Assembly: GCF_963678975.1 (NCBI RefSeq)
Contig: NC_089281.1
Coordinates: 7,589,277-7,653,276 of the forward strand
DNA length: 64,000 nt
From: Dysidea avara
Lineage: Eukaryota; Porifera; Demospongiae; Dictyoceratida; Dysideidae
Reading direction: 5' to 3'
Part shown: piece after piece, positions 1 through 64,000 of the stretch
Position numbering within the stretch: the stretch's first letter is position 1
How the letters are laid out: each line of letters opens with the position of its first letter
Translations under genes and position numbers: made by a program
The notes under the pieces: model-generated
Databases searched by the model: none
What the model was told of the DNA's origin: nothing
The model's input: the letters and a program-made list of their open reading frames with translations, nothing else

Positions 1-161
1 GAAAACCTCAAGGGGAAGGTAGTCTGAGGAAAGTCACCACACCCGTATTTCAGTCCGCCGAAAAGAAACCACCTCAGAGCAAAGTTCACCTGTGCAAAAG
101 TTTAATACAGACTTCATTTCACTTTTACTTCTTACGTAAAAGCTGCTTTTACCGTTATTAA
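1..161 (+). CDS. Possible 3' end of an unidentified gene
   Basis: Two short open stretches join in frame. Exon 1-18 ends at a GT donor, and after a TTTCAG acceptor the second stretch runs from 54 to a TAA at 159-161. The joined peptide begins ENLKGK, continues SAEKKPPQSK and is basic. Nothing identifies a family, and the left part lies outside the window. It could equally be chance, because the second half of the peptide looks like translated AT-rich DNA. Confidence 0.18.
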   Translation, partial: KPQGEGSLRKVTTPVFQSAEKKPPQSKVHLCKSLIQTSFHFYFLRKSCFYRY

Positions 162-224
162 ACGATTTTGCTCACGTGGGTGTGTACGGACAAACATAGG
201 TAGATAGATAGGTACACACACACA

Positions 225-295
225 CTTTTACGAAAACAATTTCAGTAAACCAGGCACAATTTCAGTAAACCAGGCGTGCGCCCGGTTTAATAAAA
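225..295. repeat. Small direct and inverted repeat near an AACCAGGC motif
   Basis: The 20-nt unit ACAATTTCAGTAAACCAGGC occurs twice in tandem and is followed by GTGCGCCCGGTTTAATAAAA. The GCCTGGTTTA / TAAACCAGGC-like palindromic core suggests the end of a short inverted-repeat element. The rest of 162-518 shows no gene I can support; it includes a short CA-rich run near 210-226. Confidence 0.35.
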
Positions 296-518
296 ACAGC
301 CTCAATATAGGTTCAGAAATGTATGGCTATATGGATTCCAGAAAATGGAGCCTTTGACCTTATCATGGACTAGTGCAATGAACATTTGTAATGAGCTCGT
401 ATAAATTATATGTACGATTTTCCTATCTAGAAAATGAGGGCGCATTAAATAAGAGCATATCTATGGTGACATGTAAACAACGTCATTCTACACATGTAAA
501 CAATGTCATTCTACTCAC

Positions 519-777
519 TCTGGTCACTAGACACAGTACTAATGCTAAGACTGGAAGGACTGGACAGTCGAGACTCGTCATCACTTTCTTCACGATTCCT
601 TCGTTCTTGAAGCAGCGCAGTAAACTCTACAAAACAATATGGCTGGTAACGCCAGCGATGCACATCTCCAGTTTATTTAGTACCTTCGGTATATTTGTTG
701 AGCTCTTTCTCTGTTAAGTTTTTGATTCCTAATAATTCGAGTTGTCCTTTGAGGTAGATTTTCGTGACTCCATCCAT
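519..777 (-). CDS. Possible HYLS1-like N-terminal exons (partial gene)
   Basis: Two minus-strand exons join in phase. Exon 1 runs 777-684 from an ATG to a GT donor; exon 2 runs 626-519 from a TTTTGTAG acceptor to a GTGAGT donor. The peptide starts MDGVTKIYLKGQ, has a short helical motif around LELLGIKNLTEKEL and EEFTALLQERR, then an acidic and Ser-rich stretch (ESDDESRLSS and beyond). The LLGIxNLxxxxL...F pattern resembles the short N-terminal helical motif of invertebrate HYLS1 centriolar proteins, which is the only family I can suggest. The diagnostic C-terminal HYLS1 box is not visible between 519 and the window edge, so further exons would have to lie to the left. Inference only; a lineage-specific protein is equally possible. 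Confidence 0.32.
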
Positions 778-2438
778 TCGTAGATTCAAAAATCTTTTTG
801 ATTACGTCATCACAAAATATTGCGCATCACGTGCCACTTTCTTCACACAGAGTCACACTTCACAATTTCCACAAGCCAACTATTTTGGAGTTGATAATAT
901 ATACCTCCGGAGGAAACACTTTCTTGGAAATGAATGTTTCTGGATTTACAGTACATGCTCATGATAGTCCTGAATGGAACACTGATTAGTTCATGTCATT
1001 GTTTAATGTTATGTGTTCATTTGTAGCTATGTCATGTTCATTTATTTTGGTAAAGTTTGTACTGCGCATTTTGCACATATCTGTCCGAGATATTGTTTGT
1101 TTAATATGTTGTTTTTTTCTCTCCTGGGCTGACACATCTCACTTCACATGGGAATTGTCACGGACACTAAGTCAAGTTGGTTGTCCCAAGTAAGTTCCAC
1201 ATGTGCATTGCATTATAAATGTGCATCCTAAAACCTACCATGCTGTAATTGTTGGCAACCCATCATAAAATGGCTTTTAGTGCCAAATAATGTCCAAGCC
1301 ATAACTTGCCGAGACAATGCATCTACTTACTTTAGTGTGACCAATATTGGAGTATGCCACCTGTGTAGTTTGGTCATGGCTCTGAGAGAAAAGCAGCAAG
1401 GTTTATCCCGGTGCAATGATTTCTCAGCCAATACCAGTGTCGGCACTCACATGTTAAATAACTTGAATAGCTATATATCCACTTGTTAACACTTAAAGCT
1501 AGGCTATAATATAAGGGACAACTTAAGACCGACAATCAATGATGTACAAAATTGTTTCCAGCCACTATAATATAGCTAGCTATAGCTAGTCTCTGTTATT
1601 GCTGGCAGTAGTGATTTTGAGCTTACACTGATTGAACCACAGCAATGTAGCTACAGCCTAGATGGTGCTGCATACAGCTAGGGGGATGGAATAGGATGGT
1701 CTCAGTGGGATTAAAAACCGACATTGTCAATTTCCCAGGGACAGCTTGTTACCGCAATATGTCAGTGCTATTTCTATGGTACTCCTAATTGGTGAAACTT
1801 TGTGGTTAATTAGCCGGCATGCATGTAGCTTACTGGTTCAGTGTCAGTAGCTACAGCTGCTGCGGATATCAGTACTCTTGACATGGTGTTCCACATTTTC
1901 AGGTTCACAGTGCCCAACACTACCTTTGTACAACAGTAAACCAGCATCAGCCGGTGCATGAACTCCCCAACTCCCACAGGCCGTCAGGTGCCAGGCAAGT
2001 GTATCTCCGTGGCCCACCTTGTTATTTATTTATTATCATTACTGTATAAACTCAAAATTGAGTATAATTGTACAAAGCGAGAAGTACCTAGATCAGGAGT
2101 GAACGTGGTATTCTGGGCAAAGTTACCACCTTGCAACCTAAACAAAGCGCCACAAAATTTTATTATTTCAATTTCGAAACCGCGTGTCCTCTGTCAAGGT
2201 TTCCGACTTTGTAGAAAGAATGAACTTTCGGGAAAAAGTGATCGTAACAGAGTGTGTCACATTTGTGAATTCCCGCAAACCTACAAAACTCTCAAAAAAT
2301 CGAGGGAAATTTGAATTTTGGCTCGACAAATTACATCACCCTAAAGCGCGCCATTGCAGAAGCGCGCCAATCTGTACGCTTGTCGTGAAGGACTCCCCTC
2401 TGGTCTCTGCTGCCATTTGAAATTCCCTACTTCAGAAG
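778..2438. other. No gene recognised
   Basis: Several ORFs of 60-120 codons exist but show no family signature. One stretch ending near 1190 can be spliced to a 1902 acceptor, giving a short peptide and then a stop; I could not recognise it. AGCTATAGCTAG-like short repeats occur near 1560-1600. The last few hundred bases presumably include the promoter of the RNase T2 gene. Confidence 0.4.
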
Positions 2439-3503
2439 ATGAGGAACATCGTCGCGCTGCTACTACTGTCAGGACTAAATGTTGTTCTACCAAGGTAACA
2501 CCAGTGCCGCCCTTTTTCGTACCTTCTTGTGTATATCAAGCGTTCACGTTATCTTCCAGGGCTGTTGTCAACTTCGATTACTTCATGCTCGTCCAAGAAT
2601 GGCCTCAAACAGTCTGTCAAGTATGTTCTTGTAATGCATACATCGAGTATTTGTGGAATGTCTCTTTCACAGGCAGCTAAAGTGGGTGAAGGGTGCAAAG
2701 TTCCTGTCAACACCACTGGCTGGGGCATCCATGGTCTATGGCAAGTCATGCATAGTGTAGTAGTGTCAATTTCACTATTCTATTCATCAGGCCTACACAA
2801 CTGGGAACAGAAGGCCCAAACTATTGTGACCAATCTGCACAGTTCAGCTGGCAAGCTATCCAAGTTAGTTTGTGAATGGTTCAGATGTATGTGCACTCTC
2901 TGATATTAGAACTTAACTGGTGAACTCTCAGAAGTTTGGCCCAATTGTTACACGACTACATCGTTCTGGTCATTCTGGTGAGAGAACTGACAATGTTATG
3001 TCTGTTCAGTGATCAGTGTTTTTCTTTGTAGGGAACACGAGTACTTAAAACATGGTACTTGTGCTGCTGGAGTCACTGGCTTGGAAAATGAATATGGCTT
3101 TTTCTCAATGACTTTACAGTTGTATAATAAACACACCATGGGCTAGTAAGTCACTACAATTTGATGAGACCTTTTAACTTTTTCTCTTTAGTATTTTACA
3201 AAAGGGTGATATAGTACCTTCAAACAGCACAACATACAAGGTAAGCAATCAACAAGATTGGTGTTATTTTAACCATGCTAACCTCTCTGTTTACAAAAGG
3301 CTTCTGATATTTCATATACTGTTCAATCAGCGACATCCAGTAAACCACTTTTGTACTGCTATTATGACAAGACCTTTAAAGTGCAGTTTTTACAACAAAT
3401 TGTTCTGTGTATGAGAAAAGACTTCACACTGATGGACTGTCCTGAAGAACCACATTCATTGTGTTACGATGATGAGCCTGTATTCTACCCCTTGAAATAT
3501 TAA
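2439..3503 (+). CDS. Secreted RNase T2
   Basis: Eight exons: 2439-2494, 2560-2620, 2673-2740, 2791-2863, 2910-2977, 3032-3145, 3192-3240, 3300-3503. They encode 230 residues. A signal peptide comes first (MRNIVALLLLSGLNVVLP). Both catalytic segments are present: CAS I WGIHGLWP with His59, and CAS II WEHEYLKHGTC with Glu112, Lys115 and His116. Trp and Cys positions (WPQTVCQ, WPNCY) also follow the family. RNase T2 enzymes cleave single-stranded RNA through a 2',3'-cyclic phosphate and act in lysosomes or outside the cell. All introns are 46-65 bp. The intron at 2741-2790 needs a GC donor (GCAAGT). The gene converges on the cystatin gene, whose stop lies 140 bp away. All key residues are kept, so it is probably active. 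Confidence 0.93.
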
Positions 3504-3642
3504 CCCTTTTAATATATGTTATACCACTGTATTTATTTGCAACTGTTTTATATTTGGCTGTTATTTAAATACCAACAACATACAAAATATTGCATTTAAA
3601 GTTCAGGAACAGAAACTATTTTTCGACAACTAATATAAAGGG

Positions 3643-5179
3643 TTACATTTCTTCTTTGTAGGTATATCCAGCATTTTCATATGCTTTCCTCATTACATCC
3701 TACAGATAAACACAAGATTAGCGGTCAATAACAATTCACATGCTACTTGCATATTATGTAATTGTAGTTATATGGTCTTATGTAATTGATAAACTTTTAA
3801 TTTTCTGTATTAGGATGTTCAATACAATTTAAAGTGGCAACTTTAGTGTTATTTCTAAATATATTACCCTTATTGCATTGTTTTACTTGGTATTTTACAT
3901 GACTCAATAGTTGCAACACTAAACCAGATTTGTTAGATATTCAGATCATTAAGCTTCAAGGCAATGTACTTTGAGTTCTGAGTGAAATCAATAAGTCATG
4001 GTTTGACTTCACCAGATTTGTCACATACCTAATCTATTGTGAATGGAACAATGATGCTTCACTACATTATACTGAGATTGACGTATTACCCTCCTTGAAT
4101 TTTGGTTATTTGTTTTAGTGGCGTGTCCAACCTCCTCTGCATCCTGACATGCATAGCACAAAATAACCAAATAGGCTTACAAGTCTGATAAAACAAAAAT
4201 GAATAGGGCACCCACAGAACTCATAAGCAGCAGATTAGTGTCATTGAAATTATGTTCCCACTTTTACGCACCAGCCTATGCAACAAACTGGAACCAACAC
4301 TTAAGTCACATGACATTCTGCTAACAAATTATGATTCAGATTAGCCCATGAACCTTAGCTTACATGAGCTAGAACTTTTCAGTAAGTTATGTAAGAGTGT
4401 ACACAAGGATGTACAGATTGACGTCACTCTATTAAAACTAATGTTAATCACATGCTACAATACATTGTGTAGCACATTCTACGAGAAGAATGCACTGCCC
4501 ACACACCAACTTAGTTCTAGTCAAAACTGAGGTTGAAAACCACAATGGTCACATGCTTGTTACTTACCCTGACATCTTTCCCCGAAGCATCTTTGAATCC
4601 ATCATCTAGTAGATGATAAGTTAGTGGATTTGTTGGCTCAACCCATACCACTACTTGATATTGCTTAGCCTAACGAAGAAATATGTAAAATACATAACTC
4701 ATTATTTACATAACTCATTATTTACATGGTCACGTGCAACTCGCCATGAACGATACACCCGTGCTGTACTATAGTACTGCATGCTCCCATACCCCACCAA
4801 ACAACTTACCCCTTTAACAAGCGGGCACTCCTCTAAAGTAGACGGCTTATAGTCGTTGTGACAATGTGATAAGCCCACTTCAAGCAGAAGAGTGTACTTC
4901 ACGCCAGCAACAATCTGAAACGCCCACAAAACTCACGTCACAACACAAGAAACCTTACAAAATATAGGGGCGTACCTGCATTGTGCCACCAACAATGTTC
5001 GAGCGAACCAGCTTGTATTCAGAATTGGACCGCTTGTTCATCTCCGTGACGGCAAAATCTGCAGCCGCTACTACCGATTCATCGGTAACATCGTCAATTT
5101 GAGATGGCCCGCCAGGAGTGAAATTTGCACTGACTCCAGCTACCACAAAAACTACCAAACAGGCAATTCTACACAACAT
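3643..5179 (-). CDS. Secreted cystatin (type 2-like cysteine protease inhibitor)
   Basis: Four exons on the minus strand: 5179-4976, 4914-4810, 4669-4568, 3699-3643, encoding 155 residues. The start at 5179 is chosen because it begins a signal peptide (MLCRIACLVVFVVAGVSA); an upstream in-frame ATG would bury it. The mature chain has the N-terminal Gly-Gly of cystatins (TPGGPSQ), the central QxVxG loop as QIVAG (68-72) spanning the exon 1/2 junction, and two cysteines (C86, C98) where type-2 cystatins form a disulfide. The usual Pro-Trp of the second hairpin is not obvious; WVEP is near that position. Cystatins bind papain-family cathepsins in secretory or extracellular spaces. The last intron is unusually long for this block (868 bp). 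The tail is Lys/Glu-rich. Confidence 0.88.
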
Positions 5180-5359
5180 CTTTGGCAGAAAGTTGTCAAC
5201 GCTGACGACAGGCAAATTTACAAGCAGAACAACACCTTTTTTGGTTTCCGCACGCCCTGGCAAGCCGCACAATTAGTCAATTATAGTTGTCAATTAGTCA
5301 ATTATAGTTGAATAAACTTTAATAAAATTAATTACAGATTGTACAGTGATAGTATCAAT
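5180..5359. other. Short spacer between cystatin and TPR genes
   Basis: Promoter side of the cystatin gene and 3' side of the TPR gene, both minus-strand. AATTAGTCAATTATAGTT is duplicated in tandem near 5272-5307. No further gene seen. Confidence 0.5.
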
Positions 5360-8031
5360 TTACCATTTCATCCAGAAAGACATTATCATCACAAAGCTAG
5401 TTGACAGAATGAAGAACAAAAGGAATGTTCTACTGGGACAAACAATTGATGAATTGTGTGGCTCATCGCTTATAGTAAAGGCTATAGCAGTCTTTGGTAC
5501 CATTGTCACTTCATTACTTGCCTCTTCTGTCGACTGTGATTCAACAATTTCTTGTTCGTTTGACTGGTCTGTAAGAGGTGCTTCGTTCTCATCTACCATG
5601 GTAGGATTTTGGGCTACTTTTAGAGCATCTACAGTGCAAATGATCCATACACTATTCACAATGCAGGCATTTTACCAGCATATTGTTGCCGTCCTGCCTC
5701 AGCATACAATACGGTGAACAAATCAAGACTGCGTATTGTAGCAGGATTGCTTGGGCCCAGAACTGATTGCCGAATTTTTGCAACCTGTAAGAGAGCATCA
5801 AAACCGAAATAAAACATTTCAATGTTACCTTGCCGCAATACTCTAGTGCTAGATGAACCCTGAAAGTAACTATCATCACTGAACAGTGGAACTTGTCTTA
5901 CTTTTGTTGTTGTAAACAAAGAGTAGCTAATTGTTCATATTCAATAGCTTTCTGTATGTATTGACTGTTAGGCTGCAAGTATGAAAACCAGTACACAGCT
6001 GCAAAACACACAAAGCCTCATACGTCATTTTCACTGGTGCTCTTCTGAGATGCAGCACTGCTTGAATCAATCAATGCTGCTTCATAGTATAATTTCTCTG
6101 CTTGTGCAAACTGAACAGCTTTCTCATCTAGGAATACAATAGCACATGTTATGAAGGTGGGGCTCAAACATTGCAAACAGCTAGGCTAAAAGAATAGTTG
6201 AATAATGTGCCACATGGTACAAACATAAAGTGGTGTTGTTGTGTCTGCTAGCATGACTGTTGTACTATTGCAAGCCTTAGCTAAACACTCACATTCTTCC
6301 TTGTCATAGTAGATGGCAGCAATCTAGAGATAAGACGAGTCTTGTAATATACATACACACATGTATACATACATGTACACACACTCACGTACATGACATG
6401 CAAAACAAAGCATTCAATTGTCAGTTGCTACAGAACAGGAAGGGACATAGTCCGACAGCAAGGGTGGACTGTCATGCTGCCAGTGTACATCTAATTTAAT
6501 AGCAATGTTCATGGTGTAGAGGAAATTCCAGCAGCAGCATGCTATTGACATTGCGACACAACCTACTAAGCTGTGTCTGTCCTAAGTGCAAAGACAAAGT
6601 TAAGATGTTATCTCCTGGGAGGCTTGCAAAACCTCAGGTTGGTGTTTGCCAAAATGATACCATCAGGCTGGTTTGATGCACTGTAATCCAACCTTGTGAA
6701 TGTTGTCAGAGTTAACCAGCTAGTAACTGTTACCCAAATGAGGTGTTAAACAACACTGACTCCTACACAAATACACAGATGCATACACAACAAGTAAGCT
6801 CATAGCTGCCTGTTCAAAACAAATACTCTAGATGCTAGCTAGCACACCATTCACACTATCCCAGGTTGGCCAGAGTGTTTCAACTCAGGTCAATAAACTT
6901 GGGTCGGCTCTTGTTCACATGACACAAGCTCATTGCCAGAGCATATACTGGTCTCTCGCGGCCAGACTGCTGTTTTCCCTTTTTTGAGTGATGGTCTGCA
7001 GGTGAAAATTCTTTCCACACACCATCACTCAAAAAGGAAAAATAAAAAGTGATCTGGCCACATGTATACTGTCATGGAGTCTACTGGAAGCATGGTACAT
7101 CGTAGCCACATTGTAGAATACTTTTAGTGAGTGGAATATCCTAGCTGAGGTCGAACAAAAGCAAATCACCAGAGTTGAGTGTCCCAGAATGTATCCTATC
7201 CCGGGCTACACTACAATTTGGGCTACACTGCAATATGGGCTACACTGCAATTTGGGCTACACTGCAATTTGGGCTACACTGCAATTTGGGCTACACTGCA
7301 ATTTACAATTTATTTTGAGCCGTGTCATGCTGTATGCAGGGTTAGAAGTGTTTGTTTGTTTGTGTGTGTGTGTGTGTGTGCGTGTGTGTGCATGCGCGTG
7401 TGTGTAAGGAACACCAAGTAACTGGTTTACAACCTTCAATGTAAGCCACCCCATAAAGCATATAGATCAATAGACAATAACAGGTATGATGTGTATGTAT
7501 AAAGTAACACTTCAAGTTGGTTTAGTCTCCACTACACGGTCGGGGACAGAGAAGGCCCAGCAAATGCAACCAACAGAATTGGTAGACAAATTTTGCAATT
7601 TGGAGCAATCACAAACATAAACAGTACACTCACTATCTCACAGCTGAGAAAATAGTCAACACATTTAACAATCACCTCACGTAGACACTGTGGTAGTTTT
7701 GTAAATGGACGGCTAGTGTCTATGCCTTCCAAACACTTGGTGAAGTGTTTCAATGCTTCATCTAACTGGCCTGCAGCCTTCATAGCACACAACGGAACAG
7801 TAAGTCATTTCAGTCAGCCAAGTCAAATATTTATATTTCTCACCTTCAAACTAAAAAAGGTGTAGAGTCTACAATTATTTCAGCTCTCTGCATATTCACT
7901 TACCCTTGCACTTACCCAATCGCTTTCTCATAGAGCTGCATATTTTGATCTTCGCTGTTGACACTGTCTCGTTTTGTTTCGCCATTTGACTCGTCGCTAG
8001 AAGCTTCATCGTTACTCGAGCTTGCTTCCAT
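5360..8031 (-). CDS. Tail-anchored TPR protein, possibly consortin-like
   Basis: Nine exons: 8031-7916, 7850-7844, 7777-7634, 6323-6293, 6127-6024, 5972-5902, 5859-5829, 5784-5676, 5628-5360; 293 residues. The acidic N-terminus (MEASSSNDEASSDE) is followed by TPR-like helices (GLKAAGQLDEALKHF, YEKAVQFAQAEKLYYEAA, YIQKAIEYEQLATLC, NPATIRSLDLFTVLYAEAG). A Glu/Ser-rich linker follows, then a single C-terminal hydrophobic segment (residues about 272-293, FLLFFILSTSFVMIM) that would anchor it in a membrane with the TPRs in the cytoplasm. TPRs plus a C-terminal anchor recall consortin, which binds connexins and traffics at the TGN in vertebrates, but the match is loose. Exon 2 is a 7-nt microexon that restores the frame. 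The 1310-bp intron holds a foldback element, a 17-bp tandem repeat and a TG run. Confidence 0.75.
6960..7060. mobile_element. Short foldback (MITE-like) element in TPR intron
   Basis: Inverted arms GGCCAGA...TTGAGTGATGGT and ACCATCACTCAA...TCTGGCC are separated by a small loop. The TGGCCAGA ends match those of the element at 46937-47247. No coding capacity. Confidence 0.6.
7203..7304. repeat. 17-bp tandem repeat, six units
   Basis: Six copies of GGGCTACACTGCAATTT with one or two substitutions in the first units. It lies in the long intron of the TPR gene and creates spurious open frames. A TG dinucleotide run follows at about 7361-7405. Confidence 0.9.
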
Positions 8032-8092
8032 AAGAGTGTTTATATGCCTGTATAAATTATCGATTGTGGGTTTAAATTAAAATATTGTAAAG
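8032..8092. promoter_or_regulatory. 61-bp shared bidirectional promoter (inferred)
   Basis: The TPR gene start codon (minus, 8031) and the CHP1 start codon (plus, 8093) are only 61 bp apart, so both 5' UTRs and promoters must lie here or overlap the coding starts. The stretch is AT-rich with no clear TATA box. Co-regulation is inference from the arrangement. Confidence 0.55.
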
Positions 8093-9013
8093 ATGGGTAA
8101 TGTCACTTCACTAAGTAACGATGAAATAAAGGAAATCCATGAAGAAACTGGGTGTAAGTTACACTAATATCGTTAATGCAAAGCTGTGTTGATGTTGGAC
8201 CACAGTTTCAGCTAGCCAAATAAGGCGACTGTACTCGAGGTTTTGTCATCTCGATAAAGACGGAAAAGGCCATTTAGAGTGAAGCATTTTACCAGACCTA
8301 CACTGTTTCATATGCGTTTTCTATTAGGCGAAAAGACTTGAGATTGATACCAGAATTATCAGTCAATCCATTGGGAAACAGAATAATTGAAGCCTTCTTT
8401 GTTGATCAGTAAGTGTTCATTACTTCTAGTCACAGCTGTAATTCTTATGTGACTTAGGAATGACTCAAGGAGACCTGTGGAGCAAGTAGATTTTCTCCAG
8501 TTTACACGTACCCTGGCTACTTTCAGAAGAACTGAAGCAAAGCACTCGTCTGAGTTAAATACTGTAGACAAGAAGATAGAATGTCAGCTTAAGTGTTGTG
8601 TAAAATTGTGTATGTGTGCGTATGCAGCACAAGTGTGTATGAATGTAAACCAACTGCATGTTTTATTTTTCAGTTGTTTTTCGAGTGTACGACATTGACC
8701 GTGATGGGTACATTTCTAAAGATGATTTAATACATGTGAGTTCACACTGTCAGCTAATGGCAAATGTTTTGATTTGTAATTTAGATCCTACGTTGTCTTG
8801 TGGGTGTATCAATTGCTGAGGAACAGGTAAAGGGCATTGCTCATCGTACTCTGAGAGAAGCTGACAAAGACGAAGACAAATTAATATCTCTTGATGAATT
8901 CAAGGAGGTGAAATGTACATTTTTGTGTACTGGTGACCCATTAATGTTTCCTACAGGCATTGGGAAATGTTGATGTAAAAGAAAAAATGAGTTTAAGATT
9001 TTTGACTGCATAA
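8093..9013 (+). CDS. CHP1: Calcineurin B homologous protein 1
   Basis: Seven exons: 8093-8153, 8206-8278, 8328-8408, 8458-8594, 8674-8735, 8785-8907, 8957-9013; 197 residues against 195 in human CHP1. The MGNVTS start fits N-myristoylation. Family signatures run throughout: ETGFSASQIRRLYSRF, IPELSVNPLGNRIIEAFF, FTRTLATFR, and VDVKEKMSLRFL at the C-terminus. Two canonical C-terminal EF-hands are present (loops 124-135 DIDRDGYIS and 165-176 DKDEDKLIS); the N-terminal pair is degenerate, as usual. CHP1 is a Ca2+-binding cofactor that supports plasma-membrane Na+/H+ exchangers and, in mammals, GPAT4. The third coding intron boundary and the donor GTTGTG at 8595 are the weakest splice calls, but phase and homology agree. 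It starts head-to-head with the TPR gene and ends 24 bp from the IQCB1 stop. Confidence 0.95.
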
Positions 9014-9037
9014 ATCAATGAGTGATAAATGTACAAT

Positions 9038-10717
9038 TTAATTATCAAAATCAATTTCTTCACTGTCAAAGTTTGTTCGTTTCCACCATGGCAGTTCTAG
9101 AGATTTCAATTCCTCTTCATGGGCTAGCCGAGCCATGTGAGTAATCCCAGTAGCATTAATTGTAAACTGGGCAATATTGTTTGGTTGTGCTTTCTCTAAT
9201 GATGGTGCACCCAACAGTGATGCTGAATCCACTTCAAGTTGGTTCAAAAGCAGTTTCCTTTTCCTGATCCGTTCTTTCTCCAGCGTTCTATCTAAGTACA
9301 TTACTTGTAACTGTTTTTGTACTTCAGTGTGTAATTGCTGTAGTGTTGTCCGGCTCTTGTGAATGACAGGACGATGACTCTGGTAGTGTGAAATTTCAGC
9401 TTGTAACCTGTCTCGTGAAGTTTGGTCAATCTGCAGTAGTACACTTTCCTTGTTGTGAGTGCTAGCTTGTTGATTAACTTTCCCTGTTGATTTCTTCTTT
9501 GGCTTGGTAAGCTTTTTGTTGATGTTAGTTTGATTACAATCTCGCCACCACTTCTGTATCTTTACGGCTGATGATTCTTGTAATTGTTTAAGAAAATTGT
9601 CCACATCTTTGGCTGGTAGTTGCTCAATTATTTTAAATTGCTTCTCATGAAACATTCGTAGAGCAATGTGCTGGCTTTCTTGTTTCATGTCTTCAGTTAG
9701 ATTATGCTGTGGCTTTTCTCTTTGAACTTTAGCTTTTCTATAAAGCCTCTGAAAAGCAATGATTCCTCGATGAATGGCCTTGACTTTCTTCCTAGCATGG
9801 TATCCCCTCCAATGAGACTGTATGACAATAGCAGCATGGGTTAAATTATTGTTCTGAAGATTTTCAGATTGCCCAACACTGCTACGTCTACTAGTACCCC
9901 CTAGTATCTCTATCATCCACCGAATGTCTACAGTTGGACTGTCCACTTGCAGTGAAGATAGAAACTGAGTAAGACCTTGATACCTTGCAGCCACAGACTC
10001 AGCAATATCAGGTAGTTCTAAAAATACAGAAAATACCTCCAAAGCCAAAATAAGTTCAGATGAAGAGGTAATTCTCTGCACCAGTTCATCAGTATAATTA
10101 TGAATTACATCAAGTGAAAGACTAGGGATAACACTGTCAGTTATTGTAAGCATCTTCTTGATAAATGATAGCAATACTTGGAGAGTAACGCCATCACTAC
10201 TTGAACTGAGCATGTGCAGAAGATATGGGGACTGTAGTAATGGTGCCAGTAGAATGTGGTGAGACTGACAAAGTTTTGCAATGTTCTCTAACAATCCTGG
10301 GAACACCTGGGCACTGTCCCTAAGGTTTAATACATTGTTTGAAAGCACCAACAAAGAGTGCAAAGCTGTAGGTAATACACCATCATAATACTCTTCGATC
10401 TGACTGGCATCTAGGTTAGTTTTCTTCAATTTCTCTGGATGCAGGCCTGAGAGGGTGTGGCTCAGAATGGAACCCAGTTGTGCAGCAGTTGCCCATTGTC
10501 CTTTGACTAACGAAAAATTTTGGCCAAGTAGTTCAATTAGTATATGCACTAGCCCATAGTGCCACACGTTCATTTTCAGTATCCTCAAGGAGTTTCGAGG
10601 ACATTGCTGGTAGACGTGTTTTAGTTCTAATAGTATTAAAGGTGCTTGGCTGTCTTCGCTGCTCACCACTTTTTCCGCTATTCGTGCTACTTCAGACAGA
10701 ACGTCTTTTGAATCCAT
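9038..10717 (-). CDS. IQCB1: IQ motif-containing B1 / nephrocystin-5
   Basis: One uninterrupted frame of 559 residues from the ATG at 10717 (MDSKDVLSEVARIAEKV), chosen because it aligns with the start of human IQCB1 (598 aa). The frame stays open upstream to 10930, but that extension has no counterpart. The N-terminal half is helical (ILLELKHVYQQCP, LVKGQWATAAQLGSILSH, EEYYDGVLPTALHSLLVLSN). IQ motifs follow near residues 295-335 (AIVIQSHWRGYHARKKV, AFQRLYRKAK) and 385 (AVKIQKWWRD). The tail PWWKR...SEEIDFDN mirrors the human PWWKK...GDEID end. IQCB1 binds calmodulin and CEP290 at the ciliary transition zone, so this gene would serve ciliated cells. It has no introns although its neighbours have 4-16 exons. 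Its 3' end faces CHP1. Confidence 0.93.
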   Translation of the reverse strand: MDSKDVLSEVARIAEKVVSSEDSQAPLILLELKHVYQQCPRNSLRILKMNVWHYGLVHILIELLGQNFSLVKGQWATAAQLGSILSHTLSGLHPEKLKKTNLDASQIEEYYDGVLPTALHSLLVLSNNVLNLRDSAQVFPGLLENIAKLCQSHHILLAPLLQSPYLLHMLSSSSDGVTLQVLLSFIKKMLTITDSVIPSLSLDVIHNYTDELVQRITSSSELILALEVFSVFLELPDIAESVAARYQGLTQFLSSLQVDSPTVDIRWMIEILGGTSRRSSVGQSENLQNNNLTHAAIVIQSHWRGYHARKKVKAIHRGIIAFQRLYRKAKVQREKPQHNLTEDMKQESQHIALRMFHEKQFKIIEQLPAKDVDNFLKQLQESSAVKIQKWWRDCNQTNINKKLTKPKKKSTGKVNQQASTHNKESVLLQIDQTSRDRLQAEISHYQSHRPVIHKSRTTLQQLHTEVQKQLQVMYLDRTLEKERIRKRKLLLNQLEVDSASLLGAPSLEKAQPNNIAQFTINATGITHMARLAHEEELKSLELPWWKRTNFDSEEIDFDN

Positions 10718-11111
10718 CGTATCTAAGTAAAGCACACTTGTGGTGTGCATTATTTGAAATGTTTGAGCCCTGCTTGTGTAGGTGGAATTTCCTTCATTTT
10801 TTACTTCCATAATGAGTTTTGTACAAGCGAATTTCACTGTCAAGATGTACAAAGTAGCAAGATGATAGGAAGCCATCCAAGAATAAGAAACTGACGTGCT
10901 TTTTTTCAAAGGTGGCGACTGAAAACACATGGCTAATCAGAGCGAGGATTTGAGAGAAACGCAAGGGTCCGCTGTAACTGAAATGAACATGAATGATGCT
11001 ATAAGCGCAGCATGTCAAGTGATAGATAGAGAAGAGAGGAGTTGGTTTGAAACCTAAGCAGCTGGAAGCTGTCAGTAGCTTCTGCTCTGGAAATGACGTT
11101 TTTGTTCCCTT

Positions 11112-11171
11112 CCTACTGAGTATGACCCTACTGAGTATGACCCTACTGAGTTTGACCCTACTGAGTATGAC
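11112..11171 (+). repeat. 15-bp tandem repeat within the RecQ Walker A region
   Basis: Four copies of CCTACTGAGTATGAC, the third with one substitution. It encodes PTEYD x4 exactly where RecQ relatives have PTGYG(KS). Confidence 0.92.
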
Positions 11172-11235
11172 AAAGCAATTATGTATGCTACACTACCTCT
11201 AGTGTTTGACAATGTTAAAGGTATGGTTATGCTAG

Positions 11236-11565
11236 TCTATCTCGCCTCTTTTTCTTTGTGACATCATTGGTCAGCGAGATGGGGTATGGTGAATTACCAT
11301 TGACAAAGTTGCATTCACGGGCGAACATTTACCGTAGTTTCTTACTGTTCTTGCTGTGAAAATGCTACATAGCCATACGTAGCAACAGTATCAGCCCCAT
11401 TCAAGTTTTGCGATAAAATTTATGATCTGCCATGCCAATGTAGCTCACCAATGAAATCAAATCCACCAAATTTCGGTGGAAATTCACGACTTTGTCAATG
11501 CTAATTCACCAGACCCTATCTTGCCAACCAATGGTGTCACAAAGAAAAAGAGGAGGCGAGATAGC
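11236..11565. mobile_element. MITE-like inverted-repeat element in the RecQ relic intron
   Basis: About 45-bp imperfect terminal inverted repeats (left begins CTATCTCGCCTCTTTTTC, right ends AAAAGAGGAGGCGAGATAG) enclose about 240 bp without coding capacity. The interior shares blocks such as CAAGTTTTGCGATAAA...ATGCCAATGTAGCTCACCAATG with the element at 46937-47247, so the two are one family. Confidence 0.8.
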
Positions 11566-12560
11566 AGTCTTGCCACGCAAGACGATGGTCATGCTATGTA
11601 TTACATTATTAATTTTCATCATTTAGGGAAGTCTGGAAGCCTGGTTGTGTGTATAAGTCCTTTTTCAACTATCATGATGGACTGGAAGGTGAAGTTATCG
11701 GCTTTAGGGTGGGATGTAGAAATTGTAGGCGAGTCTAAGACGGACAAGGCTGCATTTGATCGGGTGATTAATGGAGAAGTTCAATTGGTTTACATAAGCC
11801 CAGAAAATATCATCAATAAGTCTGTCTATCGTAAAATGCTCTTGACACACATACAGGGAGAATTTGGTTGGAGTTGCAGTAGACGAAGCCCACTGTGTTA
11901 ATACCTGGTGAGCATATATTAATAAGATGGTGTGTAGTTAGTGAAAATGTAATTCTCTAGGGGTGATGATTTTCATATAGCGTTTGCTTTGGGAACTCCG
12001 CAATATCATTCCATCAAATGTACGTATTATGGCACTAACTACTACTGCCACCCATGCCACTTTTGAAGCTGTAAAACAACAACTGTCATTGCAAGACCCC
12101 ATACTAGTCAGTGTGTCACCTAATCGACCTAACATTTTTCTTGAAGTGTCTCCATATTTGCCTTTAGAAGTATTAGTTGAGAAGATCTCACTTGATCTAC
12201 AAAGAAAAAGGAAGACCTATCCCAAGACAATTTTCTTTTGCCGGACATATTCTAATTGCTCTGACGTATACTCTGAGCTGATACATCATCTAGGAAATGA
12301 CAAAACTGATCCTTCTGGCTATCTTAACCTTCTCGAGTACCGCCTATTTACAATGTACACCAGAGTTTCTACTGATGCTATGAAAAAAGCTGTGTTGTCT
12401 TTGTTTGCACAGTACCATGCTACATTACGAATTGTCATAGCTCTTACTGGCTTCAGTGTGGGCATTGACTGCAGTGATATTCACTAAATAATCCACTGGG
12501 GAGCACTACCTGATCTTGAGCACTACGTACAAGAAATCAGCAAGGCAACTTTTCCAACCA

Positions 12561-13742
12561 TTTATGTCATGCAAGTGTGTGCAATGTGTGTGCAATGTTT
12601 GACTTGCAAATGTTGTGTAATATTTGTCAGGTCAAGTGTGATTGTAGTAAACTGATGATAAGCATATTATTCATTTACCATTCCATCGTTTACCATTCCA
12701 TCCAAAGTTGCCAGATTTCAGTAAAATACTATGATACATCAAAACACACAGTAGTATGTCATGCGGCCAAGAAAGCCAGTGTGTGACACTGGGTATATTG
12801 ACAGGATGAAAAAATGGCTTTTTTTCATGCTGTGGTCCCTTTTGGAAAGCAAATGATTTTTGCATTATTTGAGTAAAATTGTCATATGCATTCATGAAAT
12901 GTGAGTCCTCAAAATTCAGTTCCATTTTCCCCCTTTTCTTCTTTTATGCACATATGACAAAACCATTATGAAATGCAAATACATAACTCACCTTAACACA
13001 AAGTTTAATGCAAATTTACCTTTTGGAAATTGCAGTGACAGCTACCTAGTTATGCAAGTCGAATCAGGGTCAAAATATTCTAATAGAACAGTCACCTAGA
13101 GTACAAAAATATTGAAAAAGTTAATTGTCCTGGGGAAACTTCTGATATTTGCACACGCATCTTTTTTCCTTAAAAAGTGGTTTCTTATGTCTATTGTGCA
13201 TGTGTATTGCAAATGGGGTATGGAAATTGTATCTACAGTCTAGCATTCCCATGTTGAATCTTACCATTTAGATGCAACTGAAGTCTAGCTACAAGAAATT
13301 AACATCAGCAACATAGCTAAGTAGCACTTAGAGAATTAAGCCACTATGAATTATACAATAAGGTCCTTCATTAAATGATGGGCTTTGGTTATATTGAAAG
13401 TGATATGTATTAAAGATCTGCTAAGCAGGGGTTCCATGGAACCCTTTAAACCCTCTTGGATCCACCACATGTTGTACCAGATGCAGATGTTTTGAGGTTG
13501 TCCATTGCTAAATTTGTAAACGACCAAAGAAATTTGAGCAGCATATTAACAAAGAGCAACTTTCGTTGGCTATATCTGTTGCAAACATAATAATTCTTGT
13601 GATGATTGCTGCCGATAGTATGAACTATATTACTGACAATTTTAAAATTTTGATTGATAACTTTTATTCTTAATGTAATTGTTTATTGTAATGAGCAGGA
13701 CTCACAGGCATAATGCCTTTTCTCTGTATTTAATAATAATAT
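12561..13742. other. No gene recognised; repeat-like DNA
   Basis: AT-rich spacer. The segment 13650-13742 (GAGCAGGACTCACAGGCATA, then a TAA-rich tail) resembles a LINE 3' end. A copy of the recurrent AATA(C/T)TCTAATAGAACAGTC motif lies at about 13072-13093. Confidence 0.4.
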
Positions 13743-14005
13743 AATAATTGTGACTGGGCCTGCGAAAATAGGGCATGTGGGCACATGTTTTTTGCCTACT
13801 TTTTCACTCTTCCATCACTCATAACTTTTTATACAACTATGCTATGGCAATACAATTTTTAGCTCTTTATCAGCATTTAATTGGCGTTATGATGCAATTT
13901 ACAGAATGTAAATATTCTGTTACAGTACTGAGATATGACCTATAGTGTGACGGGGTGTAGTTTGTGCCCACATGCCCGGTTTTCGCAGGCCCGGTCACAA
14001 TTATT
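13743..14005. mobile_element. MITE-like element with about 38-bp inverted repeats
   Basis: Left end AATAATTGTGACTGGGCCTG (continuing CGAAAA...GGGCATGTGGGCACA) is mirrored at the right end (GTGCCCACATGCCCGGTTTT, then CGCAGGCCCGGTCACAATTATT). The 263-bp element is non-coding. Ends TGTGAC recall the element at 36497-36754. Confidence 0.82.
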
Positions 14006-15394
14006 GGTGTTCTAACTAGCTAAAGGCTGTTGTATAATCAGAAATGGACAAACACAACTAATAGGTTGATTTGCATGTAAGCCAAATGACAGTGTATATA
14101 ATTACGGTTCATACCGTATATGTACAATTTTCAAGGGGTATAGATTTTTCTCAGCGTCCACACAAAGATAATTTGGCTCTGTAATAACACTCACTATATG
14201 TGTAACTGCTTGCTACCATATGAACCCATTCAATGCAATCATGGGCTTCACAGCAAAAATCTGAGGGAATTGGATACTTAGCAATATGAATGGGAGGTCA
14301 AATGGTAAGACAGAATTACACCTCTGTAGTGCCTGGACCCATGCATCTTGTGTGGTACATTCTGTTTCAAATTTAAGTAGAATCTGCCCCAAAGATTAGA
14401 GCCTTCAAATTCTGTCTTATATATTTCTATCTTTCACATGCACACTTGTAAAATCATATAAAAACAACTTGCATCTAATTTAGTCAATTCACTTAGCAGC
14501 ACGATTAGTTTAAATTTCATACAAATTGTAAGCCTAAACTACTTATACAAAAGCTAGCTAAATTTTTGCATGTAGCTATAGATAAACTATCAAGAATGAG
14601 AATCCAAATAATGATTAATTAAGGAGTTAGCTAGTTACAATGAAAAAAAAAACAGCAAGCATATGAGAGCAGTTGAAAGTGTCATTTACTGTCATATGCC
14701 TACTGCCCAACTGCTACTGAATTTTCTGTCCAGCAAAGTATAGTTTTAGACAAATAAAATTCCAGTAAAAATCAAGAAGAGTTATATACTATAAACACAT
14801 GCATGTGTCATCTAAACACTCTAGGTCATAGATATAAAATAGTATTTGTGAAGCAATGGAGCTACATATGCAAAAGTTTATAATAATAGTGGGGGGTTAA
14901 GAAAAAAAGAGGTATTTAGTAGCTGCAGGTTGAGCATGCACTGTCTATAGCTATAGGGGAGTCTGGGACACAGGAAAATTTGAAATTGAATCTGGTAACA
15001 ATAATATTATTTTGACTGAACTTTAATTAAATTAGCATAGTCATACAGAGGGTGCAGCATACAAATTCTGCAATGTGATTTGAGTTTAAAGTTGAATTTC
15101 TAGGGGTCTGGCCCACGTGCACATAACACACAAACCAGAGTCATTCATTTAATTACTCAAGCCCCCCGCATTTATGTCCAGTCAACTATTTTGGTAACAG
15201 GATGATTAATGACTAGAACAATTTCCTGCATTAAGTCAGCTGTAGATTATGACTTTAGATTTACGTTTCATAGTTATTAAAAGCATAGATTGTTAAGTTT
15301 TGTTCTGTTTGTTACATCTGTTATAAGCATTTATGTAATTGAACAGGTGTATGGGTGTAACGGCTTCTTAGCCTATACATATACAATGGAATTG
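14006..15394. other. No gene recognised
   Basis: AT-rich non-coding DNA with short homopolymer runs (for example A10 near 14645) and no coding pattern on either strand that I can support. Confidence 0.4.
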
Positions 15395-16065
15395 TCAACA
15401 AGTCTCATGATCATGTATACTTTTGGTTTCCGGCACTTCATACAGCAGTGGTTCTCCCTTCATTACAGCTATAATGTTAGCTATAGCAGTTTCCAGCATC
15501 TTCTTCCTTGTGGCATATGTGGCACTCCCAACATGAGGAGTAAAGGTGACATTATTAATTTTAAGTAATGTATGATCTCTTGGTAGTGGCTCTGGATCTG
15601 TTATGTGTAGTCCAGCATGAGCAATCTCACCATCTCTTAGAGCATCCATGGTCCACTAAAGCACCTCTTGCAACATTTATAAAAATTACCATCTTCTTCA
15701 TTGCTTTAAATTGTTCTCTTCCCATCATCTGGTAGGTCTCCTTAGCAGATGGTGCAACTAGAATAACAAAGTCACATTGTTGGAGTACGTAACTTGTTCA
15801 GCACAGGAACATATGTAGCACACACAGCATGTTCCTCTTCAGCTGTCTTTTGTCGTCTGTTATGGTAAAATACCTTCATGTCAAATCCCTCACCTGCTCT
15901 CTTTGCTATCTTACTACCAATATGACCCATTCCCACTATACCCATTGTACTACCAGACACCTCTTGCCCAAGAAACTTGTTACCAGGAAAGCTTACAGTT
16001 GAAGGATCTCGTGCTATTTTGTCACCCTCAATAATTCTTCTTGCACTGCCTAACAACAGTGTCAT
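15395..16065 (-). pseudogene. Broken, intronless D-2-hydroxyacid dehydrogenase (glyoxylate/hydroxypyruvate reductase-like)
   Basis: C-terminal two thirds of a D-isomer-specific 2-hydroxyacid dehydrogenase on the minus strand, without introns. It reads LLLGSARRIIEGD, FLGQEVSGSTMGIVGMG, then HIGSKIAKRAGEGF (Rossmann GxGxxG), CDFVILVAPSAKETYQMMG, MVIFINVARGALVD, and LPRDHTLLKINNVTFTPHVG with the family's catalytic His. The frame changes near 15785 (before QCDFVI) and near 15650 (after ARGALVD). The N-terminal catalytic half is missing. Intact relatives reduce glyoxylate or hydroxypyruvate with NAD(P)H. The lack of introns and the truncated 5' end suggest a retrocopy, although no clear poly(A) remnant is visible. 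Confidence 0.85.
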
Positions 16066-16219
16066 ACTTAGAAGGTTATTTTTACACCAAAGCAGATCCT
16101 TCTGCTAAAGCTATCAAAATACTCTAATAGAGCAGTCGCACTGTACACTGTAATTAAGCAGCCCACTGCCTTGAGGTGAGTGAAATAGGAGAGATTGCAC
16201 CTGCAGGATCAGTAGGAAG

Positions 16220-18080
16220 TCACTATTTATTTATTTATTTTTAATTAGTAAAACCTTCAGAGGTATCACTCTAATGTACAATTACAGTAAATTAAGCAAG
16301 TATGACCTTATAAATGTCTCTATGTCAGTAATCTCATGTAAATCAGGACCCCCTGACCAAAGAATTCCATTTGGTGATCATCTTGGGGAAAAAGGAGTTG
16401 AGATATATTCCTGTTCTGGCTTGATACTGAGAAAATTTTAATTGATGATTGGCTCTGGTATTTGGAAAAGATGGTGATGGTAGGTATATAGTAGTAAGGA
16501 ACAACTAGTAAATTGTTTACTAATTTAAATAAATAACCTACTATATTCTTTCGTTGGTCTTGTAGAGTTGGCCAATATGTAATAATGTGGTGATGATATC
16601 ATGATTATCTCTTTGCCAGAGTTATTTGTAACAAATCATGCAGCCCTATGTTGATAATTTTAAGTTGTTTATTAAATGCTATCCCCCTAGGGACCTGTGA
16701 GAAGGCTATAAAGCCTGTGTTTGATTGAATGTGATCCCATAATGGTAATCGCGTTGGTAGAATCAGATGTTTATAGCTACGTTCACAGAGGTGTCTTGGC
16801 AGAAGATTGTTCATGTTGCGTTTAAGAAATCCCAGTGTGCCACTGTTGGCTTTATGACATAGCTTCAGAGTCAATGTGATGATGCCAAGATAGCTAGCAA
16901 TACAACTGAATATGGATGTTGAGAAACAACATTTAGAGAAGTATAATCAAAAATGGTTATGTGATACCTGTTAATGTACCCTCGTTAAATGATTTCAAAA
17001 ATTTGGACTGTATAGCTGGTCTACTTTGTTGTATAATTATTAATTTGTTGATTTGTTGTATAATTATAGTTATAGCCTTTGCTCTGTAATTATTAATAAT
17101 AACTATTGTTTTGTAAAGATCAGGCTTTACAGGCTCTCCAAGCCTTCTTTACCTGTTACAAACTTAGATTTAATACTAATACTAATACTGATGTTTTGTA
17201 GTTACTCGAACAATGCTACAGTATACATAACATTGAATTCCATATGATATTCGTATCAGATGAAAAGTTTGACATGCAGCAATGCTCCATGTAGGAACGG
17301 TGGATTGATCTCAAACAGTTTATGAACAACTTGAATTGTTATATGAATTTCTGGATATGGTGAGTCTCCTTTGTTGTGTGCTAGAGGAGGGTCGCTGGTA
17401 GAGAAGACTGATTAACTGCTGTCTGCATGATTATAGTAATAGGAGATTGAAGTGTTCCAATGCCTGTATTGTCACGCTTACATTGGGCTGTTGTGTAGAA
17501 GATTTTCAAAATAGCTCTTTTGTATGATTTAAGTTGGTGTCATACTTCTCACTGTATATATTCAAGCCAATCAGAACTATGTTGGAAATGTTTGGCATGA
17601 TTGTAAACTCTTGTTTATAAGTTGTTTCAAGGAAGCTGACATCCAAGGAAGATGAGTTCAGTCGTTAACAGTTTTGATGGAATATATTACATGGTGGTAT
17701 CAGTTTTGTTAGTGGAGGCTGAGTTTAATTGGTGATACTCTTCTTAAACACAATTAACTCTTTCTTTAAAACTTGACCAATTAGCACACCTGTAGACGTA
17801 GACTTTCTTGAGTAATTGATTACTTTTGTACAATTGAGCAGAGAATTTGATATGAACAGCATCATGGTCGCTCAAGCCAGGTAAAGTATCACATGACTCC
17901 AGGGTGTGAAGTGAAACACAATATGATCAAGGATGTTGCTTGGTTTCAGTACGACTTGATCCAAGTAGAGATCATTGCCAAACTGAACAAGAACTTCTTG
18001 AGTAACTGCTGGAAAATATGATTTAACAAGAGGGCTAAGCATAAACCATGCATCTAATCCTAAGATGTAACATCCTTCTA
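16220..18080 (-). mobile_element. Decayed CR1/L2-like LINE, RT core deleted
   Basis: Minus-strand fragments follow LINE order. Endonuclease-domain pieces lie at about 18080-17500 (DLYLDQVVLKPSNILD; then a PGLSDHD-like patch read in broken frame; later FKKELIVFKK-like). The reverse-transcriptase C-terminal region is at 16874-16605 (CHKANSGTLGFLKRNMNN, LPRHLCERSYKHLILPTRL, FIAFSQVPRGIAFNKQ). The TAAATAAATAAATAGT 3' tail is at about 16222-16245. The central RT domain is absent, and many stops and frame changes interrupt the rest. Short TACTAATACTAATACT repeats lie near 17170. It is an old, inactive copy. Confidence 0.72.
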
Positions 18081-18779
18081 AAATACAACATTTATAAGCA
18101 CTAGCTCATTTATAAATTGTAATTAAAGTGCATATACTTCTTATTACAAGTAACTTTAACTTCGAAACAAATTATCTTAGCTACATATATTTCTTAGTGG
18201 CTTATATTAACTAATTTGCATCTATTTATTAAAAAATTACTCTTATTGTATTTGAGTGAAACTGATCCCAGATGCAATGCATGCAAAGTTACACTTTTTG
18301 ATCGTGCATTTTGCAAACACTGTTATAGTGAAGAACTACAACAGGTTGGTTAGCAGTTATAAGATGAGTATTATACATACCAATGCACTTACATTATAAA
18401 TGATCATATTGATTGTATATAGTTATAGTTACTTGCATTCTTGAGACTCCTACAGTCTAGTGTTGTCTGAATTTCTAACATTAGGCTGTTGAACCTAGGA
18501 GGTTGATGGCTTAAATTTAGAGTAATGCAAATGCTCCTTGTGTTTAAGGCTTTCTTCTTCTAAATTCAAGATACTGCTACAGAGGTGGTCATTATTTACA
18601 CTAAATATAAGAAAAAATACTTAAGACTAAAAAACTGTGTGATAATTATTAGACACAGTAAACAGTTAAGGGTGATATTTAGGGAGTACAGATCCCACCT
18701 CTGTTAATATTCTAATGCGTGCTTAGTAGGAAGCTAGTAGAAGAATAGCAAAGCTGAGGATCATTTATCTCATCTGTTA
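18081..18779. other. No gene recognised
   Basis: AT-rich stretch between two retroelement relics; no coding signal on either strand. Confidence 0.4.
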
Positions 18780-20560
18780 CGAAGACTGGCCATGGATCTA
18801 TGCAGGGGAGCTCATTTGATAATTTGCTTCACTGAAGGCCAATGTATACAGGACCATCTTAAGCAGACAAGTCCATCTGGAGATAAACCTTGTGACCATT
18901 CTCATCTGTTTGATCATTTATACAGTTAGTATGGCTCTTTGTTTGTTGGCTGAAAACTCAATAAGGTGGAGTGCTGTAACTGCTGTTGCTTGATTCAATG
19001 ATAGCTTGTGGTGTTTATTCATCCAGAAATCCTGTTCATCAAACTATACTAGAGACATTTTACTAGAGAATCCATATCAGAACACCCTGCTACCCCTGCA
19101 TGTCCTGTCTGCTGGCTCTGAGCTGCAGAAAGATATGTTTGATGAAAATTTTGTGAAGCTGCTCTTTAGTAGATACCATGTATGCCTGCCCTGCCTGTGC
19201 ATGGTTCCTTTTATTAAGAGACTCCATGTGGCAATTCCTGTATTATAATGTTCAGCAGGTATGGTTTGCAGATGATGTCCCCACAAACTTTACTTGATGT
19301 TGTCCTCCTTGGGACCTAACCTTGGGTATTTTCTGAGTGCTTCTCAAGATGATGCTGATTGTGAAGCCTCACTTTTACCGGCCTATTGCAAAATTTTAAC
19401 TAGTGATGGTTTACAAATCACTGATCAAGGCTGCGGGATTTGCATTGGGTTCCCGTGATTTTGTGGAGGAGTATGTAACTAAGAAGGTTAGGGATCTGGA
19501 ATTACCATGAATTTCCCTGCTTACTGTGTCTTTACTCATGCAATGATAGGCCAGTGGGTATGGCACACCATGAGACATTGGACCTCTATTTCAGCCATTT
19601 GAAGATGCCATCTCTTTGAAACTGATTCCTGCCCTCACTGGCCATGGTGCATGCTCTGCTCAAGAATGAGGTGTTTTCTCTCTGCCTTGTTGTCTTGGTG
19701 GGAATTGTTAATCCTGTGGATATATAGCTGACTCCCTGTTTCTGTCAAGATTACTGATACAATCTTTAAGATCTTTCCAGAACTTACCGTGACAAGCTAT
19801 ACTATGATTCCTCCATTATTGCAGAATCGTCATTACAAATAAATAATAATAATTACCTGATGTCCATAGGTAATTAGGTCAGGTCCATCAAGATTGTTGC
19901 TCTGCCTTAACGGTGCAGGCTGTTTCTGAAATAGTTTTTTTACAAGTTTAAATTTGAACAGTGAACTGGGTGATTCTTCCTGTACCTCTAATGAAGCAGA
20001 GATTCCATTTGATGAAACAAGAATTCTGCATCTTAGATATGTCTAGAAGCATTTGAATATTCCCAGTCACTGTACTGTGTTTGTAGAGTCTCTTTTTCTA
20101 CAGATCATGCTATGATATGTAAACACGGTGGCCTCATGTTTGTTCATCACAATGTTTTAAGGAATACTACTGCCGAGTGGCTTTCAAGGACATGTTATGA
20201 TGTGGCCATTGAGCCATCCTTACAACCACTTACTGCCGGGACAATCGTCCATCAGGATCATACTCATATACATCCATGCCAGGGGATTTTGCAGTGGCAA
20301 AGTTCCTTTGGTGTTCCACCCTAATGCACAAATCTACTGCAACACTACTATACCTTCCTTGTATTGGTGTCATGAATTGCAGAAGAAAGAGAGAATATGG
20401 TGGCTGCATGTGTCAGAGCAGCCAGTTTTCATTACTGCTCTCTGCTTATCACTTATGTATGTCTGGATGATTATTCCCACATTACCTCCTCCAGTGCCAC
20501 ATTTAATGTAAATTATAGTCCACAATTTACAAGCTTTTTTAGATGACGTCACCTTCTAAA
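18780..20560 (+). mobile_element. Fossil reverse-transcriptase element
   Basis: Plus-strand remnants of a reverse-transcriptase polyprotein of the kind common in sponge and cnidarian genomes: an ADD-type active-site region around 19260, an ITDQG...GSRDF-like segment near 19420-19470, and a conserved downstream domain at about 20110-20450 (AMICKHGGLMFVHHNVLR, and ELQKK near 20380). The exact superfamily (non-LTR or DIRS-like) is not resolved. No flanking long repeats were seen. It carries many breaks (well over five) and is clearly old and inactive. Confidence 0.6.
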
Positions 20561-22317
20561 AAATGATTCTGATTCTGGCAACAGGCTCTACTGATCCTTT
20601 TAGGCTGTGTTTCTATTGTAATGGAAACATAATTATCTCTTTGCACTGGATGCCAGCACAAAACTGACGTCCTCAAGCTCCTAGTGACATCGTTGCTCAG
20701 CAAAAATAGCAGAGCTAAGTTACTGGAAGAATTCCACAATCTATGTTAGGAGATGCACTGCTGTCAACATCCCTTCATGAGTATGTTTTACCATTAATTT
20801 TGCAGATATCTGATAAAATCATTGCATATATTGCCAAATAGCTAGCACTTGACTTATTCAAGAAAACTTTGATATTGTATTTTTAGTTTATGTACGTAGC
20901 TACAACAGTTAGTTAGCTGTAGTATTCGTATTAGGATATAAGTCACCAAACTAAAGTTCAGAGAAATCACACCCAACTCACAAGTCAATCAATAACAACA
21001 CTGGTGCTAATAGTAAAGCACAACAAACACACAACGTATAGAAAAGACAAAGACACAGTAAAAAGAATATCATTACAAGGCAATTACAAGTTCATGAATA
21101 CAATAATTGCTAAAGGAAATTGGAATTACAAAATGGAAAAGGTTAACTAGGCACACAACAGGAATTAAAGTGTGTGCCATAAGTTGTTTGAGCAAAAGGG
21201 TTCATAGTCTGATAGCTTCAGTGCAGCTATGTTGCTACATACTGTATACCTCTCCCAGTGAACTGCTAGGTGAACAATCTGTAGTACCTACTGAGCAATA
21301 AATCGATTTGTTATACCTAATTCTGTTCAGTTTAATAAAAAGCATGCCACAAAGCCAATGTGCCTACATGGAAGTCAGTCCATCTTACATCACTCTAGCA
21401 TTCCGGGGGTGATAGGCAAGGGCAGTACATCCAGCCTGCATGGGGAAAAAAGCTACAGGTGTAATTAGAGAAGATGGAAAGAGCAAGGGAAAGGGTTTGC
21501 CTCTATAGAAGTAAGCAAAGCTGCCAAAAATTATGATACTCTAATGAATATTCAAAGAAATTTCATTAGCACACTTCAGGGAACAAAGACCACTGTGTGT
21601 GTGCGTGCTGAAATTCGACCTCTTTTTATTGATCTGTGCACTGCTATCTCAAACATTCTGCCATACCAAATGTTTAAATTCCTTTTATGTTTATACCAAA
21701 CCATATATAAAAATGTTACTTCTCAATTTTATTGGTGCTTTTGACAGTCCATTGTTGCTAAAAACATATACCTCCATAAAATCTTAGCATAGCACAAGGT
21801 CAAGGGCTTGGTGGGCTGGAGCACCCTTCTTTTAGATAACAAAACTTTTGGAGCTCTCTCACCTTTTGCTTTGTCTGCGTTGTATATAGATATCTAGTTG
21901 AATGAACTTTACAGTTAATTTTCATCATACAATTTGTACATAGAGTTGTATATCGCCTGCATTATACAGTAAGTAGCTCAGTGGCACTACATGGTTGTGC
22001 ATGGTACATCGAACTTTTGACTACACTATTGAATATTTTAGTTGTTTAGCAGAGAGTACTAAACAAGTTTTGGTGTAATCAATCTAACCTGTATAATGAT
22101 ATAGTTGCTTATTTCCACTCACATCCCATTCCTGCTTTCCCAGAATGCTATTTACCTATATGGTTTTTATGTGATATTCTCACAGATACTCACTCATTAA
22201 CACATGGCAAGGATTTATTATCAAGGGCCCTAGTCTATATGAAATGGAAACTGAATGCAGCAATATATCCATACAAGACTAGCTAAGTTCTCAAATAGGG
22301 TACAGCTTTGAAAAGCC
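20561..22317. other. Repeat-derived spacer, no gene
   Basis: No coding signal. The segment 21470-21690 is related to 52745-52960: both contain AAAGAGCAAG, an ATACTCTAAT core, CAAAGACCA(C/G)TGTGT and ACAT(T/C)CTGC(C/T)ATACCA in the same order. This marks a dispersed repeat family. Confidence 0.5.
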
Positions 22318-22371
22318 TAGGTGAGAAAAATGTTTTGAAATCAAAGGTGATTTCACAACTTTTTTCACCTA
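22318..22371. repeat. 54-bp perfect-ended hairpin
   Basis: Arms AGGTGAGAAAAATGTTTTGA and TCACAACTTTTTTCACCT pair around a small loop (AAAGGTGA). Possibly a foldback element remnant. Confidence 0.55.
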
Positions 22372-24798
22372 GACGCCACACCCTTTTTGACTACAGCTTG
22401 GCTGTTTTTGTGTGCGTTTCACTTCTTTTTTTGTACTTTATAAGGTTCCAAAGCCAGCTTATGGCTGAGTTCTGGGTTTGATTTTCCCTGGTATTTCTTC
22501 TTATCTAGTGTTGTTGTACTCTAATAGAATGCATATTTTTTAAGATTCTAATAGAACGCACATAGAATGCTCCATTGATATATTATACACATTTAGATTT
22601 CATTTGTGATGAATAGCCAATGTAGCAGTAGTTGCGGATTGTGGGTATTAATTGTGGGGTCCCTATAGTCCAAAACCTAGTAAAAGTTTTTGTTTTACCC
22701 TGCGATTACTGCTCTAAGATACATACGTATAAGAGTATTTGACCCTGTGATTTCAGATTTTTGCATTATGTAACTCCATTGTTTTTCTATGTACACATCA
22801 AATTCAAGTTATTGCCATATGCAGTTTACCCTGTAGCCATGACAAAAGTTCAGTCTTTTTTTTTACATAAATCATTGCTCATAACACTGTGTGTATTTAT
22901 CAGATTGATAACAAACTTAGTACATGAATCCATCTTAATATTTATACGCTCTTCATTTGTGCGAAAGTTCAAGGCAATCAAGTTACACATTTGTGTTTTT
23001 AGCAATTTATGCAAAATGTGCAAAAATATAGTCAAGAATAACACAAAAACATGTGCAAAACTTGATATATAGCACATTTACACATGAGCTGAGAATGCAA
23101 TGCTCATACAATTACTTACACAATAAATTGATCGCTTTTACTGAGTGGAAGAACACAGAATAATTAGACCTGACAGTATACAGACACAGCTGGTGGATGG
23201 AAAACACAGAATTCATTTGGAGTGGCCTAACAGATGTCAACTGATACCATAAAAGTGCAATTTTGTAACTGCTGCGTGTGTATTGTCTGTGCACTTTGGC
23301 AATTAATGGAAACGCATACATAGATTTATTTCCTATAGTGTCATTTTGATCATGTAGAGTGAAAAAGACCCACACACCTTTCCATATTGAAATATATAGA
23401 CCATCCTCATATATTGTATATACGGGATTCATATACATAAACAGCTACTGGTACCTGCTGTATGTGGAAGACTTTACTACCCTAATTATATACATGAAAA
23501 TTCAGTACACTTAACTTTATTGACAAAACACTAAGCACTATACCTTGCACTAAAATGGTGTTTGGTAATACTCATTCACAACGTTTACTATACTGAAACA
23601 ATGACTATTGTGCAGACTATGGTTCAAGTCGCAGATTTGAACCATGACATGAACACAGGGAATCATCTTGATTATGAAATGAAATGTACAATCTGATTGC
23701 TAAGTATGTATACTAATCTACTGGTCCACATGAAGTGGATATAAAGGCATGGGTAAGTTGATCAACATAGGCAATTATTTGTGGCCTATGCAGAAAGAAT
23801 TTCACGGATAGCTTGACACTCCTGTCTCTTCAATGTACAGTAGAGAAGTGACAAAAGTATGTAGTGATGTATGACAACAATCTTAATTGGTATAGTGTTG
23901 CTAGGTAGTTACTTATGCTGAAGCATGTGTTGCCACTACCAAGTTAGCTAGAAAGAAGATGCAGATAGACATAGACAAATGCTTTTAAAGGCCTTTTACT
24001 ACTATCAAAAAAGAAAAATTTTGCATTTAGTCATCTGCCACATAGTATTTTTGTATATTATGTGGAGTAGTTTGAAATTGGGGTGTAGAAGCAGTGGACT
24101 TAACTGGCTCCTATAATAGGTAAATGCTTTCCTTTCAATTTTAGCAAAGAACAATAAAACCATGCATTTAGCAGACGCCTTTTTAAAAGTCTGCCTCATT
24201 TTCTGCAAAGCTTCTACTCACAAGCCTTTTAATTACATAAACTGCATGATGATGAGATTTAGGGCAATGTACCACAAGCATATATATTCTCTGACCAAAT
24301 GGTGATGATGCCTCTGTGGACTGCTGTAGTTTGCAATCTTCGTAAATGATCTCCTTCAGTGATTGAAAATCACAATTCAGTACCCTCTTTGATGATTGTA
24401 TAGTGGTATAGTATTATTTCTGATTTAGATTCTACTCAGTTTTCTTGAAAAGTCCAATTCTGGTTTCTGTCAACAACCAATGCAAAGGGTAAGGATATCA
24501 GACAGTACGTTTTAGACTTACATGTTGGGTGATAAGTCTCTTATAGTGTCACATCCCTTAGTATATGTATATATATGAATTTTGAAATGCATACTTATTA
24601 GATTTTGTGGTACCTGATGTATAAGGAGCATCAACTGATAGCATTAAAGTACATACTAAAAGATGACATATTCAAGAGTTGTGTTAAAAGTATACAGTAA
24701 ATGAAAATACGTACTGCTATAGATGACTATACACATCATGCTAGTTTAAGAATCATTTGAAAGTACACTTGTCACTGTTGTCATGATATAATACAGGA
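22372..24798. other. No gene recognised
   Basis: AT-rich DNA upstream of the copy-1 receptor 3' end. Two copies of the TCTAATAGAA motif lie at about 22518 and 22548. No ORF shows family features. Confidence 0.4.
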
Positions 24799-27700
24799 TC
24801 AATCTCTAATTTCATCCATGAATTCCATGAAGGATTCACGAAAATGAATGTAATGTGAATCGTCATCTGGTTCTGAGTTTACGCTAAGTTTACAGAGGGA
24901 GGAAATACGATAACATATGAGAAACACATGCCATGCAAGTTACAGTACTATCACAACTATATCATGTGGAATAACACAGATTGCTTATAAAGATGCACTT
25001 CCTCAGTGAGTATGATCTCATGGAGGATATAAGCATGGTGACTATGTCTGCTTCATTTATAGAAAGACTTATAAGCCACAAACAAAAATGATGCATACTG
25101 AATAGTTAAGCACGCAGGTAATGTATACTAGCTATATATATATATAGCCAAACTGTTCCTAAGACAGTATGCATGTGCATGTATAGCTACAATTTTATTA
25201 TTTTCATGTATACTCAACTATGTAACTATCAGCTATAATACACCCTTTGGGTAAGAGTTTTTGCTAGACAGGTTCTTGGCTAGACCTCAGCATTAACTGG
25301 TTGGAGAGGTGCAAGTGTGCAATAGTTAAGCTAAGTAATATTTTAGACAGGTTGCAAGATTACTGGTATTGGTATATGGTGCATGAAAGCATTATAAATA
25401 ATCAATGGAAGCTAAATGTTCCATATTAAAGGCTTACAACCAAAAAGAAAGTGACACGTCAATAACCAAATATGCATGTCATTATGTAGCAACATACTTA
25501 CATTTCGCAAACAATGGCTTTTCTCCTCATGCCTTCATCCACAATAATACCAATATCACTCACAGACACCACACTGGGAGAATTGCTGGGTTTATGTCTA
25601 CAGTAAGTAGTGAGTTTCTTGATAGTTTCTTTGTATACTAGCAATTCCATGACAACAAATGATACTAATGGCAGTACCACCAAAACAATAGTGATTGCTG
25701 ATAAGAAAAGTGGATCAAAACTGTCAACAAGTGGTATCATTGAAATCAAGATAATCAATTGCAAAACCATACCATCAAAAACATTAAGTAATTCACTTTC
25801 ATATGGTTTTAGTATTAGCTGTATTAATGCTAACAATGTACTAGCAGTGATCAATAGATACTGTGTATTGTTGCCATTAGAGGGGTTAGAAATGATAATT
25901 GAAATAATAATCAACCGGCAAATCATGTAATAAGCTGCAAAGCATCGATATTTGTCCTTGTAGCATCCTTGAAACTGATCCAGCAATGGCTTTATACTTG
26001 TAAAGTTGATCTTGTGATTGAGGAATGGCTCAAGTAGAAGTAGAACAGGGAGGCCAATCACAATTACTAGTGTACATAACAACGACACAATAAAATATGG
26101 TAGATGACGACCATTAAAATACTCTATGTCAGGTGATAGGTAAGTGTAGACCTTATTCACATTATCAAATGTCAGTGATCTCAACAGCAACAGTGAAGTC
26201 GTAGCCACAGAAGTATATGACAATAAGAAGAGGAAACACACAACATGGATTATTCCTCTGCTTATGAATGCTGAAAACTTGTGAGATGCTCTGGCTGATT
26301 GGCAGATAATTGCTACAATAAGAGTAACAGCTAGTGGATGTATATAATGAATGAACTGCTGGTCAATGCCACTCATATTTCGTACCAAGCAAAGCTTTCC
26401 TAGAAACTGTGGAGTAACTTTGACGATACTAGAAATGATGCTTATTGTCATGTGCAGTCCCTGAGATATGTGTAAGTTCTGGTTCAACAGGATATCCAGC
26501 ACACTGTAATAGTATGTGATAGCATACAAATAGCCAACTCCAACATGATAGTAAGTCATAATAAACACTATCATAACTATGACTACCCAATATAACATTG
26601 ATAATGTAATTGCCAGTAGTGATTGGCTAGTTGTACACTTGTCAACACTGACACATTCTACAGAATCAAATGAGAGTGTGTAATTTTCACTGCAACTACC
26701 ACAAGCAATGCCACTTCTTTGAGAGGTACACTGGTTTTTCCTCATTGGTGAAAGCTGATAAAATCCATTAGTAGTTTCACAACAGGTAAAATTACAATAG
26801 TTCAGTGGACAAATTGAAACAGTTGACTTGTTAATAGCTAAACCAAACCAATAACCTCTCTTAATCATTGAGGTACTACCAGAACAGGACACAACATCAT
26901 TGTAACATGTGCATGTTTCTGTGTAGTCATCATAGTAGAAACCAGGGTGGCATGGTGACAGTTCCGTGACTAGTGTGATAGAAATTTCTGATTGACTGCT
27001 AACATATGATGTAATAGACATCGTGAAATTAGTTCTTTTTGTAATCCTCTTACCAGTCACAGTGACACCATGAAATGCTTTACAAGCAACTGACACAAAC
27101 TTTGACCCATCAGTTTTATAGTCTTGATCCTTACCACTAATCACAAAGTCCACACCCCCAGCAGGTTGATCATTAAAGCCAAGTACACAGGCATCAATTT
27201 TAATATCTTGACCAAGCATTACATTAGATATATAATACGTTTTGCAAGTTTTGTTATCATCATCAATACATGTAGCTGGATCATAGAAGGCCAGTTTCTT
27301 AGGTGGATTATTGTGTGTCACTTTCAACCCAGCTATGCTGTTACTCAAGCAATTCTCGTCACAAGATGCTAGTGCATTGATGTAGGTACCAGGACCAATG
27401 AAAGCACTATTATTATGAAAATTTATATTCATAGTATTGTATACAGTACTCTGAAGAGTCTGAATGTTGTGCATTAGTTCACCATAAATAGCTCCACCGT
27501 GAAGCTCAGCATTGTTGTGAAGGAATATAACATCAGAATCATCTGTAAATGCCACATTAAAACCATTACTAAGATATAAGGCTCCACCATCTCTAAGTGC
27601 AAAATTATTATTAAACATTGTTGATGAATTCATTCTAAATGTCAAATTGGATTGCAGGATAGCAATAGCCCCACCATTTTCAGCAGTGTTGTTTGTAAAT

Positions 27701-30130
27701 GTTACCCTTACATATGCTTCAAGTGCAATGTCAGAGTGGTCATTGCAATACACGGCTCCACCATCATGTCCAGCCTTATTAAGGTAAGAACTTATAATAG
27801 AATTTCCATTAAATTTGAGTTGAGACTCTGTACCGCAATGCACAACCCCTCCATTCAAGATGGCACTGTTGTGAAAAAATGTTACATTAGACTTTCCATC
27901 AAACAACATGTTGGAGTTGTCTCTACAGACCAGAGCTCCACCTGTGGTTGCGCTATTGGCAATAAATGTTACTGAAGAATTCCCATCTACGACAATATTA
28001 CAATTTTTGTAAGAGAAAACAGCTCCTCCATTATCACTGGCACTGTTCCCCTTAAATGTTACAGTAGTATCTCCGTCTAATGACATATTACCATAAACCT
28101 CCAATTGTACAGCTCCACCATTGATCGCACTGTTTCTATTAAATGATACTTTTGACTTTCCATTAAACAAGACTGTAAAGTTGTAGTAAGAGAATAAAGC
28201 ACCTCCATTTCGTTGAGCAGTATTGTTACTAAAGGTTGTTATGGAGTGTTGACCAAACAAGAGGGTACAAAATTTATAGCAGAACATTGCACCTCCACCA
28301 CGAATAGCATCATTGCCACTAAATGTCACTGAAGAGTTCCCTCCAAATAGTACATTGGAATATTTATCAGTGTATAGAGCTCCTCCAAAAGTTCCACTGT
28401 TGTCAATAAATGTAATTATCGATATTTCAAGAAAAAAAATTTCAGAGTAGCTTTCAGAGGACAATGCCCCTCCATATGTCGCAATGTTGCCTTCAAAGTT
28501 CACCGATGTGTTTCCATCAAATGACACACTGGAAAATCGTACAGACTGCAGAGCCCCTCCATTAGTGGCACTATTGTCATTGAATGTCACTGTTGAGTCT
28601 GCATCAAATATGATATTGCAATTATTTTCGGAATCAATGCCTCCTCCTCCATTGCTGGCGTCATTATCTTCAAATGTCACTGTAGACTTTGCGTTAAATG
28701 AGATAATACAATATCTTGCAGAGTACACTGCTCCACCATATGTAGCCCTGTTGTCTTTGAAGGTCACTACTGAGTTTTCATTAAATGTGATGTTGCAGCG
28801 ATCAAAAGATTCAATTGCGCCTCCTCTTTCACTGGCATCATTACCATTAAAAGTCACATTTGAGTTTCCATTAAATGAGATTGTACATAGAGCAACAGAA
28901 TAAACAGCTCCTCCTGAATCAGCTCTGTTGTCATTAAAGGTCACTTTGGAATTGTTATTAAATACAACTTTACAATAGTAGTGAGAGAGGATTACGCCTC
29001 CATAAATGCTAGCACCGTTGCCAGTAAATGTCACCTGTGATTCTTCATCAAATGTTATGGTAGACTGTTTTAGAGAGTACAGGGCTCCCCCAAATACACC
29101 AGCACTATTGTTATGAAATAGTACCACTGTATTCTTAATAAACAAGATCTCTGAGTTGCTTACAGAATAGATTGCACCCCCAAGAGTTTTTGCTCTGTTG
29201 TCTTTAAAATTTACGACTGAGTTTTCCCCAAAAGATATTCTGGACTGAATTAAAAAGATAAGCAGCTCCACCGTATGATAGTGCTGTGTTATTGATAAAA
29301 CTAATGTCTGTTTTGTTGCCAAATGTAATCATTGAGTTAATGACAAAGAGTCCTCCACCAGCAGTTGCTGTGTTGTGTTGAAACAATAGTTTACCATTAA
29401 GATGTAGTCTATGATGTGAAACATAAATTGGAACTCCTTGGTTTTGAATGAACACACAATCTTGTACAAATAAGAAATTATCCAATCTGTTTGCTGGACC
29501 ATCAATGTAGACTAGACTATCAGCAGCCCCATTAAAGGAGAAATTACAACTGTCTATTACAAAGTGCAGTTGAGTATGATTTGTATACAAGAAATGTATC
29601 GCTGCACCATGACCCTTGTACTCACTGTTATGTATGAACTCACAACTGCTGATGTTCACATTACTTGACACTTCTGACAGTTCAACAGCTTGTCCTGTTG
29701 AGTTATGGAAAGAACAGTCTTGAATTGTAATATTGGATGAATTGTAAAACTGAATTGCTGGTTTATTCTTAGATCCACAGCCTACCCAGCTGATTCCTTC
29801 AATGGTTACATTACTGCAGGAGATGAACTTGACTGCTCCAACACTACTACAGTTTATAGAAACATTTCTTTTCCCAACAATTGTGATGTTCTCAAGATCT
29901 TCTAGTGTTATGAATGATGGCAGTACAATATCCATTGTTACTTTGACAACACCATTGCTGGTGATGTTAGTCAGTGCATACACCATTGAATGAAAAGAAT
30001 GATTTCTGATGTCACAGCAAGTGAGTTCATCTTGTTCACTTTCCTCATCTGGAACACTGACAAGGACTCCACCAATCTTCCCAAAGAATACTGTCAGTAG
30101 AAAGACACTTGTTATCCTTAATGCCAACAT
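24799..30130 (-). CDS. Beta-helix (Pmp-repeat) multi-pass membrane receptor, copy 1, frame-disrupted
   Basis: Two exons: 30130-25502 and 24883-24799, joined by GTAAGT...TTAG with the same phase as copy 2. The N-terminus is a signal peptide (MLALRITSVFLLTVFFGK). Next come parallel beta-helix-like repeats rich in N-glycosylation sites, then about 21 repeats of about 36 residues with GGA(I/V/L)xS...F...N. A Cys-rich region follows (CHPGFYYDDYTETCTCYNDV...CGSCSENYTLSFDSVEC), then about ten hydrophobic segments (LAITLSMLYWVVIVMIVFIM onward) and an acidic tail (EPDDDSHYIHFRESFMEFM). Compared with copy 2, four extra bases around 29241-29246 shift the frame within the first GGA repeats, so a full-length product is not predicted unless this is an assembly error or polymorphism. 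Everything else stays open. Function unknown; the layout suggests a cell-surface adhesion or recognition receptor. Proteins of this kind are often auto-annotated as outer-membrane Pmp, which is misleading. Confidence 0.85.
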
Positions 30131-30174
30131 GACTAGCTGCAAAAACACTTGCTCCACCACTCTGCAACATGCTC

Positions 30175-30182
30175 CATTTATA
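30175..30182 (-). promoter_or_regulatory. TATA box of copy 1
   Basis: TATAAATG on the minus strand, 45-52 bases upstream of the start codon, followed by GGAGCATGTTGC. The same TATAAA(A/T)G plus GGAGCATGTTGC arrangement precedes copy 2, so it is conserved between the paralogues. Confidence 0.6.
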
Positions 30183-33157
30183 GTCTCAAGCTCTACCATG
30201 ATGTCATGAAACAATTTAATTTATCACTGTGAATGCTATGGATGTGTTAGCAAGTAGCCATATCTATTTCACCACCTTTCACATTACACAACTTAATTCT
30301 ATTATAATTTCTTAGTTCAGCACTAGAAAGTAATAAAAAATGCACAATCACATACATGATACATTATTCACAGCCAGTGAATAATACATCTTGTATGTGG
30401 TCATAATTTGTAAGAAGAAAGAAGTTATATCTCCTCACAAATAAAGACAGTTAGTTAGCAGCTAAAATCTCAGCTGTCCTAAAAATTCACTACATACAAA
30501 TTTCTTGAGAGACAACAAAGTGTTATTGGTCAGAGAAAACATCACCAAACATGTATGCATGATTTGTACATAAAATGGATTTCACTAAAGCAGGATGTAG
30601 CTATATTCTACTACACTCATGCATGCATGCACCCATATATGTGAGCATGCCCTCAAATGATTGTATATACCACTTTGACACCTTGGATTAAAGGAAACTA
30701 CAGGGTTATATATTTCATACAATATTGCATGCTGTGATTGCATGCAATATCATGATATTGTCCTGTGCATGGCTAGTGTGTTGACTGTACTTATATCTTT
30801 ATTAAATGCTATCCCACTAGGGACCTGTGAGAAGGCTAAAGCCTGTGAATACAGGGAGTCTGAAACATGTAACTGAAACGTTGAAGAATACAGAAAAAAA
30901 TCCCAGACCCAGTGATCTTATGTCCTTTCCTTAGTGATTAAACTTATAATTTGGGGTCCTTAATGGAGCTAAATGGCTTAGAAATGGTACCACTAAAACT
31001 CACAATCGTTTGCTTTGAAAACTGTGTATACAGGTTGTAGAGCATTTCTTGAGTGCACTACATAGCCCATGCTTTAAACCTATGCACAATCAATGGTAAA
31101 TACCTTTGTATAAAACTAATGGGGTGAATGTAGGCTTGTCCTTTAGCATAAGGGACATGTAAGTTGCACACCACAATAAGTTGCACAGTTCTCACTTCTA
31201 TATGATATACGTACCATTAAATTACTGTTACTGTCTTCTGATCCTGTTTGATGGGCAGTAAGTTGTGCAAAACATGCTATCTTATGATGAAAACTGGACA
31301 GTAAAGTAGAGGACCTAAATTAGGCCAAGATAAATGTATGACTTGAGGTGTTCTACTATGTCACAAAGAAAGTGGCATTATCAGCACAAGGAATTATGGA
31401 TTATCATTATAATTGGTACTTGTCATGACCAGTCGGCTGGGAAACGCTATTTACTACTTGAGCTAACTTTCTAAGCACCAAAATTGTTCTGTATTTTATA
31501 TGTACGACTTAATGTGTCACTGTGAGATTTTTGATAACTTTCAACATTTATTAAAAGCTTTATAGCACACAGAGAAGTTATCCTTGCCCTCAGGCAGTAG
31601 CACCACTGGGTAGCCCTCGAGCCACTAGTCACCGGACCAGTACCAAGTGTAGATGATGTCACTAGTCAACCAGACAGTGTGTGACTTATAGTCCCTTACA
31701 CTATTAGGAGAGCACACCTGATCACTTATACCATGGCCACTCGGGATTTGCCTGATACATATGTGTCCTCAGGCTTGCATTGGGCATACATATCAGACAA
31801 ATCCATGGTATAACTATTACATATGCAGAATGTGTGTTCTGAGGTCGTCACTATGACAGAAAGTGCTATGGAATTCAGTACATGGTAATCTACTATATAT
31901 AGTAGTTTTGTAAAGATATTAAGCATTGAACAGTTCCCAACGTGACTTAACCAAAGGTGGAGTAATTGTATTGACTGGAGTTCAGTACTTAGTAGCAATA
32001 ATGATAACAGCATAGTGGTTTCTGTTGGTGGAAACTTCCTCAGTTATAAAATTTATATACACATGTATTTCATGTAAGGACACTACACATATATTTTTTG
32101 GTTAAGGAGGGAACTGTTAAGGAGACAACTGTTGATACTTTTGTACATGAAAAGGTTGCACCTCTCTTACACAATAATTCAACCACTCACCATACACTGG
32201 CACACTACAGCTCATCATCTGTGTACTTTGATACTGAAATTGCCATCGACAAATTAATCATTTTGACATTGCTGATGCTTGAGAAACAGAGAGGAGCAAC
32301 ATATGCAATTACAATGGAATTCTGGAAAGTATATACATAAACCGAAGAGCAACAATTGACACTATAGTTACTGCCAACACATGAGGGACACAGAACAACA
32401 GATGAACATCGGAACTATTGACCTACAGTTTTATGGATGGAATTTAGATGAACACAACTGAACAGCAACAAACACCATTATGGCTGGAGAGACAAACAGA
32501 AGAACAGCAAATGAACAAATATGGCTGAGAACAAATGAGCAATAATACAATGATGAGCATTGTGCACGAGTGATATATGTTGATATGGCTGAAGGGAGAG
32601 GCAAACCAAAACACAGAAAGTATAGATATATCATTGCAATTTTGCACAAAGTCAAATACTCAATTAAGAGACTAAAGGTAATGATGCTAAGAAGCGTATT
32701 GTCACTAAAACACATCAGTAGCAGTGGCTAAATTACTAGCATCACAGTCAAAACTGCATGGCCCATGATCGACAGTTCTATAACATCAGTAATGCAGTAA
32801 GATATACAGGTGTATACAATGTCAGCACACGTTACCTATGATATTAAAATCAAATATCTCAGCTGTTACTGCCCCTGTTGTTGATAAGCAAAAAAAATCT
32901 ACAATAAAGCCAAGAGTCCATAATAGTATAATGGATGCTTGATAAAACTACGAAGACTGTGCTATACACACACAGAGGACAAACACACAGACAAACAAAT
33001 ACGCAGTCCTGCCTGTGCTTATCAGATGTGTTTTATGCTTTCCCAAGAGTACCACATGCTGTTAAAGCTATTACATGCTGGACACTATAATATGAATTTA
33101 CTATGAGCAAAAAGTGTTAAGTTTTAAAAAGTGTGTATAAAATGTATTAAAAAATAC
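30183..33157. other. Spacer, no gene
   Basis: The segment nearest the receptor (to about 30260) is similar to the copy-2 upstream region. No family-like ORF was found. A LINE scrap lies at 30795-30860. The stretch around 31590-31720 is locally GC-richer with no clear identity. Confidence 0.45.
30795..30860 (-). mobile_element. LINE reverse-transcriptase scrap
   Basis: GCTATCCCACTAGGGACCTG plus flanks match 16677-16720 almost exactly. On the minus strand it reads LAFSQVPSGIAFNK, as in the LINE at 16220-18080. Only about 60 bp is recognisable. Confidence 0.65.
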
Positions 33158-33483
33158 TAGTACTGAAATGAATAATAGATATTCGACTATTCTGTCAGCA
33201 TGTCGACATTATTTGATTTGTTAACACACTATTTGAATATTTGTTGGCACTTTGTGAAATCAACATTGAAGCCTAGGTGGGATCTGGATCAAAGTGCATG
33301 GCATATTCATACTGTAAAAATTCTACTATGGAGAAATGGAAATAGCTCTCAGGTCTTACCTTATGCCTTAACAAAGGTTTCAGTACTACAAATACATGCT
33401 TAAAGAATAATTGAATATTCAATCATTTTGTTCACAACTATTCAAATATAGTCTAGTAAAAAATGCTTTTCATCTCAGCACTA
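33158..33483. mobile_element. hAT-like MITE, copy a
   Basis: Starts TAGTACTGAAATGAAT and ends TCATCTCAGCACTA. It shares the order and wording of internal blocks with 51544-51841 (AATATTTGTTGGCACTTTGT, AAATAGCTCTCAGG, TGCTTAAAGAATAAT, TTGTTCACAACTATT). No coding capacity. A clear target duplication is not visible here. Confidence 0.75.
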
Positions 33484-33854
33484 GTTTGAACCTGCGATCT
33501 AACTGCAGCAGTTGTGCGTAAGGCAGACACTCCACCAGTCATACTCTACACCCTTGCATTCAACACATGAACAAGCTATATTTAGATGACGAGTGCTTTG
33601 CTTGGCACAACAACCATACATACACCAGCTGGTGAGAGAATTGTTGGACACCATACGACTTTTCAGCTTTATAATATTGCATATCGTAAATAAATATTGC
33701 AACCATAACATATGTGTATACAATATCAATTTAAGGGTATGTATATACGTATAAAGCAATTCAGCTAGCATGTTTATACATACTGTATACGCATACATGT
33801 ATCAAGATGGTATATATAGAGATATTTCACACATGGCCACATCCTTGTTGTCCT
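33484..33854. other. 3' flank of the GPCR gene
   Basis: AT-rich, with TATACGTATA-like alternating runs; no gene seen. Confidence 0.4.
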
Positions 33855-34871
33855 CTATGACTGTGGGGCAACAGAGTTGTTTATCCCCAACCATCTCTTC
33901 AAATGCTTCATCATTGGTTCACGGACTTGTTTGAAGTACAAGCCATACACAAGTAGAGTGTAGAATTGTAACACATAATCCATATTGTAAAATATTACAT
34001 AATTCATGAACTTGTGATAATCTTGAGAGTCGATGAAATATCTTCCTAGAACATGAAATGGTACAAAAAACAAATCAATCAATGCCTGGCCAGAAATGAC
34101 CACAAGCAGCGTGGTGATTGGTTTCCTGTTCCGTTTGATGTTGCGTTGTTTCTTCTTTAAGGCTTTAAGGTTTTCAGACTGGATGTTGTGTCCTGCTAAC
34201 CTTGTCTCATTGTCAATTTGTTTCTGAATCTGGTGAGCTTTCATGGCTAAGTAAATGTTGAGGACTACTGTAATAATTGTTGTCACAAGAGCTGGCATTA
34301 AGGCAAAAACAATAAGGTCAATGAAACCGTTTCCTTCATGAATGCAAACTCCAAACTCTGGCACATAAGTAACATCATCTCCATGTTTAGCAATGAAGTA
34401 AGCAGTAACTATGACAGCTAACAACCATGTCCCACCAATAACAGCACACATAAAACGAGGTGTCATCTTCCTCCTGTGCTTGAATGGAGAAGTTACTGCT
34501 ATCACTTTGTCAGCTGCAAGTATCACGAATGACCAAATGTGAACATAAAAGGGAAGAATTCGAAGCTGCAGCGCGTAACAGCTAATGGGAGGTTCCACTC
34601 CCAACTGGTAGCTAATCATCACGGCACCAGTCATTATGGTGCCAGACAGTGTGATTACCATGTCAGATATCAGTAGGTTGGCTAGAAATATATTGTGAGA
34701 CTTGTGTAAACTTCTGGTAACTTTGATAGTAAAGACCACCCAACTAACAAATGACAAGTTAACCGTGGTAGCAATCAGTTTGAATAGCAAAGTTAGGTAG
34801 GCCACATATCCTGGAAGAACGGAGCTTTGATGTTCTATCTCCTGACTGGTTCCTGAGCCAGAGAAATTCAT
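33855..34871 (-). CDS. Class A (rhodopsin-like) G protein-coupled receptor
   Basis: Single exon, 338 residues, with seven hydrophobic segments at about 22-48, 58-84, 98-122, 140-162, 184-210, 252-276 and 290-313. Class A hallmarks: NxxxxxLLISD with Asp70 in TM2, Cys98 at the top of TM3 and Cys176 in the second extracellular loop as a likely disulfide pair, and a basic third intracellular loop (KKKQRNIKRNRK). Departures from the family: the DRY position reads DKV (121-123), TM6 lacks CWxP (VVISGQALIDLFFVPFHV), and TM7 has LLVYGLYF instead of NPxxY. There is one early N-glycosylation site (N2). The ligand is unknown; such orphan receptors are typical of sponge-specific expansions. The frame is intact. 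The promoter is not obvious. Confidence 0.85.
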   Translation of the reverse strand: MNFSGSGTSQEIEHQSSVLPGYVAYLTLLFKLIATTVNLSFVSWVVFTIKVTRSLHKSHNIFLANLLISDMVITLSGTIMTGAVMISYQLGVEPPISCYALQLRILPFYVHIWSFVILAADKVIAVTSPFKHRRKMTPRFMCAVIGGTWLLAVIVTAYFIAKHGDDVTYVPEFGVCIHEGNGFIDLIVFALMPALVTTIITVVLNIYLAMKAHQIQKQIDNETRLAGHNIQSENLKALKKKQRNIKRNRKPITTLLVVISGQALIDLFFVPFHVLGRYFIDSQDYHKFMNYVIFYNMDYVLQFYTLLVYGLYFKQVREPMMKHLKRWLGINNSVAPQS

Positions 34872-36496
34872 TCTATATACTAAGTGAGAACTTTCTTCAA
34901 GCTAGCACTACTGGGACACACACTAAACTGACACATTATTGTCACCTATATTTGCTTCAAAACAGTTCAGGAAACCCCTGTTTATAACACAAACAATGTG
35001 ATAGTTAACAAAACACTTCTGTTGCAATAACAGTAGTCACATACTGTAATTCAGCAAACTGTATATGATCTCCAGCATACGGTGTTAGCCTATTCAAATT
35101 CAACATTCTCCCACACATGATTCTATTAAGATCTCAAAGTTATAGTTAGTGTACTACTTTATCAATAACCTGGCATGGCTAAAGTATAGGGATAAATTTA
35201 CACTTCAGGTAATGATGTCTCGTTTCAACACATTGTAACAATCCATACTATAGCCTATAAAATTCCTCATATTTCTTATACTAGTTTGTTAATCTTTTTG
35301 TAAGAAAAACTTACGCATCAAAAGAATGGCTCCAAACCTATTAGCCTAAAACTACACACAGCCAAAATTTAGGAGCTCTGTGTGGACAGACACCACATGT
35401 TTTCTTTCTTCATGTTAATAGTACCACTGGGTGTATAGTGTGCTGGCTATCTTGGACACATGACACACTACCATGAGCCTTTTCAGACCACACATCCATG
35501 TTTCTCAGAATTTTCTCTTATACGAGGGGGAGAGACAGATGATTACTAGTGTGTTAGTGCAAATGTAGACAGTTTACTACTATCATAGCTACAGCTAGTG
35601 AATGAAGAGCTACTCTCAAGACTTGGCTAGTTGTTATTTACTCTACCATTTTTCTTGCTGATGTATCAGTTATAGTTAACAGTACTACAACAAATTCATT
35701 TGAGGACAAATTGCCACAGTTGATTTTAGCACCATAAACACACAAAGTACAAAACTAATATATGACAAGTGTGTAGATAGTTATGAAGGTGTCCATACTT
35801 GACCCAGACAATCTGATTGTAGGTACCTGTTATTCCACACCCATGGGCGGTCTGTAGGTAGACATTGTACAGTGGTAACATTTAAATATTTTTTGAAAGG
35901 ATCTGACAAACAAGGCTTCCATGATCACAAAAGCAAAGCTAATCTACATTCTTTTTTTCATAACTCCACCATTAGAAACCAATTTAACCTATGGCTGGCT
36001 TGCACTTTCACTATTGCACTTCAACACAACAGTCACTCTAATAGTTTTTCAGCACTCACCTTTTGTACTTTTCCATTTTAGAACCTTCCAAACCTTTCTT
36101 GTATAGTTTTGAACTAAACCTTTTATTTTTATAAGGTAGAAGGACAGCAATGGTCGTGATCCTTGGTGGAGGTCAAATTGACAAATGTAGCTACAACATT
36201 AAACAGTACCTCCCATAATCAAATTGCTTTAGGCATGTTTATAAAACGAATGGAGTGGTTAAACTTGGGTGACTTAGCCTCAATATACTTGGTAAATCAA
36301 TGATCAAAAGTGAGATATTCAATGCCTGAGGTCTTCCTACTAGCAGGATTTAACCATTTTAAAAACCTGCTAGCAGGTCTTTTAGTGAATTGTGTGTAAA
36401 ATACCTTATTAACAAATATCAAAGCATTTTATCATGCATAGCATTTTCTAAGGAAGGTTTTTTCCTGATAGTTCACAGGTATGTGGTTATTTTGCA
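34872..36496. other. Spacer with a dispersed repeat
   Basis: No gene seen. The segment 35590-35880 is a repeat copy listed separately. The remainder is AT-rich with no coding signal. Confidence 0.4.
35590..35880. repeat. Dispersed repeat, copy a
   Basis: Shares GATAGTTATGAAGGTGTCCA, TACTTGACCCAGACAATCTG, GTAGGTACCTGTTATTCCA and GTCTGTAGGTAGACA with 43025-43330 in the same orientation. The upstream part (CTAGTGAAT...CTCT...CTTGGCTA) also aligns. Non-coding; class unknown. Confidence 0.75.
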
Positions 36497-36754
36497 ATAT
36501 GTGACCGAATTTTGGAAAATCACCCATATGGGTGCGCATGAAATAATTAGAATTTCCATGTTTAGTGGGTTGCTAATAAGAGCAGGGAACAATTTTGAAA
36601 ATATTTCAAGAAGTTTCTTGTAATTTAAGGTATTGAGAATGGCTTAAATGCATCAACAAGTAGATTTGCACTATAAAGTTTGTGATTTGATTATTAAATA
36701 TTTTAGGTGTCAAATGCGCCCATATGGGTGATTTTCCAAAATTCAGTCACATAT
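36497..36754. mobile_element. MITE-like element with about 40-bp inverted repeats
   Basis: Left TGTGACCGAATTTTGGAAAA (continuing TCACCCATATGGGTGCGCA) is mirrored on the right by TGCGCCCATATGGGTGATTT, then TCCAAAATTCAGTCACA. Non-coding, 258 bp. Confidence 0.85.
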
Positions 36755-37814
36755 ATTTACTTCATTCTTTGCAAGAAACAACCCAGCACATGTTAGGTGA
36801 ACATTTTTTGTCATGTAATGTTCAATATTAATATACTAAAACTCAACAAATTTGCAACACTAGTAGCCTATCTGTTTGCTGCACCATTTTGGTAGTTATC
36901 AAGGAGCTGCGCATTAAGAGTAAAAATAATTATATAAATCACCAATGCATGCAACTCCAAGCTTGTATTGTATGTACATTGTATTTTTGGGTGGAGGCGA
37001 CTGGTACATAGTGTTTGCACTCAACCATGTGCAAGTTGTTTTGCCATCTGTAGAATGCTAAATGTATGAGGCCATTCTGTGGCCTTTTACAGAAGTGACC
37101 TTTATTCATAGGGTAGGGTTGCACTGTGGTCCATGTACTAAGGCATTTATATTAGAAACAAAAGTTCATAATGTCTTTGCAAAGCTGAGTTATAAGCATT
37201 TATTTAATTGTGTCATTTTTGAGACTTTTCAGTTCAATGAATAGAAATGGAGAAATTTTAAAGGACAAAATCATACAGTATGATGGTACTGTATATTAGG
37301 GATCATGAAGAGCTGGGCCTTTCCAGCCAAAAATATCATCCTAAAACCAGTTCCCTTCGTGAAAGCTTGGTAGCATTGGTTAGGCACAGCCAAGCCCAAA
37401 ATGTCTTCAGACCAACCCCAAACCCTTCCAAAAGGTTTCTATGGAATGTTTAAATTTTTTCTATTTAACAGAATTTTATGCTGACTGACTCACTGACTAA
37501 CTACATGATGCAAGCATAACTCAACAATAGATAAGGCTGCAGGCTTGTTTTCTTCACTATTTGACATCGCTTCATCCTGAAGTAGCACAACAGAAAAAAT
37601 TAGGAGGATTAGAGATCAAAAGAAAAACAAGTAGTGAAACAAGAGAATAGCTAAAGTGGTGAAACAAGGAAGGTTGCCTATACCTGTCTGCAGGTATAGG
37701 GTAGTTACAAAATTCTTGGTTGGTTTTCTAAGTACAGTAGAAAATTAAGGTAAGTAAGGGGGTTTCCAGACAGCTGCATATTCCAGACGCTTAGATTACA
37801 ATCTGCTACTAAAG
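36755..37814. other. No gene recognised
   Basis: Non-coding. A stretch near 37270-37620 (with TGACTGACTCACTGACTAAC) looks like interspersed repeat DNA, but I cannot assign a class. Confidence 0.35.
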
Positions 37815-38235
37815 GATAAAAATGGAAATTTATTTATTAATACTATAATACTTTAAGGGCTGTACAGATCAACACTATACAAAATTAAACTAGCTAAAGA
37901 GCTTAAATGATTAATTACAGACCTGAAGGTGTACCAGTGTCTTGCACTGGTAGCCATAATTAATTACTTACAAATTACAATTAGCTATATATCTACAAAT
38001 AATAATTACGATGGGGTAGCTATAAAGAGTACAAGTTAAAGAATAAAAGTACTTAGTAGGAGCTTGAATGTTTGAGCAGGGGCAATGGAAATAAAAAGTA
38101 CATAGATTATTACTGTCAAAACTGTTAACAAAATGATTCCAAAAATAATTCTTGAGTTTGATAGTTTGGAGTGTCAATTAATGGTAAACTGTTCCACAAT
38201 CTAGGTATACGGTAGAAGTAGATTAATTAATTTTT
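37815..38235 (-). mobile_element. LINE 3' fragment (RT C-terminus)
   Basis: On the minus strand, broken frames read YFYRIPRLWNSLPLIDTP, then NYFWNHFVNSFDSNNLCTF and a CPC motif. This is the typical C-terminal end of CR1/L2-like LINE proteins, followed by an A/T-rich 3' part near 37820 (TTTATTTATTAATACT). Several frame changes; inactive. Confidence 0.7.
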
Positions 38236-41200
38236 GAGTACCCAAGTACCCTACTTGTGTGCAATAAAACACTAAAGTTTTGCCTCGATAGCTTTAAGAA
38301 TTGCTGAGATCCGTCACGATTTGCTTGCGCGTGTAGAATATTTTTGTGTGAAAAACTTTCTATTTGTGTATTAACTGTAAGAGATTGAGGCTAAGCTAGC
38401 ATAGACAGCATAAATTGTCAATCACATTATACAGTGAACAGATATATGATTTAGAGTTAGTACAACTCTGCAATCCATGCCCATTACCTGGGTCATGTAA
38501 ACTTGCATGCGCTATCAAGTATGCTGTTTCTGTATTAAGGCAAGGGCTGATACAAATTCCAGGCAGTAGATCAAATGTCGCATCTTTAAAAGCATTATAA
38601 GACACTCGCATGGTCTGAGCAAAGCTTGAGCAGCATAAGACAATTCTGCTGCTAAATAATCACTATCAGAAACAAGTAATCAGCCAAACAGAATGATGCT
38701 ATCAGTCTCTGCATAAATAAGGTATATGTTATTATCTATGGTCTCTATTGGGCCATGATACTCGATCATCATGGAGTGCAGCATTTCACCATAACAATGC
38801 CTAGTATAGTTTTAGTGGTGTCCAGAACATAAATTTTGGGCATTTTCTCAAATTGCAAACTCATACTGCTCTTTCTCCTAGCTCCCTATATTTTACCACT
38901 CACAATTTATACCACCAATAAACTAGTTCATTGGCTAAAATTTGATTAAAATTTGTTATCCCTTCAAGCTAATTCTAATGCATGTACTGTACAATCCCAT
39001 ATCCAATGTATGAGGTATGTGATCTATAGATCTCTTGTTATTATTGTTACTGGGTAGACAGCACAGCTGATATGCTCAGGAAAAAAAATTACAATTCAAT
39101 CACAATATGTAATTATGTAGTTAGTATCGAATTCCATACACTGTTTGAAATTCTATCAATGTTGTTGTCACATTCAATTATATTTGATTGTAAATTATTC
39201 CAATCTTTGCTCTTATATTTTCAAATAGATACTGTTTCCTACAACGCAAATGTTTATATTATTATGAGATTAATAAAGCCTATACTGAGGTGCAGTGGCC
39301 AAGTTTGGTCTAGGTCACAGTGGCTAAAAAACTATTTTTTACAACTAGCCCAAACCTAAGACCGGGGGGGGGGGGGGGTAGTAGTACATATAAATAAAAT
39401 TTGTATTTGAATTGCATATTTTGTGTTCTATATTGTAGCGATTGTTGTCAAGCAAATATCAGTGAAGGGAATGATTGAAGGGATTTCAAGAGAGTGTGGG
39501 AGCATATTTACCTATTTGAAACATAATTGCGGCTAGATCAAACTATTGCTTTATAAGATTTTAAAGGCAATTATGTTATATCAATAGTGGACTGTGAAAA
39601 TGACCATGACTACAATTGCAATTTTAGTGGACCACAAGTGGAAAATTTTTGAAAATGGCAATCTCAAGACTGGATCTTGAGGTACTTTTAGTCAAATCCC
39701 TATAAACATGTACAGCATATGTATGCAATTTTTGACTTTATTCTTTTCAGTGATGCGGCTTGTTATTTAGTCTGACTTTTTCAACTAGCCAAATCACCAT
39801 TTACAACTAACCAAAAGTCATGTACAACTAGCTTTTTGACCACAACTAACCCCTTTTTTAGCCCCTGCTAGGTCATCAATGGAGTAAGGTAAGGGCAGAC
39901 GTTTCTAGACAACGTTTGCAAGTGTGATAATAGAAGTGTACAAAATATACATCAGAATTGAAAAATCGGAAGCTGTTAATAACTATAAAGGAATTCATGA
40001 TACACATATAGCTATTGCTACTTTTTTTATTTTTACAGATAAATGTGCAAAGCTTACTGAAGGTATAACTACATGGTGACAAGGATGCAGTGCAGATAAT
40101 TGGCTTCATCTATAGAAATAATATGATTAATAATAAAATAGGTACCGGTATAATTTCTATGTTATACAAATGCAGCAAAAATATTCTCACCGTGTGTAGA
40201 CAATGTGACTGGAACTACAGGTAACACAGATGGTGGTGGGCAGTGCTCTGTTAACAGTGCATTCCACAGTTCAGGATCATATTCTGCATGATTACTGAGC
40301 CAGTTTTAAATTAGCTTTATGTCATTCTACAGTGTGTTTAATTTTAACCACTGTAGAGCTGTAAGTACCTTAGACGGTCAATTATAATATACTCATACAT
40401 ATAATCTCCCTTGTAGCACGGCTTCCTTTTTAGCTTCATTAGTAAAACAGCTAAGCAACAAATTTTGATGAAATTGTTCACTTTGTGATAAAAGCACCAA
40501 AATTTCTGTGGAAGTTAAGTAAGGTATACTAACTAATTTGAGATACGGTGCTACGTCAAAATCATTGCCTAAGGGCATGTTTGGAAGCTCTAAAACTAGG
40601 TTATAAACCGATTTCTAGCTGATTAGGAAATCATACAAGTGCATTCAAAATCTTCATTTTTGCTTAAATAGCATGAGTGTATTTTAGTGAAATCAGAAAA
40701 TTTTTCAAACTGTGGTAAAACAAACTGTTCTTAAACACTTCTAATGAGCCAATATTTCAGTGCAAAAGTATAGGGACAATCCAATAGAAATAATATATTA
40801 CACATATATGGCTTCATATATCTTGAACCTCTGTGCTTCTCAAAATTGCAAGTTAATGACCTGGATGGACACATTCTCTGATCAACTTTTGGATATGACC
40901 ATCCCTTGCTTGTCTACGCAAATGCAAAGTTTCAGTACACTTACTATAATAGGTTCCCCAATACATTTTCTATTGGTTTTAATTGTCAAGTTCTTTGAGC
41001 GTGACATGATTGGTAAGTTTAATGGCACCGTATCTAATATGAATCGAGCAAATATTGTACCTTTTATCAAAAAGTGAACAATTTTTTCACTTAGCTGCTC
41101 TACTACATTGGAATTAGGAAGGAAGCCTTGGAAAAAGCCTACATACACTAGTGAGATTATGCACATTGAATATTGACAGCTGGTCCATGAATGGCACGCT

Positions 41201-41340
41201 GCTTACCACAGGGAAGTGCAACCATTTTCATGAAAGGAATGTGGAGAGAAATTAGACGCACTTCAAGTGGATTGAGGTATGATAATTCTAGTGGAAGGTG
41301 TATATTATTAGCTTTGGAGCAGTCCACACTATAATGCATT
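38236..41340. other. No gene recognised
   Basis: AT-rich spacer. It contains a G15 run at about 39364-39378 and repeated ACAACTA(G/A)C words at 39340-39350 and 39780-39850. No ORF shows a family match. Confidence 0.4.
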
Positions 41341-42458
41341 GTGGCATGTCTTGCAGACCCACTGCAAATTACAGATGAACATCATTTCATTGAGGGAGAC
41401 CACAAAGAACAATACACCAAGTTTCCCTTACCATGTCCCAACAAATGTGCAGCATCAAGTGTCCCTTGTGAAAACCTGGAAGCACACAGGAAAGAGTGTT
41501 CTATTGAAGAAGTTGAGTGTTTAGCTGATTGTGGGAAGGTATTACAGCGACAACATCTGACCGATCATCTTGAGAACAACTGTCCACGTCGTAAGGTTGC
41601 CTGTGAGTACTGCCAAATTACAGAAGAACATCGATTTATTGAGGGAGAGCACAAAGAACAATGTCCAAAATTTCCTTTATCCTGTCCCAACAAGTGTGAA
41701 GTTGACAGTGTCCTTTGTGAAGATATGGAAGCACACAGGAAGGAGTATCCTCTTGAAATGGTACAGTGCGAGTATCACAATGTGGGGTGTGAAGAAGTGA
41801 TGATACATAAGGACTTAGAGAAACACAAAATGGGAGATCACTCGTCCTGGGCTGTATCACGACTTGATATTGCACTGGAACAGATCAACACATTGATGAT
41901 TGTAGTAAATCAAACAGCTCTCCTTCAAGGACACACTTTCCATGCCAGTGCTAGTGGTACATCCGTAGTTAAAGCAGCAAAATGGTCTGTAAAGCTAACA
42001 GCAATGACGGCTATGATCAAATCTGGTAATCAGGTATGCCCAGTAATTGTGAAGGTTGCTGAACTTAGTAAAAAAAAAGAAAGATAAGTTAAAATGTTGA
42101 AGTGACTCTTTCTACAGACATTAAAGGGTACAAGGTTTGCTTATGTCTTTACCTTGATGGTGATGGTAGTGATACATACCTGCAAGTGTACCTACAGCTC
42201 GTGAAGGGTTCATATGATGACAACCAATATTGGCCAATGAGGAGAAAGTTTGAAATAAAACTGTTGAACCAGATCAGCGATTGTGACCACCATTCTATGA
42301 CAATAATAACTTATGATGATCAAACCCCAGACATTGGTGGTAGAACAACAGGTTGGGGTATAGCATAATTTATTTCTAGTGAAGACCTCTGTGAAGTAAC
42401 TCCCACGCATCAGTATCTCAAAAATGATTGCATTTACCTCCAAGTTAGCAAACTTTAG
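41341..42458 (+). pseudogene. Broken TRAF-like gene (zinc fingers plus MATH domain)
   Basis: TRAF-type zinc-finger repeats run from 41341 (ITDEHHFIEGDHKEQ, PCPNKCAASSVPCENLEAHR, VECLADCGKVLQRQHLTDHL, then ITEEHRFIEGEHKEQCPKFP and CEYHNVGCEEVM). The MATH/TRAF-C domain is at about 41970-42458 (WSVKLTAMTAMIKSGNQVCP, GYKVCLCLYLDGDGSDTYLQ, KFEIKLLNQISDCDHHSMT, WGIA, FISSEDL, YLKNDCIYLQVSKL). There is no RING domain and no intron. The frame is lost at about 42075-42120, and TAA at 42366 replaces the expected Gln of WGIAQFIS. TRAF proteins are cytoplasmic adaptors of TNF/TLR-type receptors. This copy cannot make an intact MATH domain. It is probably a truncated duplicate of one of many TRAF-like genes; a retrocopy is possible. 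Confidence 0.87.
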
Positions 42459-43883
42459 AAACAATAAGCACAAGTTATAGACTTAATTGTATCACAACAT
42501 GAGGAATGTATTAAGGGATGCAACAGAGCAAAAATCACCAGATGTGTTCTTAATCAAAGCCTTGTTATACCCTGTTGGAAAACTTGTTTAGCTCATATTT
42601 ATACTAGGCAAATATACAGAGGCAAAATCTTATACATGCTTCATCAGTGTTGATTACTAAACCATAAAGTTAATGCAGTATCTAACTAAGTCTAAATCTT
42701 GTTCTATTCATTTTGTAAAAAGTGAATACACCCCCAGTAGCTTCAATGATTCAATGCACTTAGCTTAGTTTATGGAGCTAGCTCCCAAACAACTCTCCCA
42801 GCAGCAGCTCCACTGTATTTATATGTGGCCAATGTATCAGCACCCACACAATACATTCAAGATCAAGTATCCTGTGCATGCCAAATGCTATAGTGTTTGC
42901 AGAATGCCTTATCATATGGAAAGAGAGTCAAAAGACATATGGTTACTTGTGTATACTCTACAAGTAACCTTATACCAGTGGAATCTTGGCTGGTGTTACA
43001 TAAGGTAGGGGATTAATAATACAATCACAACTAGTGAATTAACTCTACTCTTAGACCTTGGCTAATTGCTAACTATAATACCTTTTTTCCTTTTCCTTGT
43101 TGTCACTACCAGTGCTTTAAATTTATGCATGCTACATACCAAAGTGTTACATTTGACTTTGACTGGTGGTGTGCAATAATCAAAACACAAAAGTAGGTAT
43201 AATTATATAGATAGTTATGAAGGCGTCCATACTTGACCCAGACAATCTGGTTGTAGGTACCTGTTATTCCATACCCATGGACAGTCTGTAGGTAGACAAT
43301 GCATACTGGTAACATAATTATATTATATACCCAGATCTGAGAAAACCAAGATTCCACACACAAGAAATCAAACTCCTTTATACTTCAACTGGATCGGTAT
43401 ACTCATTGACTATCAATTCTCATGCAATACTGGTATCAGGTTTGTGAAGCAAGACCTTGTGAAAACTATAAGAGGAGGTTTGGCACCATTTAGTAGCCAC
43501 AGCTTTGTGTAACAGTGAATACTGTACGTACCAGCCTTAAAGCCACAATTTAAGCCACAGAGAGTTGATAAATTTCTTTATCAGTTAATAAGTGTAAGAG
43601 CCTGTAAGGACCACAAATTTGACCTCTGACCTTTCACTCGAGTAGCCCACCCACCCACTACCACCACCTAATGCCACTATATGTGTACCATGTGTGATAT
43701 TATTACCCACAAGAATTATTACCCACAAGAAAACAGCTGCACAAATTTTTCTGATCTTGTACTCACAAAGATATCTAAAAAGCGGATGAACTCATGTACT
43801 TAAGTTTGAGCACTGGGAAATTACAGTTGCATATTTATTTAGCATTTTGTGGGTGGAACCTGGTTTAGTCTCATGTTTCTCAC
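42459..43883. other. Spacer; expected site of the TDP1 3' end but no last exon seen
   Basis: Contains the second copy of a dispersed repeat (43025-43330). I looked on the minus strand for a final TDP1 exon (W-x-W and a DxHG...W ending) and did not find one. Confidence 0.4.
43025..43330. repeat. Dispersed repeat, copy b
   Basis: Same orientation and block order as 35590-35880 (GATAGTTATGAAGGCGTCCA, TACTTGACCCAGACAATCTG, GTAGGTACCTGTTATTCCA). Confidence 0.75.
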
Positions 43884-46800
43884 CACTAGCAGAATACGAT
43901 GTCAAAGGCACATCATAAGGCAACCTCATTTGACCACTATGTGGTGTTGATGTTGATATGGAGTAACTCTTTAAAGTACAAGGTAAATACAGGCTTTACT
44001 AAATAAAACCCACCTCATTTTCTGGTGTAAACAATACACCAATTTCATATGATCTTATTTTCAACTGTGTGCCCTTTTTTTCCAAGCCACCCCAAGCAGC
44101 TTTTGAAAGGTTGGCACTACCAAATAAATTGCAAGCGAACATATATATGTAAATAAATTTATTTTTAAAAAGAAATTGCATCAGTTATTACAGAAACATT
44201 ACCTGGTGAGCAACAGCCATGATAGCTTGGTATAATCATCTGATGTTCTTGCATATGTCTTAATATGCGGAGAAGCCCTAGTTCTACCAGTCACTGCTGC
44301 TTTCCAATGACTAACAATAATTGATTCAACATAACACTTGTTGTCTCGTCACCTTACCACATATAGTTTGTGAGATATGATTGTTTCTGGGCATTCTGAG
44401 ATGAGTATGGTATTGACCCTCCAGCTAAAATGACAAACACAAATAAATCAGTGACAAGACGCAAGACGACATACCCATGTATCCTTCTAAAGAGTTTTTA
44501 ACATTTTCAACAGTAGGAAATACCTAATAAATGCTGTACAATATAATTGTTCAAGAGAATTGGTTAGTACAAACCAGGTGTAACTTGGCAGTTTTTGCTA
44601 CTGTGATGCTGGCACCACGTGTACTGGACAAAGATGCTAGCCACTCTCCAGTCAACCAGTGAGAACTGGTGGGTCCCAGAGAGCCAATACTAGAAAACTG
44701 TCCAATGATTGGCCACCCTGAATTAACCATCGTTGAAGTGGGACCGTGTTGTGATAGTATCTAGAATGATACGGGATGCATTAAATAAAAGTATTACGTA
44801 GTCTACCTTTCTCATTTTCATGTGTCCCCACTTAAGCATGTCACGGCCACAGTGCGCACCAGGTACTGATGCAACAAGGCGAACTCTGTTGAGAAAAGAA
44901 ATACCACACTCACGAACGCATGCACGCACGCACACTACACACATTAAATTACACACACATATATACACACAATTACACACCCAGCCTGAGATAAGTCATG
45001 CTGCTTAATCCGTTCAATCCATTCACTGAGTCCTTTATTTTGATATGCGCTGAGGTAATCCTACAGACAACTGATATCTAATAAAAGAACATTTACAGAA
45101 TTACTAACTTACCAATAAATCTGTTTTGAAGCCGGTTTGTACTGTATCAGCATCCTTAGACAAGTTTGGAAACTTGCGACTGATCCAAACACTAATAAAA
45201 TAGAACAATAAAATAAGGATTAAGCATTTACAGATTACCCTTGTGACTTCTGATGCCAGTCACGAGCAATGAGGTTAGCAGTGTGGATGACAACTCGAAG
45301 ACCATCTTCATAAGCTAACAACATCATCTTACTAAGGAAGTAGAGTCACTCACACACTATACAACATGTGTTGGTACTGTATAGCCTAAATATTTCGAGG
45401 GGTAAAAATTTTCGAGGTTCAGCAATGTAAAAATATGATTTATAAACGATCCCATAGGTAATATATTTATAAACGATCCCATAGGTAATATATGGAAAAA
45501 GTGAAAAATTTCCCCCTCAAAATATTTCGGCTATATGGTATGGTTTATGGAATCTGCATAATTTGAACACATGCACTGGGACAACCAGAAGTTCCTGATT
45601 ATCAATGTGTCCTGATTTACAGTTCAGTTTTAGGGTTGGGCAATATTACAATATATCATTGCTCGTGATACAAGCATAAGACAATAACCATATCAAGGCT
45701 ATTTTTACACATCGTGATATATCAAGTTCATGATAATTACTTACAAATTGTAATACCATTAATAAAACTGTCTTAGAAATGCAGCAAATTAGCTTAGGGA
45801 TTGTTTATGGGATGGATACAACAGTACAAGCCATAGCAAATATTGTAATGTGCATAAAATATCATGATAATATTGACTATTGTTACGAATACTTCCGTGA
45901 TATACACAATGGTACACTTTTTTTCAGTATCGCCCAACCCTATTCAGTTTATGCCCTAATGCTTCCGTATCTATGTAGGTATCCCAGTGGCGGATACAGG
46001 GGGGTTGCAATGGTTTCAGCTGAAACCCCCTCTGAAAAGTGCACGCGCCCCTAATTAATTTACGATTCGTGTGAGTGATAAAATCACCAATAGTTATGCA
46101 TAGTGTATCACATTGGGACCTTTTCTACTGGTCAAATTTCATACTTTTACCTTTGAAATCACTAAATATGGCACTACGGTGTTGAAGCATGTTAAGTGCC
46201 TCTAAAAATAATTATCGTTTTAGTGCTGTTTTGCTTCAAAACTTTCTGTGAAGGCCTGGATGAACTATGAAACAATGCTTTGGAGTGATTTTATGATTCA
46301 CTATAGATCTATGTAGCTATATAGGCCACTGAGCTATAAGACTGAGTTAACAACCTCTGCTGGACTATAGCTAAGTGGTATCACAGTTATTGAAAACTTC
46401 CTGAACCTGAAAATTCCTAGATCTGCCACTGTATCCTCATTATTGAGTGTGCTTGTAAAAGGTGCCACTATGCATACATAAATTGATTGCTCTATTAGAG
46501 TATATTAGAAACATGAAAATTCTGCTATGCATACTCTTGCAAATATACACAGCTAAATTCAGATTAGATTATCCATTTTTGTCAAAATATGATACCTGTG
46601 ATGTGTCCCATACATTATCTCCAGTCTAGCCTGAAAACAGTTTGAACTAACAAGTCGTATAGCAAAGACATGTCTTTCACACCTGCATTAGTTTAACTTG
46701 TGGGAAAGGATCTGCCTCACATCTCAACTTGGCAAGTGCCTCCCTTTGATCTCCATGTACTAGCAAAAGTGGCTTGTCTCTACAAGAGCTACCATTATAT

Positions 46801-47752
46801 ATTGTTCAACTCAATTTTCTATCTACTGTTACCTAAATGTTGCTGGGTATTGTTCAATTAGCCACGGGACATCAAACATGTAGTTGAACTGTAACAAGTA
46901 TAGTTCTTAATATCCACATCATGTATTAGTATCACGTGGCCAGACCACATTCTCACTCTCACTTTTTTTGACATCATTAGTCAGCAAGTTAGGGTCTGGT
47001 AAAGTTACGTAAAAGTTGTGTTTGCGATTAAACAGTTACCATAGGCCATGGCTGTTCTTATCAGGAAAATGTTACATAGCAACAGTTTCAGTCCCGTTCA
47101 AAGTTTTGCAGTGGAGTTTATCTTCCACCATGCCAACGTACAACTAGCCAATGAATCAAATCCATCAAATTTTGCTAGCACAACTTTTCCAGACCCTACC
47201 TCGCTGACCAATGACATCACTAAGGAGGTGAAATCAAGATCTGGCCAGTGCAGCATTGGGTACCTGAGCTGATGCTTCTAATTTTCCCATACTGGGAGAG
47301 AGAATATCTACACACGTACAGACCAATCAATTGTGTGAATCAATTTATACATACAGCTTGCCTTTTATCCCTATTGCAAAATCTGGTCTATTATATGTGT
47401 CTTCAATTCCAGTGACTTTGGTGAGGTAAAAAGGAAGACAAGGGGATGTGGCATGGTCAATGCTATCAACATAGCTAGTTAAGTCATCGTCTTCCTTTTT
47501 AAACAGTTTCTTAGGGGGTACGTCTACTCCAAACTTTTCGTCATCTATAAGTATTAAGATAAACTGTGACGATTTACGCCGTTGGTTAAGAATTAAATTA
47601 CCTGGATGTGAAAAATTCGCAAAATGTTCAGGGTTTTTTCGGTAACATTCACTACCATATTTGCATGGTGGCAAAGAGCTTGATGTACTGGCAGAGCTAC
47701 TAGCGATGTCATCTTCCAGTAGACTTCTCTTTCTGGACAAAGAAGAATCCAT
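43884..47752 (-). CDS. TDP1: Tyrosyl-DNA phosphodiesterase 1 with N-terminal PBZ zinc finger (last exon not found)
   Basis: Sixteen in-phase exons: 47752-47602, 47544-47362, 47307-47264, 46888-46833, 46779-46683, 46630-46596, 45331-45239, 45191-45113, 45060-44981, 44885-44807, 44760-44575, 44523-44475, 44424-44358, 44310-44203, 44116-44014, 43968-43884 (about 498 residues). Residues 29-50 form a PBZ finger (C30, C36, H43, H49). Both HKD half-sites are present: THHSKMMLL (H188, K190) and PHIKTY (H415, K417). Other signatures are [70 protein letters not shown] and [15 protein letters not shown]1 removes stalled topoisomerase I peptides from DNA 3' ends. The intron at 47308-47361 needs a GC donor. 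Introns carry at least four inverted-repeat elements. The final 20-30 residues are missing from my model; a distant last exon or 3' loss are both possible. Confidence 0.9.
45380..45535. mobile_element. MITE-like element, TATAGCC ends
   Basis: About 31-bp inverted repeats (left TATAGCCTAAATATTTCGAG, right CAAAATATTTCGGCTATA) flank an interior holding a 26-bp tandem duplication of TTTATAAACGATCCCATAGG-type sequence. It lies in intron 6 of TDP1. Confidence 0.82.
45631..45942. mobile_element. hAT-type MITE with perfect 8-bp target duplication
   Basis: Ends TAGGGTTGGGCAATATTAC and GTATCGCCCAACCCTA are hAT-like inverted repeats. TTCAGTTT flanks it on both sides (45623-45630 and 45943-45950). It is 312 bp, non-coding, in TDP1 intron 6. 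Confidence 0.9.
45985..46431. mobile_element. hAT-like MITE, CAGTGGCGGAT ends
   Basis: Starts CAGTGGCGGATACAGGGGGG and ends CCTAGATCTGCCACTG. TATCC flanks both sides. It carries an internal GGTTTCAGCTGAAACC palindrome near 46014. Non-coding, in TDP1 intron 6. Confidence 0.75.
46937..47247. mobile_element. MITE-like element related to 11236-11565
   Basis: TGGCCAGA...TCTGGCCA ends plus inner arms (GACATCATTAGTCAGCAA / CTCGCTGACCAATGACATC). The interior shares blocks with the element in the RecQ relic (AGTTTTGC, CCATGCCAA, CCAATGAATCAAATCC). It occupies most of TDP1 intron 3. Confidence 0.82.
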
Positions 47753-50700
47753 AGACTACTGTTCTTTCTAAATAATGATCATGATGTGCTTTATTTGAAA
47801 AGGTAAATTGGAGCAAGATTTGTATTTGTTCGGTGTAGATGGGTAGGGAATACGTAATCTATGGTTCTGGATTGTTTCACAACGACGAGAGGCTTCGTGG
47901 TATATATCTGTATGTTGTTTGTACCTTGGGGAAGCACCCTAAATGCACACACTCTAGCTAGTTATCTGTAAATATCCCCAACCATTTTTTATATCCATCT
48001 TTTTTTTTTTCATTGGATGTAATCAGCATTTTGCTGCCTTCCAATTATCATAATCAATCAAACCCTAGTGCCTTGTACAGCCAGGCTGAACCTTTTGGTG
48101 TAACCCTGTCTTTTGAGACAATTCAGATCATGTAATAAATAGCCTCTCTCTTGCCGCTAAATCTCTCACTCTGCTAGTTCTGTGTGCAAAACATAGATGT
48201 AGAAAGGAGGCAAACAGGGCCACAAATTACATGCCTCGACAAACAACTACCGGTAGTTTCTTCCAGACTTCAGTCTCGTCGTGCCAACCATAGATTATAC
48301 TATGCACAAACCACTTGGTGTAAGCCTAACCTTAATGTGTAGGTAGCAGATTATGAGCTTTCATATTGACTCTTTGATATTGTGTACCTTCGTATGTAGA
48401 CTGTGCCAGCACTGAAGTGCACAAATGCACCTATTGTTAATTTTATGTTTCAGATAAGGCAACTGGCAGCCTGGCACTAGTTCCCAGCTGACTTTCAGAT
48501 CTTGTAACTTTTCCCCCTTTGATTTCTCTAACGTGCCTGCACTTATCTGCAAAGTATAAAAAAAAAGATCAGGAAAGTCAGCTGGCCTAGCCAATGCGGG
48601 TGGCTCATATCTTCAGTGCACCTGATTATTTTATTGTTAGCTAGGTTAAGTAGTCATTTTAAGTCTCCAGTTCCTGATAGGTTAGGTAATCCTAAGGCTG
48701 CAGCACATGTTGCTGTCAGACCTTCAGTGCTGGTCACTGTAAAGTGCTAATAATAATAATAATTAGAGTTAGCTGAATGCTCTGTTAGATTATTTCGTTG
48801 CTTATCTTAGACATGAAAGGGTTACAACCTCCTCTCCTGAGTCTTCAGCCTATTTAGCCTTCTCTTCCACTATGCTAAGTAATACAAATAAGTTAGTTTA
48901 TAACTTATACATTAAGATGACGAAATAATGGTGAAAACTTGCATGGTGTCATAATAATGACCAAATTTAGGCAGTGAAACATAACAATGCAGACAGAGGA
49001 TCTGAAACATGATTAACAATGAATGGCCTAATAGAATTTTAAAAAGTAGTGATACGCACTGCAATTGTTCCATTAGCTAGTTTTGTAAAATAGCTATCAT
49101 GTTTTACTAGCGTATGGCAGTATTATGCGATGATGTATGCTTATACCATGTGTGTGATCTGTGCATGTCAATGCCAGACTAATGTCATAAATGGTAACTG
49201 GTGGCCTGCCTGGACCACCAATGTGGCATGCATAAATACTAGTGGGCTTGAATATTAATGGTCTGAGGCCTTCAATTTGTATCACTGCTTTCTTGTGTCT
49301 TTTGGCCAGGAGGTCTTGCAACCTCTGGGACTAACATCTTTATACTGTTTATTCTTATAAGAACATAGTTACATAGTTTGATAGCAACTGCTGTACTATA
49401 CAGCAATGACTTGAAAACTGGAAAGATATGCTGTGTTGCAATTGAGAAATCAAAGATTTTATGTCATGATTGGCAAGCCTATCCCTAGCAGTGTTTGCTT
49501 CACCTATATATGTCTGACCGGTCCGACTGTTCCCAAAAGTTTACATGATGAACATGGAAACCTTTCATGAAGACTCGCCACGATGCTGTTTAGCATCTGT
49601 CTAGTATCCAAAGTTTTAAAATCTGTATCTTTAGCTATTGTTACTGATATAAGCATAGAGGATTGCTAGGCAGCAAAACATGGCCACTAAATTTACTATT
49701 ATGAGTGAAATAATTCAGTGCCAAGTGTTCATGGAATTGCACTAATAATGAAGCATCATGTAGCACTGTTCCCTAGAGACGTAGTAATAACGTTTTCCTC
49801 ACAAGGTGTCTAGATTTTCTGAAAACAAACTTATAAGTCACAAATGTCTTTTGCCGTGGTAAAAGTGCTCCTTTGCAACATAGTGAATCTTCAAAAACTA
49901 CCCTCATGATGCTTACAACTCGAAGATCACAACTTTGTAATAATAAGTACAGTTTAGGATCCTATTAAGGTTTCATACCTTGCCTCCATAGGCTCCAACA
50001 CATTTAGGACATATTGATTATTATGTTTATTACAGTGACCAGCATTGAAGGTTTGTGCTGCAGCCTTTGACTCACCTAAGGAATGAACTTCACATTACTT
50101 ATAGGTGTTGCACAATTGCAATTATTAACCACCACATTGCTAATCTATGCGGTCATATATACTGTATGTTATATATATAGTATACTTTGCAGACCACAAT
50201 ATCAATAACTTCTATGTACTAGAGACTAGATAAAGTCACCAATTTTCCACAGATCAGATGCAATATTTCTTTAAATCCACGAAAAATATCTCTTATGCCT
50301 TTGGAGAAGCATATAGGCCATAGATTCTTCCCTACAAAATTTCAAAACTGCAGCTTTCTGCTGCAGGAGCTGCAAAGGTGACTAGTTCAAATGTTATCAA
50401 TTATCTGTCGCCAAAAAAGGCACTGCTCATAATGCTTGAAGCTTATCAATCAAGTCTTTCTGTGCTCAATATGAAAGAGGGACTCTTACATATACAATTA
50501 TTTTTGGCAGTAAATTACAAATTTCTCTCTTATACTTCTCTTTAAATGTTGTTCAAATACCAATTAAAATGAGATTATTTAATAGTTGATTGTTATATTT
50601 GACTGCTCTATTAGAGTATTTCAATCTGGTTGATGTCCTGGACATTTTGGAGAAAAGCTGTGCACTTTTAAAAGAGAAAGGATAGCAAATTGTATGCTAG

Positions 50701-51543
50701 GTAAATAATTAGTCTGAGAAGAGTAAATATAGCTATTGGTGGAAAAATTCCGGTGCAGAGTGTCTCTATATATACTATTGAATGGTAGTGAGCTAGAGAA
50801 AAATAATGGAACAAGGATAGCCACCTGAGTAGGAATATATTAGTCTTGGATGGACAGGGCAGGCTTTAGTATCCTTAAAGCTCTAGGCAAAACTTAATTT
50901 AAGGGCCACCCTTAATCGGTGGAAAGGAACCGTGCAGAAGAACAACTATATGCATTTATAACTTTATGTAGAGGAGAGTAAGCCACTGATTTTTTTAACT
51001 TCCATCAGATCAGAAGCAATATTCCTTTGAAACCACAAAGAAAATTCCTGCTCTTGCTAGGGGAGGGGCAAAATAAGTTGTTTTGGAATGTATAAGGGGT
51101 GTGTGCTTCTATAGGGGGTTCTGTATGTAGAGGATCATTATAAGTGTATGAAGCACACTGTGAAATGCAAAGCATGAGGTTTCAAGGGGGTGAGGGGGGC
51201 ATGCCCCTCCCCAGGAAATTTTTGAAACATTAGGTGTGAAGATACATGATTTTGGTGAAATTTACTGTGATTCACTGAATATTGCATGACCATCCTACCC
51301 CACCCCCCTAAATTAACCCCTGCATAATAGACTCTTACATGCAAAATTTCAGACATGTAGCTTTCTTCATCTGGCTGCATGCAGGAGCTTCAAAAGTGAC
51401 CTTTCTGAATGTTGCCCAAAAAGTTTATTATCAGTGCACATCAAATAGCCACCTATGTATGCAACTATGCATGACAACTTATTTTTATAAGCATGATGCA
51501 AATGTTGTTGTCAACATGATTCAAAATCGATATTGCTTCCGAT
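47753..51543. other. Gene-poor repeat-rich spacer
   Basis: No family-like ORF seen. A short open stretch at 47839-47899 beginning MGREYVIYGSGLF ends at a GT but leads nowhere recognisable. Segments at 50250-50400 and 51000-51030 plus 51330-51410 are related to each other (TCAGATGCAATATT / TCAGAAGCAATATT; CAAAATTTCA...CTGCAGGAGCT...AAAGGTGAC-like), which suggests one repeat family split by an insertion. A GACTGCTCTATTAGAGTATT motif is at about 50601. Confidence 0.45.
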
Positions 51544-51841
51544 TAGTGCTGAAATGATTATTTGACTATTCAGTTGGCATCACACTATTCAATTCGTTAG
51601 CACATCGTCAAATATTTGTTAGCACTTTGTACACTGTGATTAGATGGATAATGCCAGCCTTGAAAGTGACATAAACGTTCTGTATAGAAGGGATAGAAAT
51701 AGCTCTCAGGCTTTACCTTACTTTCTAGCAAAGGTTTTTATTCCTTATTCAACAGAAATGCATGCTTAAAGAATAATCGAATATTCGGTAGTTTTGTTCA
51801 CAACTATTTGAACAGTAAAATTGCTATTCATTTCAGCACTA
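51544..51841. mobile_element. hAT-like MITE, copy b
   Basis: Starts TAGTGCTGAAATGAT and ends ATTCATTTCAGCACTA. It is flanked by CTTCCGAT and CTTCCAAT (8 bp, one mismatch), as expected for a hAT target duplication. Same family as 33158-33483. Confidence 0.85.
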
Positions 51842-52000
51842 CTTCCAATCAACCTTTTGCTGTCATGAGTACTGGTGACTTATGTATAGGTTTACTCCCA
51901 AATGCAAACATGCATGTGTACTGTAGCTACTACTAGTTTACTCCTAAATACACTATAAAGACAGGTGCACTGCAGGTGATCACTACATGAAAGTACACAC

Positions 52001-52306
52001 TGTTAAAATGAAGAGAAAGAGTTCCCATAATAGGGAGGATTTAACACCCTTGGAGAGTAACTACTGATTACTCTGAAGGAGTAACACTTGCTCTGAAGGT
52101 GGTGTCACTCTTCAGAGTAACCGTTATTCTCTTCAGAGTGTTGATTACTCTCCAAGGGAGTTAAAGGAGTAACACTTGCTCTGAAGGTGGTGTCACTCTT
52201 CAGAGTAATCGTTATTCTCTTCAGAGTGTTGGTTACTCTCCAAGGGAGTTAAATCCTCCCTACACTGGAAACTCTTTAGAGTGGTGGTTACTCTTCATTT
52301 TTAACA
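52001..52306. mobile_element. Foldback element with internal 88-bp tandem duplication
   Basis: Ends TGTTAAAATGAAGAG and CTCTTCATTTTTAACA are inverted, and the arms continue (GGGAGGATTTAAC / GTTAAATCCTCCC). Inside, a roughly 88-bp unit containing GGAGTAACACTTGCTCTGAA and TTACTCTCCAAGGGAGTTAA is repeated in tandem, with AGAGTAA/TTACTCT words on both strands. Confidence 0.82.
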
Positions 52307-55300
52307 ATGCAGTACTTAATTGAGATTGTCAACCATTTTGTCAATGTTTAATATATATATATATACTAAATCCACAAAGATGTGAAGTGGCATCACCTCT
52401 AAACCTGCTTGGCTTTGCTGGCTGCATATAAACAAATCTTGTATATAGTATACTTGACCACAAGTAAGGACTTCTATATAGAGGTTAAATAATTATTCCA
52501 GTATATTATGCACAATTGAAGAGCTAACAGACTGTCTCTATAAATACAAGACTGGATGAAGGACTACAGTGGACACAATCAACAAGTTTTATGTGTATCC
52601 ATAAATAAGCAAGAGAGGATTTAGGGGGTTGCATGGGGTGCTGAAGCACTCACCCCCTCCAAATTTGTAATATGCATGTGCTAACTAGAAAGCTATAGTA
52701 GAAGCTACAGAACAAGTACAATTGCATCTTAACATGCATGCATGGGCAATAGAAAGAGCAAGAAGGGAAGGGCTAATCTCATATAGGAATCAACAAGAGG
52801 TAATAAAATTGAAATACTCTAATAGAACATTCATCATCAATAAGAAAAAGCAAAGACCAGTGTGTATATGCTGAAATTGAACACCTCTTCTTCTTGACTG
52901 GTGCTTTGCTATTTCACCATTGTGCCAAACATCCTGCTATACCAACAGTGCTTAAAGTTAAATTTATGTATTTTTATGTACCATGATTCATAAGACATCA
53001 ATTCCTCTTGTAAGACATGTTTCTTTTTACAACTAAAATACTAATACTAGGTATCTATTAAAGTTAACAGGAGCTGTATATAGTGTCTATAGGGCTGCAC
53101 CCTTTAGTTCCACACATTTTTTAATCTTTCCTATTACAAAAAGCTAAATGTTTATTCTTTATATTACATTTGCATGTGGTACATAAATTCCAAGAAGATG
53201 TTTTACAATAGCCACAGTGCCTTTCCCTGGTGAAAATAGATACAGTAGAATTAAAACTCAGTTGAAACACAGATTCAAATAATATTGCAGGTCACAGTTT
53301 CATCTAGCTGCAGCTAAATTCTTACAGCTCCTGGAGACTTCATGCACTCCTTGAAATTCAACTTTGAACTCAAACTATACTGCGGCTTTCATGCTGTGCC
53401 TTATATGACAGGTAGCATTACCACTGCTAACTATAGAGAATAATGATGTTGCTATTTTCATGTTGAAGCATATAGAGCACACTTTGCATGCTGAGTGTGC
53501 TTTGCATACTGTACTAGCTAACTACTTGTTGTATCAACCAGTTGCCACTTTTCTTATAACCCCAGCTACCGGTATATAGATGCCCCCATACATAGCTTAG
53601 CACCCTGAAAAATCCTATGTAGATCTAAAATGCTCCACTGTTCCTCAATCTCAGCAGATACATGTAAAGTGGACTTCAGAAATAGACTTTTTGAATGCAA
53701 ATACAAAAATTATCTATCCTGGAAACTGCACATGAATTGTAAATATTAGAGTTTCAAGAATAACCAATACATTATTAATAGCAAAAGTTTTAAAATGAAT
53801 TAGGAATTCTAATTGAATGGATCTCAAAGGCCAATAAGCCAAAAAAGGTTTCTCTTACTGGACAAATAGGAGATCAAGTTACAAAATCAATAAGTCAAGT
53901 ACATATCATTGCTTGAAGGTTCTTAGTTTACTAATTTGTTAAGCTGCTTTATTGTAATTGTATCCAGTTATACTGATAGTAAAATGTCAGTAACTTTAAG
54001 TATATGAAACATAATTGTTTTACTAAGTTTTAAACTCTCAGTAAAACATCAGTGAATGCGGGTTTACTGAAAAACTACTAAAATAACAAACAATTAACTG
54101 TTCCAATTACCGGGAAAATACGACTCTAGTAAACTAAGAAACTTCAAGCAGTGTATTATTGTTCACTTCAAGCAGTGTATTAGTGTATTATTATTGTATT
54201 ATTATTGTCCTTCATTTATTGTTCTGGGGAAAGTTTTTTGCTGTAGGAGAATGATGAAATAGAGTGGGTGTTGGAGTCATGTTGGATGTAATAGTGAAAC
54301 ATGAGTCTTACATACTGATAATGCTTATTTTACAGTGATCATAATATAAATAATAAAATATCGGGACGGTTACTGTTGAAGGCGAAACACTTTTTGACTT
54401 GTTTTCTGTATTTACAAGGTACGTGCAGTCAAACTATCTTTGCAAAGGGTTTATTTATGCATGTTTGTAAATAAATAATTTTGAATACATGCAGCAACTG
54501 GTTCCTCACTATTAAAAATTTGACCATATAACAATTGGAGTATTTGTCATAAAGTCTGCATGTAGCTATACATATACAAAAGAGCCTTTCTGTTTCCATA
54601 CAAATGGCTCTGATCCCTTATAGAGCTGCATCTGTTGTACTCTACAATATAAAACCTTTTGGAATCACCAGCAAAACTATTATGATATATATATGTGCTA
54701 TGGTTTAAAACGCTTCCCTTTATTCCACACAATTATTTCAATTTAATACACTGGATCCAGTGAATACAACTTTAAATGGCTTGTTGTATGATAGGAAATT
54801 TGACATAAGAAAAGTTCAGGTGAAACAGTTACCTTTAATTTGTCAAACATTGATAAGCACATTTAAAAGTGACCGGTATTTAGATCTAAATTTCTTTAAC
54901 AATTAATTTGTCAAAGTGATAAAGTGCACATGTGGTTTCATCAACCTTTTCTTCTAGCTGTCAAAATTTCCCGTCATTATGGTACTGCAGAAATCAGTAT
55001 TACTTGCACCAACATACAAAGGGAATTATCATATTATGATTCATTGGATGCAAGCATTGTCTGAGATGAAGAACACGACGGTAGCTATTTGTTGACATGT
55101 TAAGAGGTGTCCAGGTACAGTAATATAATGCATTAAAATCTAACAGGATATAATACTGTATACATTGAAATTTGAAATGTTCCAGTGCATTAAAATAGTT
55201 ATCTCATGTTTTTGTCATGAAAGAGATGGTAAATCAGTGTTGCCTTTTGGTTTGCCGCCATATTGAGTTATAATTCCTAATGGTATATATTGTATTGCTG

Positions 55301-56474
55301 AATTATTCTCAGCCATATAGCTAGTTATTTTGCTCATTTGCTGTTCTTCTGTTTGCTTACAGCCATGAAATGGTATTCATTGTGTTGTTGCTCTTCAGTT
55401 TGTGTGGGCACTAAAATTTCTACCATAAAACTATTGATTGATAGTTTTGCTCATCTGATGTACTTCTATTTGTGTCTCTCCCTTTTCCCATAACCATTAT
55501 GTCGTTCAACTGTCAATTATTATCTCTTCGATTTATATTTTTCCAAATTCCATCACGTACCAAGTGCACTGCTGTCTCTAGCAATTTCAGCATCAAACAA
55601 TGTACACAGAAAGCCAAATGTATAGTTGCCTATTTGGGGGTGTATGCAATTGTGTCAGGAAGAGGTTAATAATAAATAAACAGTAGCAGCAGTTAATAAA
55701 CACCTTAAAAATGAATAGTTGAAGTGTATGTATATGACATATATACACCGTCTGACTAACAACTTATGTATTTATGTAACAACATGCAAACAGGGAACTC
55801 ATGCATGCAGTCTCTTAGCACAGTATGTCATTTTTATGCTAAGTGATAGCAATTATTTCCTGCCTTTTGCATTCATTTGGTATCAACAGTTGCCTCCTCA
55901 GCTAATAGACAGCAAATCATGTAGGTATAAAAACTATGAATAGGTCCATTAATCAACAGGTGCAGTGCAATAGATAAACTATCGTAATTGAGTAAGCTTC
56001 CACCAATAGAAACCACTACACTGTTCATTGCAATATAATTATGTGATAGTCACTATGTTATACTAAACACTTGACTCCAGTCAACACATTTACTCCACCT
56101 ATGGCTATAAGCAGATAATACATATACAGTGCATGGGTATTGTTCATGCAATGTTTAATATCATTCCAAAATGTCAAACACATTTTGCTTAGCGATGCCA
56201 TAGTCATAGATCGTTTTAATTGGAGGTATATAAGCGACTGTTGTTAAACTACCATGGGAAACCTTGCATGTTCATTGTTCCATTGATCCATGCATGCATT
56301 AGGGGTAGAACCCCTGTGACATACTGACATTTCACTGTCATTTATATACCCCATCCCATACACATGTAAACCCAAGCTAAAATCTGAGTGAATGATTATG
56401 CATGAAATATCCTATACACACTGCATGTAAAAAATCACTGGTCAGTGACATTCACCAGGCAGTTTAAGTATAGT
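52307..56474. other. No gene recognised
   Basis: AT-rich spacer. It includes the dispersed repeat copy at about 52745-52960 (partner 21470-21690) with the AAATACTCTAATAGAAC motif at 52811. Near 54140-54210, CACTTCAAGCAGTGTATTA is duplicated, followed by TATTATTG runs. No ORF with a family signature. Confidence 0.4.
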
Positions 56475-56722
56475 TATGTATGTATGTATGTATGTATGTA
56501 TGTATGTATGTATGTATGTATGTATGTATGTATGTATGTATGTATGTATGTATGTATGTATGTATGTATGTATGTATGTATGTATGTATGTATGTATGTA
56601 TGTATGTATGTATGTATGTATGTATGTATGTATGTATGTATGCATGCATGCATGCATGCATGTATGTATGTATGTATGTATGTATGTATGTATGTATGTA
56701 TGTATGTATGTATGTATGTATG

Positions 56723-56754
<32 letters not shown>

Positions 56755-56786
56755 TGTATGTTTGTTTGTTTGTTTGTTTGTTTGTT
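56475..56786. repeat. Long TATG tetranucleotide microsatellite
   Basis: About 310 bp of TATG/TGTA units, with a CATG-variant block at 56641-56660 and a TTTG block at 56761-56786. The period of four makes open frames on both strands (MYVC and HTYI repeats); these are not genes. Confidence 0.97.
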
Positions 56787-57320
56787 TTATATGTAATGTG
56801 CATGCATTTTCATGTACATATATGTTATGCACAATGCTTTAATCAATTGAAAGCAAGCTCACGTGTATGGTTAGGCCCAGTATACTATTATACTACTGAC
56901 TTTACCTAATACTATAGTGAAAGCATTAACTGCTTGATTATGTTTTCTCTGAAAATAACACACCACAGACTATTTGGGAACAGACGATGGTTCAATCTCT
57001 TAAAAAGTTAATAGTCTAATTAGATTGTATGTAAATAAAACCCTCACAAATTTTAAGGCAGGGCTAATAGCTATGATTTCATCTCCATTATTTAATGATT
57101 TTGCTACAGTTATAATACACATAACATGCATGTACAAACACAAAAAGATTAATTATACACTGCAGCTGGTATGCTGGTACAGCCTATAGGTATATCCTAA
57201 AGAAAAAATATCTGTTAGGTCAGTAAATATCTAGCACTTTTTTTATCCATGAACTGAATGTAGGTAGCTAAGCCACATTTCATGGTGTATATATATAAAT
57301 TACCTACGTATATTCCTCAC

Positions 57321-57403
<83 letters not shown>

Positions 57404-58842
57404 TTCATGCCCACTACCAGTCATAGAAGCATGTTATAAGATGATGGTAAGGTTTATTGTTGAGTACGCCTTACCTGTATGGTCTCGATCTATACTGAAA
57501 TCAATTTTCTGAAACTAAAAATGATTCGATGAAGAGCTGTAAGATCGTACTAAATGATACATTTTCACCAGTCTCAAGTATGATAAAACAACTAGGATGT
57601 CAATGTAAAGTAACAATTACGTACAATACAATTATGTCGTATTTATGGACCATCTTAGAATATAACACTAACCATATACTTGGGGCTACTCATGTATTTA
57701 AACTACATCAATTGTCAGCTGAAATATATGCTTATCATGCATGATTTTGTATTTTCCTTTCAACCATCACTTTATGAAACAATTTCTGGTGGAGGCTGAG
57801 GTTGTCACTTATAGTAATTTAGAAAAGAATTTTAGTTTTTTTTTGTAACTGATATTGTGTAAGTGCACTGTGAAAAGACTATAGTGAGTAGGAGGAACTA
57901 TAATTTAGTTCAATAAAATGTCCATGTTGTGGATTCTGTTTTTGATTTTAGTTCAGAATTCAATACTTGTAACCCTACATGTTAAGTGTTGCTACTGTAT
58001 GCCAGTAATTGTGAGGCTATATAAGTTCAAAATAGAAGCACAGTGACTTACATTCACATCCACACATTATGCAATGTGATTTAAAGCACCAGTATTTTTG
58101 TGCTATATAGCAGGCAATTCAAAGTATGGTGCTTTGGATAATAATCATAATATGTAGTACGCATTAAAATCTTCAAGCTTCATACCACAAATGTGTAGGA
58201 ATGAAAGTACAAAAGTATTTACAAACATATAGCAAATGTCAATTTAAAAAATATAATTTGAGTATAGTGTGTATATAATCAACTTGTATGGCTATAACAT
58301 CTGGATAAGATATGTATAGTCTCTGACTTTTAGTATAGAGTTACCAAATGTTGTCTCTTCTGTCCATCCAAATTTCAGAAAAGCAACTGGACCAAAAAGA
58401 TATAATGATAGTAACCTCACTAACATGTGGTCAGACCTTGACACAGTGTTATCATTGTTAATAAATGGTTTACATACATTTAAAGTAATAAGATCTTAGG
58501 TGTTAACTGACTTTCTCCAGAACTGACCACCATCACAAGCGTGATGCCCGGCCAGAATTAAGGGGTGTCCTCTAAATTGAGTTATGTTCTAGCATACTCA
58601 TTTGTTTCACCTTATTTATTAATTATGTCTGTGCATGTGCTTTGTGTTACATCCTAACTATTGGGAATAGAAAATGAAAAGAAAAGGTGGATTACGTTGT
58701 GTGTTACATAATATACAATAATCATGATGACTTGCGTGATCATGTGAGGAATATGGCTACTAGCTATGACGTATACCATTCACTGTGAAAAATAAAATCA
58801 TTGATGGGTTTCATGATTTCATCATACTAGAATTTCTTCAAC
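56787..58842. other. No gene recognised
   Basis: AT-rich spacer upstream of receptor copy 2. The last about 90 bases (from 58755) resemble the region upstream of copy 1. No other gene seen. Confidence 0.4.
57322..57400. repeat. CA dinucleotide microsatellite
   Basis: About 79 bp of uninterrupted CA repeats. Confidence 0.98.
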
Positions 58843-58850
58843 TATAAAAG
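58843..58850 (+). promoter_or_regulatory. TATA box of copy 2
   Basis: TATAAAAG, 42-49 bases upstream of the start codon, followed by GGAGCATGTTGC as in copy 1. A start site about 25-30 bases downstream would leave a very short 5' UTR. Confidence 0.62.
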
Positions 58851-58891
58851 GAGCATGTTGCTGGTTGGTGGAGCACTTGTTGCAGTCAATC

Positions 58892-61800
58892 ATGTTGGCA
58901 TCAAGGATAACAAGTGTCTTTCTGTTGACAGTGTTTTTTGGAAAGATTGATGGAGTCCTTGTCAGTGTTTCAGATGGGGAAAGTGAACAAGATGAACTCA
59001 CCTGCTGTGACATTGGAAATCATTCAATGGTGTATGCACTGACTAACATCACCAACAATGGTGTTATCAAAGTAACAATGGATGTTGTACTGCCATCTAT
59101 CATAATACTGGAAGATCTTGAGAACATCACGATTGTTGGACAAAGAAACACTTCCATAAATTGTAGGAGTGTTGGAGCAGTCAAGTTCATCTCCTGCAGC
59201 AATGTTACCATTATAGGAATCAATTGGATAGGGTGTGGCTCTAAGAACAACCCGGTAATTGAATTTTATAATTCATCCAATACTACAATTCAAGACTCTT
59301 CTTTCCATAACTCAACAGGACAAGCTATTGTCCTATCAGAAGTGTCAAGTAATGTGAACATCAGCAATTGTGAGTTTACGCATAACAGTGAGCACCAAGG
59401 TCATGGTGCAGCAATACATTTCTCATCTCAGAATCATACTCAACTGCACTTTGTAATTGACAGTTGTAATTTCTCCTTTAATGGGGCTGCCGATAGTCTA
59501 GTCTACATTGATGGTCCAGTAAACAGATTGGATAATTTCTTATTTGTACAAGATTGTGTGTTCATTCAAAATCGAGGGGTGCCAATTTATGTTTCACATC
59601 ATAGACTACATCTTAATGGTAAACTATTGTTTCAACAGAACAGAGCAACTGCTGGTGGAGGAATTTTCGCCATTAACTCAATAGTTACATTTGATAATAA
59701 AGCTGATGTTAGCTTTATTAATAACTCAGCACTATCATATGGTGGGGCTATTTATCTCACTGATTCTAGAATATCGTTTGAGGAAAACACAGTTGTAAAC
59801 CTTAAAGAAAACAAAGCAAAAACTCTTGGGGGTGCAATATATTCTGTAAGCAACTCAGAGATCTTGTTTAATAGAAATACAATAGTACTATTTCATAAAA
59901 ATAGAGCTGGTGCATTTGGGGGAGCCCTGTACTCTCAAAAACAGTCCACCATAACATTTGATGAAGAATCAAACGTGACATTTACTGGCAATGTTGCTAG
60001 CATCAGTGGAGGAGCAATCCTCTCCCACTACCATTGTAGAATTTCATTTAGTAACAATTCTGAAGTGACCTTTAATGACAACAGAGCTGAATCTGGAGGA
60101 GCTGTTTACTCTGCCAGTCATTCTGCCATGTCATTTAATGGAAACTCAAATGTGGCTTTTAGTGGTAATGATGTCAGAGAAAGAGGAGGCGCAATTGATT
60201 CTTTTGATCGCTGCAACATCACATTCAATGAAAACTCACTGGTGACCTTTAAAGGCAACAAGGCTACATATGGTGGAGCAATGCGCTCTGCAAGATATTC
60301 TATTATCTCATTTAATGCAAAGTCAACGGTGAAATTTGAATATAATGACGCCAGCAATGGAGGAGGAGGAGGCATTGATTCCAAAAATAATTGCGATATC
60401 ATTTTTGATGCAAATTCAGCAGTGACATTCAAAGGAAATAGTGCCACTAAAGGAGGAGGTCTACAGTCTGTAGGTTTCTCCAGTGTATTAATTAGTGCAA
60501 ACACATCATTGATATTTGAAGGCAACCGTGCAACATACGGAGGAGCATTATCCTCTGACAGTTATTCTGAAATATTGTTTCTTGAAACATCAACAGTCAT
60601 ATTAACTGACAATAGTGGAACACTTGGAGGAGCTCTATACACTGATAAATATTCCAATGTACTATTTGGAGGGAATGCATCAGTGACATTTAGTGACAAT
60701 GATGCTATTCATGGTGGAGGTGCAATATTCTGCTATAAATTTTGTAGCCTCTTGTTTGGTCAACACTCCGTAACAGCCTTTAGTAACAACATGGCTCAAC
60801 AAAATGGAGGTGCCTTATTTTCCTATGACAATATCACCATCTTGTTTGATGGAAAGTCAAAAGTATTATTTAATAGAAATAGTGCTGTCAATGGAGGAGC
60901 TGTACAGTTGGAGGTTTATGGCAACATTTCATTTGATGGAGATACTGATGTAACATTTAAGGAGAATAAAGCCAGTGATAACGGAGGAGCTGTTTTCTCT
61001 TACAAAAACTGTTACATCGTCATTGATGGAAATTCATTGGTAACATTTATTGGCAATAATGCAACCACAGGAGGTGCTCTGGTTTCTAGAGACAACTCCA
61101 ATATGTCAGTTGATGGTAACGCTAATTTAATGTTTTCTCACAACAGTGCTATCTTAAATGGTGGAGCTGTGCATTGTGGTACTGAGTCCCAACTCAAATT
61201 TAATGGAAATTCTATAACAAGTTTTTACCATAATATAGCTGAACACGATGGTGGAGCCATGCATTGCAATGACCACTCTGATGTTATACTTGAAGCATAT
61301 GTAAGGGTAACATTTACAAACAACACTGCTGAAAATGGTGGAGCTATTGCTATCTTGCAATCCAATTTGATCTTTAGAATGAATTCATCAACAATATTTA
61401 ATAATAACCTTGCACTTAGAGATGGTGGAGCCTTATATCTTAGCAATGGTTTTAATGTGACATTTAAGGATGATTCTGATGTTATTTTCCTTCACAACAA
61501 TGCTGAGTTTCATGGTGGAGCAATTTATGGTGAACTAATAAACAGCATTCAGAGTACTGTATCCAACACTACAGATATTGATCTGCAGAATAATACTGCT
61601 CTTGTAGGCCCTGATGCCTACATCGATGTACCAGGATCTTGTGATGAATACTGCTTTGGTAACAGCATAGCTGGGTTGAAAGTGACGCATAATAATCCAC
61701 CTAGGAAACTGGCCTTCTATGATCCAGCTACATGTATTGATGATGATAACAAAACTTGCAAAACATATTATATATCTAATGTAATGCTTGGTCAAGATAT

Positions 61801-63969
61801 CACAATAGATGCCTGTGTACTTGGCTTTAATGATCAAACAGCTGGGAGTGTTGACTTTGTGGTCAGTAGTAAGGATCAAGAGTATAAAATTGATGGAAGG
61901 TTTGTGTCAGTTGCTTGTAAAGAGTTCCAAGGTGTCGGTGTAACTGGTAAGAGGATCTCTAACAGGACTAATTTTACAATGACAATTGCATCATATGTTA
62001 GCAGTCAATCAGAAATTTCGATCACACTAATCATGGAACTGTCACCATGCCACCCTGGTTTCTACTATAATGACTCCACAGAAACATGTATATGTTACAA
62101 TGATGTTGTGTCCTGTTCTGGTGGTACATCAATGATTAAGAGAGGTTATTGGTTTGGTTTAGTTAATAACAAGTCAACTGTTTCAATTTGTCCACTGAAC
62201 TATTGTAATTTTACCTCTTCTGAAACTAGCAACGGATTTTATCAACTTTCACCAATGAGGACAAACCAATGTATGTCACAAAGAAGTGGCACTGCTTGTG
62301 GTAGTTGCAGTGAAAATTACACACTCTCATTTGATTCTGTAGAATGTGTCAGTGTTGACAAGTGTACAACTAGCCAGACAATACTGGCAATTACATTATC
62401 AATGTTATATTGGGTAGTCATAGTTATGATAGTGTTTATTATGACTTACTATCATGTTGGAGTTGGCTATTTGTATGCTATCACATACTATTACAGTGTG
62501 CTGGATATCCTGTTGAACCAGAACTTACACATATCTCAGAGACTGCACATGACAATAAGCATCATTTCTAGTATCGTCAAAGTTACTCCACAGTTTCTAG
62601 GAAAGCTTTGCTTGGTACGAAATATGAGTGGCATTGACCAGCAGTTCATTCATTATATACATCCACTAGCTGTTACTCTTATTGTAGCAATTATCTGCCA
62701 ATCAGCCAGAATATCTCACAAGTTTTCAGCATTCATAAGCAGAGGAATAATCCATGTTGTGTGTTTCCTCTTCTTATTGTCATATACTTCTGTGGCTACG
62801 ACTTCACTGTTGCTGTTGAGATCACTGACTTTTGATAATGTGGATAAGGTTTACACTTACTTATCACCTGACATAGAGTATTTTAATGGTCGTCATCTAC
62901 CATATTTTATTGTGTCGTTGTTATGTGCACTAGTAATTGTGATTGGCCTCCCTGTTCTGCTTCTATTTGAGCCATTCCTCAATCACAAGATCAACTTTAC
63001 AAGTATAAAGCCATTGCTGGATCAGTTTCAAGGATGCTACAAGGACAAATATCGATGCTTTGCAGCTTATTACATGATTTGCCGGTTGATTATTATTTCA
63101 ATTATCATTTCTAATGGCAACAATACACAATATCTATTGATCACTGCTAGTACATTGTTAGCCTTAATACAGCTAATACTAAAACCATATGAAAGTGAAT
63201 TACTTAATGTTTTTGATGGTATGGTTTTGCAATTGATTATCTTGATTTCAATGATACCACTTGTTGACAGTTTTGATCCACTTTTCTTATCAGCAATTAC
63301 TATTGTTTTGGTGGTACTGCCATTAGTATCATTTGTTGTCATGGAATTGTTAGTATACAAAGAAACTATCAAGAAACTCACTACTTACTGTAGACATAAA
63401 CCCAGCAATTCTCCCAGTGTAGTGTCTGTGAGTGATATTGGTATTATTGTAGATGAAAACATGAGGAGAAATGCTACCGTTTGTGAAATGTAAGTATGTT
63501 GCTATACATGAATAATTGGCTTACTACTCAGGCATGTTGTAGCATAGATTTCAGTATATATCTAGAATTATTATTTGCATATTTCTTAGTTACTCTTTAC
63601 TATCCACCTATATCATTACTAACACTGTTTAAATGCTTTTGCCTACTATCAGGCAGTACAACATAATTTTAACAATGCGTTGCATTAGTGTTTAATAAAG
63701 TACATCCACTGTTTGTGGTTTAAAAGTCATATACGATGTATAATACCGTGTATTTAAGATGAGATCGTGTATTAATAGTGCTATATATACTTGTTAAGTA
63801 TGATGCATGTATATGTATGGCATTGTACCTATGCCAGTCTATTTTACAGTATCACAATTATATATATTTTTCTTCCTCTAGCATACTGAACTCAGAACCA
63901 GATGATGATTCTCAATTTATTAATTTTCGTGAATCCTTTATGGAGTTCATGGATGAGATTAGAGATTGA
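58892..63969 (+). CDS. Beta-helix (Pmp-repeat) multi-pass membrane receptor, copy 2, intact
   Basis: Exons 58892-63489 and 63882-63969, joined by GTAAGT...CTCTAG, give 1561 residues. The start at 58892 begins the signal peptide (MLASRITSVFLLTVFFGK); the in-frame ATG at 58865 would precede it and lies close to the TATA box. Domains: right-handed beta-helix-like region (about 60-250, many NxS/T sites); about 21 GGA-type repeats (about 250-880) with GGA(I/V/L), F and N at fixed spacing; a spacer; a Cys-rich membrane-proximal region (about 1045-1160, CHPGFYYNDSTETCICYNDV, CGSCSENYTLSFDSVEC); about ten hydrophobic segments (1164-1495); and a cytoplasmic tail ending in an acidic motif encoded by exon 2 (EPDDDSQFINFRESFMEFMD). 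Probably displayed at the cell surface. GGA/FxxN repeats were first described in chlamydial Pmp adhesins; here an intron and signal peptide show a eukaryotic gene. Ligand and signalling unknown. Confidence 0.93.
63490..63881 (+). other. Intron of receptor copy 2
   Basis: A 392-bp GT-AG intron between the codon for the last membrane-side Glu and the acidic tail exon. The matching intron of copy 1 is 618 bp. Apart from the splice sites I see no shared long block. Confidence 0.8.
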
Positions 63970-64000
63970 CCTCTTGATGACAGTGACAAGTGTATTATAC

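Follow-up and report, generated by a model that had tools for sequence, protein, structure and literature searches.

How do two neighbouring genes come to differ throughout their ectodomains, silent sites included, and yet share a nearly identical membrane domain, and what are such genes for? The question is raised by a 64,000-nt stretch of the genome of the sponge Dysidea avara (the window; its base 1 is base 7589277 of contig NC_089281.1). A preliminary description, made from the sequence alone, had placed two inverted copies of a receptor-like gene here, had ascribed their common membrane domain to recent ectopic gene conversion and had read the variable outside and constant membrane part as the mark of a recognition or adhesion family. 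Our analysis makes it probable that both genes, here called A and B, belong to a diversified surface-recognition family and came to share their membrane-module tract by non-allelic conversion.

Layout of genes A and B and of their family

Both copies are present, and the ends previously given for them coincide with gene ends, from the ATG to the stop codon of exon 2 (Table 1). Both lie on one contig of 30.7 Mb, with 29 kb between their start codons. Exon 1 of gene A encodes, in order, a signal-peptide-like start, an N-terminal beta-helix, Pmp rungs, a Cys-rich segment, a polytopic membrane module and the start of the tail. The protein matches the Pfam families Chlam_PMP (1.6e-44) and Beta_helix (2e-14), and its repeated FxxN and GGA(I,L,V) motifs are recognised by PF02415 and TIGR01376 at 1.6e-44 and 2.2e-52, respectively. 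The membrane module contains no GPCR Pfam family (P0001 at E ≤ 1, P0004 at E ≤ 0.01) and, used as a query, retrieved no relatives from prokaryote and viral collections; solved structures yielded a single match, at E 0.48. Gene B in its assembled form is probably a null copy, unless its frameshift is an assembly error. This frameshift is absent from the preliminary description.

Table 1. Features of genes A and B, in window coordinates
Feature	Position	Strand	Remarks
Gene A, whole	58892-63969	+	ATG at 58892; exon 2 stop codon ends at 63969
Gene A exon 1	58892..63489	+	Within open frame 58817-63490
Pmp-type GGA/FxxN rungs of A	59654..61522	+	29-31 residues each; span runs from first to last GG motif
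Putative converted tract in A	62293..63420	+	17 differences in 1128 nt, one 9-nt indel
Membrane module of A	62375..63370	+	About 8-9 hydrophobic segments (hydropathy only); no Pfam family
Gene A intron	63490..63881	+	392 nt, GTAAGT...TAG
Gene A exon 2	63882..63969	+	C-terminus ...NSEPDDDSQFINFRESFMEFMDEIRD, then stop
Gene B, whole	24799-30130	-	ATG at 30130; exon 2 stop codon ends at 24799
Gene B exon 1	25502..30130	-	Reading frame broken into two open stretches, 29204-30220 and 25498-29328
4-nt insertion in B relative to A	29245..29248	-	Frameshift; from A/B alignment
Counterpart of the tract in B	25571..26707	-	
Gene B intron	24884..25501	-	618 nt
Gene B exon 2	24799..24883	-	In frame with 3' part of B exon 1

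By their sequences, A and B are members of a large family of predicted animal surface proteins, whose architecture comprises a putative signal peptide, a Pmp-type right-handed beta-helix, a Cys-rich neck, a polytopic membrane module and a spliced, conserved C-terminal tail. Further members, for which the preliminary description had suggested looking, are abundant: a 33-mer signature of the membrane module has 138 matches in the genome against none for the control, and of 1369 candidates for A's protein 30 were scored, each of which proved to be a family locus; they are spread over 8 contigs and include A and B. Among the 22 loci that extend far enough (A and B included), 17 have a similar last exon with a tail motif like YRESFMEVMDEIED, at E ≤ 0.005. 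The 28 relatives compared below are the best matches to A and not a random sample. Judged on titles and abstract openings of part of the relevant literature, we found no account of such an animal family, and a search for sponges together with Pmp, Chlam_PMP or a hypervariable beta-helix found nothing.

Silent divergence between A and B and across the family

A and B are old paralogs that diverged in the distant past. Up to about position 62293 their nucleotide divergence is 12.1%, in keeping with the frequent differences already seen in the GGA-repeat region, and dS over the first 1129 aligned codons is 0.271 (95% 0.232-0.312). Beyond this point divergence falls to 2.2%. A change point in the A/B alignment gains 65 log units, whereas 1000 permutations gave at most 10.2. 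The long identical runs of the membrane domain, silent sites included, are equally real, the longest measuring 170 nt where permutations reach no more than 152. Inside the tract of about 1.1 kb dS is 0.034 (0.014-0.058), one eighth of that in the rest of the gene. When the four-fold sites are divided at 62350, 66 of the 405 upstream sites differ but only 7 of the 146 downstream ones (P = 3e-4). The tract is bounded on both sides: 9 differences crowd into the 70 nt directly past its right edge (63421-63490), exon 2 holds 6 silent and 4 amino-acid-changing differences (the first codon counted being misaligned), and downstream dS is 0.533 (0.20-1.21). Synonymous divergence is therefore far from even along the gene.

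The sharp drop in dS once expected at the boundary between Cys-rich and membrane parts is there, with its position refined: the tract begins within the Cys-rich segment, some 75-90 nt ahead of the first membrane helix, spans the membrane module and leaves the end of the tail outside. Its left edge is soft, lying at 62293 (62276-62311) from all differences and at about 61985 from silent differences alone. The introns of A and B do not align past the donor, the outer flanks are likewise unalignable, and no third copy of the tract above 78% is found among the 40 scored of 277 candidates in the 551-Mb assembly. Because the silent-site tract is two-sided, introns and flanks are unalignable and the next-best match stands at 78%, recent non-allelic (ectopic) gene conversion between A and B, as originally proposed, is well supported. 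The two genes would have diverged anciently, and the membrane-module stretch would then have been copied between them; if so, the pair offers a clean natural example, within such a family, of conversion limited to one tract.

A higher GC content at four-fold sites is a frequent trace of repeated conversion. Four-fold GC is 0.255/0.240 within the tract and 0.248/0.254 upstream and so shows no rise, a point that counts against the conversion reading and against GC-biased conversion in particular; GC3 over all codons is 0.351 in the tract against 0.295/0.305, a rise for which composition may account.

Bounded low-dS segments also link other family members, some of which are separated by megabases or sit on different contigs. 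Among the seven pairs with segment profiles (that of L019-L021 less its last line), L019-L021 has a segment of dS 0.109 between 0.90 and 1.14; L015-L022, on two contigs, has 0.25 at the N-terminus, and values of 0.71-1.28 precede a segment at 0.118. In L017-L020 dS is 0.020 in the N-terminal part and 0.319 in the membrane module, and in L025-L027 it is 0.028 in the N-terminal and 0.126 in the C-terminal part. The family-wide pairwise comparisons leave aside L011 and L014, whose frames are broken, and the N-terminal piece of B, and the scans for low-dS segments also leave aside L026 and L029, near copies of L025 and L028; the N-terminal value for A against the C-terminal piece of B is meaningless, that piece having no N-terminus. 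Low-dS rows fall in the N-terminal or rung part, that is in the ectodomain, in 16 of 25 cases in the wider scan, whose rows are not independent and stem in large part from one subfamily, and in 3 of 6 in the stricter scan. A restriction of conversion to the membrane module is thereby ruled out. Since low-dS segments also occur in ectodomains, the earlier pattern of a variable outside and a constant membrane part describes A/B and some other pairs but is no rule. Gene trees from the membrane module alone can mislead; our own module tree leaves out L035, although its module and tail are intact.

Could the A/B tract have arisen otherwise? That both modules descend from a third member, since lost or unassembled, or that old ectodomains were fused to a new module, is improbable: segments such as that of L015-L022 show that low-dS modules shared between contigs are known in the family, but no third copy surfaced among the scored candidates, and the tail and exon 2 past the tract carry the old divergence. 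Silent-site constraint in the membrane module (RNA structure, codon use or low local mutation), which would make conversion unnecessary, is very hard to credit. Across sampled pairs the module does have a slightly lower median dS, 0.76 against 1.12 for the rungs, but this ratio of about 0.7 is not one eighth, the C-terminal part has the higher dS in L017-L020 and L025-L027, four-fold GC is equal inside and outside the tract, and differences reappear within 70 nt of its right edge. Least credible of all, despite their equal architecture and inverted neighbouring positions, is that A and B represent a single locus, seen as two haplotypes or duplicated in assembly, a danger the preliminary description had itself named, because ectodomain dS is 0.27, neither the introns (392 and 618 nt) nor the outer flanks can be aligned and the two start codons occupy separate places on the same contig.

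Variable rung positions and the role of the family

The proposal that these proteins are recognition receptors draws nothing from the A/B pair, whose ectodomain dN/dS of 0.35 denotes purifying selection; diversifying selection was not found in this pair, each rung section lying below 1, and its substitutions do not cluster at particular rung positions. It is the relatives that speak for it. Near-consensus rungs occur in only 6 of the 28 relatives (the rung set is without L014, L026, L029 and the N-terminal piece of B), and in these six genes rungs that are otherwise nearly identical carry variation at some seven fixed positions, offsets 4, 6, 7, 25 and 27-29, to either side of the GGA turn. 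Pooled over the 41 near-consensus rungs of the six genes, the hypervariable offsets have a pN/pS of 2.59 (1.85-4.07); the framework of the same rungs has a pS of 0.084, a pN of 0.078 and a ratio of 0.93. Left-anchored offsets 4, 6 and 7 alone also give 2.59 (1.76-4.67; gene-level bootstrap 1.40-6.14), and the offset set derived from six other genes was matched by none of 20,000 random sets. Five of the six diversified genes are individually above 1; L033, one of the six, stands at 1.08 (0.49-2.37). Given this pooled non-silent excess at fixed rung positions, recognition appears to be the best reading of the family's role. Published models of bacterial Pmps suggest that the variable residues would be exposed on the solenoid.

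The most serious rival, although we consider it unlikely, is that the family consists of structural adhesion or matrix proteins and not of signalling recognition proteins. Pmp-type beta-helices mediate adhesion in Chlamydia, according to passages of PMC10715098; the polytopic module, the conserved C-terminal tail and the non-silent excess weigh on the other side, but each is compatible with adhesion too. Decidedly improbable is an origin of the variable rung codons in targeted mutagenesis, as in diversity-generating retroelements, instead of selection on ordinary mutations. Changes do fall mainly on the first and second bases of a few codons, whose third base hardly varies (the offset 4 codon has a final T in all 41 rungs), but fixed third positions are also expected under selection on young repeats. 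The bases at the variable codons, read by eye, do not point to adenine alone, on which ground adenine-directed mutagenesis was rejected.

Under selection for recognition, the variable positions would form an exposed ridge along the solenoid, the ridge would bind variable ligands, microbial or allogeneic, and the membrane module and tail would pass the signal on. A fuller model, to which we give slightly less than even credence, is that the sponge has well over a hundred membrane receptors with a modular beta-helix of the Pmp type as their scaffold. In one large subfamily or more, each rung of 29-30 residues would keep a fixed frame and vary strongly at about seven residues, placed to either side of the GGA turn, and rungs multiplied within genes and shared between genes would yield a combinatorial binding ridge, while conversion and purifying selection hold module and tail constant. 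Such a family would be an independent counterpart of leucine-rich-repeat receptors, serving immune or self/non-self recognition. If this is true, a bacterial-type adhesin fold serves an animal as a large, fast-evolving receptor repertoire, and the genes, positions and tail motif given here are concrete candidates for the question of how such animals distinguish self, microbes and prey.

Comparison with known systems

Variable lymphocyte receptors (VLRs) and plant NLRs are leucine-rich-repeat solenoids with a conserved frame and diversified exposed positions, and VLRs are assembled somatically. The A/B family likewise has predicted solenoid repeats, but these are not leucine-rich, and their variation sits in the genome sequence. 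Chlamydial Pmps share the FxxN/GGA(I,L,V) beta-helix rungs, and passages of PMC10715098 describe loops that spare a face lying between the FxxN and GGA motifs, where the sponge rung offsets 27-28 are located. The same passages present them as bacterial autotransporters with a Pmp middle region and a beta-barrel; neither was found in gene A (Pfam, E ≤ 1), which has a hydrophobic, helical-looking module instead.

Eukaryotic expansions of Pmp-repeat surface proteins are known from trichomonads, where sections of PMC6701047 report a transmembrane domain in 90% of the T. vaginalis members, placed C-terminally and accompanied by an ATPITK motif. The A/B family has a polytopic module and another tail: ATPITK occurs in 0 of 31 exon-1 sequences (B counted as two pieces), and several hydrophobic segments replace the one domain. 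The Dictyostelium receptors GrlP, GrlQ and GrlR have a long Pmp-homologous N-terminus and 1095-1604 residues and are, in the relevant part of PMC1885808, GABA-B-like GPCRs, whereas the sponge module matches no GPCR family.

The closest parallel to the A/B tract comes from fish clustered protocadherins. In fugu Pcdh paralogs, variable exons diverge in their 5' part but closely resemble each other in their 3' part (nucleotide identities of 79% and 99.3% in one table row of PMC1852091), a pattern that the same portion of the source attributes, from silent sites, to regional gene conversion. Those genes encode cadherin domains and one membrane domain and are clustered with constant exons, and their converted parts have raised GC3, unlike the four-fold GC of the sponge tract. 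What A and B have in common with them is a bounded low-dS tract between diverged paralogs.

Silent divergence along the inverted gene pair

The inverted paralogs gene A and gene B were compared by DNA-level alignment and by codon alignment. In pairwise alignment they differ at 12.1% of sites up to approximately position 62293 and at 2.2% beyond it, and a two-rate change-point gains 65 log units against a permutation maximum of 10.2 (n = 1000). Silent divergence is 0.271 (0.232-0.312) over the 1129 codons upstream of this tract, 0.034 (0.014-0.058) over the 376 codons inside it, and 0.533 (0.20-1.21) over the 51 codons beyond. The tract holds 9 silent differences; overlapping windows upstream, 734 of them with a comparable number of silent sites, hold 48.5-78 each. 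Its left edge depends on the measure used, namely 62293 from all differences and approximately 61985 from silent differences. The preliminary description proposed that the ectodomain has diverged while the membrane part stayed identical over long runs, silent sites included, with recent ectopic gene conversion as the most economical explanation. Silent divergence along the pair is indeed uneven, and a low tract with higher values on both sides makes gene conversion the best explanation.

The dN/dS of the pair is 0.35 in the ectodomain and 0.25-0.32 in the membrane part. Individual rung sections range from 0.21 to 0.72, and the pair alone therefore provides no evidence for diversifying selection.

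Both genes appear from sequence to be spliced. The A open frame stops with a TAA at 63491 that overlaps a splice donor (AT/GTAAGT); the predicted introns span 392 nt in A and 618 nt in B, and in each gene exon 2 continues the reading frame and closes with a similar tail. Apart from short chance-level matches, similarity between the introns is limited to about 15 nt at the donor, and the upstream flanks align over about 150 nt at 74%. Exon 1 of B is open in two pieces because of a 4-nt insertion; its downstream piece, 1276 codons, is otherwise open, as would be expected if the frameshift is young or the assembly is wrong at this point. In the A protein, Pfam and NCBIfam recognize Chlam_PMP/POMP repeats and a beta-helix, and give no match above cut-off for either the membrane module or the Cys-rich segment. 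The hydropathy profile suggests an N-terminus resembling a signal peptide, and roughly 8-9 membrane segments.

Genes and other features of the window
Feature	Position	Strand	Remark
Gene A, exon 2	63882-63969	+	
Gene B, exon 2	24883-24799	-	
Gene B, 4-nt insertion	29245-29248		
TRAF-type zinc fingers and MATH domain	41335-42365	+	
150-nt internal repeat in TRAF/MATH region	41361-41508 and 41609-41757		
Rhodopsin-type GPCR, 348-residue open frame	33858-34901	-	Pfam 7tm_1
PBZ zinc finger open frame	47348-47755	-	Pfam zf-CCHH
Long short-tandem-repeat array	56465-56829		artefactual open frame on both strands
Imperfect inverted repeat	52016-52277		73% self-complementary across 273 aligned bases; may be the remnant of a small transposon

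The gene family and its low-divergence segments

The contig that carries the window measures 30.7 Mb, and the whole assembly 551 Mb. Wnt genes occur in this assembly and in 0 of 14 control genomes; Wnt is not known outside animals, and the source is therefore an animal, with gene style and GC content hinting at a sponge. All of the best 30 of 1369 first-look candidates for the A protein are family loci, A and B included. Among the best 40 of 277 candidates scored with the tract DNA, A matches at 100%, B at 98%, and the next at 78%. A 33-base membrane-module signature, exact in 22 of 26 sampled members, has 138 genome-wide matches with at most 2 mismatches (control 0); contig C2 holds most of the matches listed. 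We read 28 relatives, each with 14-23 counted rungs. With A and B, the main open frame ends at the same donor-like context in 27 of 30 loci; L035 lacks this context, its module and tail both being intact, and L011 and L014 are each cut by one in-frame TAA. Three of the 30 loci are thus disabled as assembled (L011, L014, and frameshifted B). A search for the last exon covered 22 loci: 17 of them, including A and B, carry it at E <= 0.005, L012 and L023 show a weak match, and L017, L020, and L030 give none. The 22 do not include L031-L034, whose sequence stops before this exon, or L035-L038.

This family setting lifts the A/B observation above mere curiosity. A strict scan (18 members, 153 pairs) yields six low-dS segments, three in the membrane module (A-B, L015-L022, L019-L021) and three in the ectodomain (L017-L020, and L027 with L025 and with L028, the latter two being one event). 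A looser scan (26 members, 325 pairs) yields 25 non-independent rows, 9 in the membrane part and 16 in the N-terminal/rung part. L019-L021 is a second clear case, with dS of 0.90, then 0.109 over 315 codons from the GYWxG motif on, then 1.14. L015 and L022 belong to two separate contigs. Two trees, one from the N-terminal part and one from the membrane module, recover the same close pairs (L015-L022, L019-L021, L017-L020) and conflict over L038 and L012/L023, with modest support; their comparison is weak evidence. Separately, L025, L026, L028, and L029 (C8:4.06-4.85 Mb) comprise two pairs of near-identical, oppositely oriented family genes at distances of 0.2-0.35 Mb, explained either by an inverted duplication in the recent past or by an effect of the assembly.

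Hypervariable rungs in the relatives

More striking than the A/B finding itself are the hypervariable rungs of the relatives. Among the 28 relatives read, six genes (L030, L031, L033, L035, L036, L038) each carry 4-9 unique rungs of nearly the same DNA, with the form GGAVYC-xx-SSHITFDGNSSVTFNNN-x-A-xxx; the 42-base rung frame of L031 has 374 genome-wide matches with at most 3 mismatches (control 0). Across 622 rung pairs at least 90% identical over offsets 8-24 (positions within the rung), pN is 0.469 and pS 0.184 at offsets 4, 6, 7, 25, 27, 28, and 29, compared with 0.060 and 0.076 at offsets 0-3, 5, and 26, and 0.061 and 0.067 in the rung core. For 41 near-consensus rungs, six genes pooled, the seven offsets together have a pN/pS of 2.59 (1.85-4.07); a gene-level bootstrap gives 1.40-6.14, and the value over the whole rung is 1.65 (1.27-2.29). 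By gene, the seven-offset ratio is 14.1 (5.4-87) in L031, 7.9 (3.2-34) in L035, 4.1 (1.5-4.1) in L036, 2.55 (1.5-4.9) in L038, 1.74 (1.36-2.74) in L030, and 1.08 (0.49-2.37) in L033. Since these offsets were chosen by eye from the same genes, we also tested a set from other genes, namely the seven most variable in five older pairs (4, 6, 7, 10, 23, 28, 29). Its pN is equalled by none of 20000 random seven-offset sets, and its pN/pS is 1.91, compared with 1.20 at the remaining offsets. When six of the positions are read together, the 41 unique rungs show 39 different combinations. In L038 (C2:7756500-7762000) the rungs repeat as larger five-rung blocks, which suggests that duplication of whole blocks enlarged this array.

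The case for a role in recognition, as proposed in the preliminary description, comes from the relatives and not from the A/B pair; the non-silent excess at their rung offsets makes recognition a candidate function. Offsets 4-7 come after GGA, and rung length varies at offsets 27-28 in our register; the two groups may form one exposed ridge. In chlamydial Pmp models, FxxN and GGA lie inside the helix and loops emerge from one face between the two motifs (PMC10715098); offsets 27-28 fall at the corresponding place here.
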